Assembly: GCA_902798365.1 (NCBI GenBank)
Contig: CADBWP010000048.1
Coordinates: 1 to 41,029, forward strand
DNA: 41,029 bases
From: an uncultured Ruminococcus sp.
GTDB taxonomy: Bacteria > Bacillota > Clostridia > Oscillospirales > Acutalibacteraceae
Direction: 5' to 3'
Each line of letters opens with the position of its first letter. Within the stretch, counting starts at the first letter, position 1. Position numbers and translations under genes: made by a program. This document shows positions 1 through 41,029 of this stretch, one piece after another. The notes under the pieces were generated by a model. That model did not search any database. It was given only the letters and a program-made list of their open reading frames with translations, and had not been told where the DNA came from.

Positions 1-61
1 CACCCTCAGGTTTACTGCGCATTGTTGCAAGCGTAACATTCAATAATTCATTCAAGACTAA

Positions 62-96
62 AGGCTGCCGCAAAATCTTTCAATTTGCGACAGCCT
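62..96 (-). terminator. Rho-independent terminator of the DUF1292 gene
   Basis: On the minus strand AGGCTGTCGCAAA pairs with TTTGCGGCAGCCT around an 8-10 base loop, followed by TTTAGTCTT. It lies just past the stop codon of the leftward gene at 103. Confidence 0.8.
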
Positions 97-102
97 CTTC
101 GT

Positions 103-396
103 TTATTCAAAGTTGATTTCGCCGTCGTACTTGCTTTTGAAGATATTGAAAAGCTTTTCCAAAAGCTCGTCGTCCTCAATGCTCACGTACTCCTCGTTTT
201 CGTCGTCGATGGCGTTTATCTTGAGAATAACAACCTCGTCGGCGTCCTCGTCGTTTTCTATAAGAACGATGTACTCCTCGCCCTCATATTCAACAACGTC
301 GAGAAACTCAAATTCGATCTCGTTGCCCTCTTCGTCTTCAAGCGTAATAAGCGCGCCCTCGTTGTCCATCTCTTCCATGATTTCTTCGTTAGCCAT
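103..396 (-). CDS. DUF1292 family protein (YrzB-like)
   Basis: This is a 97-residue, very acidic protein built of short beta-forming stretches, with the 'ITLEDEEGNEIEFEFL' and 'GEEYIVL' segments typical of DUF1292, a small family widespread in Firmicutes. Its biochemical role is not established. The start is set by an AAGGAGA ribosome binding site just upstream of the ATG at 396. It has its own promoter and terminator, so it is probably monocistronic. I am confident of the family and know of no proven function. Confidence 0.88.
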   Translation of the reverse strand: MANEEIMEEMDNEGALITLEDEEGNEIEFEFLDVVEYEGEEYIVLIENDEDADEVVILKINAIDDENEEYVSIEDDELLEKLFNIFKSKYDGEINFE

Positions 397-443
397 GTTT
401 CAGTCTCCTTTCAAAAAGACTTTGCTGTTGCAAGATATTATAA

Positions 444-471
444 AGTATAGCATAACATCAAGATTTGTCAA
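444..471 (-). promoter_or_regulatory. Sigma-A type promoter of the DUF1292 gene
   Basis: Read on the minus strand, TTGACA (471-466) is followed after 16 bases by TATACT (449-444), about 50 bases upstream of the ATG at 396. Confidence 0.65.
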
Positions 472-482
472 GTGCTTTGCGG

Positions 483-899
483 TCAAATCGTCACCTCAAA
501 CTTATCGCCGCATTTGGGGCATCTTACGCCGTGCTTGCCCTTTTGGTTCTTCACCCTCAGCTGAGCCTTGCAGTAGGGGCACTTAAGATACTTAAAATCC
601 TTGCGCTCCCTTATTTTTTTGACCTGCAGGGTCACCCAATTCTTTACGGGACCCCAAAACTTTAAAAACACGCGGTTTTCCTTTGACCGCATGACCACGT
701 TGTGAGAGAACATGCGGAAAAACATAAGCCCCAAAACCAAAAGCTGAACGCCGTACAGCACAAGCGTTGCAATTAAATGAAACACAAATACATTTACAAG
801 CCAGATAAACAGCGAAAAGCCCAGCAGAAATTTGTTGAGCGAGTCCATGCCATATCTGCCGCGCATGAACTCCATATATTTTTGCGCCAAACGGAACAT
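483..899 (-). CDS. Membrane protein with C-terminal zinc ribbon
   Basis: The 138-residue protein has an amphipathic N-terminus, two hydrophobic helices (about residues 24-45 and 48-64) and a cytoplasmic basic stretch. It ends in a zinc ribbon with paired cysteines C107/C110 (CPYC) and C127/C130 (CPKC). The ribbon resembles those of small zinc-ribbon membrane proteins of unknown role in Clostridia. A TTAGGAGGC ribosome binding site precedes the ATG, and only 9 bases separate it from the upstream epimerase gene, so it is the last gene of a three-gene operon. Function unknown. Confidence 0.8.
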   Translation of the reverse strand: MFRLAQKYMEFMRGRYGMDSLNKFLLGFSLFIWLVNVFVFHLIATLVLYGVQLLVLGLMFFRMFSHNVVMRSKENRVFLKFWGPVKNWVTLQVKKIRERKDFKYLKCPYCKAQLRVKNQKGKHGVRCPKCGDKFEVTI

Positions 900-908
900 T
901 TTTGCCTC

Positions 909-1763
909 CTAAATAACGTAATCCGCGCAGAAGTAGGTGTATTTTACGTCTGCCACAATCGCCGAATGTTCGGATTTTATCACTATGGTCACCTTTTCAG
1001 CCTCGCTCATTTCGGCTGCCTTTTCGGTGATATTGCATGTTTTGGGGTCATAGCCGAACTTTTCGGGAAGCTCGTCAAACCACAGCACAAGCGAGCCGTA
1101 GCCCTCGAACAGCGGCAGGGTGTCAAAATCAATCAAAAAATGCTCGCGCCTTACGGGAGCTATCCCTATGTCGGCGTTGCGAAGCTTATCAATATAATTC
1201 GGCGCGTCGTTCAAAAACATGCCTGTCTTGAACGCGCCTATCGAAACGGTCAGGTCGGACTTTACGGCTGTCTGCGCAACGCCCGTGTCGCCGTTGAGGC
1301 CGCTGTTTATGTCGGCGCTGATAACAAAGGCGGTGCAGGCGTTTATCTCGTCAATAGCCCTCAGATAAGCTCCGGACACCTCGCCCGAAAAGCCCGTGCC
1401 CAGCAGGCAGTCAACCACTATGTCAAAGCCCGTAAGGGGAGAGGGCGCGTTTATGTTGCCCTCCTCGGCGCCCAGCGACATTGCCGAGTGATAGTAGTAC
1501 ATGCCGTCTGCCGAGAATTTTTCGGAAACTCTGAATATCGTCGGCGTTATTCCGTGCTCAAGCAGCACACAGGCAAGGGCGTAGCCGTCGCCGCCGTTGT
1601 TGCCCGAGCCGCACACTATGCCTACCCTGCCTCTGAACTGCGCTGCGTTGAATATGCCCTCGGCGGCGCGGCGCATAAGCACTTTTGAGGCAACGCCGTC
1701 GGCTATGGTCTTTGCGTCGCTCTGACGCATGTTTTCTACCGAAATGACGGGAATAAGGTTCAT
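909..1763 (-). CDS. nnrE: NAD(P)H-hydrate epimerase, stand-alone YjeF_N domain
   Basis: The first 205 or so residues match the YjeF_N fold, which interconverts the R and S forms of hydrated NAD(P)H as part of metabolite repair. The glycine-rich loop SGNNGGDG (residues 53-60), GTGFSGEVSG (122-131) and SADINSGLNGDTG (149-161) correspond to the family's substrate-binding motifs; the last departs from the usual S-x-D-x-PSGLxxDTG at the Pro and Asp. In many bacteria this domain is fused to the ADP/ATP-dependent dehydratase (YjeF_C). Here that domain is absent and replaced by about 75 residues that I do not recognise. The start codon overlaps the upstream stop by 4 bases, which implies translational coupling. 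Confidence 0.85.
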   Translation of the reverse strand: MNLIPVISVENMRQSDAKTIADGVASKVLMRRAAEGIFNAAQFRGRVGIVCGSGNNGGDGYALACVLLEHGITPTIFRVSEKFSADGMYYYHSAMSLGAEEGNINAPSPLTGFDIVVDCLLGTGFSGEVSGAYLRAIDEINACTAFVISADINSGLNGDTGVAQTAVKSDLTVSIGAFKTGMFLNDAPNYIDKLRNADIGIAPVRREHFLIDFDTLPLFEGYGSLVLWFDELPEKFGYDPKTCNITEKAAEMSEAEKVTIVIKSEHSAIVADVKYTYFCADYVI

Positions 1764-2476
1764 TTTGCTTCCTCCGTGTTCGCGGCGGCATAGGCTACTC
1801 GGGCGGACTCAACATCTTTGTTGCAGCTCAGCCTTATAAGCTGAACCTGAGAGAAAAGCCCGTTGTACAGCTCCAGCAGCTTTGCCATGCTGTCCTTGCT
1901 TTTGGGCAGCAAAGTCGCCTCCAAAAGCTGCTTGAACACCGTGCCGGGGCTCACGTGCTCCGCCGTGTTTGTTCCGCCGCGCGTCAGCACATAAACAGCC
2001 TTTATGGGGGCTATGGCGTTGCAGCCTATGTCGGACTTGCCCATCCACGGGGTAGAGCAGACGTAAAACCTGCCGTCTATTTTGCGTATTATCGGCTTGT
2101 CGTCGTTTATCATTTTCACTCTGTCGCCGAACACCCTGCGCCAGTTGGCGGTGTGGGTCGATTTGCCCGTTCCGCTCAGCGCCGTGAACATATAACCCTC
2201 GCCGTCAAGCTCCAGACAGGACGAGTGGAAGAAAAAGCCGTCGTATTCGGCAAGCACCCTTTTGCAGATGTTTGTGAGTATCAGCGGACCCTCGCACATA
2301 TGGGGCGGAAACCCCGCGTTTGTTTCCTTCATATATTCTTCGACCTCGCCGCGCGTTACGGAAGCCTCAAAATCGCAGTCGCCGCTTTCCGACAAAAACG
2401 GTTCAAGCCGCGCGCGGGTCTCCTCATACAGCGGATCTATCTTAATGTTCAGCCTTGCAATCTCATATATAGCCAT
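1760..2476 (-). CDS. HPr-kinase/PEPCK-like P-loop protein
   Basis: The 238-residue protein carries a Walker A loop, SGTGKSTHT (residues 101-109), and a following INDDKP motif (123-128). This pattern is seen in the C-terminal kinase domain of HprK and its PEP-carboxykinase-like relatives. It lacks the N-terminal domain of true HPr kinase and is shorter than the usual 300 or so residues. Similar stand-alone proteins in Firmicutes have no assigned substrate, and some related families sit in peptide-modification cassettes, which is not the case here. It is the first gene of the leftward operon with the epimerase and the zinc-ribbon protein. Nucleotide binding is likely; the substrate is unknown. 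Confidence 0.65.
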   Translation of the reverse strand: MAIYEIARLNIKIDPLYEETRARLEPFLSESGDCDFEASVTRGEVEEYMKETNAGFPPHMCEGPLILTNICKRVLAEYDGFFFHSSCLELDGEGYMFTALSGTGKSTHTANWRRVFGDRVKMINDDKPIIRKIDGRFYVCSTPWMGKSDIGCNAIAPIKAVYVLTRGGTNTAEHVSPGTVFKQLLEATLLPKSKDSMAKLLELYNGLFSQVQLIRLSCNKDVESARVAYAAANTEEAK

Positions 2477-2502
2477 AAAAGCCTCCTTTGCCTGTCTATA
2501 CT

Positions 2503-2531
2503 ATTTTACATATTGCGGCAGAGGTTGTCAA
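2503..2531 (-). promoter_or_regulatory. Promoter of the P-loop/epimerase/zinc-ribbon operon
   Basis: On the minus strand TTGACA (2531-2526) and TAAAAT (2508-2503) are 17 bases apart, about 27 bases upstream of the ATG at 2476. It is divergent from the aspS promoter. Confidence 0.7.
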
Positions 2532-2576
2532 TCTTTTATTTGTGTCCGCCGCGCGGCAATCAGGGCAAAATAGGTA

Positions 2577-2605
2577 TTGATTGCGCGGATAAAGTGTGAT
2601 ATAAT
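2577..2605 (+). promoter_or_regulatory. aspS promoter
   Basis: TTGATT (2577-2582) and TATAAT (2600-2605) have the ideal 17-base spacing. The leader is only about 40 bases, so there is no room for a T-box. Confidence 0.75.
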
Positions 2606-2649
2606 TACTTGGAATAGGCAAAATATCTGTGAAAGGATGTTTCTGAATT

Positions 2650-4392
2650 ATGAAACCAAACAAGTATCGCACCGTCAGCTGCGGTGAATTGAGAGAAGAA
2701 AACATAGGACAGCAGGTTCGCGTGGCGGGCTGGGTCGAGAATATCCGCGACCACGGCGGCGTAATGTTCCTCGACATCCGCGACGAGTACGGCGTGCTTC
2801 AGGTGGTCGTTCACGACGACGCCCTGCTTAAGAATATAAACAAGGAGTGTTCGGTCACCCTGAGCGGCGAGGTCGTAAAGCGCGACGAGGACACCATCAA
2901 CAAAAAAATAGCCACGGGCTATGTAGAGGTTCACACCGAGGACATAACCGTGCTGGGCAAGTGCAAAAACGTGCTTCCCTTCGAGGTAGCAACCTCGACC
3001 AACACGGGCGAGGACGTGCGCCTCAAGTACCGTTTTCTCGACCTGAGAAACCCCAAGGTGCACGAAAACATCCTGTTCCGCTCGCACGTCGTAAGCTTTT
3101 TGCGCCGCAAAATGGAGGAGATGGGCTTTACCGAGATCAACACGCCCATCCTGTCAACCTCTTCGCCCGAGGGCGCGCGCGACTACCTTATTCCCAGCCG
3201 TAAGCACAAGGGCAGGTTCTATGCCCTGCCGCAGGCTCCGCAGATATTCAAGCAGCTGCTTATGGTGTCGGGATTTGACCGCTACTTCCAGATAGCTCCC
3301 TGCTTCCGCGATGAGGACGCAAGAGCCGACCGCTCGCCCGGCGAGTTTTATCAGCTCGACTTCGAAATGGCTTTTGCCACGCAGGAGGATGTTTTTGACG
3401 TTGCCGAGGAAGTGCTTTACGAAACCTTCAAGACCTTTTCAAACAAAGAGGTGTCAAAGCCTCCGTTCAAAAGGATCCCCTTTGCCGAGGCTATGGTGAA
3501 GTACGGCACCGACAAGCCCGACCTCAGAAACCCGCTCGAGATCGTAGAGATAAGCGACATGTTTGTTGAGACCGACTTTGCGCCCTTCCGCAAAAAGTGC
3601 GTCCGCTCAATCAATGTTCCCGGCGCCGCCGCCCAAAGCAAAAAGTGGTTCAAGCGCATGGAGGAATTTGCGCTGTCCATCGGCATGAAGGGTCTGGGCT
3701 ATGTAAAGGTCTGCGACGACCTCAGCTTTGACGGTCCCATAGACAAGTTCCTCAAGCCCGGCGACCGCGAAGAGCTTATAAGCCGCAACGGCTCAAAGGC
3801 GGGCGACGTAATATACTTTATTGCAGACACCGCCATCGAGGCTCCCAAGCTTGCGGGGCAGATCCGCACCGAGGTTGCCAACCGCCTTGATCTTATTGAC
3901 AAAAGCCGCTTTGAGCTGTGCTTTATCGTCGATTTCCCAATGTTCGAGCGCGACGAAGACGGCAAGATCATTTTCACCCACAACCCGTTCTCAATGCCGC
4001 AGGGCGGTCTTGACGCTCTTAACAATCAGGATCCCGAGACCATTCTCGCCTATCAGTACGACATCGTGTGCAACGGCGTAGAGCTTTCCTCGGGCGCGGT
4101 GCGAAACCACGACATCGAGATAATGAAAAAGGCCTTTGACATGGCAGGCTACAGCGAGGACGACCTCAAAGCGAAGTTCTCGGCGCTCTACAACGCGTTC
4201 CAATACGGCGCTCCGCCTCACGCAGGCATGGCTCCCGGCGTTGACAGAATGATAATGCTGTTAAAGGACGAGGAAAACATCCGCGAGGTAATCGCCTTCC
4301 CGATGAACTCCAACGCTCAGGATGTGCTTTTGGGCGCTCCCGGCGAGGTGACCGAGCAGCAGCTCAGAGAGGTTCACGTTAAGCTGAGATAG
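2650..4392 (+). CDS. aspS: Aspartyl-tRNA synthetase
   Basis: A 580-residue class II synthetase that charges tRNA-Asp. An N-terminal OB-fold anticodon-binding domain (about 1-110) is followed by the catalytic domain, with motif 2 near FRDEDARADRSPGE (residues 220-233), a bacterial GAD-type insertion and motif 3 as APGVDRM near the C-terminus. Length and domain order are those of a bacterial AspRS. The anticodon domain has His35 in the RDHGG motif, where the discriminating E. coli enzyme has Leu, and the C-terminus is of the 'IAFPMN' type seen in many non-discriminating AspRS enzymes. The start has a GAAAGGATG site about 9 bases upstream. It appears monocistronic. Confidence 0.97.
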   Translation: MKPNKYRTVSCGELREENIGQQVRVAGWVENIRDHGGVMFLDIRDEYGVLQVVVHDDALLKNINKECSVTLSGEVVKRDEDTINKKIATGYVEVHTEDITVLGKCKNVLPFEVATSTNTGEDVRLKYRFLDLRNPKVHENILFRSHVVSFLRRKMEEMGFTEINTPILSTSSPEGARDYLIPSRKHKGRFYALPQAPQIFKQLLMVSGFDRYFQIAPCFRDEDARADRSPGEFYQLDFEMAFATQEDVFDVAEEVLYETFKTFSNKEVSKPPFKRIPFAEAMVKYGTDKPDLRNPLEIVEISDMFVETDFAPFRKKCVRSINVPGAAAQSKKWFKRMEEFALSIGMKGLGYVKVCDDLSFDGPIDKFLKPGDREELISRNGSKAGDVIYFIADTAIEAPKLAGQIRTEVANRLDLIDKSRFELCFIVDFPMFERDEDGKIIFTHNPFSMPQGGLDALNNQDPETILAYQYDIVCNGVELSSGAVRNHDIEIMKKAFDMAGYSEDDLKAKFSALYNAFQYGAPPHAGMAPGVDRMIMLLKDEENIREVIAFPMNSNAQDVLLGAPGEVTEQQLREVHVKLR

Positions 4393-4523
4393 TGCGCCGG
4401 TGGGCACTTTCTCCGCCTATTATAACCGTGCCGATAAACGCAACCGTGCATAACGGCGGGATCGGACGATTTCATATAACCTATAATTAATAAAAAAGCC
4501 GTTTCTTTTTTTGGACAGTATGG

Positions 4524-4671
4524 GTAACTTAAGCGCAAGACATATATGATTGCGCAAAAAGCCTCCCCTGCGATAAGGGGAGGTGTCAGCGATAGCTGAC
4601 GGAAGGGTCGAAAACCTTTCCGTTCCGGGTCGGTGTTTGGTAATTGCCAAGCGTTACCGACCCCTCAGTCG
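4524..4671. repeat. Dispersed repeat copy 1 (inverted partner at 9349-9553)
   Basis: This segment runs from AACTTAAGCGCAA through the hairpin GCCTCCCC/GGGGAGG, the AGCGATAGCT palindrome and TCGGTGTTTGGTAATTGCCAAG to CCGACCCCTCAGTC. It matches 9349-9553 in opposite orientation over nearly its whole length. Chance open frames across both copies give the same peptide (MAITKHR...), a result of the repeat and not a gene. Confidence 0.85.
4556..4583 (-). terminator. Terminator-like hairpin inside the repeat
   Basis: On the minus strand CCTCCCC pairs with GGGGAGG around an 8-base loop and is followed by CTTTTTG. It could end transcripts from the leftward gtrB-gtrA pair about 170 bases after gtrA. 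Confidence 0.6.
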
Positions 4672-4754
4672 CCTTAGCGCAGAGGAGCCTGATGTGCTAT
4701 CGAAAATGTTGTGTTACCTGCATTGCTTTATGAGGAAACGGCGTTTTAATTTTA

Positions 4755-5234
4755 TTATTCCGTTTCCGTTTCTGTTTCGTCCTTCTTCTCCCTGAACGCG
4801 AAGAAGCGCTGACCCACGTAGTTGCAGGCGACAAAGGTGCATGCGCCTGCGGCAAGCGAAAGGTTGCCGGCAAATTTTTCAATGCTCCAGCCGAACATGC
4901 TCCAGCCGTTGGAGGTTGAAATCCACGAAACGAGCGGCGAGATCAAAACGTAAGCTATTACATAGCAGACGATGATGTTCAGCGCGAAGCGGAGCACGGG
5001 CTTCCAACCCTTCTCCTTGTTTTTGAAGGTGAAGTGCTTGTTGAGGAAGTAGCTGACTATGCTGCCTATCAAATTGCCGAGGAAGCTGGCGAGGATAACG
5101 CCCCAGTCGTATTTGTCCCAGCCGAACACATTGTAAAATACAAATTGCAGACCCATGCCCACAATGGTGTTGATTATGCCGACAAGGATGAATTTCAGGA
5201 ATTTTATATCGAAGAACTGCTTAAGCTTACTCAT
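4755..5234 (-). CDS. GtrA family membrane protein (putative lipid-linked sugar flippase)
   Basis: The protein has about 159 residues and four membrane helices, with the GtrA-family features FLKFILVGIINT near the N-terminus and FLNKHFTF in the middle. GtrA/GtcA proteins are thought to flip undecaprenyl-phosphate sugars made by a partner GT2. I chose the ATG at 5234 because GGAGG lies 6 bases upstream; the longer frame to 5270 adds a basic stretch without a site. It overlaps the end of the GT2 gene by 8 bases, so the two are coupled. The C-terminus is an acidic Glu/Thr tail. Confidence 0.88.
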   Translation of the reverse strand: MSKLKQFFDIKFLKFILVGIINTIVGMGLQFVFYNVFGWDKYDWGVILASFLGNLIGSIVSYFLNKHFTFKNKEKGWKPVLRFALNIIVCYVIAYVLISPLVSWISTSNGWSMFGWSIEKFAGNLSLAAGACTFVACNYVGQRFFAFREKKDETETETE

Positions 5235-6192
5235 CCTCAGCCTCCGCTTCTTCGTTGTGCTCATCCTCAAAATTCGAGAATTTAGTTATATATATCGGTC
5301 TGTCCTTTGCTTCCATGTATATCCTGCCTATGTATTCGCCCAAAACGCCTATCGACATCTCGGTAAGACCGCCGAGGAACAGCACCGCGCACAGCGTGGT
5401 GACATAACCGGGCGTGGTTATGCCGAAGAACAGCGTCTGAAACAGCGTGACTATGATGTAGATAAGCGAGATAACAAAGATTATCGCGCCCATCACCGCG
5501 GTAAAGCGCAGCGGAGCCACCGAAAAGCAGGTTATGCCGTCAATGGCGTATTTGAACAGCGACGAAAACTTCCACGAGGTCTTGCCCAGCTGACGGTCAA
5601 CGGTCTTGAAGCTTATCCATTTGGTGTTGAAGCCCACCCACGAGAAAATGCCCTTGGAAAACCTCTGCACCTCGCCCAGCTCCATAATCGAATCGACCAT
5701 CTGACGGGTCATCATGCGGTAGTCCATGGCGCCGTAGGGGTTTTTAACGTCGGTCAGCTTGTTTGAAAGCCTGAAAAACAGCTTTGAAAACAGCCCGCGA
5801 AAGAAGCTTTCGCCCTCGCGTTCGTCGCGCTTTGTGGCGCAGCAGTCGTAGCCGTTTTCCATCGCCTCAAGCATTTGGGGGAAAATCTCGGGCGGATGCT
5901 GCAAATCGGCGTCCATAACCACAACATAGTCTGCGGTGGTGTGCTGCAGTCCGGCGTACATAGCCGCCTCCTTGCCGAAGTTGCGCGAAAATGAAATATA
6001 TTTAACATTGTCAAAGCGCTTTGCAAGGCGCTTCATCACAAGATAGGTCTTGTCGCGGCTGCCGTCGTTCACCAAAATGTAGCGAAAGGCATAGTCGGGC
6101 AGGGTATCTATCACCTTGTTGGTTTCCTCAACAAAATGCTCAAGCCCCTCCTCCTCGTTGTAGCAGGGCACGACCAAATCAATTGTTTTCAT
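5227..6192 (-). CDS. GtrB/CsbB-like polyprenyl-phosphate glycosyltransferase (GT2)
   Basis: The 321-residue protein has an N-terminal GT2 domain with VVPCYNEEEG, VNDGSRD and the metal-binding DAD motif followed by LQHPPE. It ends in two membrane helices and a conserved LGEYIGRIYMEAKDRP segment. This is the architecture of enzymes that move a sugar from a nucleotide donor to undecaprenyl phosphate on the cytoplasmic face. The C-terminal tail is acidic. The ATG at 6192 is preferred over a GTG at 6201, since a weak GGTG lies at normal spacing before it. It is paired with gtrA and divergent from yfhO, which together suggest a three-component glycosylation system. Confidence 0.9.
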   Translation of the reverse strand: MKTIDLVVPCYNEEEGLEHFVEETNKVIDTLPDYAFRYILVNDGSRDKTYLVMKRLAKRFDNVKYISFSRNFGKEAAMYAGLQHTTADYVVVMDADLQHPPEIFPQMLEAMENGYDCCATKRDEREGESFFRGLFSKLFFRLSNKLTDVKNPYGAMDYRMMTRQMVDSIMELGEVQRFSKGIFSWVGFNTKWISFKTVDRQLGKTSWKFSSLFKYAIDGITCFSVAPLRFTAVMGAIIFVISLIYIIVTLFQTLFFGITTPGYVTTLCAVLFLGGLTEMSIGVLGEYIGRIYMEAKDRPIYITKFSNFEDEHNEEAEAEDE

Positions 6193-6250
6193 ATGTATCA
6201 CCGGTTATAATATATTGTAATACAGCGGCAAAAGCAGGCCGCTGTTTTTA

Positions 6251-6280
6251 ATTATAGCAAATATACGGTCAAAAGTCCAA
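6251..6280 (-). promoter_or_regulatory. Promoter of the gtrB-gtrA pair
   Basis: On the minus strand TTGGAC (6280-6275) and a perfect TATAAT (6256-6251) are 18 bases apart, about 60 bases upstream of gtrB. Confidence 0.6.
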
Positions 6281-6317
6281 GGTTTTTTAAAAAATTTGTA
6301 TTTTTTTGATTTTTGTG

Positions 6318-6346
6318 TTTACCTGAGCCGCAAAACGTGATAGAAT
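6318..6346 (+). promoter_or_regulatory. Promoter of the yfhO-like gene
   Basis: TTTACC (6318-6323) and TAGAAT (6341-6346), extended by TG one base upstream of the -10, are 17 bases apart. The -10 is good and the -35 is weak. Confidence 0.5.
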
Positions 6347-6386
6347 ATACAATGTATGATTATTTCTATCGGAGGTACCCTTTCTT

Positions 6387-9221
6387 ATGTCTGACACAAT
6401 AACCCTGCGGCGGAACAGCCTTTCCGCAAGGCTTACGGCGCTTTGCAGGCGCAACGTCTATGTGTGGGCGACGTTTGTAATCTCGCTGACGCTCATGCTT
6501 GTGGCGTTCGGACTTCACAACGTTTCTCCGTTCGGAGAAGGCGACAAGCAGATTTTGGTAACCGACCTGTGGCATCAGTACTATCCGTTCTTGGCGGATT
6601 TTCAGTATAAGCTGCAGCACGGCGAAAGCCTGTTCTGGACATGGTCCGTGGGCGGAGGCGTAAACTACTTCTCGCTCATGTCCTATTATCTGGCGGGACC
6701 GCTCAACTTTTTGTCTTTGTTTGTGCCGTCGGATTTTTTGCGCGAGTTCCTCATGTTCTCGGTCGCAATCAAAATCGCCCTTGCGGGCAGCTTTATGGCG
6801 TATTTTTTAAAAAGCCTTTACAAGCGCAACGATGCCTCGCTGGTGATCTTCGGCATAAGCTTTTCGTTCTGCGCCTTTTTCATGGGCTATTACTGGAACA
6901 CCATCTGGCTTGACACGGCATGCATAACGCCGCTGGTGGCATTGGGCATAGTCAAGCTGCTCACCGAAAACAACTTCCGCCTTTACACGGTGACGCTGGC
7001 GCTTTCGCTGCTCTCCAACTACTACATAGGCTTTTTCACCTGCATTTTCGTGCTGCTCATCTTTATCGGCTACAACATCGTGCGCTGGCAAAACCTGAGG
7101 GTTTTCCTTGTAAACATCGCCAAGACGGGCGTGTTCACCCTGCTGGGCATAGGCATAACGGCGTTCTTTTTGCTGCCTGCCTTTTTGGCGCTGCAAAACA
7201 CCCACGCCAGCGGCAGCGCTTTCCCAACGGATTTCAGGATAAACATAGGCTCCACAAACGACCTTGCCGGCGTGCTCAGCGCCATGAAGAGCATAACGGG
7301 CAACCTTGTCAACTTTACCGTTGCGGCAAACAAAGAGGTTGACGCAATGCCCAACATCGCGTGCGGCTCGGTGTCGATATTCTTCGCGTTCCTCAGCCTC
7401 ACCTCAAAGGACATCAAGCTCAGAGAAAAGCTTGTGTGTCTGGGTCTTGTCATTTTCATGTTCCTCAGCTGCATCATTCGTCAGCTCGACTACATCTGGC
7501 ACGGCTTCCACTTCACAAACATGATCTCCTACCGCTTTACCTACCTGATAAGCTTTGTCATTATCGTTATGGGCTTCCGCGCGTTTATGAACATAGAGCG
7601 GATAAACCTGATAGGGGCGGTGGTCGCGTCCGCGCTGAGCTACTTTGTGCTTATGATGGAGCTCGACTTTACGGGCAAGGTGCGCGACGACGGCGAGTGG
7701 TCTTATGATCAGGGCGTTTATAACATGTTTGAAAAGGGCACCCACAACCGCGACGAACGCATAGGCTGGGTGGCTCCCACGCTTATAGCCGTGGCAATAC
7801 TGTTTGCGCTTATAACCGTAATGGTTATACTATACACCAAGCGAATCATCCCCAAGCAGGCGCTTATGATCTCGCTGGCAATAGTGGTAATCGTGCAAAG
7901 CGGCTACACCGCGTTCTTCGGCGTTGACGTAACAACGGTCACCACCACCTCGGGCTATCCCAGCGGCGAGGAGAGCACCGAAACCATAATAGATTATATG
8001 AACGAGCTTGAGGCAGATACGCCCGAGCTGTGGCGCGCCGAAATGAGCAGCACCCAAACCCTTAACGACGGTGCGCTCAACCACTATCACGGTCTGTCGA
8101 TGTTCAACTCCATGGCGAACGAGAGCATGACCCTGCTATTTGAAAACTTCGGTCTTACGGGCTGGCAGTCGGGCAACCGCTATACCTATCAGGAGAGCTC
8201 GCCCGTCACCAACATGTTTATGAACCTTAAGTACATCATTTCGCGCAACGGTTACGTAAACAACACCTACGACTTAAGCGAGCTAAACACCTCGGGCAAC
8301 ATAAAGCTTTACAAAAACAACCACTATCTTCCCATGGGCTTCATGGTCAACGACAGCATTCTCAGGTGGGAGGAGATCACCGCCGAGGACAGCTTTAACC
8401 CGTTTGAAAAGCAAAACGAGTTTTTCCGTCTGGCAACCGGCATAAACGCAGATGTTTATGAACGCGTTCAGGTCACCGACCAGGGTCACACCGACGCCTC
8501 GCAGTTCCAGGTCACCCTTAAAAGCTACGGCGAGTACAGCTTCAGCTGCCTCGATTCCAACATAACCCCGCACCTAAAATGGAACTATGTTGCGCCCGAA
8601 AGCGGCCTGTATCTTGTATGGACAAAGATAGACAACGGCGACGACATCACCATCACCAAAAACAACGACCAGGCAAGCGCACGCAACTACAGCATGGGTC
8701 GCCCCTACATCGCCTGTGTGGGCTACTTTAACAAGGGCGAAAGGCTCTCGGTCAACGTAAACCTTAAGCAGGGCGCAAGCGGCAACGGCAAGGTGTATGT
8801 CAACAGGCTCGATCAGGCTGTGTTTGAGCAGGGCTACGATCTGCTTAAGCAAAGCGTTATGACCACCACAAGGTTCAGCAACGGCAGCGTTATGGAGGGC
8901 ACCATCAACGCCAAAAACAACGGCGTGTTCTACACCTCCATTCCCTACGAAAAGGGCTGGACGGCTTATGTTGACGGCGAGCAGGTCGAGCTTACGCCCG
9001 TGGGCGGCTCGCTTGTGGCGTTCAGGCTTTCGGCAGGCGAGCACGAAATAAAGCTCCGCTACTACCCCAACGGCTTCTGGCCGGGCTTTGCGGTCACGGT
9101 CATTTGTCTGGCAGGCTTCATAGCGGCTTGCATACTCACCTATAAGCTGAAAAAACCCATCATTCCCGAATACGCAAAAGACAAAAGCGTTCTCGAGGCT
9201 GAGGAAGCACGCCGGGAATAA
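6387..9221 (+). CDS. YfhO family multi-pass membrane protein (GT-C type transferase)
   Basis: A 944-residue protein with about a dozen membrane helices in the first 500 residues, one near the C-terminus, and a large extracytoplasmic part between them. The N-terminal DLWHQYYPF motif, the SYYLAGPLNFL segment and the late YEKGWTAYVDG and AGEHEIKLRYYPNG motifs are characteristic of YfhO. In Bacillus, Listeria and Staphylococcus, YfhO-type proteins act with CsbB/GtrB and GtcA to add sugar to teichoic acids on the outer face. The start at 6387 has GGAGG 11 bases upstream. Divergence from gtrB-gtrA makes the same cooperation likely here; the acceptor cannot be read from the sequence. Confidence 0.9.
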   Translation: MSDTITLRRNSLSARLTALCRRNVYVWATFVISLTLMLVAFGLHNVSPFGEGDKQILVTDLWHQYYPFLADFQYKLQHGESLFWTWSVGGGVNYFSLMSYYLAGPLNFLSLFVPSDFLREFLMFSVAIKIALAGSFMAYFLKSLYKRNDASLVIFGISFSFCAFFMGYYWNTIWLDTACITPLVALGIVKLLTENNFRLYTVTLALSLLSNYYIGFFTCIFVLLIFIGYNIVRWQNLRVFLVNIAKTGVFTLLGIGITAFFLLPAFLALQNTHASGSAFPTDFRINIGSTNDLAGVLSAMKSITGNLVNFTVAANKEVDAMPNIACGSVSIFFAFLSLTSKDIKLREKLVCLGLVIFMFLSCIIRQLDYIWHGFHFTNMISYRFTYLISFVIIVMGFRAFMNIERINLIGAVVASALSYFVLMMELDFTGKVRDDGEWSYDQGVYNMFEKGTHNRDERIGWVAPTLIAVAILFALITVMVILYTKRIIPKQALMISLAIVVIVQSGYTAFFGVDVTTVTTTSGYPSGEESTETIIDYMNELEADTPELWRAEMSSTQTLNDGALNHYHGLSMFNSMANESMTLLFENFGLTGWQSGNRYTYQESSPVTNMFMNLKYIISRNGYVNNTYDLSELNTSGNIKLYKNNHYLPMGFMVNDSILRWEEITAEDSFNPFEKQNEFFRLATGINADVYERVQVTDQGHTDASQFQVTLKSYGEYSFSCLDSNITPHLKWNYVAPESGLYLVWTKIDNGDDITITKNNDQASARNYSMGRPYIACVGYFNKGERLSVNVNLKQGASGNGKVYVNRLDQAVFEQGYDLLKQSVMTTTRFSNGSVMEGTINAKNNGVFYTSIPYEKGWTAYVDGEQVELTPVGGSLVAFRLSAGEHEIKLRYYPNGFWPGFAVTVICLAGFIAACILTYKLKKPIIPEYAKDKSVLEAEEARRE

Positions 9222-9238
9222 TATGATATAAAGAAACA

Positions 9239-9280
9239 CCGCATGATTCACGGCGCAAGCCCGAATCATGCGGTTATTTT
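9239..9280 (+). terminator. Terminator of the yfhO-like gene
   Basis: CCGCATGATTC (9239-9249) pairs perfectly with GAATCATGCGG (9263-9273) and is followed by TTATTTT. Confidence 0.9.
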
Positions 9281-9348
9281 CGGTTAAACCCCGTCACGAT
9301 TTCGTCAGAAGCCGCGACGGGGCAATGTCGTCAACTTAACGTTTTTTC

Positions 9349-9553
9349 GACTGAGGGGTCGGAGACGCTTGGCAATTACCAAACACCGACAAAGAACAGA
9401 AAGGTTTTCGACCTCTCCGTCAGCTATCGCTGACACCTTTTTTTGCGAAAACGGCAACCCTTTTGTCGCTGCGCGACATTTTCCTTGTCAGGGAAATCAC
9501 CTTATCGCAGGGGAGGCTTTTTGGTGCAGACAGATATGTTTTGTGCTTAAGTT
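9349..9553. repeat. Dispersed repeat copy 2, inverted relative to 4524-4671
   Basis: The reverse complement matches the copy at 4524-4671 from AACTTAAGC to CCGACCCCTCAGTC. It has an extra stretch of about 60 bases (about 9437-9499) in place of one arm of the GGGGAGG hairpin. Together with flanking bases this fills the gap between the yfhO terminator and the DUF1275 gene; no gene is seen there. Confidence 0.85.
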
Positions 9554-9570
9554 GACGATCGGCGCTTTTA

Positions 9571-10251
9571 TTAATGACCGACCAGCGCCGCCGCCTGCCA
9601 CTTGGCGCTTATGTAGCGGTAATATGCCAGGGCGGACAGCAGTATGGGGACAAAGCAGAACCAGATAGCCGCCGTGCCCAGCCACATGCTTGTAAGGCAG
9701 CCGAACGCCACGCCTATGTGAAAGCACAGCAGCGTAGCCCAGTAAAACCGCGCCCTTGCAAGCGTTGCCTTGTCCTTATCCACAAACAGATATTTTGTAA
9801 GCAGCATGGACGCCTGCCGCACGTTGTTTGACGAGAATATGGTCGAGCTCGAGTTTCCGCCCGCCGTTTTGAAGGCGTTCCATTGAACAGGCGCGGCGAA
9901 CACCAGCGGAATACAAGCCAGAATGTGGTTTGTTATGAACGGGCACGCTCCCACAATGACAACGGCGGCAGAGGTGACTATCAGGCTGACTATTTTCATG
10001 CTAAGCCTTGACCGCCGCCGCACAAGCACATAGAACGCGTTGCCGCCGCAGTAGGTGACAAAGCCCAGCAGCATGAACCACACAAGGCTGAGGTCGCCGC
10101 GGCACAGATCCTGTACCAGCCTTATCAGGTTGCCCGTCTGTGCGTTGCAAAAAAAGTCGAAATGATTAAAAATAGTGTAGCTGCCCAAAAAACCGCCCAC
10201 AATGCTCACGGCGTGGTGCAGCGTCATCTGTCTTTGCGTTATCCGTTTCAT
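9571..10251 (-). CDS. DUF1275 (YoaK) family membrane protein
   Basis: The 226-residue protein has six predicted membrane helices and the family's NAQTGN motif (about residues 36-41), followed by the SNNVRQ segment near residue 140. The family is common in bacteria and has no proven substrate. Start ATG at 10251. It lies just downstream of the citrate synthase terminator and has no obvious strong promoter, so it may be weakly transcribed by read-through. Confidence 0.85.
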   Translation of the reverse strand: MKRITQRQMTLHHAVSIVGGFLGSYTIFNHFDFFCNAQTGNLIRLVQDLCRGDLSLVWFMLLGFVTYCGGNAFYVLVRRRSRLSMKIVSLIVTSAAVVIVGACPFITNHILACIPLVFAAPVQWNAFKTAGGNSSSTIFSSNNVRQASMLLTKYLFVDKDKATLARARFYWATLLCFHIGVAFGCLTSMWLGTAAIWFCFVPILLSALAYYRYISAKWQAAALVGH

Positions 10252-10262
10252 TTTTTAACTCC

Positions 10263-10291
10263 GTAACAAAGGCTGCCCCGAAGGACAGCCT
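10263..10291 (-). terminator. Terminator of the citrate synthase gene
   Basis: On the minus strand AGGCTGTCC, loop TTCGG, GGCAGCCT, then TTTGTT. It sits directly after the citrate synthase stop codon. Confidence 0.85.
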
Positions 10292-10295
10292 GAAT

Positions 10296-11663
10296 TTATC
10301 TGTTGTTGAGCGCCGTGTATTCTTTTTCGTCCGAAATGCTCATGTAAGCCGGGCGGATAATCTTGCCGGAGTTTATAAGCTCCTCAAGCCTGTGCGCGCT
10401 CCAGCCCGCGATACGTGCGGTGGCAAACAGCGGCGTGTAAAGCTCGCAGGGAATGTCGAGCATACTGTAGAGCAGTCCGCTGTAGAAATCGACGTTTGAT
10501 GCAACGCCCTTGTAAATGCGCCGTTTTTTGCCGATAACTATGGGAGCCAGCCTTTCAACGCGCTCATACAGGTCAAAGTCCTTTGAGTAGCCCTCAACGT
10601 GAGCCAGCGTCTGAACGGCGCCTTTCAAAATCTTCTGGCGCGGGTCGCTTATGGTGTAAACCGCGTGACCCATGCCGTATATAAGTCCCTTTCTGTCGAA
10701 CGCCTCGCGGTCGAGCAGCTTTTCAAGGTAATTTTCGATAGCCGCGTCATCCTTCCAGTCCTTGACGTTTGCCTTAAGATCCTCAAACATCTCAAACACC
10801 TTTACGTTTGCGCCGCCGTGCTTGGGACCCTTAAGCGACGCAAGCGCCGCCGAAATAGCCGAATATGTGTCGGTGCCCGAGGAGGTGACCACGTGGGTGG
10901 TAAAGGTGGAGTTGTTGCCGCCGCCGTGCTCCATGTGCAGAATAAGCGCCATGTCAAGCACCTTTGCCTCGAGCTCGGTGTATTTTCTGTCGGGGCGCAG
11001 CAGCGAAAGAATGACCTCTGCGGTTGACATGGTGGGCTCGGCATAGTGTATGTAAAGGCTTTTGTCGCGCAGGTAGTGGTTGTAGGCGTGATAGCCATAC
11101 ACCGACAGCAGGGGGAACACCGAAATAAGCTGAATACTCTGCCTGAGCACATTGTTCAGCGAGGTGTCGTTTGCGTTTTTGTCATAACAGAAAAGCGTCA
11201 GCACGCTTCGCGCTATGGTGTTCATCATGTCGTCGCTGGGAGCCTTCAGAATAACGTCGCGCACAAAGTTCTGCGGAAGAGTTCTGTAGCGCACCAAAAG
11301 CTCCTTAAAGCTTTTAAGCTGATTTTTGTCGGGCAGCTCGCCGAACAGCAGAAGATACACGACCTCTTCAAAGCCGAAGCGGTTGTCCTTCATAATGCCG
11401 TTTACAATGTCGTTTACGTTGTATCCGCGGTAGTACAGCTCGCCGTCGCAGGGCACCAGCTTGCCGCCGACCAGCTTGTTCTGCTTGATGGTGGAGATGT
11501 CGGTAAGACCCGTAAGCACGCCCTTGCCGTCAATATCTCTCAGTCCTCTTTTTACGTTGTATTTGCTGTACAGCTCTGTGTCTATCACGGAGTTTGCCGC
11601 CATTTTGTCGGCAAGAGTATTGATCTCGGGGATTATCTCGGAATAATCCCATCCGTTCTGCAT
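10296..11663 (-). CDS. gltA: Citrate synthase
   Basis: This roughly 455-residue protein belongs to the citrate/2-methylcitrate synthase family and condenses oxaloacetate with acetyl-CoA. The substrate-binding HMEHGGGNNSTF segment, the GPKHGGAN motif and GHAVYTISDPR, with its expected active-site histidine, are all present. In an anaerobe this usually serves an incomplete TCA branch toward 2-oxoglutarate and glutamate. The frame opens at a TTG at 11669 with an AAGGGAAG site close by; the ATG six bases inside (11663) is chosen here but the TTG is possible. Monocistronic with its own promoter and terminator; no aconitase or isocitrate dehydrogenase is adjacent. Confidence 0.93.
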   Translation of the reverse strand: MQNGWDYSEIIPEINTLADKMAANSVIDTELYSKYNVKRGLRDIDGKGVLTGLTDISTIKQNKLVGGKLVPCDGELYYRGYNVNDIVNGIMKDNRFGFEEVVYLLLFGELPDKNQLKSFKELLVRYRTLPQNFVRDVILKAPSDDMMNTIARSVLTLFCYDKNANDTSLNNVLRQSIQLISVFPLLSVYGYHAYNHYLRDKSLYIHYAEPTMSTAEVILSLLRPDRKYTELEAKVLDMALILHMEHGGGNNSTFTTHVVTSSGTDTYSAISAALASLKGPKHGGANVKVFEMFEDLKANVKDWKDDAAIENYLEKLLDREAFDRKGLIYGMGHAVYTISDPRQKILKGAVQTLAHVEGYSKDFDLYERVERLAPIVIGKKRRIYKGVASNVDFYSGLLYSMLDIPCELYTPLFATARIAGWSAHRLEELINSGKIIRPAYMSISDEKEYTALNNR

Positions 11664-11723
11664 CGCCAAATCACTTCCCTTCCGAATATTTGCCTGTATT
11701 ATTCTTATTTATCCAATGCTGTG

Positions 11724-11752
11724 ATTATACCATAAAATGATAAATTACGCAA
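11724..11752 (-). promoter_or_regulatory. Citrate synthase promoter
   Basis: On the minus strand TTGCGT (11752-11747) and TATAAT (11729-11724) are 17 bases apart. The -10 is perfect. Confidence 0.7.
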
Positions 11753-11803
11753 TCGTTTTTGCGGGGTTTTATCGCCAAAGCCTGCAAATTGTGTAATATG
11801 TTG

Positions 11804-12613
11804 CTATTTCAGAACGAATTTGGTCAGCGTTTCGGCAATACCGTCCCGGTCGTTGGATTCGCAAACGTAGTCGGCTATTTTTTTCAGCTCTGCCTCGCCG
11901 TTGTCCATAGCAACGCCAAAGCCCGCGTAGCCTATCATGGTAAGGTCGTTGTAGTTGTCGCCGAAGGCTATCAGCTCGTCGCGTCTTATGCCCAGCTTGT
12001 CAAGCAGCGGGGGCAGCATAGCTCCCTTGGAAATGCCGAAGGGCATTATCTCCATAAAATAGGGCGCGCTTTTATACACGTCAAGCAGTCCGTCATACCG
12101 CTTTGACAGCACGGTCTGATAGCTGTCAAGCTCGTCGGGCTCGCCTGCCAAAAGAATCTTGTTGAACGGGAACCTCACCGCCGCCACAAAGTCGTCGGTG
12201 GTTATCATGTCTGTCTTAAGAACGTCCTTTTCAATAAAGGTGTAGTCGTTAACCTTGTTGTCGGCGTATATCCGCTTGTCGTCAAAGGTTATCATGGTGA
12301 TGTTTGAATCCTTAAGCACACTCACGATGTCGGCAAGGTATTCGCCCGGAAACAGCTTTGACACTATCGTCTTGCCCGTGGTGCAGTCGATTATCTTGCC
12401 GCCGTTAAAGGACATTATGTAGCCGCCGTAGCGTTCGAGCATCAGATCCTGCGCAATGGGATACACACCCAGCGGGTGCCGTCCCGACGCCAGAATTATC
12501 TTTTTGCCCTGATCCTGAGCCTCAAGCAGAGTGTAACGGGTGCGCGGCGAGATCTCCTTCCGCGAGTTGGTAAGGGTGCCGTCAATGTCAAGTGCAATAA
12601 GTTTGTAATCCAT
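11804..12613 (-). CDS. HAD superfamily Cof-type phosphatase
   Basis: The 269-residue protein shows HAD motif I as DIDGT near the N-terminus, an SGRHP motif II region, a conserved lysine in GISKGAML and motif IV as GDNYNDL. A C2-type cap domain lies between motifs II and III, typical of the Cof/YidA group that dephosphorylates sugar phosphates, FMN or pyridoxal phosphate. The substrate cannot be fixed from sequence. It has its own promoter, whose -35 lies next to the terminator of the upstream gene. Confidence 0.92.
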   Translation of the reverse strand: MDYKLIALDIDGTLTNSRKEISPRTRYTLLEAQDQGKKIILASGRHPLGVYPIAQDLMLERYGGYIMSFNGGKIIDCTTGKTIVSKLFPGEYLADIVSVLKDSNITMITFDDKRIYADNKVNDYTFIEKDVLKTDMITTDDFVAAVRFPFNKILLAGEPDELDSYQTVLSKRYDGLLDVYKSAPYFMEIMPFGISKGAMLPPLLDKLGIRRDELIAFGDNYNDLTMIGYAGFGVAMDNGEAELKKIADYVCESNDRDGIAETLTKFVLK

Positions 12614-12653
12614 ATGAACTCTCCAAAATCAACTAAACACACTAATCACCCGT

Positions 12654-12682
12654 ATTATAGCATATTCCTTCAAAAAATGCAA
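12654..12682 (-). promoter_or_regulatory. Promoter of the Cof-type phosphatase gene
   Basis: On the minus strand TTGCAT (12682-12677) and TATAAT (12659-12654) are 17 bases apart. Confidence 0.7.
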
Positions 12683-12683
12683 A

Positions 12684-12707
12684 TCGGGAGGGCAAAACGC
12701 CTCCCGA
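12684..12707 (-). terminator. Terminator of the UPF0340 gene
   Basis: On the minus strand TCGGGAGG and CCTCCCGA pair around an 8-base loop and are followed by TTTGCATTTTTT. Confidence 0.85.
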
Positions 12708-12736
12708 CTGTTATCGCTGATGCTTTCGGCTCAGGA

Positions 12737-13270
12737 TCACTCATACACAGCCCTGCATCCGCCTATATATTTGGGGCGGGTGCGCGCGGCAAGCACAAGC
12801 GCGCTGCCTATGCTTTTTACGCTCAGCCTCACGGGCACGGCGACTCTTTTAAGGTGCATGCCAATCAGCGTGCCGCCTATGTCAATGCCGGCGTCCGCCT
12901 TTATCTCCTCAAGCATGACGGGATTCTTAAAGGTTCGGTAAGCCGTGGTGGCAAACGAGCCGCCCGCCTTTGGCTGAGGTATAACGCAAACCTCCTCGGC
13001 GCCGTGCGCCGCCTCGCGTTCAACCACTATGGCGCGGTTGAGGTGCTCGCAGCATTGCGCAGCAAGATACACGCCCCTTGCCTGCAAGGCATCGTAAATG
13101 CCGCCGAAAACCGCCTCCGCCGTTTCAAGGCTCGAGTTTTTTCCTATGGTGCCGCCGGCGACCTCGCTCGACGAGCAGCCTATCACCATGATGTCGCCCT
13201 TTTTAAGGGACGCAGCCTCGCAAAGCTCCTCGGCAGCCTGTTTTGCCTGATTGTAGATCTCGGTATTCAT
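12737..13270 (-). CDS. ywlG: UPF0340 / TIGR01440 family protein
   Basis: About 177 residues. The segments VIGCSSSEVAGG, QCCEHLNRA and the C-terminal RPKYIGGCRA mark the YwlG family, which is widespread in Firmicutes. The function is not firmly established. The ATG at 13270 is used because GGAG lies 9 bases upstream; the ATG at 13279 directly abuts that site. A TATAAT promoter lies immediately upstream and a terminator immediately downstream. Confidence 0.9.
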   Translation of the reverse strand: MNTEIYNQAKQAAEELCEAASLKKGDIMVIGCSSSEVAGGTIGKNSSLETAEAVFGGIYDALQARGVYLAAQCCEHLNRAIVVEREAAHGAEEVCVIPQPKAGGSFATTAYRTFKNPVMLEEIKADAGIDIGGTLIGMHLKRVAVPVRLSVKSIGSALVLAARTRPKYIGGCRAVYE

Positions 13271-13289
13271 AAAAATCATCTCCGAGATT

Positions 13290-13317
13290 ATTATACCACA
13301 TTAATTAAAAATGGCAA
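13290..13317 (-). promoter_or_regulatory. Promoter of the UPF0340 gene
   Basis: On the minus strand TTGCCA (13317-13312) and TATAAT (13295-13290) are 16 bases apart. Confidence 0.6.
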
Positions 13318-13386
13318 CACCGTTTTTGCCTTCGGGCATAGTATGTACCGGGAAGTGAAAAATCAGAGAAATGAAAGGCGGATAAT

Positions 13387-14304
13387 ATGAACACAAAAGG
13401 AAAAAAGGGTGTTGACATCTCCTCGCTCAACGGCGACGTCAATATTCAAAAGGTAAAAAACGCGGGCTACGACTTTGTTATGATACGCTGCGGCTACGGC
13501 GACGACTTAGCCGTGCAGGATGATACCCGTTTTGAGAGCAACGTTAAAAAATGCGAGGCGGCAGGCGTTCCGTGGGGCGCTTATCTGTATTCCTACGCGC
13601 TTAACACGGAGGACGCAAAAAGCGAGGCGCGGCATGTGATCCGTCTGCTGAAAAACAAGCGTCCCACCCTGCCTGTCGCATTTGACATCGAGGACGGCGA
13701 CGGCTACAAGCAGCGTCACGGTATGCCCTCAAACGCAACGCTCAGGGCTATTTGCAAAACGTTTTTGTCCGAGATAAAAAAGGCGGGCTACTATCCCATG
13801 CTCTATTCGTCGCTCAGCTGGCTAAACGACCGGCTTTACGACAAAAGCCTGCTCAACAGCTACGACGTATGGGTGGCGCAATGGAACTCCACCTGCGACT
13901 ACAAGGGCGAATACGGTATGTGGCAGTACGGCGGCGAGCAAAACTTTATCGACGGCAACAGTATCCCCGGCGTCGGCGTTATCGACAAGGACAGGTGCTA
14001 CAAGGACTACCCGACCATAATCAAAAACGGCGGCTACAACAACTGGCCTGCCCCAAGGGCGCTCGACACCTCGGGCTATCAAAAGGGCGACGACAGCCTC
14101 GGCGTGCTTGCCCTTAAGGAAATGCTGCTCACGGCAAAAAAGCTGGGCATAGTCACAAACGGCATGGACGAAAACTCAATATTCGGCGAGGGCACGCTCA
14201 TCGACGTAAACCAGGTGCTCGCGCGCGGCGGCTACCGCCAAAACGGTATAGCCGGTGTTGGCTTTATGAAGTACCTTGCAAAGCTTACAAGGGATAAAAT
14301 CTAA
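13387..14304 (+). CDS. GH25 lysozyme (N-acetylmuramidase), no signal peptide
   Basis: The first 205 or so residues form a GH25 domain. Asp10 in GVDIS and Asp100/Glu102 in AFDIED match the catalytic acids of the Cellosyl/endolysin family, which cleave the MurNAc-GlcNAc bond of peptidoglycan. Residues about 215-305 form a second domain. Its alternating LKEML, FGEGT and GGYRQNGIAGVGFMKYL elements suggest a diverged PG_binding_1-type wall-binding module. No signal peptide or membrane helix is visible, which is unusual for a housekeeping autolysin and usual for a phage endolysin; no phage genes are nearby. The start has GAAAGGCGG upstream. Confidence 0.88.
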   Translation: MNTKGKKGVDISSLNGDVNIQKVKNAGYDFVMIRCGYGDDLAVQDDTRFESNVKKCEAAGVPWGAYLYSYALNTEDAKSEARHVIRLLKNKRPTLPVAFDIEDGDGYKQRHGMPSNATLRAICKTFLSEIKKAGYYPMLYSSLSWLNDRLYDKSLLNSYDVWVAQWNSTCDYKGEYGMWQYGGEQNFIDGNSIPGVGVIDKDRCYKDYPTIIKNGGYNNWPAPRALDTSGYQKGDDSLGVLALKEMLLTAKKLGIVTNGMDENSIFGEGTLIDVNQVLARGGYRQNGIAGVGFMKYLAKLTRDKI

Positions 14305-14398
14305 GGCAACACCGCACAAATCAAGGCGCACGGCTTGCTTGAATATTATTCCGTCAGCTTGCCCAAAAAATCTCGGCAAGGCGTCAGCCTTACCTCGA
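14303..14398. repeat. MITE-like repeat, copy A (right end missing)
   Basis: It begins AAGGCAACACCGCACAA, its first two bases forming the end of the lysozyme stop codon. It matches the 22615 and 32783 copies for about 96 bases, as far as TTACCTCGA, and then stops. The right terminal inverted repeat is absent; the next base pairs are the end of the convergent aquaporin gene. Confidence 0.88.
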
Positions 14399-14399
14399 T

Positions 14400-15125
14400 T
14401 CAGTCCTCGGACTCGAGGAATTTGTAGGCGATGGCCGCAACAGCCGCGCCTATCATGGGACCTACGATGAACACCCACAGCGATGCCAGCGGAGTGATGT
14501 TGCCGCTGAATGCCGCTACCAGAGCGGGGCCGAAGCTGCGCGCGGGGTTGACTGAGGTGCCGGTAAGACCGATTCCGAAGATGTGGATAAGGGTGAGCGT
14601 AAGACCGATGACCAGTCCGCCGAAGGAGCCGTGACCCGCCTTTTTGGAGGTGACGCCCAAAATAGCGAATACGAACACGCAGGTCAGAACGATCTCGACC
14701 AGCAGAGCGGCAAAGGGATTGTCGCCTACGCCTGCAAAGCCGTTGGTGCCGAAGCCGCGAAGGATCTCGCCCTTGTCGTTTACCGAGCTTGTCTGATCGG
14801 TGACGTTGCCTGCCGCGAAGATCCACGCCAGCAGACCCGAGCCTGCCAGAGCGCCTGCGCACTGTGCCACGATGTAGCCGATAAAGTCCTTAACGCTCAT
14901 GCCGCCGCTGAGCAGCACGCCGAAGGATACCGCAGGGTTGATGTGACAGCCCGAAACATTGCCTACGCTGTACGCCATGGCAACGATGACCAGACCGAAG
15001 GCGAGAGCCGTAAGGGCATAGCCGCCGGGTGTGCCGCAGCCTACGAGCATAGCGGTTCCGCAGCCGAATACTACCAGAACAAGAGTTCCGATAAATTCAG
15101 CTACATACTTTTTTGTTGAACTCAT
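14400..15125 (-). CDS. aqpZ: Aquaporin Z-like water channel (MIP family)
   Basis: The 241-residue protein has six helices and both NPA motifs, in HINPAVSFG and SVNPARSFG. The segments LAFGLVIVAMA, LTLIHIFGIGLTGTSVNPARS and their order correspond to E. coli AqpZ. They keep the Phe, His, Thr and Arg of the narrow aromatic/arginine filter, which favours a water-selective channel over a glycerol facilitator. I use the ATG at 15125, preceded by AAAGGAGG; the open frame extends to 15284 but without a ribosome site and through the promoter. Confidence 0.93.
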   Translation of the reverse strand: MSSTKKYVAEFIGTLVLVVFGCGTAMLVGCGTPGGYALTALAFGLVIVAMAYSVGNVSGCHINPAVSFGVLLSGGMSVKDFIGYIVAQCAGALAGSGLLAWIFAAGNVTDQTSSVNDKGEILRGFGTNGFAGVGDNPFAALLVEIVLTCVFVFAILGVTSKKAGHGSFGGLVIGLTLTLIHIFGIGLTGTSVNPARSFGPALVAAFSGNITPLASLWVFIVGPMIGAAVAAIAYKFLESED

Positions 15126-15169
15126 AGATGTTCCTCCTTTTTTTATATGGATTATTTTTCCATAAACTA

Positions 15170-15198
15170 AATATAACACAGTCAAATGTGAAATGCAA
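15170..15198 (-). promoter_or_regulatory. Aquaporin promoter
   Basis: On the minus strand TTGCAT (15198-15193) and TATATT (15175-15170) are 17 bases apart. Confidence 0.6.
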
Positions 15199-15251
15199 GC
15201 AGTTTTACACAAAAAACGCTTAAAATTTTGTAATAAACAATTTAAAGGCAA

Positions 15252-15281
15252 CAAAAAAGCGGGCGCAAAGCCAACGCCCGC
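15252..15281 (-). terminator. Terminator of the Nif11-like peptide gene
   Basis: On the minus strand GCGGGCG and CGCCCGC pair around a 9-base loop, followed by TTTTTTG. Confidence 0.9.
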
Positions 15282-15286
15282 CAAAG

Positions 15287-15568
15287 CTATGTTGTCCAGA
15301 TAAGACTCGAAAAAAACTGCTCGTAAGCGTCGTCCCAGCCGTCTATGGAGCCGACACCGCCGCCGTTCACGCTTCTCAGCTTTGCGTCGTTTGCCTCAAG
15401 CCCCGCGGCAAACAATTCGCCTGCCGTTATGTTATAGCCCAACTTTTGGCAAAGCAGGCAAAACTCCTCCACGGGCTCGCTGCTCTGCCGTGTTTTAATC
15501 AGGGCTTCCTTAAGGGCTTTGTCGCGCCTTGCCGCAGAAAGCAGTCTTTCAAGCTCACGCTCTGTCAT
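15287..15568 (-). CDS. Nif11-like leader peptide protein (putative RiPP precursor)
   Basis: The 93-residue protein has a helical, charged N-terminus, then an EFCLLCQKLGYNITAGEL segment, then LRSVNGGG near residue 68. This resembles the Nif11-type leader, in which LxxVxGG marks the cleavage site. Cutting after the double glycine would release a core of about 22 residues rich in Asp, Ser, Trp and Phe and without cysteine. GGAGG lies 8 bases before the ATG. No modification enzyme, peptidase or ABC exporter with a peptidase domain lies beside it, so a natural-product role is only an inference; it could be a small regulatory protein of the same fold. Confidence 0.5.
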   Translation of the reverse strand: MTERELERLLSAARRDKALKEALIKTRQSSEPVEEFCLLCQKLGYNITAGELFAAGLEANDAKLRSVNGGGVGSIDGWDDAYEQFFSSLIWTT

Positions 15569-15590
15569 TTTCGATCCTCCAAACTGTAAA

Positions 15591-15611
15591 CGCCCGACCT
15601 TTGGCCGGGCG
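15591..15611 (-). terminator. Hairpin between the one-helix protein and the Nif11-like gene
   Basis: On the minus strand CGCCCGGCC, AAA, GGTCGGGCG form a 9-pair stem, followed only by TTTACAGTTT. It may terminate weakly or attenuate transcription between the two small genes. Confidence 0.65.
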
Positions 15612-15616
15612 CGAAC

Positions 15617-15766
15617 TTACTCTATAGAGCTGTCGAGGTACTCCATAAGCTCCTCGTCATCCTTTTTCTGCTTGTCCTTTACAATAAAGAAGGCTGTGAA
15701 CGCCGCCGAAAGAGCAGCCACTACCGAGATTATGCCTATAATCCAAAACAGTTTTTTATTTTTCAT
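15617..15766 (-). CDS. Small single-helix membrane protein
   Basis: A 49-residue protein. A short basic N-terminus is followed by one membrane helix (about residues 7-28), then a charged tail with KDKQKKDDEE. I use the ATG at 15766, which has GGAGG six bases upstream; the frame opens further out at 15811 without a site. I do not recognise the family. Confidence 0.7.
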   Translation of the reverse strand: MKNKKLFWIIGIISVVAALSAAFTAFFIVKDKQKKDDEELMEYLDSSIE

Positions 15767-15857
15767 ATTGAACCTCCGTAATACAAGTATTATTATACGC
15801 AATGCGTGCAATTACTAACTATATTCTAAACAATTTTTGTGGAAATGTCAACAGAAA

Positions 15858-15888
15858 AACAAAAAAAGCAGAGAAAAACTCTGCTTTT
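15858..15888 (-). terminator. rpsT terminator
   Basis: On the minus strand AAAAGCAGAG and CTCTGCTTTT pair around TTTTT and run into a long T tract. Confidence 0.92.
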
Positions 15889-15902
15889 AAGGTTTTGCAT
15901 GG

Positions 15903-16160
15903 TTACGCTGCGTTAAGACGCTTTGTCAGATTGGATTTTCTTCTTGCTGCGGTATTCTTGTGCAGAATACCCTTGGCAACAGCCTGGTCAATTTTCTTGA
16001 TAGCAAGACGAACTGCCTCCTGCTTGTTGTCGGCGTTGGTGTCAACAGCGATATACGCCTTTTTGATGGCGGTTCTCAAGGCTGATTTTGCTGCCTTGTT
16101 GCGGGCTGTTTTTGTTGCAATAACCTTAACGCGCTTTTTAGCTGACTTGATGTTGGGCAT
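15903..16160 (-). CDS. rpsT: 30S ribosomal protein S20
   Basis: The 85-residue, highly basic and helical protein begins MPNIKSAKKRVK and ends with NTAARRKSNLTKRLNA, as S20 does. It binds 16S rRNA early in assembly of the small subunit. AGGAGG lies about 8 bases before the ATG at 16160. It has its own promoter and a strong terminator. Confidence 0.97.
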   Translation of the reverse strand: MPNIKSAKKRVKVIATKTARNKAAKSALRTAIKKAYIAVDTNADNKQEAVRLAIKKIDQAVAKGILHKNTAARRKSNLTKRLNAA

Positions 16161-16197
16161 TGTCCCACCTCCTTATAATATCGGTCATACAGTCAGT

Positions 16198-16226
16198 ATC
16201 ATAGCATATCGCACGGGGAAAATCAA
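16198..16226 (-). promoter_or_regulatory. rpsT promoter
   Basis: On the minus strand TTGATT (16226-16221) and TATGAT (16203-16198) are 17 bases apart. Confidence 0.65.
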
Positions 16227-16402
16227 GCGTTTTTTAAAAAATTCTGTGTTTTTTTGCAACTCGGGCAAGGTTTATCTACATCTTGTGACATACTAAAGGA
16301 TATGACCTATATGCAGGCTTTGACTTTTAACGGCAGTCACCGCGCGCAGGTGTGACCGCTTTGTGAAAAATGTGAAAGTTTGGAAAAAATTTTAAAAAGC
16401 TC

Positions 16403-16431
16403 TTGACTTTTTCTGACTTTGCGGTTATAGT
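16403..16431 (+). promoter_or_regulatory. Sigma-A promoter of the hrcA operon
   Basis: TTGACT (16403-16408) and TATAGT (16426-16431) have 17-base spacing. Transcription would start near 16438, just before the CIRCE element. Confidence 0.85.
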
Positions 16432-16444
16432 AATGATAAAGCAG

Positions 16445-16471
16445 TTAGCACTCGACCACCGAGAGTGCTAA
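16445..16471 (+). promoter_or_regulatory. CIRCE operator (HrcA binding site)
   Basis: The sequence is a perfect TTAGCACTC-N9-GAGTGCTAA inverted repeat, identical to the CIRCE consensus. It sits in the early transcribed region of hrcA, so HrcA would repress the whole operon and release it on heat shock. Confidence 0.98.
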
Positions 16472-16497
16472 TCCCTCAGAGAAACGAGGTGAAGGGT

Positions 16498-17526
16498 ATG
16501 GAGCCTGCTGCAAGAAAACAACATATATTATCGGCGATCGTGCAAAGCTATATCGCCACCGGCGAGCCCGTCGGCTCAAAATCGCTGATACAGGAGGCGG
16601 GGCTTAAGGTTTCGTCGGCAACCGTGCGAAACGACATGGCAGAGCTTACCGAGCGCGGCTATCTTGAGCAGCCTCACACCTCGGCAGGACGCGTGCCCAC
16701 TCAGGCGGGCTACCGTTACTATGTAGATAACGTTATGAAGGTAACGCCCGTGTCGGAGCAGGGCAGGGAATATATCATGCAGACCCTGTCCGAAGCAGCC
16801 GACTCGCCCGAAAGTATTCTTCAGGGCGCGGCGCAGCTCCTAAGCGAGCTTACGGGCTTTGCCGCGGCAGCCGCAACACCCGACAGCGAAAACGGCAGGG
16901 TGCGCAGGATAAGCTTTGTGCCCACGGGCGCACATTCCGCAATGGCGGTTGTGATAGCCTCAAACGGAGTGATAAAAACAAAGCTGTTCCGCTGCGAGTT
17001 TCTGCTGACGCCTCAGATGCTTGAGGTGTTCGACAAGGCGCTTAACGAGGCGTTTGCCGGCATACGGCTGGGCTCCGTGGGGCTTCCGTTCATCCAGACG
17101 GCGGCTGCCGGCTTCGGCGAGCTGTCGCTGTACATGTCGTCGGCGCTTACGGCGGTCATGCAGGCGTGCGGGCTTGCCGCGCAAATAAGCGTGTGCCGCA
17201 GCGGCTATCACAGGCTGCTCCCCTTGGCAGGCGACGACTATTCACGGGCGCACAGGCTGCTGGCGTTTTTGCAAAACGACCACGACCTTGCGGCAATGCT
17301 CGGAAAACAGCCGCTCACAACGGCGGCTTCGATAGGAACCGAGAACAGCCGGGTAGAGCTTGCGCAAAACTCGGTGGTGTCGGCAAGGTACATCACGGAG
17401 GGCAGTCCCTCGGGGGTGCTGGCGGTGATAGGCCCTCTCAGAATGGATTACGCGCGCACCTGGTCGATAATCGAATGTACGGCAGATTGCGTCGGTTCGC
17501 TTATCGGCGGGCTGATCGATGAATAA
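16498..17526 (+). CDS. hrcA: Heat-inducible transcription repressor HrcA
   Basis: About 342 residues. An N-terminal winged helix contains YIATGEPVGSK and SSATVRNDMAELTERGYLEQPHTSAGR split across the wing, followed by the GAF-like and dimerisation parts of HrcA. It represses chaperone genes through CIRCE and needs chaperonin to stay active. The start is placed at ATG 16498, with AGGTGAAGG upstream; the earlier GTG in frame lies inside the CIRCE arm. First gene of the heat-shock operon, 14 bases before grpE. Confidence 0.96.
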   Translation: MEPAARKQHILSAIVQSYIATGEPVGSKSLIQEAGLKVSSATVRNDMAELTERGYLEQPHTSAGRVPTQAGYRYYVDNVMKVTPVSEQGREYIMQTLSEAADSPESILQGAAQLLSELTGFAAAAATPDSENGRVRRISFVPTGAHSAMAVVIASNGVIKTKLFRCEFLLTPQMLEVFDKALNEAFAGIRLGSVGLPFIQTAAAGFGELSLYMSSALTAVMQACGLAAQISVCRSGYHRLLPLAGDDYSRAHRLLAFLQNDHDLAAMLGKQPLTTAASIGTENSRVELAQNSVVSARYITEGSPSGVLAVIGPLRMDYARTWSIIECTADCVGSLIGGLIDE

Positions 17527-17540
17527 AAGGAGGTATTCCG

Positions 17541-18107
17541 ATGTCCAAAAAGAAAAAGGACGAGGTTGAAAAGGATAAGCGGGAAGTGACCGAAGAGGCA
17601 GAGCCCGCAGAGGAGACCGCCGCAGAGGAGAAAGCCGACGCGGCAGAGAAAAAGGAAGAAAAAAGCGACGAGGTAACGGAGCTTAAAAAGAAGCTTGATG
17701 AGCAGGAGGACAGCTACCTGCGGCTCAGAGCGGAGTATGCAAACTACCGCACCCGAACCGCCAACGAAAAGCTTTCGCTTTATGACGACGCCACGGCAAA
17801 GGCGGTCACCGAGCTGCTTCCCGTTGCGGACAGCGTAAGAATGGCGATAGAAAACCTTAAGGACGCAGATCCCGAGATAGTAAAGGGCGTTGAGCTTATT
17901 TCAAACCAGCTTGAAAAATCCTTTGACAAGCTTAAGATCAGCTCTTACGGCGCCGTGGGCGACGACTTCGACCCCAACCTGCACAATGCGGTGTCGATGA
18001 TCGACAACGAGGAGCTCGGCTCGGGAAAAATCGCTCAGGTTTTTCAGACGGGCTACAAAATCAAAGACAAGATCATCCGTCACGCGATGGTTCAGGTCAC
18101 AAACTGA
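17541..18107 (+). CDS. grpE: Nucleotide exchange factor GrpE
   Basis: The 188-residue protein has an N-terminal Lys/Glu-rich coiled-coil tail (about 1-60), a long helix with RLRAEYANYRTRT, and the C-terminal beta-wing with GDDFDPNLHNAV and GYKIKDKIIRHAMVQV. It speeds ADP release from DnaK. AAAGGAGG lies 8 bases before the ATG. Order hrcA-grpE-dnaK-dnaJ is classic for Firmicutes. Confidence 0.97.
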   Translation: MSKKKKDEVEKDKREVTEEAEPAEETAAEEKADAAEKKEEKSDEVTELKKKLDEQEDSYLRLRAEYANYRTRTANEKLSLYDDATAKAVTELLPVADSVRMAIENLKDADPEIVKGVELISNQLEKSFDKLKISSYGAVGDDFDPNLHNAVSMIDNEELGSGKIAQVFQTGYKIKDKIIRHAMVQVTN

Positions 18108-18161
18108 CATAAACAGATATTATATAAAAAGAAAACAATCAATAATTCGGAGGAATGAATC

Positions 18162-20012
18162 ATGGCAAAAACAATTGGTATAGACTTAGGTACAACAAAC
18201 TCATGCGTAGCGGTTATCGAAGGCGGCGAGCCCGTAGTTATCGCTAACGCGGAAGGCTCAAGAACAACACCGTCGGTAGTTGCTTTTTCCAAGGACGGCG
18301 AAAGACTTGTGGGTCAGGTGGCAAAGCGTCAGGCTATCACCAACCCCGAAAGAACCGTTTCTTCCATCAAGAGAGAAATGGGCACCTCCTATAAGGTGAA
18401 CATCGACGGCAAAAGCTACACTCCCCAGGAGATCTCCGCGATGATCCTGCAAAAGCTCAAATCGGACGCCGAGGCTTATCTGGGCGAGACAGTTACCGAC
18501 GCGGTAATCACCGTTCCCGCATACTTCACCGACGCTCAGCGTCAGGCAACCAAGGACGCAGGCAAGATCGCCGGACTCAACGTGCTGCGCATTGTAAACG
18601 AGCCCACGGCAGCTGCGCTTTCATACGGCGTCGATAAAGAAAACGACCAGAACGTAATGGTATATGACCTCGGCGGCGGTACCTTCGACGTGTCCATTAT
18701 CGAGATGGGCGAAGGTATCCAGGAGGTAAAGGCTACCGCAGGTAACAACCGTCTGGGCGGCGACGACTTTGACAAGCGCATCATCGACTGGATGGTAAAA
18801 TCCTTCAAGACAGAAACAGGCATCGACCTTTCAACCGACAAAATGGCAATGCAGCGCCTTAAGGAGGCTGCCGAGAAGGCGAAGATCGAGCTTTCGGGCG
18901 TTACAACCTCTTCGATCAACCTGCCCTTTATCACAGCCGACCAGACAGGCCCCAAGCACCTTGACCTGACCCTTACAAGAGCCAAGTTTGACGAGCTTAC
19001 AGCCGACCTCGTAGAGGCTACAATGGGTCCCGTGCGTTCGGCTCTGTCCGACTCGGGTCTGCAAATCGGCGAGATCGACAAGGTTCTTATGGTAGGCGGC
19101 TCTTCAAGAATCCCAGCCGTTCAGGACGCTGTTAAGCGCCTTATCGGCAAGGAGCCCTTCAAGGGCATCAACCCCGACGAGTGCGTAGCCATCGGCGCGT
19201 CGCTCCAGGCAGGCGTTATCGGCGGCGACGTCAAGGGCATGGTGCTTGTTGACGTTACTCCCCTGTCGCTCGGCGTTGAGACAATGGGCGGCGTTATGAC
19301 CAAGATCATCGAGAGAAACACCGCTATCCCGATAACCAAAAAGCAGATCTTCTCTACAGCGGCAGACAACCAGACTCAGGTTGAGATCAACGTGCTCCAG
19401 GGTGAGCGTGAGTTTGCCCGCGACAACAAGCAGCTCGGCATCTTCACCCTTGCAGGCATAGCTCCCGCAATGCGCGGAATCCCGCAGATCGAGGTTACCT
19501 TTGATATAGACAAGAACGGCATCGTAAACGTTTCCGCCAAGGATCTGGGCACCGGCAAGGAGCAGAAGGTGACCATCACATCCTCCACCAACATGAGCAA
19601 GGAGGACATTGACAAGGCGGTCAAGGACGCAGAGCAGTTTGCGGCTGACGATAAAAAGCGCCGCGAGGAGGTTGACGCCAAGAACGAGGCGGAGAATCTT
19701 GCTTATCAGTCCGAGAAGCTCATCAAGGAGAACGGCGACAAGCTCGGCGAGGACGACAAGAACACCATCAACACCAAGGTTGCGGCTGTTAAGGACGCTA
19801 TCTCAAAGAACGACACAGAGCTTATCAAGGCAGCCAAGGACGACCTGCAAAAATCTCTGTACGAGGTTTCGGCAAAGCTTTATCAGCAGGCGGCTCCGCA
19901 GCAGGGCGCTCCCGACATGAACGGCGCTCCGCAGCAGGACGCTCAGCCCAACGACAACGGCGGCGACCCCAACGTGTATGACGCCGACTTTACCGACGTT
20001 GACGGCAACTGA
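18162..20012 (+). CDS. dnaK: Molecular chaperone DnaK (Hsp70)
   Basis: A 616-residue Hsp70. The nucleotide-binding domain holds [13 protein letters not shown], the [12 protein letters not shown] phosphate loop and the VGGSSRIP motif. [11 protein letters not shown] linker leads into the substrate-binding domain and helical lid. The tail is Gln/Pro/Asp-rich and ends with a [10 protein letters not shown] type C-terminus. Length is normal for Firmicutes, including the deletion typical of Gram-positive DnaK in the first domain. GGAGG lies 8 bases upstream of the ATG. Confidence 0.98.
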
Positions 20013-20028
20013 TTATAAATGTTAATAG

Positions 20029-20053
20029 GGGCGACCCGTGCGGTCGCCCTGTT
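20029..20053 (+). terminator. Hairpin between dnaK and dnaJ
   Basis: GGGCGACC (20029-20036) and GGTCGCCC (20042-20049) pair around CGTGC and are followed by TGTTT. The weak T tract suggests partial termination that would lower dnaJ relative to dnaK, or protection of the dnaK message end. Confidence 0.7.
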
Positions 20054-20088
20054 TCCGCAATAACCGTAAATATACGGAGGGCAGATAA

Positions 20089-21237
20089 ATGGCAGAAAAA
20101 AGAGATTATTACGAGGTGCTCGGCATAAACAAGGGCGCCTCGGACGATGAAATAAAAAAGGCGTACCGCCAATGCGTAAAAAAATACCATCCCGACCTTC
20201 ACCCCGACGACAAGGAATGTGAGGAGAAGATGAAGGAGGCAAACGAGGCGTATGAGGTGCTGTCCGACAAGGACAAAAAGGCGCGCTACGACCAGTTTGG
20301 TCACGCGGGCGTTGACCCCAACTACGGCGCAGGGGCAGGCGGAGGCCCCTTTGGCGGAAGCCCGTTCGGCGGCGGCATAGACCTTGAGGATATTTTTTCA
20401 AGCTTTATGGGCGGCTTCGGCGGCAGGCGTTCGCGCGGAGCAAACGCGCCGTCTCGCGGCAACGACATAGAAACCAACATAACCATCACCTTTGAGGAGG
20501 CTGCAAAGGGCTGCAAAAAGACAGTCAGCTACAGCTGCACGGGCACCTGCGACGAATGTCACGGTACGGGCGCACAGCCGGGAACCCAGGCAAAAACCTG
20601 TACGGTCTGCGGCGGCTCGGGCACAGTCACCGACAACCAGCGCACCGCGTTCGGTGTTTTTCAGACCCAGCGCGCCTGCGACGCCTGCCACGGCAAGGGC
20701 AAGATAATCGACTCTCCCTGCCGCAAGTGCAGCGGCTCGGGCAGGCAAAGAAAAAACCGCACCGTGGATATCAACATTCCGGCAGGCATACGCGAGGGTC
20801 AGATCCTCAATGTGTCGGGTCACGGCAACGCCGGCTACAACGGCGGCCCCTCCGGCGATCTGCACGTTGTTGTGGGCGTGCGCAGGCACAGCCTGTTTGA
20901 GCGCCGCGGCGACGACGTCTGGTGCGACCTTCCCATTACCTATGCCCAGGCTGTGCTCGGCACCGATGTTACGGTTCCCACTCTGGACGGAAAGGTTCGC
21001 TACACAATTCACGAGGGCACTCAGCCGGGCGACGTGTTCAAGCTTAAGGGCAGGGGAATCCCGCATCTTGGCGGTCGCGGCAAGGGCGATCAGTACGTCA
21101 AGGTGGTTGTTGAGATACCGAAGAACCTGAACGCAAAGCAAAAGGAGCTGGTGCGGCAGTTCGATTCCTCTATAGGCGAGAAGAACTACGCAAAGCGCAA
21201 AAGCTTTTTCGATAAAATAAAGGACTTGTTTGACTGA
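20089..21237 (+). CDS. dnaJ: Chaperone DnaJ (Hsp40)
   Basis: A 382-residue type I Hsp40. The J domain (about 1-70) has the HPD triad in KYHPDLHPDD. A Gly/Phe-rich linker (about 82-105) is followed by four CxxCxGxG zinc repeats (about residues 149-224: CDECHGTG, CTVCGGSG, CDACHGKG, CRKCSGSG) and the C-terminal substrate-binding domain. It delivers clients to DnaK and stimulates ATP hydrolysis. GGAGG precedes the ATG. Its stop codon overlaps the start of prmA by one base (TGATG). Confidence 0.97.
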   Translation: MAEKRDYYEVLGINKGASDDEIKKAYRQCVKKYHPDLHPDDKECEEKMKEANEAYEVLSDKDKKARYDQFGHAGVDPNYGAGAGGGPFGGSPFGGGIDLEDIFSSFMGGFGGRRSRGANAPSRGNDIETNITITFEEAAKGCKKTVSYSCTGTCDECHGTGAQPGTQAKTCTVCGGSGTVTDNQRTAFGVFQTQRACDACHGKGKIIDSPCRKCSGSGRQRKNRTVDINIPAGIREGQILNVSGHGNAGYNGGPSGDLHVVVGVRRHSLFERRGDDVWCDLPITYAQAVLGTDVTVPTLDGKVRYTIHEGTQPGDVFKLKGRGIPHLGGRGKGDQYVKVVVEIPKNLNAKQKELVRQFDSSIGEKNYAKRKSFFDKIKDLFD

Positions 21238-22111
21238 TGAACAGCTGGACGGAAATAAAGATAAGCGTTGACGCGGCTGATGTTGACCGCGCTGCCGACA
21301 TAGCCGGCGAGGCGGCTCCCGGCGGTATATATATAGAGGATTACCGCGCGCTGGAGCAGGAGGTCGAGGATATAGCGCATATCGACCTTATATCGACCCC
21401 GGCGAGTCTCCGGCCGAGGCGGTCACATTTCTTTCGGAGAGCTTTGCTTCCGCGGGAATAAAGCATGAGATCGAGCTGCTGGATTGCGCCGAGGAGGACT
21501 GGCGCAACAACTGGAAGCAGTATTTTAAGCCAATTGCCGTTGGCAAGGGCCTTATGATAGTGCCGAGCTGGTACGAGGATTACGACGCCGGTGACAGGAT
21601 GGTGCTTAACATCGACCCCGGTCTTGCGTTCGGCACGGGCGGTCACGAAACCACCCGCCTTTGCCTTGAAATGTGCGAAAAGTACATGAAGCCGGGCGAT
21701 AAGGTGCTTGACGTGGGCTGCGGAAGCGGTATTCTGAGCATTGCCGCCCTGCTTATGGGCGCCGACAGCGCTGTTGGCGTTGATATTGACGAAAAGGCGG
21801 TGCAGACAGCCGCCGAAAACGCGGAGCTTAACGGCGTTGCCGACCGATATACCGCCGTGTGCGGCAGCTTTACCGACAAGGTCGAGGGCAAGTATGACCT
21901 TGTGCTGGCTAATATTGTAGCCGACGCGATAAAGTTTTTGTCAAAGGGCATAGCCGGTTTTATGAAGGACGACGCAGTTTATGTGATGAGCGGAATAATA
22001 GATACCCGCGCCGAGGAGGTAAAGGCGGAGGTCTCAAAATATTTTGAGATAACCGACGAGCACCTTGACGGCGGCTGGGCGTGCTTTGCCGCAAAAAAGC
22101 GTAAGGACTGA
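21237..22111 (+). pseudogene. prmA: Ribosomal protein L11 methyltransferase, frame-disrupted
   Basis: The N-terminal part (21237 to about 21390) reads WTEIKISVDAADVDRAADIA and IYIEDYRALEQEVEDIAHIDLI, a typical PrmA start. The continuation (DPGESPAEAVTFL, then DWRNNWKQYFKP and the SAM-binding DVGCGSGILSIAA and LANIVADAI motifs) lies in another frame from about 21391. The frame of the N-terminus stops at 21461. The join falls at two direct repeats ATATCGAC (21379-21386 and 21390-21397). About 15-20 residues usually present between the two parts are missing, so this looks like a small deletion, true or artefactual. A C-terminal fragment starting at 21554 would keep the methyltransferase fold without the full L11-recognition domain. 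Confidence 0.82.
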
Positions 22112-22149
22112 CCAAGCCTGTGATTAAATCGGATTATATTGTTTGTTTG

Positions 22150-22175
22150 AGGCGACCCGCGCGGTCGCCTTTATT
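22150..22175 (+). terminator. Terminator of the heat-shock operon
   Basis: AGGCGACC (22150-22157) and GGTCGCCT (22163-22170) pair around CGCGC, then TTATT. It closely resembles the hairpin after dnaK. Confidence 0.85.
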
Positions 22176-22199
22176 AATGCAGCGTTACTGCGTTTTTGT

Positions 22200-22222
22200 G
22201 TGACAGCCGCAAGGGCTGTCAC
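22200..22222. repeat. Short palindromic repeat, copy 1
   Basis: GTGACAGCC-GCAA-GGGCTGTCAC forms a perfect GNRA-capped stem. The same palindrome followed by TA occurs at 36128-36149. Confidence 0.8.
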
Positions 22223-22262
22223 TACGATGTAAATGAAGCTTTTGATTATGCGTTTTTTCCGT

Positions 22263-22454
22263 GAGAGTTGCCCGCAGCTACCAATTTTGCCAAACATAAC
22301 AGTCGGATAACCGAGATGTCATGCAATTGTTTCTTTGAGAGTTGCCCACAGCTACCAATTTTGCCAAACATAACAGTCGGATAACCGAGATGTCGTGCAG
22401 TTATTTCTTTGAGAGTTGCCCACAGCTACCAATTTTGCCAAACATAACAGTCGG
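22263..22454. repeat. 74-bp tandem repeat, about 2.6 copies
   Basis: Units start GAGAGTTGCCC at 22263, 22337 and 22411, exactly 74 bases apart. They are nearly identical through CAGCTACCAATTTTGCC, CAAACATAACAGTCGG and the GATAACCGAGATGTC segment. The third unit stops after AACAGTCGG, where the next array begins. No gene is seen in 22176-22800 apart from the repeat islands. Confidence 0.95.
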
Positions 22455-22573
22455 GACACCGAGGTATAGCTGTGAACCGACCTTTCTGCCCTGAAATAAA
22501 AACAGACTTTTCTTAGAGAGTGGACACCGAGGTATAGCTATGAACCGACCTTTCCGTCCCGAAATAAAAAACT
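22455..22573. repeat. 68-bp tandem repeat, about 1.7 copies
   Basis: GACACCGAGGTATAGCT starts at 22455 and again at 22523. Both units contain GAACCGACCTTTC and GAAATAAAAA. It directly abuts the 74-bp array and shares the ACCGAG word with it, suggesting a common origin. Confidence 0.9.
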
Positions 22574-22601
22574 TGATTTTTTTGCGGGGGTGTGGTAAAG
22601 T
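22573..22601 (+). promoter_or_regulatory. Candidate promoter for the gene at 22801
   Basis: TTGATT (22573-22578) and TAAAGT (22596-22601) are 17 bases apart. A transcript from here would carry MITE-like copy B in a roughly 190-base leader. Confidence 0.45.
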
Positions 22602-22614
22602 AATAAGAGCAGTT

Positions 22615-22766
22615 AAGGCAACACCGCACAATTCAAGGCGCACGGCTTGCTTGAATATTGTTCCGTCAGCTTGCCCAAAAAATCTCGGCAAGGCGACAGC
22701 CTTACCTCGACCTGACGAAAAATCTTACTGTGCAATCCGCACACCTGAATTATGCGGTATTGCCTT
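22615..22766. repeat. MITE-like repeat, copy B (full length, 152 bp)
   Basis: The left end AAGGCAACACCGCACAATTC and the reverse complement of the right end, AAGGCAATACCGCATAATTC, form 21-bp terminal inverted repeats with two mismatches. The interior contains short hairpins (TTCAAG/CTTGAA, AAGGC/GCCTT) and no gene. It differs from copy C by an extra stretch of about 24 bases near 22710-22733. Confidence 0.92.
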
Positions 22767-22800
22767 AAAAAAAGCAATCAAATATCGGGAGGTAACACTC

Positions 22801-23436
22801 ATGAAAAAAACAAATAAAAGAGAAACGATAAATCTTTTCTTTTCCGCTTTTTTGATAATCGCATTCATTGTTTGCGCAAATTTCTTTTCTAACTTTACCG
22901 CAAGCATAGACACGGTACCCGCACAGATCATCACCGTTCTGGTGTATGCCGTGTTCGGTCTGCTGCTGTTTTACGCAACAAGAGTGGGCGACGGCAAGGC
23001 AGTCAAGCGCTTTTCACCGCTTACGCTTATTATTCTGGTGCTGCCCACGCTGTATATCATTGTCGCTTCGATCGCCGCGTTCATGCCCCTGCACGATGTG
23101 TTTGCCGCAGATGCGCTGACGGGCAAGCTCAGCGTTATAACCGCGCTTTCGTCGGTGGCTTTGGGCTACGGACTTCCCTACAGCTTTTTCAGCGGCTTTG
23201 AGCTTGCGTCGGAGGACGACGAGGAGCCCGAGGAGGAAGACGAGCGTCGCGTGCTTGCAGGCGGCATCGAGGCAGACCTGTTAGAGGCAGACGAGATAGC
23301 CGACGCCGTTGAGGCTGAGGAAGAGGAAGCCGCAATGCAGGAGACCGCTCCCGCCGCCGATAAGGCACAGGAGACGGCGGAGGAAAACGATGAGTCCGAG
23401 GATTCTTCCGATACAGAGGAAGACGACGCGGAGTAA
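22801..23436 (+). CDS. Membrane protein with long acidic C-terminal tail
   Basis: A 211-residue protein with an N-terminal basic stretch, four hydrophobic helices (about residues 10-27, 38-57, 69-90 and 108-125) and a cytoplasmic-type tail of about 80 residues dominated by Glu, Asp and Ala. I do not recognise the family. I place the start at ATG 22801, preceded by GGGAGG at 8 bases. The open frame runs back to 22540 through repeat copy B, but that extension has repeat-derived sequence and no ribosome site. Followed by a long-loop terminator. Confidence 0.75.
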   Translation: MKKTNKRETINLFFSAFLIIAFIVCANFFSNFTASIDTVPAQIITVLVYAVFGLLLFYATRVGDGKAVKRFSPLTLIILVLPTLYIIVASIAAFMPLHDVFAADALTGKLSVITALSSVALGYGLPYSFFSGFELASEDDEEPEEEDERRVLAGGIEADLLEADEIADAVEAEEEEAAMQETAPAADKAQETAEENDESEDSSDTEEDDAE

Positions 23437-23465
23437 TATCGGTTACAGATTAATAATAAAGACAC

Positions 23466-23519
23466 CGGTCGGGAAGACAGGCAGCATGTTGATATGCACC
23501 GTTTGCCCGGCCGTTTTTT
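23466..23519 (+). terminator. Terminator of the gene at 22801
   Basis: CGGTCGGG (23466-23473) pairs with CCCGGCCG (23506-23513), one G-U pair, around a 32-base loop that has an internal GCAT/ATGC stem. TTTTTT follows. Confidence 0.7.
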
Positions 23520-23648
23520 CGTAAATAGTATGAATACGGCTTGCGTAAAGTGACCGCCGATACCAAATAGTACAAAAAGATTTGCCGAAGCGGTCAAAAA
23601 TTCTCACAAATAATTGCCGTACAAACACCCGAAAAACGGCTTGGATTG

Positions 23649-23677
23649 TTGACTTTTGAGTGCTGTTATAATATAAT
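23649..23677 (+). promoter_or_regulatory. Promoter of the aminosugar cluster
   Basis: TTGACT (23649-23654) and TATAAT (23672-23677) are exactly 17 bases apart. This is the best promoter before the run of genes 23737-31003 and may serve all of it. Confidence 0.85.
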
Positions 23678-23736
23678 TATTGTGTATGAGAATAATTACC
23701 AAACCATATTGTACTTATTTAAGGAAGGGATAGTTT

Positions 23737-24867
23737 ATGATACCTTTTAACGTACCTCCGTTTTTGGGAACGGAACCGGACTATATCATGCAGGCAGTCA
23801 AGGCGCAGAAGATCTGCGGCGACGGTCAGTTTACAAAGCTCTGCAACAAGTGGCTTGAGGACAAGACCGGCACAGCCAAGGCGCTGCTCACCACCTCCTG
23901 CACCCATTCGCTTGAGATGGCTGCGCTGCTGCTCGACATTCAGCCCGGCGACGAGGTCATTATGCCGTCGTTCACTTTTGTATCTACAGCCGACGCTTTT
24001 GTGTTGCGCGGCGCAAAAATAGTCTTTGTCGATATCCGTCCCGATACCATGAATATAGACGAAAAGCTTATTGAGGACGCGATCACCGACAAAACAAAGG
24101 CGATCGTGCCTGTTCACTACGCCGGCGTTGCCTGCGAGATGGACACAATTACCGAGATAGCAAAAAGGCACAACCTCGCCGTTGTTGAGGACGCGGCTCA
24201 GGCTGTTATGTCCGAGTACAAGGGCAGAGCTCTTGGAACCATCGGCGACTACGGCTGCTACTCCTTCCACGAAACCAAAAACTACAGCATGGGCGAGGGC
24301 GGCGCGCTGCTCATAAAGGATCCCAAAATGGCAGACGAGGCGGAGATCATCCGCGAAAAGGGCACCGACAGAAGCCGCTTTTTGCGCGGTCAGATAGATA
24401 AATACACCTGGGTAAACTTCGGCTCGTCCTATCTTCCCAGCGATATGAACGCCGCTTATCTGTGGGCTCAGCTTCAGAAGGCGGACATGATAAACGACAA
24501 CCGCCTTGCTTCGTGGCAGCGTTACTACGACGCCTTTGAGGAGCTTGAGCGCGACGGCTTTGTTGAGCGCCCGATCATTCCCGAGGACTGCAAGCACAAT
24601 GCCCACATGTTCTACCTCAAAACAAAGGATATCGAGGAGAGAACGCGCCTTATCTCTTATCTTAAGGAAAACGGCGTTATGGCGGTGTTCCACTACATTC
24701 CGCTCCATTCCGCTCCCGCAGGCAAAAAGTTCGGACGCTTCCACGGCGAGGACAAATACACCACGCGCGAGAGCGAGCGTCTGGTAAGACTGCCCATGTA
24801 CTACGGCCTGACGGACGAGGACATCACCAAGGCGATCGACGCGGTCATCGCGTTTTATAAGGGTTAA
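23737..24867 (+). CDS. wecE: dTDP-4-amino-4,6-dideoxygalactose transaminase (WecE/RffA type)
   Basis: The 376-residue PLP enzyme belongs to the DegT/DnrJ/EryC1/StrS family. It resembles E. coli RffA/WecE closely: MIPFNVPP start, LLTTSCTHSLEMAALLLD, YTFVSTADAFVLRGAKIVFVD-type core, and Lys181 in SFHETKNYS as the Schiff-base lysine. WecE converts dTDP-4-keto-6-deoxyglucose plus glutamate to dTDP-Fuc4N. AAGGAAGGGAT lies before the ATG. rfbA and rfbB in the same run would supply the substrate. The strong likeness to the enterobacterial enzyme could mean transfer between phyla, though the base composition looks like its neighbours. Confidence 0.93.
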   Translation: MIPFNVPPFLGTEPDYIMQAVKAQKICGDGQFTKLCNKWLEDKTGTAKALLTTSCTHSLEMAALLLDIQPGDEVIMPSFTFVSTADAFVLRGAKIVFVDIRPDTMNIDEKLIEDAITDKTKAIVPVHYAGVACEMDTITEIAKRHNLAVVEDAAQAVMSEYKGRALGTIGDYGCYSFHETKNYSMGEGGALLIKDPKMADEAEIIREKGTDRSRFLRGQIDKYTWVNFGSSYLPSDMNAAYLWAQLQKADMINDNRLASWQRYYDAFEELERDGFVERPIIPEDCKHNAHMFYLKTKDIEERTRLISYLKENGVMAVFHYIPLHSAPAGKKFGRFHGEDKYTTRESERLVRLPMYYGLTDEDITKAIDAVIAFYKG

Positions 24868-24870
24868 GCT

Positions 24871-25389
24871 ATGAGCAACAACGTTACAATCAGAAAAATC
24901 ACCGAGGCGGACACCGCCAAGATAGTAAAGTGGCGCAACGCCCCTTCGGTGGTTGAGCATTTTATATACAGAACTCCGCTTACCGAGGAGGCTCACCTCA
25001 ACTGGTTCCATAACCGCATCGAAACGGGTGACGTCGTTCAGTTTATTATCTGCGACGGCGAAAACGAGGTCGGCTCGGTTTATCTCAGAGATATAGACCC
25101 CGTCAACAAAAAGTGCGAGTACGGCATTTTTATAGGCGAGGAATCCTGCCGCGGCAGGGGTGTCGGCTCGGCGGCGGCAAGGCTCGCGCTTGACTACGCC
25201 TTTGAGGAGCTTAAGCTCAACCGCGTGTTTTTGCGCGTGTTTGCGGACAACCCCCGCGCTATAAAGAGCTATGAGAACGCGGGCTTTAAGAAAGAGGGCG
25301 TGTTCCGCGACGACGTTATCATAGACGGCACGGGCTATGACATGGTCTTTATGGGCATTTTGAGAAGAGAGTGGAAAAAGGAGGCTTGA
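24871..25389 (+). CDS. GNAT N-acetyltransferase, probably acting on the dTDP-aminosugar
   Basis: The 172-residue protein has the GNAT fold. The acetyl-CoA loop is R-G-R-G-V-G-S near residues 94-100, followed by LALDYAFEELKLNRV and a DNPRAIKSYENAGFK segment as in RimJ/RimL-type enzymes. It starts 3 bases after the aminotransferase, so the most likely substrate is dTDP-Fuc4N, giving dTDP-Fuc4NAc, the role WecD plays in E. coli. It is more like the RimL/PseH subgroup than WecD itself, and protein N-terminal acetylation cannot be excluded. Confidence 0.82.
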   Translation: MSNNVTIRKITEADTAKIVKWRNAPSVVEHFIYRTPLTEEAHLNWFHNRIETGDVVQFIICDGENEVGSVYLRDIDPVNKKCEYGIFIGEESCRGRGVGSAAARLALDYAFEELKLNRVFLRVFADNPRAIKSYENAGFKKEGVFRDDVIIDGTGYDMVFMGILRREWKKEA

Positions 25390-25393
25390 TACA

Positions 25394-26347
25394 ATGCCGA
25401 AAATATCCTTTGTGATCCCCTGCTACCGTTCACAGAATACCATAGGAACGGTGGTGGATGAGATCGTCTCCACCGTTACCAAGCGCGCGGAGTACGACTA
25501 CGAAATAATCCTTGTAAACGACAGCTCGCCCGACGGCGTGTTCGGCACCATAACCGAGCTTGCGCAGAATAATCCCCATATAACGGGCATCGACCTTGCA
25601 AGCAACTTCGGTCAGCACTCGGCTATTATGGCGGGCTTCGGATATGTAACGGGCGATGTTGTGGTTTGTCTTGACGACGACGGCCAGACGCCCGCAAACG
25701 AGATGTTCTCGCTTATAGACAAGCTCGGAGAGTTTGACCTTGTGTTTGCCGAATACAAAAACAAGCAGCACTCGGGCTTCCGCAACTTCGGCAGCAAGAT
25801 AAACGACAAGATGGCTCAATGGCTTATCAACAAGCCCAAGGAGCTCAAAATAATGAGCTACTTTGCCTGCAAGCGCTTTGTTATCGACGAGGTGCTGCGT
25901 TACCCCAACCCGTTCCCCTACATCAGCGGTCTGCTGCTCCGCGTTACCAACAAGGTGACCAATGTAGAGGTTCAGCACCGCGAAAGGCTCGAGGGCGAAA
26001 GCGGCTACAGCTTCGGCAAGCTTTTGCTGCTGTGGGTAAACGGCTTTACATCTTTTTCGGTAAAGCCGCTGCGAATAGCCACCTTTATGGGCGTGTTCAC
26101 GGCTATAATCGGCTTTTTGTACGGGCTTTACATAATTATCAATAAGCTGATAATCAATCCCGCCGCCCCCCTGGGCTACAGCTCTACCATGGCGGTAATG
26201 CTGTTTGTCGGAGGTATGCTCATGCTTATGCTGGGCATGATCGGCGAATATGTGGGAAGAATATACATAAGCATAAACCGCTCGCCTCAGTATGTGGTGC
26301 GCAGAACCGTAGGACGCGGAGTGAAGCAGGATGAAGAAAAGGTTTGA
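25394..26347 (+). CDS. ArnC-like polyprenyl-phosphate glycosyltransferase (GT2)
   Basis: The 317-residue protein has FVIPCYRSQN, VNDSSPDG, NFGQHSAIMAGF and a metal-binding LDDDGQTP motif (D94-D96). Two C-terminal membrane helices and LGMIGEYVGRIYISINRSPQY follow. The NxGQHSAIMAGF segment is the same as in ArnC, which loads 4-amino-arabinose derivatives on undecaprenyl phosphate. In this operon the likely donor is dTDP-Fuc4NAc. It overlaps the next gene by 17 bases. Confidence 0.9.
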   Translation: MPKISFVIPCYRSQNTIGTVVDEIVSTVTKRAEYDYEIILVNDSSPDGVFGTITELAQNNPHITGIDLASNFGQHSAIMAGFGYVTGDVVVCLDDDGQTPANEMFSLIDKLGEFDLVFAEYKNKQHSGFRNFGSKINDKMAQWLINKPKELKIMSYFACKRFVIDEVLRYPNPFPYISGLLLRVTNKVTNVEVQHRERLEGESGYSFGKLLLLWVNGFTSFSVKPLRIATFMGVFTAIIGFLYGLYIIINKLIINPAAPLGYSSTMAVMLFVGGMLMLMLGMIGEYVGRIYISINRSPQYVVRRTVGRGVKQDEEKV

Positions 26348-26681
26348 TATAAAGGTATATGGCCTGCTGCATTTTATTCTGTTCATGTACTCGCTTGTGG
26401 GCGTGTTTATGAAGCTCGCGTTTCAGCAGGAGTTTTTATCCTTTTACTTTTTACTGTTTGCGGGTCTTGCCGTTTTGGTTTTGGGCATTTACGCCCTGCT
26501 GTGGCAGCAGGTGCTCAAAAAGCTTCCGCTCACCGTGGCGTTCACCAACAAGGCGATATGCATAGCCTGGGGAATGCTGTGGGGCGCGCTGTTTTTGGGC
26601 GACTCAATAACATGGTATAAAATAGTCGGCTCGCTTATTGTTTTTGCGGGCGTTGTATTGGTGGTGACGAGCAATGAGTGA
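26331..26681 (+). CDS. EamA/SMR-like small membrane protein, ArnE-type flippase subunit
   Basis: A 116-residue protein with four membrane helices and the VLKKLPLTVAF...WGALFLGD pattern of EamA/SMR folds, as in ArnE. Its start lies inside the end of the GT2 gene and its end overlaps the next small membrane gene by 8 bases, so the three are translationally coupled. By analogy with ArnE/ArnF, the two small proteins would form a heterodimer moving the lipid-linked sugar to the outer face. Confidence 0.78.
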   Translation: MKKRFDIKVYGLLHFILFMYSLVGVFMKLAFQQEFLSFYFLLFAGLAVLVLGIYALLWQQVLKKLPLTVAFTNKAICIAWGMLWGALFLGDSITWYKIVGSLIVFAGVVLVVTSNE

Positions 26682-27045
26682 CGGACAGCTTGTACTTATT
26701 TTTTCGTTTGTGTTCCTGTTCTCGGTGCTCATTTCCTCGGTATCGCAGATAATGCTCAAAAAAAGCGCCGACAGAACATACGACACAAAGCTCGGGGAAT
26801 ATCTCAATCCCCTGGTGATAGCGGCATACGGCATGTTTTTCTGCTCAATGCTCATCACCATGTATTGCTACAAGTTCGTGGATGTTTCCGCGGGACCCAT
26901 CTACGAGAGCGCGGGCTACATCTTTGTGGCGGTTTTGGGATACTTTTTCTTAAAAGAGAGATTTACAACAAAAAAAGTCATCGGAATGCTGCTGATCCTT
27001 GCGGGCATAGCGCTGTTTTCGCTCGGAGGACTTCTGCCGTTCTGA
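26674..27045 (+). CDS. EamA/SMR-like small membrane protein, ArnF-type flippase subunit
   Basis: A 123-residue protein with four helices. It has SQIMLKKSADR after helix 1, VDVSAGPIYESAGYIFVAVLGYFFLKERFT and a final glycine-rich helix, the core of the EamA half-domain. It is distinct in sequence from the partner encoded just upstream, which fits a heterodimer. The two together equal one full-length ten-helix EamA transporter in topology only approximately. Confidence 0.78.
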   Translation: MSDGQLVLIFSFVFLFSVLISSVSQIMLKKSADRTYDTKLGEYLNPLVIAAYGMFFCSMLITMYCYKFVDVSAGPIYESAGYIFVAVLGYFFLKERFTTKKVIGMLLILAGIALFSLGGLLPF

Positions 27046-27067
27046 CACAGAGGAAAGTGGGGATAAT

Positions 27068-28528
27068 ATGAAGATAAAAGAAGCGTTTTTGGAAAAATAC
27101 CGCTCCGACAGGGTTTTGCTCGGAGAGTGGATAATGCTGGGCGCTACCGTGCTGTTCATGTTTGTGGCTATCTCTTTTGTGGATATGCACAGCCTGACCA
27201 TCTGGTCAACCAACGTGCTCGACGTCACCTTTGACGGCAACATCCGCAACCTGTACGAGTTTACCGCCAAAAACCTGCACAACGTTCAGCACCAGTACCT
27301 GGGCAGCGAGCTGTTTTCGGTGCTTCCGCTGTCTATCTGGAACATTCCCATCTGGATAGCGCAAAGATTCTTCGGCAAGGACATCATGCATTCTGCGGTG
27401 CTGATGGCGTGGTCAAAGCTTTTCGGCATTTTGCTTACGGGCATCATGCTCAAATACACCCACAAGATAACCATGCTCATCACAAACGACAGAATAAAGG
27501 CTATGTGGGCGGTGTTCCTCACCGCAAGCTCCACCTTTATTTATCTGGGAGTTTATTACGCCGGACAGAACGACATCATTATGATGGTTCCGTCGGTAAT
27601 CGGCATTTACTGCCTGCTAAAGGGCAGCCAAAAGGGCTTCATCATCTGGTCGGCGGTGGCTATCGCCATAAAGCCCTTCTTCCTGTTTGCCTTCCTCGCC
27701 GTGCTTCTGCTTTATGAGAAGAACATCATCAAGGCGATTTTAAAGGCTGCCGTCAGCGTATCGGGACTTGCGCTTCAGAAGCTTATTTTCCTCGGCGCGC
27801 CCATGTACAAGGAGTCGATCGAGCTGGGACCCTCAAAGCACATGCTTGAGCAGATGTTCCCCACAAACCTCGACACCTGCTTCGGCGGCATATCGTTCTT
27901 TGCAATAGCGCTTGTGCTGATACTTCTGTACGCATATACGCGCGACTTTACGCTTGACGACGTTCGCGCAGGCGAGGTTCACATTGCAAAGTATGTAATC
28001 TATTTTGTAACGCTCACCAATACGGCGTATCTCATGTTCTCGCCGTTCACCTATTACCGTCTGGCCACCCTTGCGCCGTTCCTCTATATTATGATGGTTC
28101 AGCACAAGAGGATGTACTTCTACAACGGAATCCTCGAAACCTCTATGGCTGCGGGACTTCTGCTCAAGATGGGCTTCCGCCAGAACACCAGCCTTTTCCG
28201 CGCAAAGTCGCTCAATCTTTCGCTTATTCAGCGCTTCTTCGGGTATTCGGTGCCCATTGGCGGAGAGGAAAAGGCATACACCAGCATCAGCACCTGGCTC
28301 AGAGACAACGACAGCCTGCTTATTTACTACACTCCGCTGTTTTCGGGCGTAGCCGTTGTATGCGCCGCGCTGCTGCTCATCCTCAACCATCCCGAGGAGA
28401 AAATCAAAACACCCATAAACGGCGACAAAAACTGCCGCGTGCTTTTGTGGGGCAGAATTTTGATGATCATTCCCTTTATCATATTCACCATCTGGCTGTT
28501 TATGAAGGCGCCTATAAAGAACTATTAA
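27068..28528 (+). CDS. GT-C-like multi-pass membrane glycosyltransferase (putative)
   Basis: The 486-residue protein has about ten membrane helices. A first external loop carries an acidic TFDGN segment and a later loop has YAGQNDI, reminiscent of the GQNDI-type motif of GT87/PIG-M-like GT-C mannosyltransferases. It is not clearly ArnT. Position directly after the GT2 and the flippase pair suggests that it transfers the flipped sugar to a cell-surface acceptor. The AGAGGAAAGTGG-GGATAAT region supplies its ribosome site. Family assignment is tentative; a polymerase role is possible. Confidence 0.6.
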   Translation: MKIKEAFLEKYRSDRVLLGEWIMLGATVLFMFVAISFVDMHSLTIWSTNVLDVTFDGNIRNLYEFTAKNLHNVQHQYLGSELFSVLPLSIWNIPIWIAQRFFGKDIMHSAVLMAWSKLFGILLTGIMLKYTHKITMLITNDRIKAMWAVFLTASSTFIYLGVYYAGQNDIIMMVPSVIGIYCLLKGSQKGFIIWSAVAIAIKPFFLFAFLAVLLLYEKNIIKAILKAAVSVSGLALQKLIFLGAPMYKESIELGPSKHMLEQMFPTNLDTCFGGISFFAIALVLILLYAYTRDFTLDDVRAGEVHIAKYVIYFVTLTNTAYLMFSPFTYYRLATLAPFLYIMMVQHKRMYFYNGILETSMAAGLLLKMGFRQNTSLFRAKSLNLSLIQRFFGYSVPIGGEEKAYTSISTWLRDNDSLLIYYTPLFSGVAVVCAALLLILNHPEEKIKTPINGDKNCRVLLWGRILMIIPFIIFTIWLFMKAPIKNY

Positions 28529-28540
28529 GGAGTTGAAGCT

Positions 28541-29413
28541 ATGAAAGGCATAATTCTTGCGGGAGGAAAGGGCACAAGGCTCTATCCCATGACAAAAACC
28601 GTTTCCAAGCAGCTGCTTCCGGTTTATGACAAGCCGCTCATTTACTATCCGCTGTCCATCCTTATGCTGGCAGAGATAAGAGACATCCTTGTTATCTCAA
28701 CGCCCGAGGACACCCCCATATACAAAGAGCTTTTGGGCGACGGCTCGCGGCTCGGCATTTCAATCAGTTATGCCGTTCAGGAAAAGCCCAACGGACTTGC
28801 CCAGGCGTTTATTCTGGGCGAGGAGTTCATAGGCGACGACAGCGTCTGCCTCATTCTTGGCGACAATGTCTTTTACGGTCAGAACTTCCCCAATATGCTG
28901 CTTAAGGCAAAGCAAAAGCAGCAGGGCGCTACCGTGTTCGGTTATCCTGTGCTCAAGCCCTCCGACTTCGGCGTGGTTGAGTTTGACGCAAACGGCAAGG
29001 TGCTGTCAATCGAGGAGAAGCCCGCCAAGCCCAAGTCGAACTACGCGGTTCCCGGACTTTACTTCTACGACAACAATGTTATCCGTTACGCCAAGAGCAT
29101 CAAGCCCTCGGCAAGAGGCGAGCTTGAAATATCTTCCATCAACAGCATTTACCTTGAAAACGGCGAGCTCGACGTTGTTCTGCTGGGCAGAGGCATGGCG
29201 TGGCTCGACACCGGCACACCCGGCGGACTGCTTAAGGCTGCCGAGTATGTGCAGACCATACAGTCTATGCAGGGCTTGTACATCAGCTGCATAGAAGAGA
29301 TCGCGTGGCGCAAGGGCTACATCACCACCGAAAAGCTCAAAGAGCTGGGTGAGGAGCTTAAAATGACCGAATACGGACAGTATCTGATCAATTTAGCCGA
29401 GGACAACAAATGA
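28541..29413 (+). CDS. rfbA: Glucose-1-phosphate thymidylyltransferase
   Basis: The 290-residue protein begins [18 protein letters not shown], with the nucleotide-binding loop and [23 protein letters not shown] carries the metal-binding Asp, and [20 protein letters not shown] completes the RmlA signature. It forms dTDP-glucose from dTTP and glucose-1-phosphate, the first step to the dTDP-4-keto-6-deoxyglucose used by the aminotransferase. rfbC and rfbD are not in the window, so the local product is unlikely to be only rhamnose. Stop overlaps the next start (ATGA). Confidence 0.97.
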
Positions 29414-29871
29414 CAGGCGCAATAAAAAAGCTTTCGGCGGCGGCGCTTTTGGCTGTGACAATGCTTATGCTGTGCGCCTGCTCGGGCGAAAAGCCCGCCT
29501 ACGTCGGCACATGGACGGTTGAAAGCTACGAATGGGCAGACGAGCTGCACAGGGATAACAATGCCGGCTACGAGGCGACCGTGATACTCAACGAGGACGG
29601 AACATACAGCTTATCCGAGTATTACTACAATCTTCCCGAGCCTGTCAATTCAAGGGAAAGCACCCACGAAGCCCGCGGCTCATATACCGTCGGCGAGGGT
29701 CAACTTGTTTTGAAGGCGGATTACGCCAAGTCTGTTTTTAACGGTCAGACGTCGGAAACGAGCAAACCCGAAAACGACGTTCTCACGCTTAAGCAGGACG
29801 GAGAAAAGCTTTCCTACGTTTTAGGCGATCCAAACTTCTTTTCCTATGTAACCTTGAAAAAAGAGGGATAG
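29410..29871 (+). CDS. Lipoprotein of unknown function
   Basis: A 153-residue protein with a lipoprotein signal peptide: basic start, hydrophobic run and LCAC lipobox with Cys24 as the likely lipidated residue. The mature part has a [12 protein letters not shown] start and repeated beta-strand patterns ([25 protein letters not shown]) that suggest a small lipocalin-like barrel. It is coupled to rfbA by a 4-base overlap, but a role in sugar transfer is only a guess. Confidence 0.78.
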
Positions 29872-29950
29872 ACCGGTCGCCGCGCAATACAAACAAGCTA
29901 AACCAATGTATTATTTATATAGATAATAATATTATACGAGGAGATTCAAT

Positions 29951-31003
29951 ATGAAAAACATTCTTGTTACGGGCGGAGCGGGCTTTATCGGCTCCAACTT
30001 CGTTCACCATATGCTCAAAAACCACGACTACAACATCATCAATATCGACTCGCTGACCTATGCGGGCAACCTTGACAACCTTACCGACATCGAAAATGAT
30101 CCCCGTTACACCTTCCTCAAGACCGACATCCGCGACCGCGAGGCGCTGACCGAGATCTTTGAGAAGTACGACATAGACACGGTGGTCAACTTTGCTGCGG
30201 AAAGCCACGTTGACCGTTCCATCACCGAGCCCGAGATCTTCCTCACCACAAACGTTATCGGCACACAGACGTTGCTCGACGTTGCCAAGCGTTTTTGGAA
30301 GGTCGATCCCGACGACAAGTATTCGCGCGAGTTTAAGGACGGCGTAAAATACCTGCAGGTTTCCACCGACGAGGTATATGGCGCTCTGGGCAAGACGGGA
30401 ATGTTTGAGGAAACCACTCCGCTGTCGCCCAACAGCCCCTACTCGGCGTCAAAGGCGAGCGCGGACATGGTTGTAAGAGCATACCACGAGACCTTCGGAA
30501 TGCCCGTCAACATCACACGCTGCTCAAACAACTACGGTCCCTATCAGTTCCCCGAAAAGCTTATTCCGCTTATGATCAACAACTGCAAAAGCGGCAAGCA
30601 GCTTCCCGTATATGGCGACGGAATGCAGATCCGCGACTGGCTGCATGTTTCCGATCACTGCAACGCCATCGACACCGTGCTTCACAAGGGCGTTATCGGC
30701 GAGATCTACAACATAGGCGGCAACAACGAAAAGGCTAATATCGAGATCGTTAAGCTGATCATCAAGACCCTCGGCAAGTCGGAGGATCTTATCAAGTACG
30801 TAAAGGACAGACCCGGCCACGACCGCCGCTATGCCATTGACAACACCAAAATCACCACTCAGCTCGGCTGGGCTCCCGCATACACCTTTGAGCAGGGCAT
30901 TGCCGAAACCATCGAGTGGTATCTTGCCAACGAGGAGTGGATGAACAAGATCACCTCGGGCGACTATATGAACTACTACGAGAAGATGTACAAAAAAGCA
31001 TAA
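29951..31003 (+). CDS. rfbB: dTDP-glucose 4,6-dehydratase
   Basis: The 350-residue extended SDR enzyme has the NAD-binding TGGAGFIGSNF loop, the STDEVYG motif with catalytic Thr/Asp/Glu, and YSASKASAD with the active-site Tyr and Lys. RDWLHVSDHC and GHDRRYAID are RmlB hallmarks. It makes dTDP-4-keto-6-deoxyglucose from the RfbA product. CGAGGAGA lies before the ATG. It closes the aminosugar run and is followed by a terminator. Confidence 0.97.
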   Translation: MKNILVTGGAGFIGSNFVHHMLKNHDYNIINIDSLTYAGNLDNLTDIENDPRYTFLKTDIRDREALTEIFEKYDIDTVVNFAAESHVDRSITEPEIFLTTNVIGTQTLLDVAKRFWKVDPDDKYSREFKDGVKYLQVSTDEVYGALGKTGMFEETTPLSPNSPYSASKASADMVVRAYHETFGMPVNITRCSNNYGPYQFPEKLIPLMINNCKSGKQLPVYGDGMQIRDWLHVSDHCNAIDTVLHKGVIGEIYNIGGNNEKANIEIVKLIIKTLGKSEDLIKYVKDRPGHDRRYAIDNTKITTQLGWAPAYTFEQGIAETIEWYLANEEWMNKITSGDYMNYYEKMYKKA

Positions 31004-31021
31004 GCCATTGCAAAGGTTTTT

Positions 31022-31053
31022 CGGTCGGGAGGCGATCTTCCCGACCGATATTT
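31022..31053 (+). terminator. Terminator after rfbB
   Basis: CGGTCGGGA (31022-31030) and TCCCGACCG (31039-31047) form a 9-pair stem, then ATATTTG. The T tract is weak. Confidence 0.7.
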
Positions 31054-31085
31054 GTGATCCCGCATTTTGTAATGCTTCTCTGACG

Positions 31086-31107
31086 GTCTGCATGCTGTAA
31101 TGCAGAC
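31086..31107. promoter_or_regulatory. Inverted repeat upstream of the ABC transporter (possible operator)
   Basis: GTCTGCAT (31086-31093) and ATGCAGAC (31100-31107) form perfect 8-base arms around GCTGTA. A CATAAT (31107-31112) overlaps its right edge as a possible -10. No cognate regulator gene is adjacent. Confidence 0.45.
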
Positions 31108-31135
31108 ATAATTCAAACGAAAAGGAGATACCGAT

Positions 31136-32026
31136 ATGGAATATATTCTTACAACCGACAATCTGACAAAAAGGTACGGCGAAAAGCTTGCCGCCGACAA
31201 TGTAAACATCCATATCCGCGAGGGTGAGATATATGGTCTGATAGGCAGAAACGGCGCAGGCAAAACCACCATTATGAGAATGATAAGCGGTCTTTCAAGC
31301 CCCACGAGCGGCAGCTATACCATCAACAGCGGCAACGACAGCGGCATAGGCGTGCTTATTGAAAGCCCCGGCATTTATCCCAACCGCACGGCGTTTGACA
31401 ATCTTAAAATAAAGTGCATAGCCATGAACTGCTATTCAAAGGAATATGTTAACAGCCTTTTGAAAATAGTGGGTCTTTCCGATACGGGCAAGAAAAACGC
31501 GGGCTCCTTCTCGCTTGGTATGCGTCAGCGTCTTGGCATAGCTCTTGCGCTTACCGGCGACCCAAAGCTTATCGTGCTTGACGAGCCGATAAACGGTCTT
31601 GACCCCCAGGGAATAGTAGAAGTGAGAGAGACCCTTGAAAGACTCAGAGATGAAAAGGGCATAACCATAATGATCTCCAGCCATATTCTTGACGAGCTGG
31701 GCAAGCTTGCGGATTCCTACGGTATCATCAACAACGGCGAGCTTATCGACGAGTTCACAAACGAAGAGCTTATGAAGCGCTGCGGACAGTATGTTACGGT
31801 CAAGACCGACAACAACGAACGCTCGGTCGAGATAATAAGGTCGATGGGAATTGCGGGCGCAGAGCTCACCCCCGAGGGCATACGCATAAACGATTGCCTT
31901 GACAGAACCGCAGAGATCAACAAGGTGCTGGTCGGCAGCGGAGTTTCGGTTTATGAGCTCCACACAACAAACATTTCGCTTGAGGACTATTACCTCAGCC
32001 TGACAGGAGGAAAGAAAAATGCTTAA
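31136..32026 (+). CDS. ABC transporter ATP-binding protein (BcrA-like)
   Basis: The 296-residue protein has Walker A GRNGAGKTT (residues 37-45 or so), signature FSLGMRQRLGIA and Walker B LIVLDEPINGLDP. A C-terminal extension of about 70 residues is typical of BcrA/LanF-type self-protection or drug-efflux ABC ATPases. It overlaps the permease gene by 8 bases. AAAGGAGA precedes the ATG. Substrate unknown; bacitracin-like or lantibiotic-like cargo is only a family tendency. Confidence 0.93.
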   Translation: MEYILTTDNLTKRYGEKLAADNVNIHIREGEIYGLIGRNGAGKTTIMRMISGLSSPTSGSYTINSGNDSGIGVLIESPGIYPNRTAFDNLKIKCIAMNCYSKEYVNSLLKIVGLSDTGKKNAGSFSLGMRQRLGIALALTGDPKLIVLDEPINGLDPQGIVEVRETLERLRDEKGITIMISSHILDELGKLADSYGIINNGELIDEFTNEELMKRCGQYVTVKTDNNERSVEIIRSMGIAGAELTPEGIRINDCLDRTAEINKVLVGSGVSVYELHTTNISLEDYYLSLTGGKKNA

Positions 32027-32783
32027 CTTGGTAAAAATGGAGTGGTACAAGCTGAGAACCACAAAGCTTTTTATTGTGCTGATGGCTATCGGTTTCGCAC
32101 TTAACGTCATTATTTGTGCGGTCATTCCCATAGTTGTAAAGCTGGTAGCTCCCAACGAGCCCGCCGCTCTTTCGGCGATTTCGGGTTCTATCGCCTCTCC
32201 TTTTGCAGGGCTTCTGATGATAATGGTGTATATCTCGGCGGTATCCTTCATGTATTCCGACTTTGCCGGCGGCTACATAAAAAACATTGCCGGTCAGGTA
32301 AAGAACAGGGGCAGCATTGTTATCGCAAAGCTCATCGTTGTTGCCATTCACAACCTCATCTTTTTTGCGGTCGGCTCTATCGGTAACGTACTCGGCTCGG
32401 CATTGGGCGGAAGCCTTGTTGTCGATTCCGAAATAGCGGGCGGCGTTTTCACCTTCCTGCTCAGATGGCTGCTCTCGATCGCCATTTGCTCCGTGCTTAT
32501 GCTGTTCGCGGTTGGAATAAAAACCAAGAGCTTCGCTATAGTAATGGCTGTCATTTTTGCTACGGGTTCGCTCAACCTGCTCTATCTGGGCGTCAACACC
32601 GCTATTATGACTATATTTAAGACGGAGGTCAACGTAGGCAACCTGTTCCCCGATACTCTCATGGGCTCGGTGGATGCAATAACAAACACAAACGTTATCA
32701 ACGCTGTTTTGGTTTCGGCTGTGTTCATAGTGTTGTTCACGGTGCTAACCTATGTTATCTTCAAAAAGCGCGACGTAAAATAA
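32019..32783 (+). CDS. ABC-2 type permease
   Basis: The 254-residue protein has six membrane helices and starts LNLVKMEWYKLRTTKLF, the usual cytoplasmic lead-in of BcrB/LanE-type permeases. Central SDFAGGYIKNIAGQVKNRG matches the family's coupling segment. It partners the ATPase immediately upstream. Its stop codon abuts MITE-like copy C. Confidence 0.9.
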   Translation: MLNLVKMEWYKLRTTKLFIVLMAIGFALNVIICAVIPIVVKLVAPNEPAALSAISGSIASPFAGLLMIMVYISAVSFMYSDFAGGYIKNIAGQVKNRGSIVIAKLIVVAIHNLIFFAVGSIGNVLGSALGGSLVVDSEIAGGVFTFLLRWLLSIAICSVLMLFAVGIKTKSFAIVMAVIFATGSLNLLYLGVNTAIMTIFKTEVNVGNLFPDTLMGSVDAITNTNVINAVLVSAVFIVLFTVLTYVIFKKRDVK

Positions 32784-32910
32784 AGGCAACACCGCACAAT
32801 TCAAGGCGCACGGCTTGCTTGAATATTGTTCCGTCAGCTTGCCCAAAAAATCTCGGCAAGGCGACAGCCTTACCTTGCAATCCGCACACCTGAATTATGC
32901 GGTATTGCCT
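32783..32910. repeat. MITE-like repeat, copy C (full length, 128 bp)
   Basis: The ends AAGGCAACACCGCACAATTC and TGAATTATGCGGTATTGCCT are inverted repeats. It is nearly identical to copy B apart from a gap of about 24 bases. It lies between the permease stop codon and the operon terminator. Confidence 0.92.
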
Positions 32911-32920
32911 AAATGCTTTC

Positions 32921-32950
32921 AAAGCCTTCCTGTCAGGGAGGGCTTTTGTT
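32921..32950 (+). terminator. Terminator of the ABC transporter operon
   Basis: AAAGCCTTCCT (32921-32931) pairs with GGGAGGGCTTT (32936-32946) with two G-U pairs and a 4-base loop, then TGTTTT. Confidence 0.88.
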
Positions 32951-32971
32951 TTGACCGCACACGTTTTTTGC

Positions 32972-33000
32972 TGGACATTTTCTGCGGTTTTTGATATTAT
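32972..33000 (+). promoter_or_regulatory. Promoter of the LtrA family gene
   Basis: TGGACA (32972-32977) and TATTAT (32995-33000) are 17 bases apart. Transcription would start near 33007, which argues for the GTG start at 33034. Confidence 0.6.
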
Positions 33001-33033
33001 TATTACATGATCATAGATGGGAGTGAGGAGCCT

Positions 33034-34176
33034 GTGACCGAACAGCCAAAAGAAAAAAAGGTCGAATACCTTGAGCTGATATACGACCTGATATTTGTTT
33101 TTATTATCGGGCGAAACAATTTGCTGCTGCACCATGTTGACAACGGGTATGTCACGGGCGAAATGTTTCTTGCCTATGTGTTTTGCACGCTTGCGGTCAT
33201 TCAGATATGGAGCTTCACGACGTTCTATATTAACATTTACGGCAGAAACGGCGTGCGCGACTATGTGTTCATGTTTATCAACATGTATCTGCTCTATCAC
33301 ATGGCGGACGGAATATCCTCGGATTTTAACAGCGCGTCGTTATACCGCTTCAACATCGCATGGGCGCTTATTCTTGTAAACATAGCGGCGCAGCACCTTA
33401 TAGAGCTGCGCAATCAAAAGGACGCTCCGTGGCTGTCGGTTCAGCTGAAGCGCAGGGCGGCGATCATTTTTGCCGAGGCGGCGCTTGTCGGCGTCAACAT
33501 CCTCGTGTTTTCGCTTACCGGCACAGCCATAGCCTATGTGCCCATTGTGTTCGGCATTGTCGCAACCATTCTTTCGGGCGCGCTCAGCTCGATGGTGCCG
33601 GTAGATTTCCCCCACCTGTCCGAGAGGGTCATGCTGTACGTCGTGTTCACCTTCGGCGAGATGATAATATCGCTATCCTCTTATTTTTCGGATGAGCTGA
33701 CCCCGAGCAGTATTTATTTTTCAACCATGGCGTTTCTGATAGTCGTGGGTCTGTTCCTGTGCTACGGCACGCTTTACAACAGGATAATCGACCGCGAAAC
33801 AGTGACCAACGGCACGGGCTATATGATGATACACGTGTTTATGATATTCGCGCTCAACAACCTTTCGGTAGCGCTGGAGTTCATGCGCGACGACGGCATT
33901 GATCTTTTGCAAAAAACCGTATTGCTTGTGGGTTCGTTTGTGCTGTTCTTCACCTTCATGTTCCTCACGGGAAGGTACGCAAAGCACAAATGCGCGTTCA
34001 GGGGCAGCTTTGTGGTCATGCTATGCGCAATAGCCGCAAGCTTTGTCGCGCTGATGTTCATTTTCAGAGAGATGATGTATGTCAACATTGCCGTCAGCGC
34101 GGTCTATGTTTTCGCTATATTCCTGCTTATGCTCAAACAGAGCTCGGGCGGTCGAAAGACTTTGACCGGAAGATAA
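33034..34176 (+). CDS. LtrA family membrane protein (low temperature requirement A-like)
   Basis: About 380 residues with some ten membrane helices. The N-terminal VEYLELIYDLIFVFII segment and the HLSERVMLYVVFTFGEMII motif match the LtrA family. That family was named for a Listeria gene needed at low temperature; its biochemical role is unknown. The frame opens at ATG 33007, but the promoter predicts transcription from about that base. GTG 33034, preceded by GGGAGTGAGGAG, is therefore preferred. It ends at a terminator shared with the convergent HTH gene. Confidence 0.83.
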   Translation: MTEQPKEKKVEYLELIYDLIFVFIIGRNNLLLHHVDNGYVTGEMFLAYVFCTLAVIQIWSFTTFYINIYGRNGVRDYVFMFINMYLLYHMADGISSDFNSASLYRFNIAWALILVNIAAQHLIELRNQKDAPWLSVQLKRRAAIIFAEAALVGVNILVFSLTGTAIAYVPIVFGIVATILSGALSSMVPVDFPHLSERVMLYVVFTFGEMIISLSSYFSDELTPSSIYFSTMAFLIVVGLFLCYGTLYNRIIDRETVTNGTGYMMIHVFMIFALNNLSVALEFMRDDGIDLLQKTVLLVGSFVLFFTFMFLTGRYAKHKCAFRGSFVVMLCAIAASFVALMFIFREMMYVNIAVSAVYVFAIFLLMLKQSSGGRKTLTGR

Positions 34177-34183
34177 TAATAAT

Positions 34184-34231
34184 AAATCGCCGCGCTGCGC
34201 AAGTAATAACGCAGTTGCGGCGATTTGTTTT
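34184..34231. terminator. Bidirectional terminator between LtrA and HTH genes
   Basis: AAATCGCCGC (34184-34193) pairs with GCGGCGATTT (34217-34226), extended inside by CTGCG/CGCAG. T-rich sequence follows on the plus strand. Confidence 0.85.
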
Positions 34232-34235
34232 GGAA

Positions 34236-34547
34236 TCACGCGGAAATAATATTAGCTTTTACAAGCAGTTCCGGCTCTGCTTTGAGCACGCTCAAAAAAC
34301 GTCTTGCCGAACCTATCGGTTTATTTGTGCCGGCTTCCCATGCCTCGACGGTTTTAACGGATACTCCCATGACCTCGGCAAATGTAATCTGCGTCATGCC
34401 AAAGCTTTTGCGAATATCCTTTATTTCCTGTGATGAAAACTCCGGGGCTTGATTTACCGTGCATTTTGTAACGCGCGCCTTGCCGTTGCCGCTTTCGTAG
34501 TCTATCGCTTCCGTTAATCCTCTGATAATGCTTTCATATACGCTCAT
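34236..34547 (-). CDS. XRE-family HTH protein (antitoxin-like, orphan)
   Basis: The 103-residue protein carries a C-terminal helix-turn-helix (SSQEIKDIRKSFGMTQITFAEVMGVSVKTVEAWEAG, split in two motifs around FGMTQ and VSVKTVEAWE). It resembles HigA/YiaG-like regulators that often pair with RelE-type toxins. AGGAGG lies 7 bases before the ATG at 34547. No toxin is adjacent: upstream is a repeat remnant and then a CpXC gene. It is probably a self-regulating DNA-binding protein. Confidence 0.82.
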   Translation of the reverse strand: MSVYESIIRGLTEAIDYESGNGKARVTKCTVNQAPEFSSQEIKDIRKSFGMTQITFAEVMGVSVKTVEAWEAGTNKPIGSARRFLSVLKAEPELLVKANIISA

Positions 34548-34625
34548 ATCATTACCTCCTGTCGATGGATGCTTCCAAACATGAATGGGATTCTTATTCG
34601 CATAATGAAACACATAGTTGTCCGC

Positions 34626-34705
34626 ACTACCTTTGACCCGCCGTCTCAGAAAGGTATTGTTAATACCGACCTTTAAAAAGGCGGAGAAAGCGTCCACCGA
34701 CGCAT
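34626..34705. repeat. Degenerate dispersed repeat, related to 36376-36445
   Basis: GACCCGCCGTCTCAGAAAGG, TGTTAATACCGACCTTTAAAAAGG and GCGGAGAAAGCGTCCACCGACGCA match 36376-36445 at most positions. It fills most of the gap between the HTH and CpXC genes. Confidence 0.75.
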
Positions 34706-35403
34706 CAGGTTTTTATCCGGTTCAGCTTTTCAATCTGTTTGTTGCGCTTGTAGCGGTACAGAATGTTTTCCGCCCACTCGCGGTCGATCTTAATAAAGCC
34801 CTTCAGCTTTTTGTCCTTGATGGCAAAGGTCTCAACGATGTCCTTCGACTTGCCGTAGATCTCAAGCCGCGCGGTCTGAACATACGGCGAGCGTTCCTCG
34901 CCCGTAAAGTATGTAAAGCCCATCGTGTTGCTCTCGCGGTCATACATCGACAGATAGCCCTCGTTGACCTCGGCGCCGTCAAGCTTTTTGGAAACGGTCT
35001 GGCTTATCGCCACCTTGGTCAGCTCAACAGCCATGTCGTCAAGCCCCGATTCAAAAATAAAAATCTTTTCCTTAAAGGAGTTGAAGTCGGGCACCACGCG
35101 CTTGCTTATGTTGCGCAGGTTGCCGTACTTTTCCTCAAGCTCCTTGTCGCACAGCTGAAATCGGTCAACCTTGGGAATAAGATATATCATGAACCGGTTT
35201 TTCATGTCGTTATAGAGTATGGGATACGTCAGCCTCGCGTTGTAGTTGCAGTTGGGGCACGTCCACGAAAACAGCTCGCCCTCAAGCACGCGCGGGCGAA
35301 AGCCCGGGGCTTTGGTGACGTTGACGCTTGTATATATTTCCGCCTTGCCCAGCTCTCCGCACATGGGGCAGACGACAGCCTTGTTAACCTTGTTGTCGGG
35401 CAT
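34705..35403 (-). CDS. CpXC domain zinc-binding protein
   Basis: The 232-residue protein has the paired CPMC (C12, C15) and CPNC (C49, C52) motifs that define the CpXC domain, expected to bind zinc. The remaining 170 residues have the mixed alpha/beta character typical of the family, and the C-terminus is basic. Found widely in Clostridia; function unknown. It has its own promoter. Confidence 0.82.
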   Translation of the reverse strand: MPDNKVNKAVVCPMCGELGKAEIYTSVNVTKAPGFRPRVLEGELFSWTCPNCNYNARLTYPILYNDMKNRFMIYLIPKVDRFQLCDKELEEKYGNLRNISKRVVPDFNSFKEKIFIFESGLDDMAVELTKVAISQTVSKKLDGAEVNEGYLSMYDRESNTMGFTYFTGEERSPYVQTARLEIYGKSKDIVETFAIKDKKLKGFIKIDREWAENILYRYKRNKQIEKLNRIKT

Positions 35404-35423
35404 ACTAACACCTCTTTGCTGTA

Positions 35424-35452
35424 ATTATATCAACTATCGGAACATTTAACAA
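35424..35452 (-). promoter_or_regulatory. Promoter of the CpXC gene
   Basis: On the minus strand TTGTTA (35452-35447) and TATAAT (35429-35424) are 17 bases apart. Confidence 0.7.
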
Positions 35453-35470
35453 GATATTTTTAAAAAAATG

Positions 35471-35499
35471 TTGATTTTACTGCGATAATCTGTCATAAT
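35471..35499 (+). promoter_or_regulatory. Promoter of the gene at 35539
   Basis: TTGATT (35471-35476) and CATAAT (35494-35499) are 17 bases apart, divergent from the CpXC promoter. Confidence 0.65.
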
Positions 35500-35538
35500 A
35501 TTAGTGATGAAAAATCCATTGTCCGGGAGAGGATCACG

Positions 35539-36054
35539 ATGACAGTTATAAATACAATTGTAGAAACCGTCGGAATCGCCGTGAGCGGCGTTTCCAACCT
35601 TGCACAGGATATTATCGATAAAAGCCGCACAAAGGCGAAGCTCAACCGCCTGAGAACCCTGATCAAGAGCGAGTGCGAGCTGATGAACCGCGCCTATATT
35701 GCGCTTGGCAAGGATTATTATGAGCAGCTTAAAAAAGGCGCGGAGCCTCAGAGCGAAAAGGAAGAGAAGCTGCTTGAGCTTATCGACAACTGCAAGGCGA
35801 AGATCGCCAAGGCGCGCGATTGCTACCGTCAGATAATAGAGAGCCGCAACGACTTCCTCTATTCCGCCGCGGCGTCGGCATCCGAAAACGGAGAGAGCTT
35901 TGAAAAGCAGGACGTTGTAGATATAACCGTAGCCTGCTCCAACGAAAACGAGTACGCCTCAAGCCCATTTGAGGAGCAGACCGTGCCGCCCGAGGAACCT
36001 GAAGAACCCGAAAAACCCGAGGACGAGGAATCGCCCGACGGAGAGCTGTTTTGA
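35539..36054 (+). CDS. Coiled-coil protein with Pro/Glu-rich tail
   Basis: The 171-residue protein has an amphipathic N-terminus (VINTIVETVGIAVSGVSNLAQ), a helical coiled-coil core of about residues 25-105 and an acidic Pro/Glu tail from about 145. The core pattern (KAKLNRLRTLIKSECELMNRAYIALGKDYYE) is common in small Clostridia proteins of unknown role. GGGAGAGGA precedes the ATG. Followed by a clear terminator. Confidence 0.72.
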   Translation: MTVINTIVETVGIAVSGVSNLAQDIIDKSRTKAKLNRLRTLIKSECELMNRAYIALGKDYYEQLKKGAEPQSEKEEKLLELIDNCKAKIAKARDCYRQIIESRNDFLYSAAASASENGESFEKQDVVDITVACSNENEYASSPFEEQTVPPEEPEEPEKPEDEESPDGELF

Positions 36055-36073
36055 GCCAAAACCCGAAACCATG

Positions 36074-36103
36074 AAAGCTTCCTTGTAATGAGGGAGCTTT
36101 TTT
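36074..36103 (+). terminator. Terminator of the gene at 35539
   Basis: AAAGCTTCC (36074-36082) pairs with GGGAGCTTT (36092-36100), then TTT. Confidence 0.85.
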
Positions 36104-36127
36104 AGCTCAATTTGGGGTTATGCCTGA

Positions 36128-36149
36128 TGACAGCCGCAAGGGCTGTCAC
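36128..36149. repeat. Short palindromic repeat, copy 2
   Basis: TGACAGCC-GCAA-GGGCTGTCA followed by CTA, the same palindrome as at 22200-22222. Confidence 0.8.
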
Positions 36150-36184
36150 TATGGTTACCGGAAAACCTTTCTATGAATGTCATC

Positions 36185-36384
36185 ACGTTTGCGAGAAAGG
36201 TTACCTCACAGTTTTCGTTCCGATCCGCCGTGTGCCGGCGGGCACTTTCTCCGCGCACCTGACGTTTGCGTATAAGGTTACCTCACAGCCCGCGTTCCGA
36301 TCCGCCGTGTGCCGGTGGGCACTTTCTCCGCGCACCTGACGTTTGCGTATAAGGTTACCTCACAGCCCGCGTTATGACCCGCCG
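36185..36384. repeat. 77-bp tandem repeat, about 2.6 copies
   Basis: ACGTTTGCG recurs at 36185, 36262 and 36339. Units share AAGGTTACCTCACAG, GATCCGCCGTGTGCCGG and GGGCACTTTCTCCGCGCACC. The first unit is the most diverged. No gene is seen between 36104 and 36616. Confidence 0.93.
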
Positions 36385-36420
36385 TTGCAGGAAGGCTTTG
36401 TCAATACTGACCTTTCCAAA

Positions 36421-36494
36421 GGCGGAAAAAGCGCCCACCGGCGCAGGCGGAAAAAGCGCCCACCGGCGCAGGCGGAAAAAGCGCCCACCGGCGC
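36421..36494. repeat. 25-bp tandem repeat, three copies
   Basis: GGCGGAAAAAGCGCCCACCG plus GCGCA repeats at 36421, 36446 and 36471 without mismatch, the last missing its final A. The motif is the reverse complement of GTGGGC(A/G)CTTTCTCCGC, present in the 77-bp units and at 4397-4415. Confidence 0.95.
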
Positions 36495-36500
36495 GCGCAA

Positions 36501-36525
36501 AACAAAAAGGCTGCCGTCGGCAGCC
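36501..36525 (-). terminator. Terminator of the DUF6465 gene
   Basis: On the minus strand GGCTGCC and GGCAGCC pair around GAC, followed by TTTTTGTTTT. Confidence 0.88.
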
Positions 36526-36534
36526 GTGATTGTT

Positions 36535-36586
36535 GAAATTGTGAAATTGTGAAATTGTGTTTGAAAAAATGAAATTGTGAAATTGT
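36535..36586. repeat. 8-bp microsatellite GAAATTGT
   Basis: Three tandem GAAATTGT units (36535-36558), a 12-base GTTTGAAAAAAT spacer, then two more (36571-36586). It lies between the DUF6465 stop codon and its terminator, in the 3' untranslated region. Confidence 0.9.
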
Positions 36587-36616
36587 GTTTGAATTTGTGT
36601 GGTTTGTTTCAGCTGA

Positions 36617-36976
36617 TTAGCAGAAGAATACGTCCATTTCCTTCTCTTCGCCGTCAGCTACAAAGTAAGCCTTGCTTTCTTCGGGCTTGAGATATACTTT
36701 GATTTCCTTTGCGTCCTTGCCGAGTGTAGCCTTAACGTTGGAAACAACTTCGTCGATCGAAACCTGAACGCCGCCGAACTCTACAAAGAAATCAACCTTA
36801 GCCTCTGCGGGCTTCTTGGGAGCTGCCTTTTTGGGAGCTGCCTTCTTGGCGGGAGCCTTCTTCTCCGCAGCAGCTTTTGTCGCGGTTGCCTTTGTCTCCT
36901 TAACGGTCTCGGCAGCCTTGGTTACCTTTGTTGTTTCTTTTTCAGCTGCTTTAGCAGCCGCTTTCTTTGTTGCCAT
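36617..36976 (-). CDS. DUF6465 family protein with Lys/Ala-rich histone-H1-like N-terminus
   Basis: The 119-residue protein has an N-terminal half of Lys, Ala, Pro and Thr with AAPKKA-type repeats, like bacterial histone-H1-like tails. The C-terminal domain of about 60 residues (FFVEFGGVQVSIDEVVSNVKA, YLKPEESKAYFVADGE split) matches DUF6465. It could bind nucleic acid through the basic tail, but this is inference. ATG at 36976 is used, after AGAGGGAC; a TTG three bases out is possible. It has a strong promoter. Confidence 0.83.
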   Translation of the reverse strand: MATKKAAAKAAEKETTKVTKAAETVKETKATATKAAAEKKAPAKKAAPKKAAPKKPAEAKVDFFVEFGGVQVSIDEVVSNVKATLGKDAKEIKVYLKPEESKAYFVADGEEKEMDVFFC

Positions 36977-37046
36977 CAAAAAGTCCCTCTTTCCATTGTG
37001 ATTGTGTATTTTTGATTTAAGGTTATTTTCTTTCGCCTTTACCCTA

Positions 37047-37074
37047 ATTATACATCACAAAATTTTTTTGTCAA
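37047..37074 (-). promoter_or_regulatory. Promoter of the DUF6465 gene
   Basis: On the minus strand TTGACA (37074-37069) and TATAAT (37052-37047), both perfect, are 16 bases apart. This is the strongest consensus promoter in the window, so the protein may be abundant. Confidence 0.85.
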
Positions 37075-37227
37075 TAATTACAAATTATTTTTGTCGCTTA
37101 GTACATAATTGAAGAAATTACGATTTTCTCTTGGTTATATTTCACAAAGAATTCAGCAACTTTTTGTCAACTATACTGTATTGACAGTCCGATATTACAA
37201 AAATCGGCTTGTTATGTGCCGCGCGGA

Positions 37228-37256
37228 TTGAAAATCCCTTCGCCCTGTGATACAAT
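37228..37256 (+). promoter_or_regulatory. Promoter of the AEC transporter gene
   Basis: TTGAAA (37228-37233) and TACAAT (37251-37256) are 17 bases apart, giving a start near 37263. This rules out the open-frame start at 37216. Confidence 0.65.
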
Positions 37257-37278
37257 ATACGGCGGAATAAAAAACGAC

Positions 37279-38235
37279 ATGTCCGGAAGTGATTTTTTGT
37301 TTGCCGAGAATCTTATCATCATCTCGCAGCAGGTGCTGGTGCTGTTCATTCTGATAGCCGTGGGCTTTGTCTGCGGAAGATGCGGAATAATAACCGAGCA
37401 CGCTTCAAAAAAGATGACCGACATAGTGCTCTATGTTGTCACTCCCTGCGTTATGGTCTCGGCGTTTCAGCGTAGCTTTTCGCTCGACCTGCTGGGCAGG
37501 GTCGGCATTGCCGCTCTTACGGCGGCGCTTATTATAGCCGCGTCGATCGTGCTTGTAAGGCTCGTGTTTCGCAAAGGCGACGCTTCAAGGCGCAAGGTCT
37601 TGCAGTTTTCGGTTGTTTTTTCAAACTGCGGCTTCATGTCGCTTCCGCTGCAAAACGCGCTGCTGGGCGATGACGGCTGGTTTTACGGCTCTATTTTTGT
37701 TGCGGTGTTCAACCTTGTGGTGTGGACATACGGTCTTGCCGACATGAGCGGCGACATAAAACAGCTTTCGGTCAGGCGGCTTGCGACAAACCCCGGCATA
37801 ATCGGCGTTACGGCGGCTCTTATACTATTTATATGTAATATTACGCTGCCTACCGTGATCGCGGAGCCCGTAAAGCACTTGGCGAACCTCAACACCCCTC
37901 TGCCCATGCTTATAATCGGCTTTTATCTGTCGCGCGCCGATTTTAAAAAGGCGTTTACCGACGCCGGCGCGTACCTTGCAATGGCGCTCAGGCTGGCGGT
38001 CATACCCGTCGCCGCGATTTTTGCCATGTCGGCGTTTGGGCTTGACAGCAAAATGGTCATAGCCTTTGTAATAGCCTGCTCGGCTCCAACAGCGGCAACC
38101 ACCACGATGTTCGCCGCAAAATATGACCGCGACGCTGCGCTTTCGGTAAGCCTTGTCGCCTCATCCACGCTTTTATCCGTAATCACCATGCCGCTTGCGG
38201 TGTCGCTGGCATATACAATATGCCCCGCAGCCTAA
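37279..38235 (+). CDS. AEC family transporter (auxin efflux carrier-like)
   Basis: About 318 residues and ten membrane helices. ILIAVGFVCGRCGII, the VVTPCVMVSAF segment, the VVFSNCGFMSLPLQNALLG motif and the matching second half (IACSAPTAATTTMFAAKYD) follow the two-fold internal symmetry of AEC transporters such as MleP/YfdV, which export malate or other organic acids. I start at ATG 37279, downstream of the promoter, although the ribosome site is weak (GGCGGA). It is followed 12 bases later by a WYL regulator gene that may control it. Confidence 0.88.
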   Translation: MSGSDFLFAENLIIISQQVLVLFILIAVGFVCGRCGIITEHASKKMTDIVLYVVTPCVMVSAFQRSFSLDLLGRVGIAALTAALIIAASIVLVRLVFRKGDASRRKVLQFSVVFSNCGFMSLPLQNALLGDDGWFYGSIFVAVFNLVVWTYGLADMSGDIKQLSVRRLATNPGIIGVTAALILFICNITLPTVIAEPVKHLANLNTPLPMLIIGFYLSRADFKKAFTDAGAYLAMALRLAVIPVAAIFAMSAFGLDSKMVIAFVIACSAPTAATTTMFAAKYDRDAALSVSLVASSTLLSVITMPLAVSLAYTICPAA

Positions 38236-38247
38236 GGAGGACGCACA

Positions 38248-39255
38248 ATGGCACGAAGCTCCAGACAAAAGGAAAAGCTTTTGTACCTTCAAAAAATTAT
38301 GCTGCAAAAAACCGACGAGCAGCATGCGCTTACCATAAACGAGATCAAGGATCAGCTGGCGGAATACGGAATTCAAACCGAGCGCAAGGCTTTGTATGAC
38401 GACCTGCGCATACTCGAGGCTTACGGGCTGGACATCTGCCACACGCGCACCAACACCACCAAGTATTATGTGGGCAGCCGCGATTTTGAGCTGCCGGAGC
38501 TTAAGCTGCTTGTAGATGCCATTCAAAGCTCAAAGTTCATTACCCACAGCAAAAGCCTGAGGCTTATCCGAAAGCTTGAGGGCTTGGTGAGCGAAAACGA
38601 GGGCAGGCAGCTGCAGCGCGAGGTGTATGTTACCAACCGCGTAAAAACGCTCAACGAGCATATCTATTATAATGTAGATGAGATCTTCAACGCCATCTCG
38701 GGCAACCGGCAAATAACCTTCCGCTACATGAAGTGGGAGGTCAGCTTCGGCGGCAGGCAGAAGATAATAAAAACCGAACGCCGCCCGGGCAAGCTGTACC
38801 GCGTATCGCCGTGGGCGCTGTGCTGGGACGACGAAAACTACTATCTTGTCGCCTACGACCCCGGGGCAGGCATTATAAAGCACTACCGCGTAGATAAAAT
38901 GGAAAGCATAACCGTGACCGATCAGCCGCGCAGCGGAATGGAGCTTTTCGACAGCTTTAATCTTGCCCATTACACCAAAAGCGTGTTTTCAATGTTCGGC
39001 GGCGAGGAATGTGAGGTAAAGCTCAGCGTGGCAAACGAGCTGGTGGGCGTCATTGTCGATCGTTTCGGCTCGGACGTGTATATAGTAAAGGAAACCGATC
39101 ACAGCTTTATTGTTACGGTAAAGGTGGTGCTCAGCCCTCAGTTTTATGCATGGCTTTTCGGCTTTGGGTTAAAGGTAAAGCTGCTCACTCCCAAAAGGGC
39201 GGTCGATGAATATAAGAGCAGAATCGCCGAGCTGTACGGCTTGTTTTACGGCTGA
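38248..39255 (+). CDS. WYL domain transcriptional regulator
   Basis: The 335-residue protein has an N-terminal winged helix (LQKIML, LTINEIKDQLAEYGIQTERKALYDDLRIL in two parts), then a WYL domain (RVSPWALCWDDENYYLVAYD) and a C-terminal WCX-type extension. WYL domains bind small ligands or nucleic acid and act in regulation of stress and defence genes. AAGGAGG lies 8 bases before the ATG. It probably shares a transcript with the AEC transporter. Confidence 0.9.
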   Translation: MARSSRQKEKLLYLQKIMLQKTDEQHALTINEIKDQLAEYGIQTERKALYDDLRILEAYGLDICHTRTNTTKYYVGSRDFELPELKLLVDAIQSSKFITHSKSLRLIRKLEGLVSENEGRQLQREVYVTNRVKTLNEHIYYNVDEIFNAISGNRQITFRYMKWEVSFGGRQKIIKTERRPGKLYRVSPWALCWDDENYYLVAYDPGAGIIKHYRVDKMESITVTDQPRSGMELFDSFNLAHYTKSVFSMFGGEECEVKLSVANELVGVIVDRFGSDVYIVKETDHSFIVTVKVVLSPQFYAWLFGFGLKVKLLTPKRAVDEYKSRIAELYGLFYG

Positions 39256-39283
39256 TAATTGTATATTAAAAAAATAGTGGAAA

Positions 39284-39324
39284 AACTTGTTTTTATTGCA
39301 AAAAAAGCATTGACAAAACAAGTT
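39284..39324. promoter_or_regulatory. Inverted repeat overlapping the AraC-gene promoter
   Basis: AACTTGTTTT (39284-39293) and AAAACAAGTT (39315-39324) form perfect 10-base arms separated by 21 bases. The right arm begins at the last base of the -35 box. This is a plausible operator for the AraC-type regulator itself, or less likely a terminator of the WYL gene. Confidence 0.5.
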
Positions 39325-39338
39325 ATAACTGTTATTAT
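39310..39338 (+). promoter_or_regulatory. Promoter of the AraC-family gene
   Basis: TTGACA (39310-39315) and TATTAT (39333-39338) are 17 bases apart. A leader of about 80 bases follows. Confidence 0.8.
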
Positions 39339-39425
39339 AGTATTAGGAATATAGCGGCAAATTTTAGGGGATGCGGTATATTCTTTTAGGATTATTTGGG
39401 ATTTTTGAAAGGAAGAGGTGTAAAA

Positions 39426-40268
39426 ATGAGTCTGGATCTTTTGTGTGCGACATCAACGTCTAATTCCGCGTTTCGTGTGGTTTGCGGAGAGATGGTTGTT
39501 GACGACAAACAAAAAATTCACAACGAGGCAGTATTTGGAATTTTAAAGAACGGTTCACTTTCTATTTCGGTGGGCGATGAATGCTACGAACTGCACAAGG
39601 ATGATATTTATTTCGTTTCGCCCAACCAGAAATACGAATTTAAGGACGCAAAAGGCGCTGAGATTGAAGTTGTCAGCCTCAATTTCTCGAACCCGACGGC
39701 AGTAAGTCAGGACTACATACCACAGACTATTATCAGAGCCCTGGTAAACGGCAATTGCTCACCGTTTGCAAAAATCACACCCGACGACAGCAGCCACGAA
39801 TCAATGACAAACGCGCTGGAGGAGGTAAGACGCGCAGAGAAGGAAAAATCGGACTATTTCCAGCTTCAGGTCTATAGCAAAATGTACGGTCTGTTTTTCG
39901 AGCTTTTCTCCAACCATCATATCAGTGTCATTGATGTAAAAACAAGAAGCAAAAAGTACCGCGCGCTGCTCAGAGTTACCCACTACATCGACGAGCATTA
40001 CTGCGACGGGGTATCGCTTGAGGAGGTTGCAGAGGCCACCGGCATCAGCCGTTACTATGTTTCTCACCTGTTCAAGGAGCTGATGGACAACACCTTTGTG
40101 GGATATGTTAACGAGCTCAGGCTCAATCATGCCGCAATGCTGCTTGTCACAACAGACAGCCCCATTATCGAGATCGCGTCCAAATCGGGCTTTAACAATC
40201 TGTCCAATTTCAACCGCGCGTTTAAGATGCATTTCGGAAAAACGCCTTCAACCTACAGAAAGGTGTGA
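39426..40268 (+). CDS. AraC family transcriptional regulator
   Basis: A 280-residue regulator. An N-terminal cupin-like sensor region (LKNGSLSISVGDECYEL, DDIYFVSPNQKYEF) is followed by a C-terminal double helix-turn-helix with SLEEVAEATGISRYYVSHLFKE in two parts and the FNNLSNFNRAFKMHFGKTPSTYRK signature. Such proteins usually sense sugars. Start ATG at 39426 after GGAAGAGGTG; the open frame from 39396 has no better site. The next gene is a secreted dockerin protein, a possible target. Confidence 0.93.
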   Translation: MSLDLLCATSTSNSAFRVVCGEMVVDDKQKIHNEAVFGILKNGSLSISVGDECYELHKDDIYFVSPNQKYEFKDAKGAEIEVVSLNFSNPTAVSQDYIPQTIIRALVNGNCSPFAKITPDDSSHESMTNALEEVRRAEKEKSDYFQLQVYSKMYGLFFELFSNHHISVIDVKTRSKKYRALLRVTHYIDEHYCDGVSLEEVAEATGISRYYVSHLFKELMDNTFVGYVNELRLNHAAMLLVTTDSPIIEIASKSGFNNLSNFNRAFKMHFGKTPSTYRKV

Positions 40269-40294
40269 TCCGCACACCGACATGCAAGTTTCCC

Positions 40295-40328
40295 GGCGTC
40301 GTGCCCTGTGCACGGCGCTTTTTTCTTT
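40295..40328 (+). terminator. Terminator of the AraC-family gene
   Basis: GGCGTCGTGC (40295-40304) pairs with GCACGGCGCT (40310-40319) with G-U pairs at two places, then TTTTTCTTT. Confidence 0.85.
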
Positions 40329-40443
40329 GCCTTTCTGCCAAATAATACAATTTTTGCAGGCGTGTTTTGCGATATTGTCAAATTATTGAGTCATACCGAT
40401 AAATTGAACAACAAAAAAAATAAAAATTTCATAATAAAATATA

Positions 40444-40472
40444 TTGCAAAACACAGTCGATTTTGCTATAAT
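40444..40472 (+). promoter_or_regulatory. Promoter of the dockerin gene
   Basis: TTGCAA (40444-40449) and a perfect TATAAT (40467-40472) are 17 bases apart. Confidence 0.75.
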
Positions 40473-40516
40473 TATACTGTTCATTTATATGTTCAAATAA
40501 AAAAGGAGGAACATCT

Positions 40517-41029
40517 ATGCAAAAAACAAAAAGAGCTGTCAGCTTGCTTTTGTCCGTACTGCTTGTTTTTTCATGTTTTACATGTCTGGCATCGGTAACG
40601 GCGTCTGCGGCAGACGGCGGTACCCCGGTATCAAAGCTTTTGTACGGTGATGTTAACGGCGACGGCAGAGTTACAATCGACGACGCCACCGACGTTCAGC
40701 GCCACCTCGCAGAAATGCCGGGTCACATCATTGCAGAAGGCACTGATCAGTTTAGGGCTGCCGATGTTGACGGCGACGGCATGATCACCGTTGACGACGT
40801 AACCACGATCCAGCGTTTTCTTGCTGAATTCATCGACAGATTCCCGGCAGAGGACATTCAGCCCACCACCGTGGAACCCGTAGAAGAGACCACAGAAGCT
40901 CCCGTTGAGGAGACAACCGAGGCTCCCGCAGAGGAGACCACAGAGGCTCCCGTTGAGGAGACCACAGAAGAAGTAACAGAGGACGTAGTTATCGTAGCAG
41001 GTAGCTCGGCAGATCTGTTCGGCACAGCA
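40517..41029 (+). CDS. Secreted protein with N-terminal type I dockerin (truncated by window end)
   Basis: The visible 171 residues start with a signal peptide (MQKTKRAV, then a hydrophobic run, cleavage after ASA at about 31). A type I dockerin follows with two calcium-binding loops, DVNGDGRVTIDD (45-56) and DVDGDGMITVDD (83-94), each trailed by a helix. Next comes a linker of repeated EETTEAP units (about 118-152) and the beginning of another domain (VVIVAGSSADLFGTA). Dockerins anchor enzymes to cohesin scaffolds in cellulosomes and amylosomes. Most sit at the C-terminus, so an N-terminal one is less usual. AAAGGAGG lies 8 bases before the ATG. The catalytic or binding part is outside the window. 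Confidence 0.88.
   Translation, partial: MQKTKRAVSLLLSVLLVFSCFTCLASVTASAADGGTPVSKLLYGDVNGDGRVTIDDATDVQRHLAEMPGHIIAEGTDQFRAADVDGDGMITVDDVTTIQRFLAEFIDRFPAEDIQPTTVEPVEETTEAPVEETTEAPAEETTEAPVEETTEEVTEDVVIVAGSSADLFGTA

Follow-up and report, generated by a model that had tools for sequence, protein, structure and literature searches.

A clostridial gene run likely to encode transmembrane glycosylation with a 4-acylamino-4,6-dideoxyhexose

The Arn pathway (ArnBCEFT) uses an ArnC-type GT2 and the GT-C protein ArnT, and its sugar Ara4N is UDP-linked and is formylated and then deformylated. Its undecaprenyl-phosphate amino sugar is flipped by the SMR proteins ArnE/ArnF (PMC9574504). For Gram-positive bacteria, a review of three-component systems describes CsbB/GtcA/YfhO and GtlA/GtcA/GtlB, which combine a GT-A-type GT2 making a C55-P-sugar, a small membrane flippase and a GT-C protein of low similarity between systems; the flippases it covers are of the GtrA or Wzx type, the sugars are galactose, glucose and GlcNAc, and an outer loop of the GT-C proteins carries a motif of the DxD type (PMC8035078). 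Three components, among them the ArnE/EmrE-like ORF14 and a GT-C protein, are also described for the pentofuranose side-chain system of Citrobacter youngae O1/O2, beside which a Bacillus example is mentioned; that account places a pentofuranose on polyprenyl phosphate and names one transporter gene and no aminosugar (PMC11127046). In the E. coli ECA route (RffH, RffG, WecE, WecD), which includes the RmlA, RmlB and WecE families, WecF acts in the cytoplasm, where it joins Fuc4NAc to a pyrophosphate-linked lipid (PMC7439462). Among 12,939 complete genomes surveyed for it, Fuc4NAc was reported from Gammaproteobacteria only (PMC7725333). Fuc4N has been predicted in a clostridial surface polymer, namely the capsule of Clostridium butyricum, whose cluster is described with three glycosyltransferases and homologues of the teichoic acid exporter TagGH and, as far as that description goes, with no flip-and-transfer step (PMC12342839). 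In Mycobacterium marinum, a gene annotated wecE is required for normal LOS (PMC4703794).

The gene run described here occupies positions 23737-31003 of the window, i.e., the whole 41,029-nt stretch of DNA that was analysed, and consists of nine co-directional genes (Table 1). The eight genes named in the original prediction all lie on the plus strand at the coordinates it had given, and their family character could be confirmed with the exception of the GT-C-like protein, which has no family match by sequence. The genes are closely spaced, with 3 bases between wecE and the GNAT gene, 4 between the GNAT and GT2 genes, overlaps of 17 (GT2-EamA1) and 8 bases (EamA1-EamA2), and gaps of 22 (EamA2-GT-C) and 12 bases (GT-C-rfbA). 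The 80 bases that had been noted before rfbB are 79 and follow an overlooked ninth gene, which encodes a predicted lipoprotein; the distance between rfbA and rfbB is 537 bases. The hairpin downstream of rfbB is proposed to be the end of the transcript. It and the promoter-like site are consensus matches only, of which 20 terminator-like (14.7 expected) and 23 promoter-like ones (11.4 expected) were counted; the promoter-like match does not by itself indicate function.

Table 1. Features of the gene run and its borders, with the matches on which their names are based.
Feature	Position	Strand	Characteristics
Promoter-like site TTGACT-17-TATAAT	23649..23677	+	sigma-70-like, 11/12 consensus matches; ends 59 bases upstream of wecE
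WecE-type PLP aminotransferase	23737..24867	+	TIGR02379 662.8 bits (cut-off 434.85); NF008687 654.2 bits (cut-off 375)
PseH-like GNAT acetyltransferase	24871..25389	+	TIGR03585 (PseH) 98.6 bits, narrowly above cut-off 93.1
DPM1/ArnC/GtrB-type GT2	25394..26347	+	PF00535; two C-terminal membrane helices (hydrophobic segments)
EamA/SMR subunit 1 (EamA1), predicted N-in	26331..26681	+	PF00892 30.4 bits (cut-off 28.2); Lys/Arg bias +5
EamA/SMR subunit 2 (EamA2), predicted N-out	26674..27045	+	PF00892 43.3 bits; Lys/Arg bias -7
GT-C-like membrane protein	27068..28528	+	no Pfam/NCBIfam family at E 0.001
RfbA/RmlA glucose-1-phosphate thymidylyltransferase	28541..29413	+	TIGR01207 474.1 bits (cut-off 360.65)
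Predicted lipoprotein, 153 aa	29410..29871	+	signal segment ends LMLCACSG; overlaps rfbA by 4 bases
RfbB/RmlB dTDP-glucose 4,6-dehydratase, wecE-linked group	29951..31003	+	TIGR01181 511.6 bits (cut-off 365.1)
Terminator-like hairpin	31021..31048	+	12 pairs, weak T tail; 3' of rfbB

It appears likely that this operon is dedicated to transmembrane glycosylation with a 4-acylamino-4,6-dideoxyhexose, D-Fuc4NAc being the likeliest candidate, and as to the type of system the best reading is a three-component transmembrane glycosylation dedicated to Und-P-Fuc4NAc. RfbA and RfbB would convert glucose-1-phosphate to dTDP-4-keto-6-deoxyglucose, which WecE is predicted to aminate at C4 to dTDP-Fuc4N, and the PseH-like GNAT would N-acetylate the 4-amine in WecD's place. 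The ArnC/GtrB-type GT2 would load the sugar onto undecaprenyl phosphate, the paired EamA/SMR proteins would flip the resulting Und-P-Fuc4NAc, and the GT-C protein would transfer this one sugar to an acceptor at the surface, for which a polymer of the wall or of teichoic-acid-like type is the likeliest candidate; no acceptor gene was identified. The original prediction is partly supported: the evidence for dTDP-Fuc4NAc synthesis, loading of a polyprenyl lipid, flipping by SMR-type proteins and transfer by the GT-C protein is consistent yet indirect, and the C4 configuration, the acyl group and the identity of lipid and acceptor are inferred along with each reaction. Unlike the reviewed Gram-positive three-component systems, the operon would use a pair of EamA/SMR proteins as its flippase and supply a dTDP-aminosugar through genes of its own. 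It differs from the Arn pathway in a predicted dTDP-6-deoxyhexose, a GNAT and the lack of a deformylase as well as in scores below the ArnC and ArnE cut-offs, and from the ECA route, with which it shares the predicted nucleotide sugar, in the PseH-like GNAT and in the single sugar proposed on Und-P. The classes of its parts are already known; their combination was not met in a limited literature search. The earlier claim that no Gram-positive pathway of this layout has been described is, however, tempered by the dTDP-Fuc4N genes reported for C. butyricum (PMC12342839) and the gene annotated wecE in M. marinum (PMC4703794).

The RmlA, RmlB and WecE families of the dTDP-Fuc4NAc route are all represented above their curated cut-offs, and WecE retains the PLP-site motifs EDAAQ and FHETKNY. 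WecD was absent from the 17 families listed for the GNAT at E 0.001. Among the 59 genomes of nearer kin, none exceeded the cut-off for WecD (TIGR02382), with a single weak partial match in G051, whereas the E. coli control did; the PseH-like GNAT would stand in for WecD. Both rfbA and rfbB are the sole copies detected (E 1e-60) in the window's own genome, which is 86% complete. As rmlC gave no match in this genome or in G013 and G024 (81-94% complete), rhamnose is unlikely to account for rfbAB there. In an RfbB tree of 32 rows, which covers loci whose RfbB match spans 250 columns and outside which the RfbB of the wecE+ genomes G038 and G043 also lie, the wecE-linked RfbB proteins are separated from the rhamnose-type ones by a 100/100 branch. 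Their identity to the window RfbB is 77-96%, compared with 57-65% for the other copies in the comparison. A second RfbB copy of G001 falls on the wecE side via a long branch (0.87), its placement being unsure. Within the genus, 12 of the 17 other RfbB copies (11 of 16 minus the long-branch copy) have an rmlC no more than 10 kb away, versus none of the five wecE-linked ones (p 0.0096), a count tallied by hand and weakened by short contigs.

The GT2 is predicted to be a polyprenyl-phosphate Fuc4NAc synthase. Besides its PF00535 domain and C-terminal membrane segments, its closest solved relatives, ArnC and sll0501, point to a polyprenyl-phosphate GT2, and a DDD motif is found at residue 94. Its best NCBIfam match is ArnC (NF007986) with 184.3 bits (cut-off 529), and it scored 160 bits against PgfS (cut-off 500). 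EamA1 reached 23.6 bits against ArnE (NF011625; cut-off 92), and for EamA2 this family was not listed in the NCBIfam search. The strict ArnC and ArnE cut-offs are not reached. With the GT2 far below ArnC and PgfS and EamA1 below ArnE, the proposed lipid loading and flipping draw on general family and genomic context.

Adjacent SMR genes with opposite Lys/Arg bias are regarded as indicating a paired heterodimer (PMC9574504). Such opposite bias was found in 28 of 28 EamA pairs (27 distinct contigs, L022 and L143 being one contig), i.e., in every locus where each of the two proteins measures 85-150 aa (30 rows per protein before pairing; L096-L125 excluded), the membrane-segment borders having been set by hand on the window proteins. 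EamA1/EamA2 are therefore predicted to form an antiparallel SMR heterodimer like ArnE/ArnF. In the column that was aligned manually with the central Glu of the first helix, EamA1 carries Y/F and EamA2 S/A/T (28/28 each), so that both have the first helix without central glutamate of lipid-type SMR proteins. Asn, which is common there in lipid-type SMR proteins (PMC9574504), was seen in none of the 28 pairs. A PDB sequence search with EamA1 gave one chance-level match and nothing else. As flippase candidates of the run, the EamA proteins exceed the Pfam cut-off and are not of the GtrA type; their flipping role is predicted.

The GT-C-like protein is predicted to transfer the sugar to an extracytoplasmic acceptor. 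Its structural model has a pLDDT of 73.3 and a pTM of 0.78. The best 15 Foldseek matches of this model were all GT-C proteins, with a best E of 0.033, query TM values of 0.21-0.41 and none significant singly (of 216 matches, none reached 0.001). When the GT-C alignment was searched against PDB sequences, no match was obtained at E 1. D39, located past the first hydrophobic segment, is invariant in 14 sequences, and no DxD is present there. The family is nearly restricted to the genus (own genome and one other among 391 of the class). It is also the fastest-changing of the set, with a median identity to the window of 56%, while the remaining seven proteins reach 75-94% (eight complete loci; the better copy used where two exist), as expected if the acceptor or linkage differed among strains. 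Profile comparisons with the window YfhO and with two L041 membrane proteins that have no family assignment (430 and 586 aa), considered as GT-C equivalents, gave no match. The predicted lipoprotein is probably accessory. It matched no Pfam/NCBIfam family, and its only other matches in the 59 genomes (own genome C42, 36%; G013 C135, 35%) lie off the operon's contig.

The order wecE-GNAT-GT2-EamA1-EamA2-GTC-rfbA-rfbB, sought in other genomes as had been suggested, was found in eight besides the window (L016, L018, L020, L024, L025, L026, G013 and G006), which makes the run more than chance; L042 has the same order with a GT-C of 32% identity. In Mogibacterium kristiansenii (L038), GT2, wecE, a Wzx-like protein, rfbA, rfbB and YfhO form a single run. 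Of 398 genomes sampled across the phylum, 21 had a WecE above its curated cut-off, as had 10 of the 59 of nearer kin (own genome in both). The co-occurrence of rfbA/rfbB, on which the original prediction had been staked, held: rmlA and rmlB were present in 10/10 wecE+ versus 18/49 wecE- genomes (Fisher p 2.1e-4; own genome included, kinship uncorrected) and, within the genus, in 8/8 versus 12/28 (p 0.0046; kinship likewise uncorrected). The GT-C-like protein occurred in 7/10 wecE+ and 0/49 wecE- genomes (p 3.5e-7; kinship uncorrected), or p 2.7e-6 when a weak match in the wecE- genome G029 is counted. Seven of the ten wecE+ genomes also contained rmlC. Against the proposed system, wecE frequently occurs apart from the other genes: in 47 loci, taken from 80 for having 8 kb or more of sequence to either side of wecE, the neighbours were the GT2 (30), GNAT (22), EamA pair (13), rfbB (11), rfbA (9), GT-C (7) or none of these (6). 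G012 likewise has wecE, rfbA, rfbB, GT2 and the EamA pair with no GT-C or GNAT match, and the wecE clusters of G005 and G018 lack rfbB and both rfbA and rfbB, respectively.

That the run serves two functions, with rfbAB-wecE-GNAT supplying dTDP-Fuc4NAc to cytoplasmic glycosyltransferases elsewhere and GT2-EamA-GTC handling a common sugar such as glucose, appears rather unlikely. The scores of GT2 and EamA1 below the aminosugar-specific cut-offs and the many wecE loci with no EamA pair or rfbAB nearby would fit this idea, but the GT-C tracks wecE as described above, and a common sugar could be served by the canonical GtrA/GT2/YfhO system that the window also encodes (4755-9221). Moreover, in G009 the set is divided between two contigs (GNAT-GT2-wecE; GTC-rfbA-rfbB) yet retained, and the GNAT-GT2-wecE block is intact there.

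The same pathway might alternatively use the gluco epimer, the aminotransferase making dTDP-Qui4N (viosamine) and the decoration being Qui4NAc. The title of TIGR02379 reads '-D-glucose transaminase', and C4 stereochemistry is unreadable from sequence here. Still, the window WecE is identical to solved WecE in 253 of 365 aligned columns (69%; chain 4piw_A) and exceeds the galactose-specific equivalog NF008687 by 279 bits; WecE is described as making dTDP-Fuc4N in ECA synthesis (PMC7439462). This epimer is accordingly quite improbable. A 4-amine left free or otherwise acylated, giving the wall a positive or aminoacylated charge as with Ara4N, is very unlikely: the Ara4N route does employ SMR pairs and an ArnC-type GT2, but a GNAT is present in the window cluster as well as in each of the eight further complete clusters, and nothing deacylase-like is among the genes of the run. 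In favour of this reading, an ATP-grasp ligase lies near wecE in L048 (Anaerobutyricum hallii DSM 3353; wecE-GT2-ATP-grasp), L051, L061 and L044 (here on the opposite strand), where no GNAT match was found nearby. These loci were, however, chosen by eye, and the scanned part of the ORFs of L038, L068, L055 and L079, likewise with no GNAT match nearby, contained none; L027 has no GNAT match near wecE either.

If the favoured system for Fuc4NAc is true, ArnE/ArnF-like paired lipid flippases would extend to Clostridia, and the operon points to a model-less GT-C family with a testable acceptor. The published survey may have overlooked clostridial Fuc4NAc through the exchange of the ECA acetyltransferase for another GNAT. 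More tentatively, Clostridia might possess a modular class of N-acyl-Fuc4N surface decoration, with a core of ArnC-like GT2 and WecE, often with RfbA/RfbB, in which the N-acylating enzyme (PseH-like GNAT or ATP-grasp ligase), flippase (paired SMR or Wzx-like) and GT-C (fast-evolving GT-C-like family or YfhO) are exchanged to give variable surface sugars. Were this class real, Fuc4N would be a common Gram-positive surface sugar, contrary to the published Gammaproteobacteria-only view.

The GC content across the run (0.48-0.53) resembles that of the remainder of the window, and a foreign origin by composition was rejected. An identical stretch of 93 bases that occurs at both 22615 and 32783 was also rejected as marking island ends; with 61 matching pieces in the genome (40 of 84 candidates scored), it recurs genome-wide and is uninformative on mobility. 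Conserved location was discarded as a diagnostic, since the wecE clusters of G005, G009, G012 and G018 are sited away from the upstream gene (22801-23436). In eight wecE- genomes, the stretches of 8.5-17 kb taken around this gene contained no match to any of the remaining seven proteins of the cluster at the thresholds of the neighbourhood tally. The upstream gene itself is present in 32 of the 59 genomes, all of one genus, and adjoins wecE in some of them.

The best available reading of the operon at 23737-31003 is that of a lipid-linked Fuc4NAc system of the three-component type, with the evidence for it reaching gene content. Nine genes, all in one direction, encode WecE, a GNAT, a GT2, two EamA proteins, a large membrane protein, RfbA, a small lipoprotein and RfbB, and are spaced, in this order, by 3, 4, -17, -8, 22, 12, -4 and 79 bases. 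The co-directional run of the original prediction stands; its gene list had omitted the lipoprotein gene. A promoter-like site ending 59 bases upstream of wecE and a hairpin downstream of rfbB (both consensus matches only) suggest that the nine genes likely share a single transcript. The GC content of the run does not depart from that of the rest of the window. Relatives with a complete cluster have no more than about 25 bases between rfbA and rfbB, whereas the window has the lipoprotein gene there; weak paralogues of this lipoprotein occur in the same genome (C42) and in the related genome G013.

WecE, RfbA and RfbB exceeded their curated family cut-offs by wide margins. WecE was identical to the solved chain 4piw_A in 253 of 365 aligned columns and retained EDAAQ and FHETKNY; in the active site, an ECA review places the PLP lysine together with one Asp and one Gln (PMC7439462). 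The GNAT passed the PseH family only narrowly (98.6, cut-off 93.1), as did three of six scanned GNATs from relatives (L016, 97.6; L025, 95.6; G013, 96.8), while the other three missed it (L041, 86.5; L088, 86.3; L042, 88.6). WecD was over its cut-off in none of the 59 genomes (one weak partial match), with the E. coli positive control being detected. In an RfbB tree, a branch with 100/100 support had the wecE-linked copies (window, L016, L018, L020, L024, L025, L026, G006, G009, G013 and G024; more distantly L031, L042 and L051) on one side and 16 of 17 other copies from the genus on the opposite side. Identity to the window's RfbB was 77-96% for wecE-linked copies vs. 57-65% for the others. 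Exceptions are G005, G012 and G018, which contain wecE with RfbB of the other type only, L075, where an other-type RfbB adjoins wecE, and a second G001 copy, which groups with the wecE-linked ones through a long branch. Judged by sequence, the operon's RfbB would be a dedicated dehydratase.

For the GT2, the closest families were ArnC and PgfS, with scores far below both cut-offs, and the best solved relatives were ArnC and sll0501, which we take to be GtrB-like. Both EamA proteins pass Pfam EamA; among PDB entries, SLC35B1 and EmrE resembled EamA2 weakly (best E 0.0039). The Lys/Arg bias was positive in EamA1 and negative in EamA2 in all 28 pairs examined (27 distinct contigs), and none of the 28 pairs had an acidic residue at the column matched, by hand alignment, to the central glutamate. 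Both observations disfavour a drug or guanidinium exporter and agree with a predicted fixed heterodimer of the lipid type. The large membrane protein matched no family. Its AlphaFold model (14 sequences; pLDDT 73.3, pTM 0.78) gave GT-C-fold proteins at Foldseek ranks 1-15 (best E 0.033, none below 0.001; query TM 0.21-0.41), with mostly unrelated proteins among the listed hits from rank 16 down. The names were oligosaccharyltransferase, GPI transamidase and GPI mannosyltransferase subunits, ALG12, ALG9, ALG3, DPY19 and PimE, the chain meant within each complex and its GT-C class being our assumption. Two wecE loci, L018 and L026, contain a tandem pair of genes for this GT-C-like protein (GT-C genes), 46-59% identical to that of the window, possibly reflecting two acceptors or two linkages.

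The predicted gene order was found again, complete, in L016, L018, L020, L024, L025, L026, G013 and G006. L042 kept the order with a GT-C identity of just 32%. Within the stretches taken, L022 (on the same contig as that of G005) and L023 kept it through rfbA without rfbB, L017 and L019 ended after GT-C, and L031 had the other genes without a GT-C match. G009 has GNAT-GT2-wecE on one contig and GTC-rfbA-rfbB on another, with no EamA match within the two 14-kb stretches taken. wecE was present in 10 of 59 genomes, the window's own included. That rfbA and rfbB might never accompany the other genes, a possibility raised with the original prediction, was not what these genomes exhibited: both occurred in 10/10 genomes with wecE vs. 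18/49 without, and GT-C in 7/10 vs. 0/49, plus one weak match in G029, which lacks wecE (counts not corrected for shared descent). Within the genus alone, the uncorrected counts were 8/8 vs. 12/28 for rfbA and rfbB and 7/8 vs. 0/28 for GT-C. The rhamnose-branch gene rmlC was present in seven of the ten wecE genomes and not found in the window's own genome, G013 and G024; single absences in the own genome are weak, as it is 86% complete.

Among 47 wecE loci with good flanks, a GT2 was nearby in 30 and a GNAT in 22; neither occurred in eight control stretches from genomes without wecE. Eight of the 80 collected loci, chosen by eye and implying no rate, illustrate further variation. L038 (Mogibacterium kristiansenii) has GT2, wecE, a Wzx-like Polysacc_synt protein barely above the cut-off (30.0 vs. 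28.2), rfbA, rfbB and YfhO in one row, with no GNAT match, and would follow the same logic with a different flippase and a different GT-C. L079 has wecE, rfbA and, farther along, YfhO, and L088 has the altered order wecE, EamA1, EamA2, GNAT, GT2. In L068, from a Mogibacterium genome, rfbB and wecE are directly followed by a gene for a TagF-like glycerophosphotransferase, a hint that the acceptor could be teichoic acid. L048, L051, L061 and L044 contain ATP-grasp ligases near wecE without a nearby GNAT match, those of L048 and L044 with the L-amino acid ligase domain PF18603, which hints that the amine may carry a different group there. No ATP-grasp gene was found among the scanned ORFs (part of the total) of L038, L068, L055 and L079, all likewise without a nearby GNAT match. 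L027, too, has no GNAT match near wecE.

Feature coordinates in the window and in wecE loci of other genomes
Feature	Sequence	Positions	Strand
Lipoprotein gene (153 aa), between rfbA and rfbB	window	29410-29871	+
GtrA	window	4755-5270	-
GT2 of GtrA/YfhO system	window	5227-6201	-
YfhO	window	6387-9221	+
prmA	window	21237-22111	
Dispersed repeat (~93-131 bases)	window	14303-14395; 22615-22768; 32783-32913	
Tandem repeats	window	22253-22570	
Tandem GT-C genes	L018	13343-16268	
Tandem GT-C genes	L026	13357-16291	
TagF-like gene	L068	11138-12742	
ATP-grasp ligase	L048	12562-13791	
ATP-grasp ligase	L051	11131-12240	
ATP-grasp ligases	L061	12248-13534; 15331-16476	
ATP-grasp ligase	L044	14476-15678	

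All classes of parts are already known, and Fuc4N in Clostridia has been predicted before, namely for the capsule of C. butyricum (PMC12342839). Multi-component glycosylation systems of Gram-positives have been reviewed (PMC8035078), and a word search of that review returned no occurrence of ArnC, SMR or EamA. Other papers describe a three-component system having an ArnE-like transporter (PMC11127046), Fuc4NAc as restricted to Gammaproteobacteria (PMC7725333) and a gene annotated wecE as involved in LOS synthesis of M. marinum (PMC4703794). Among the literature matches listed (in some searches the best 40 of 126, 15 of 10,320, 10 of 38 and 15 of 1,146, with subscription literature mostly outside the scope), none described Und-P-Fuc4NAc or this gene layout, a negative that is weak because of this partial coverage.

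The window also contains a second, canonical three-component system at 4755-9221, consisting of GtrA, GT2 and YfhO. Upstream of the gene at 22801, a 74-base unit is repeated three times in tandem (78-100%) and overlaps a 49-base unit present twice. The dispersed repeat is spread over the whole genome, with at least 61 pieces matching it when 40 of 84 candidates were scored. prmA appears to be broken by a shift of frame after about 50 codons, with the remainder read in another frame, whereas the gene is uninterrupted (306-313 aa) in three relatives (L016, L018 and L025); an assembly error could be the cause.
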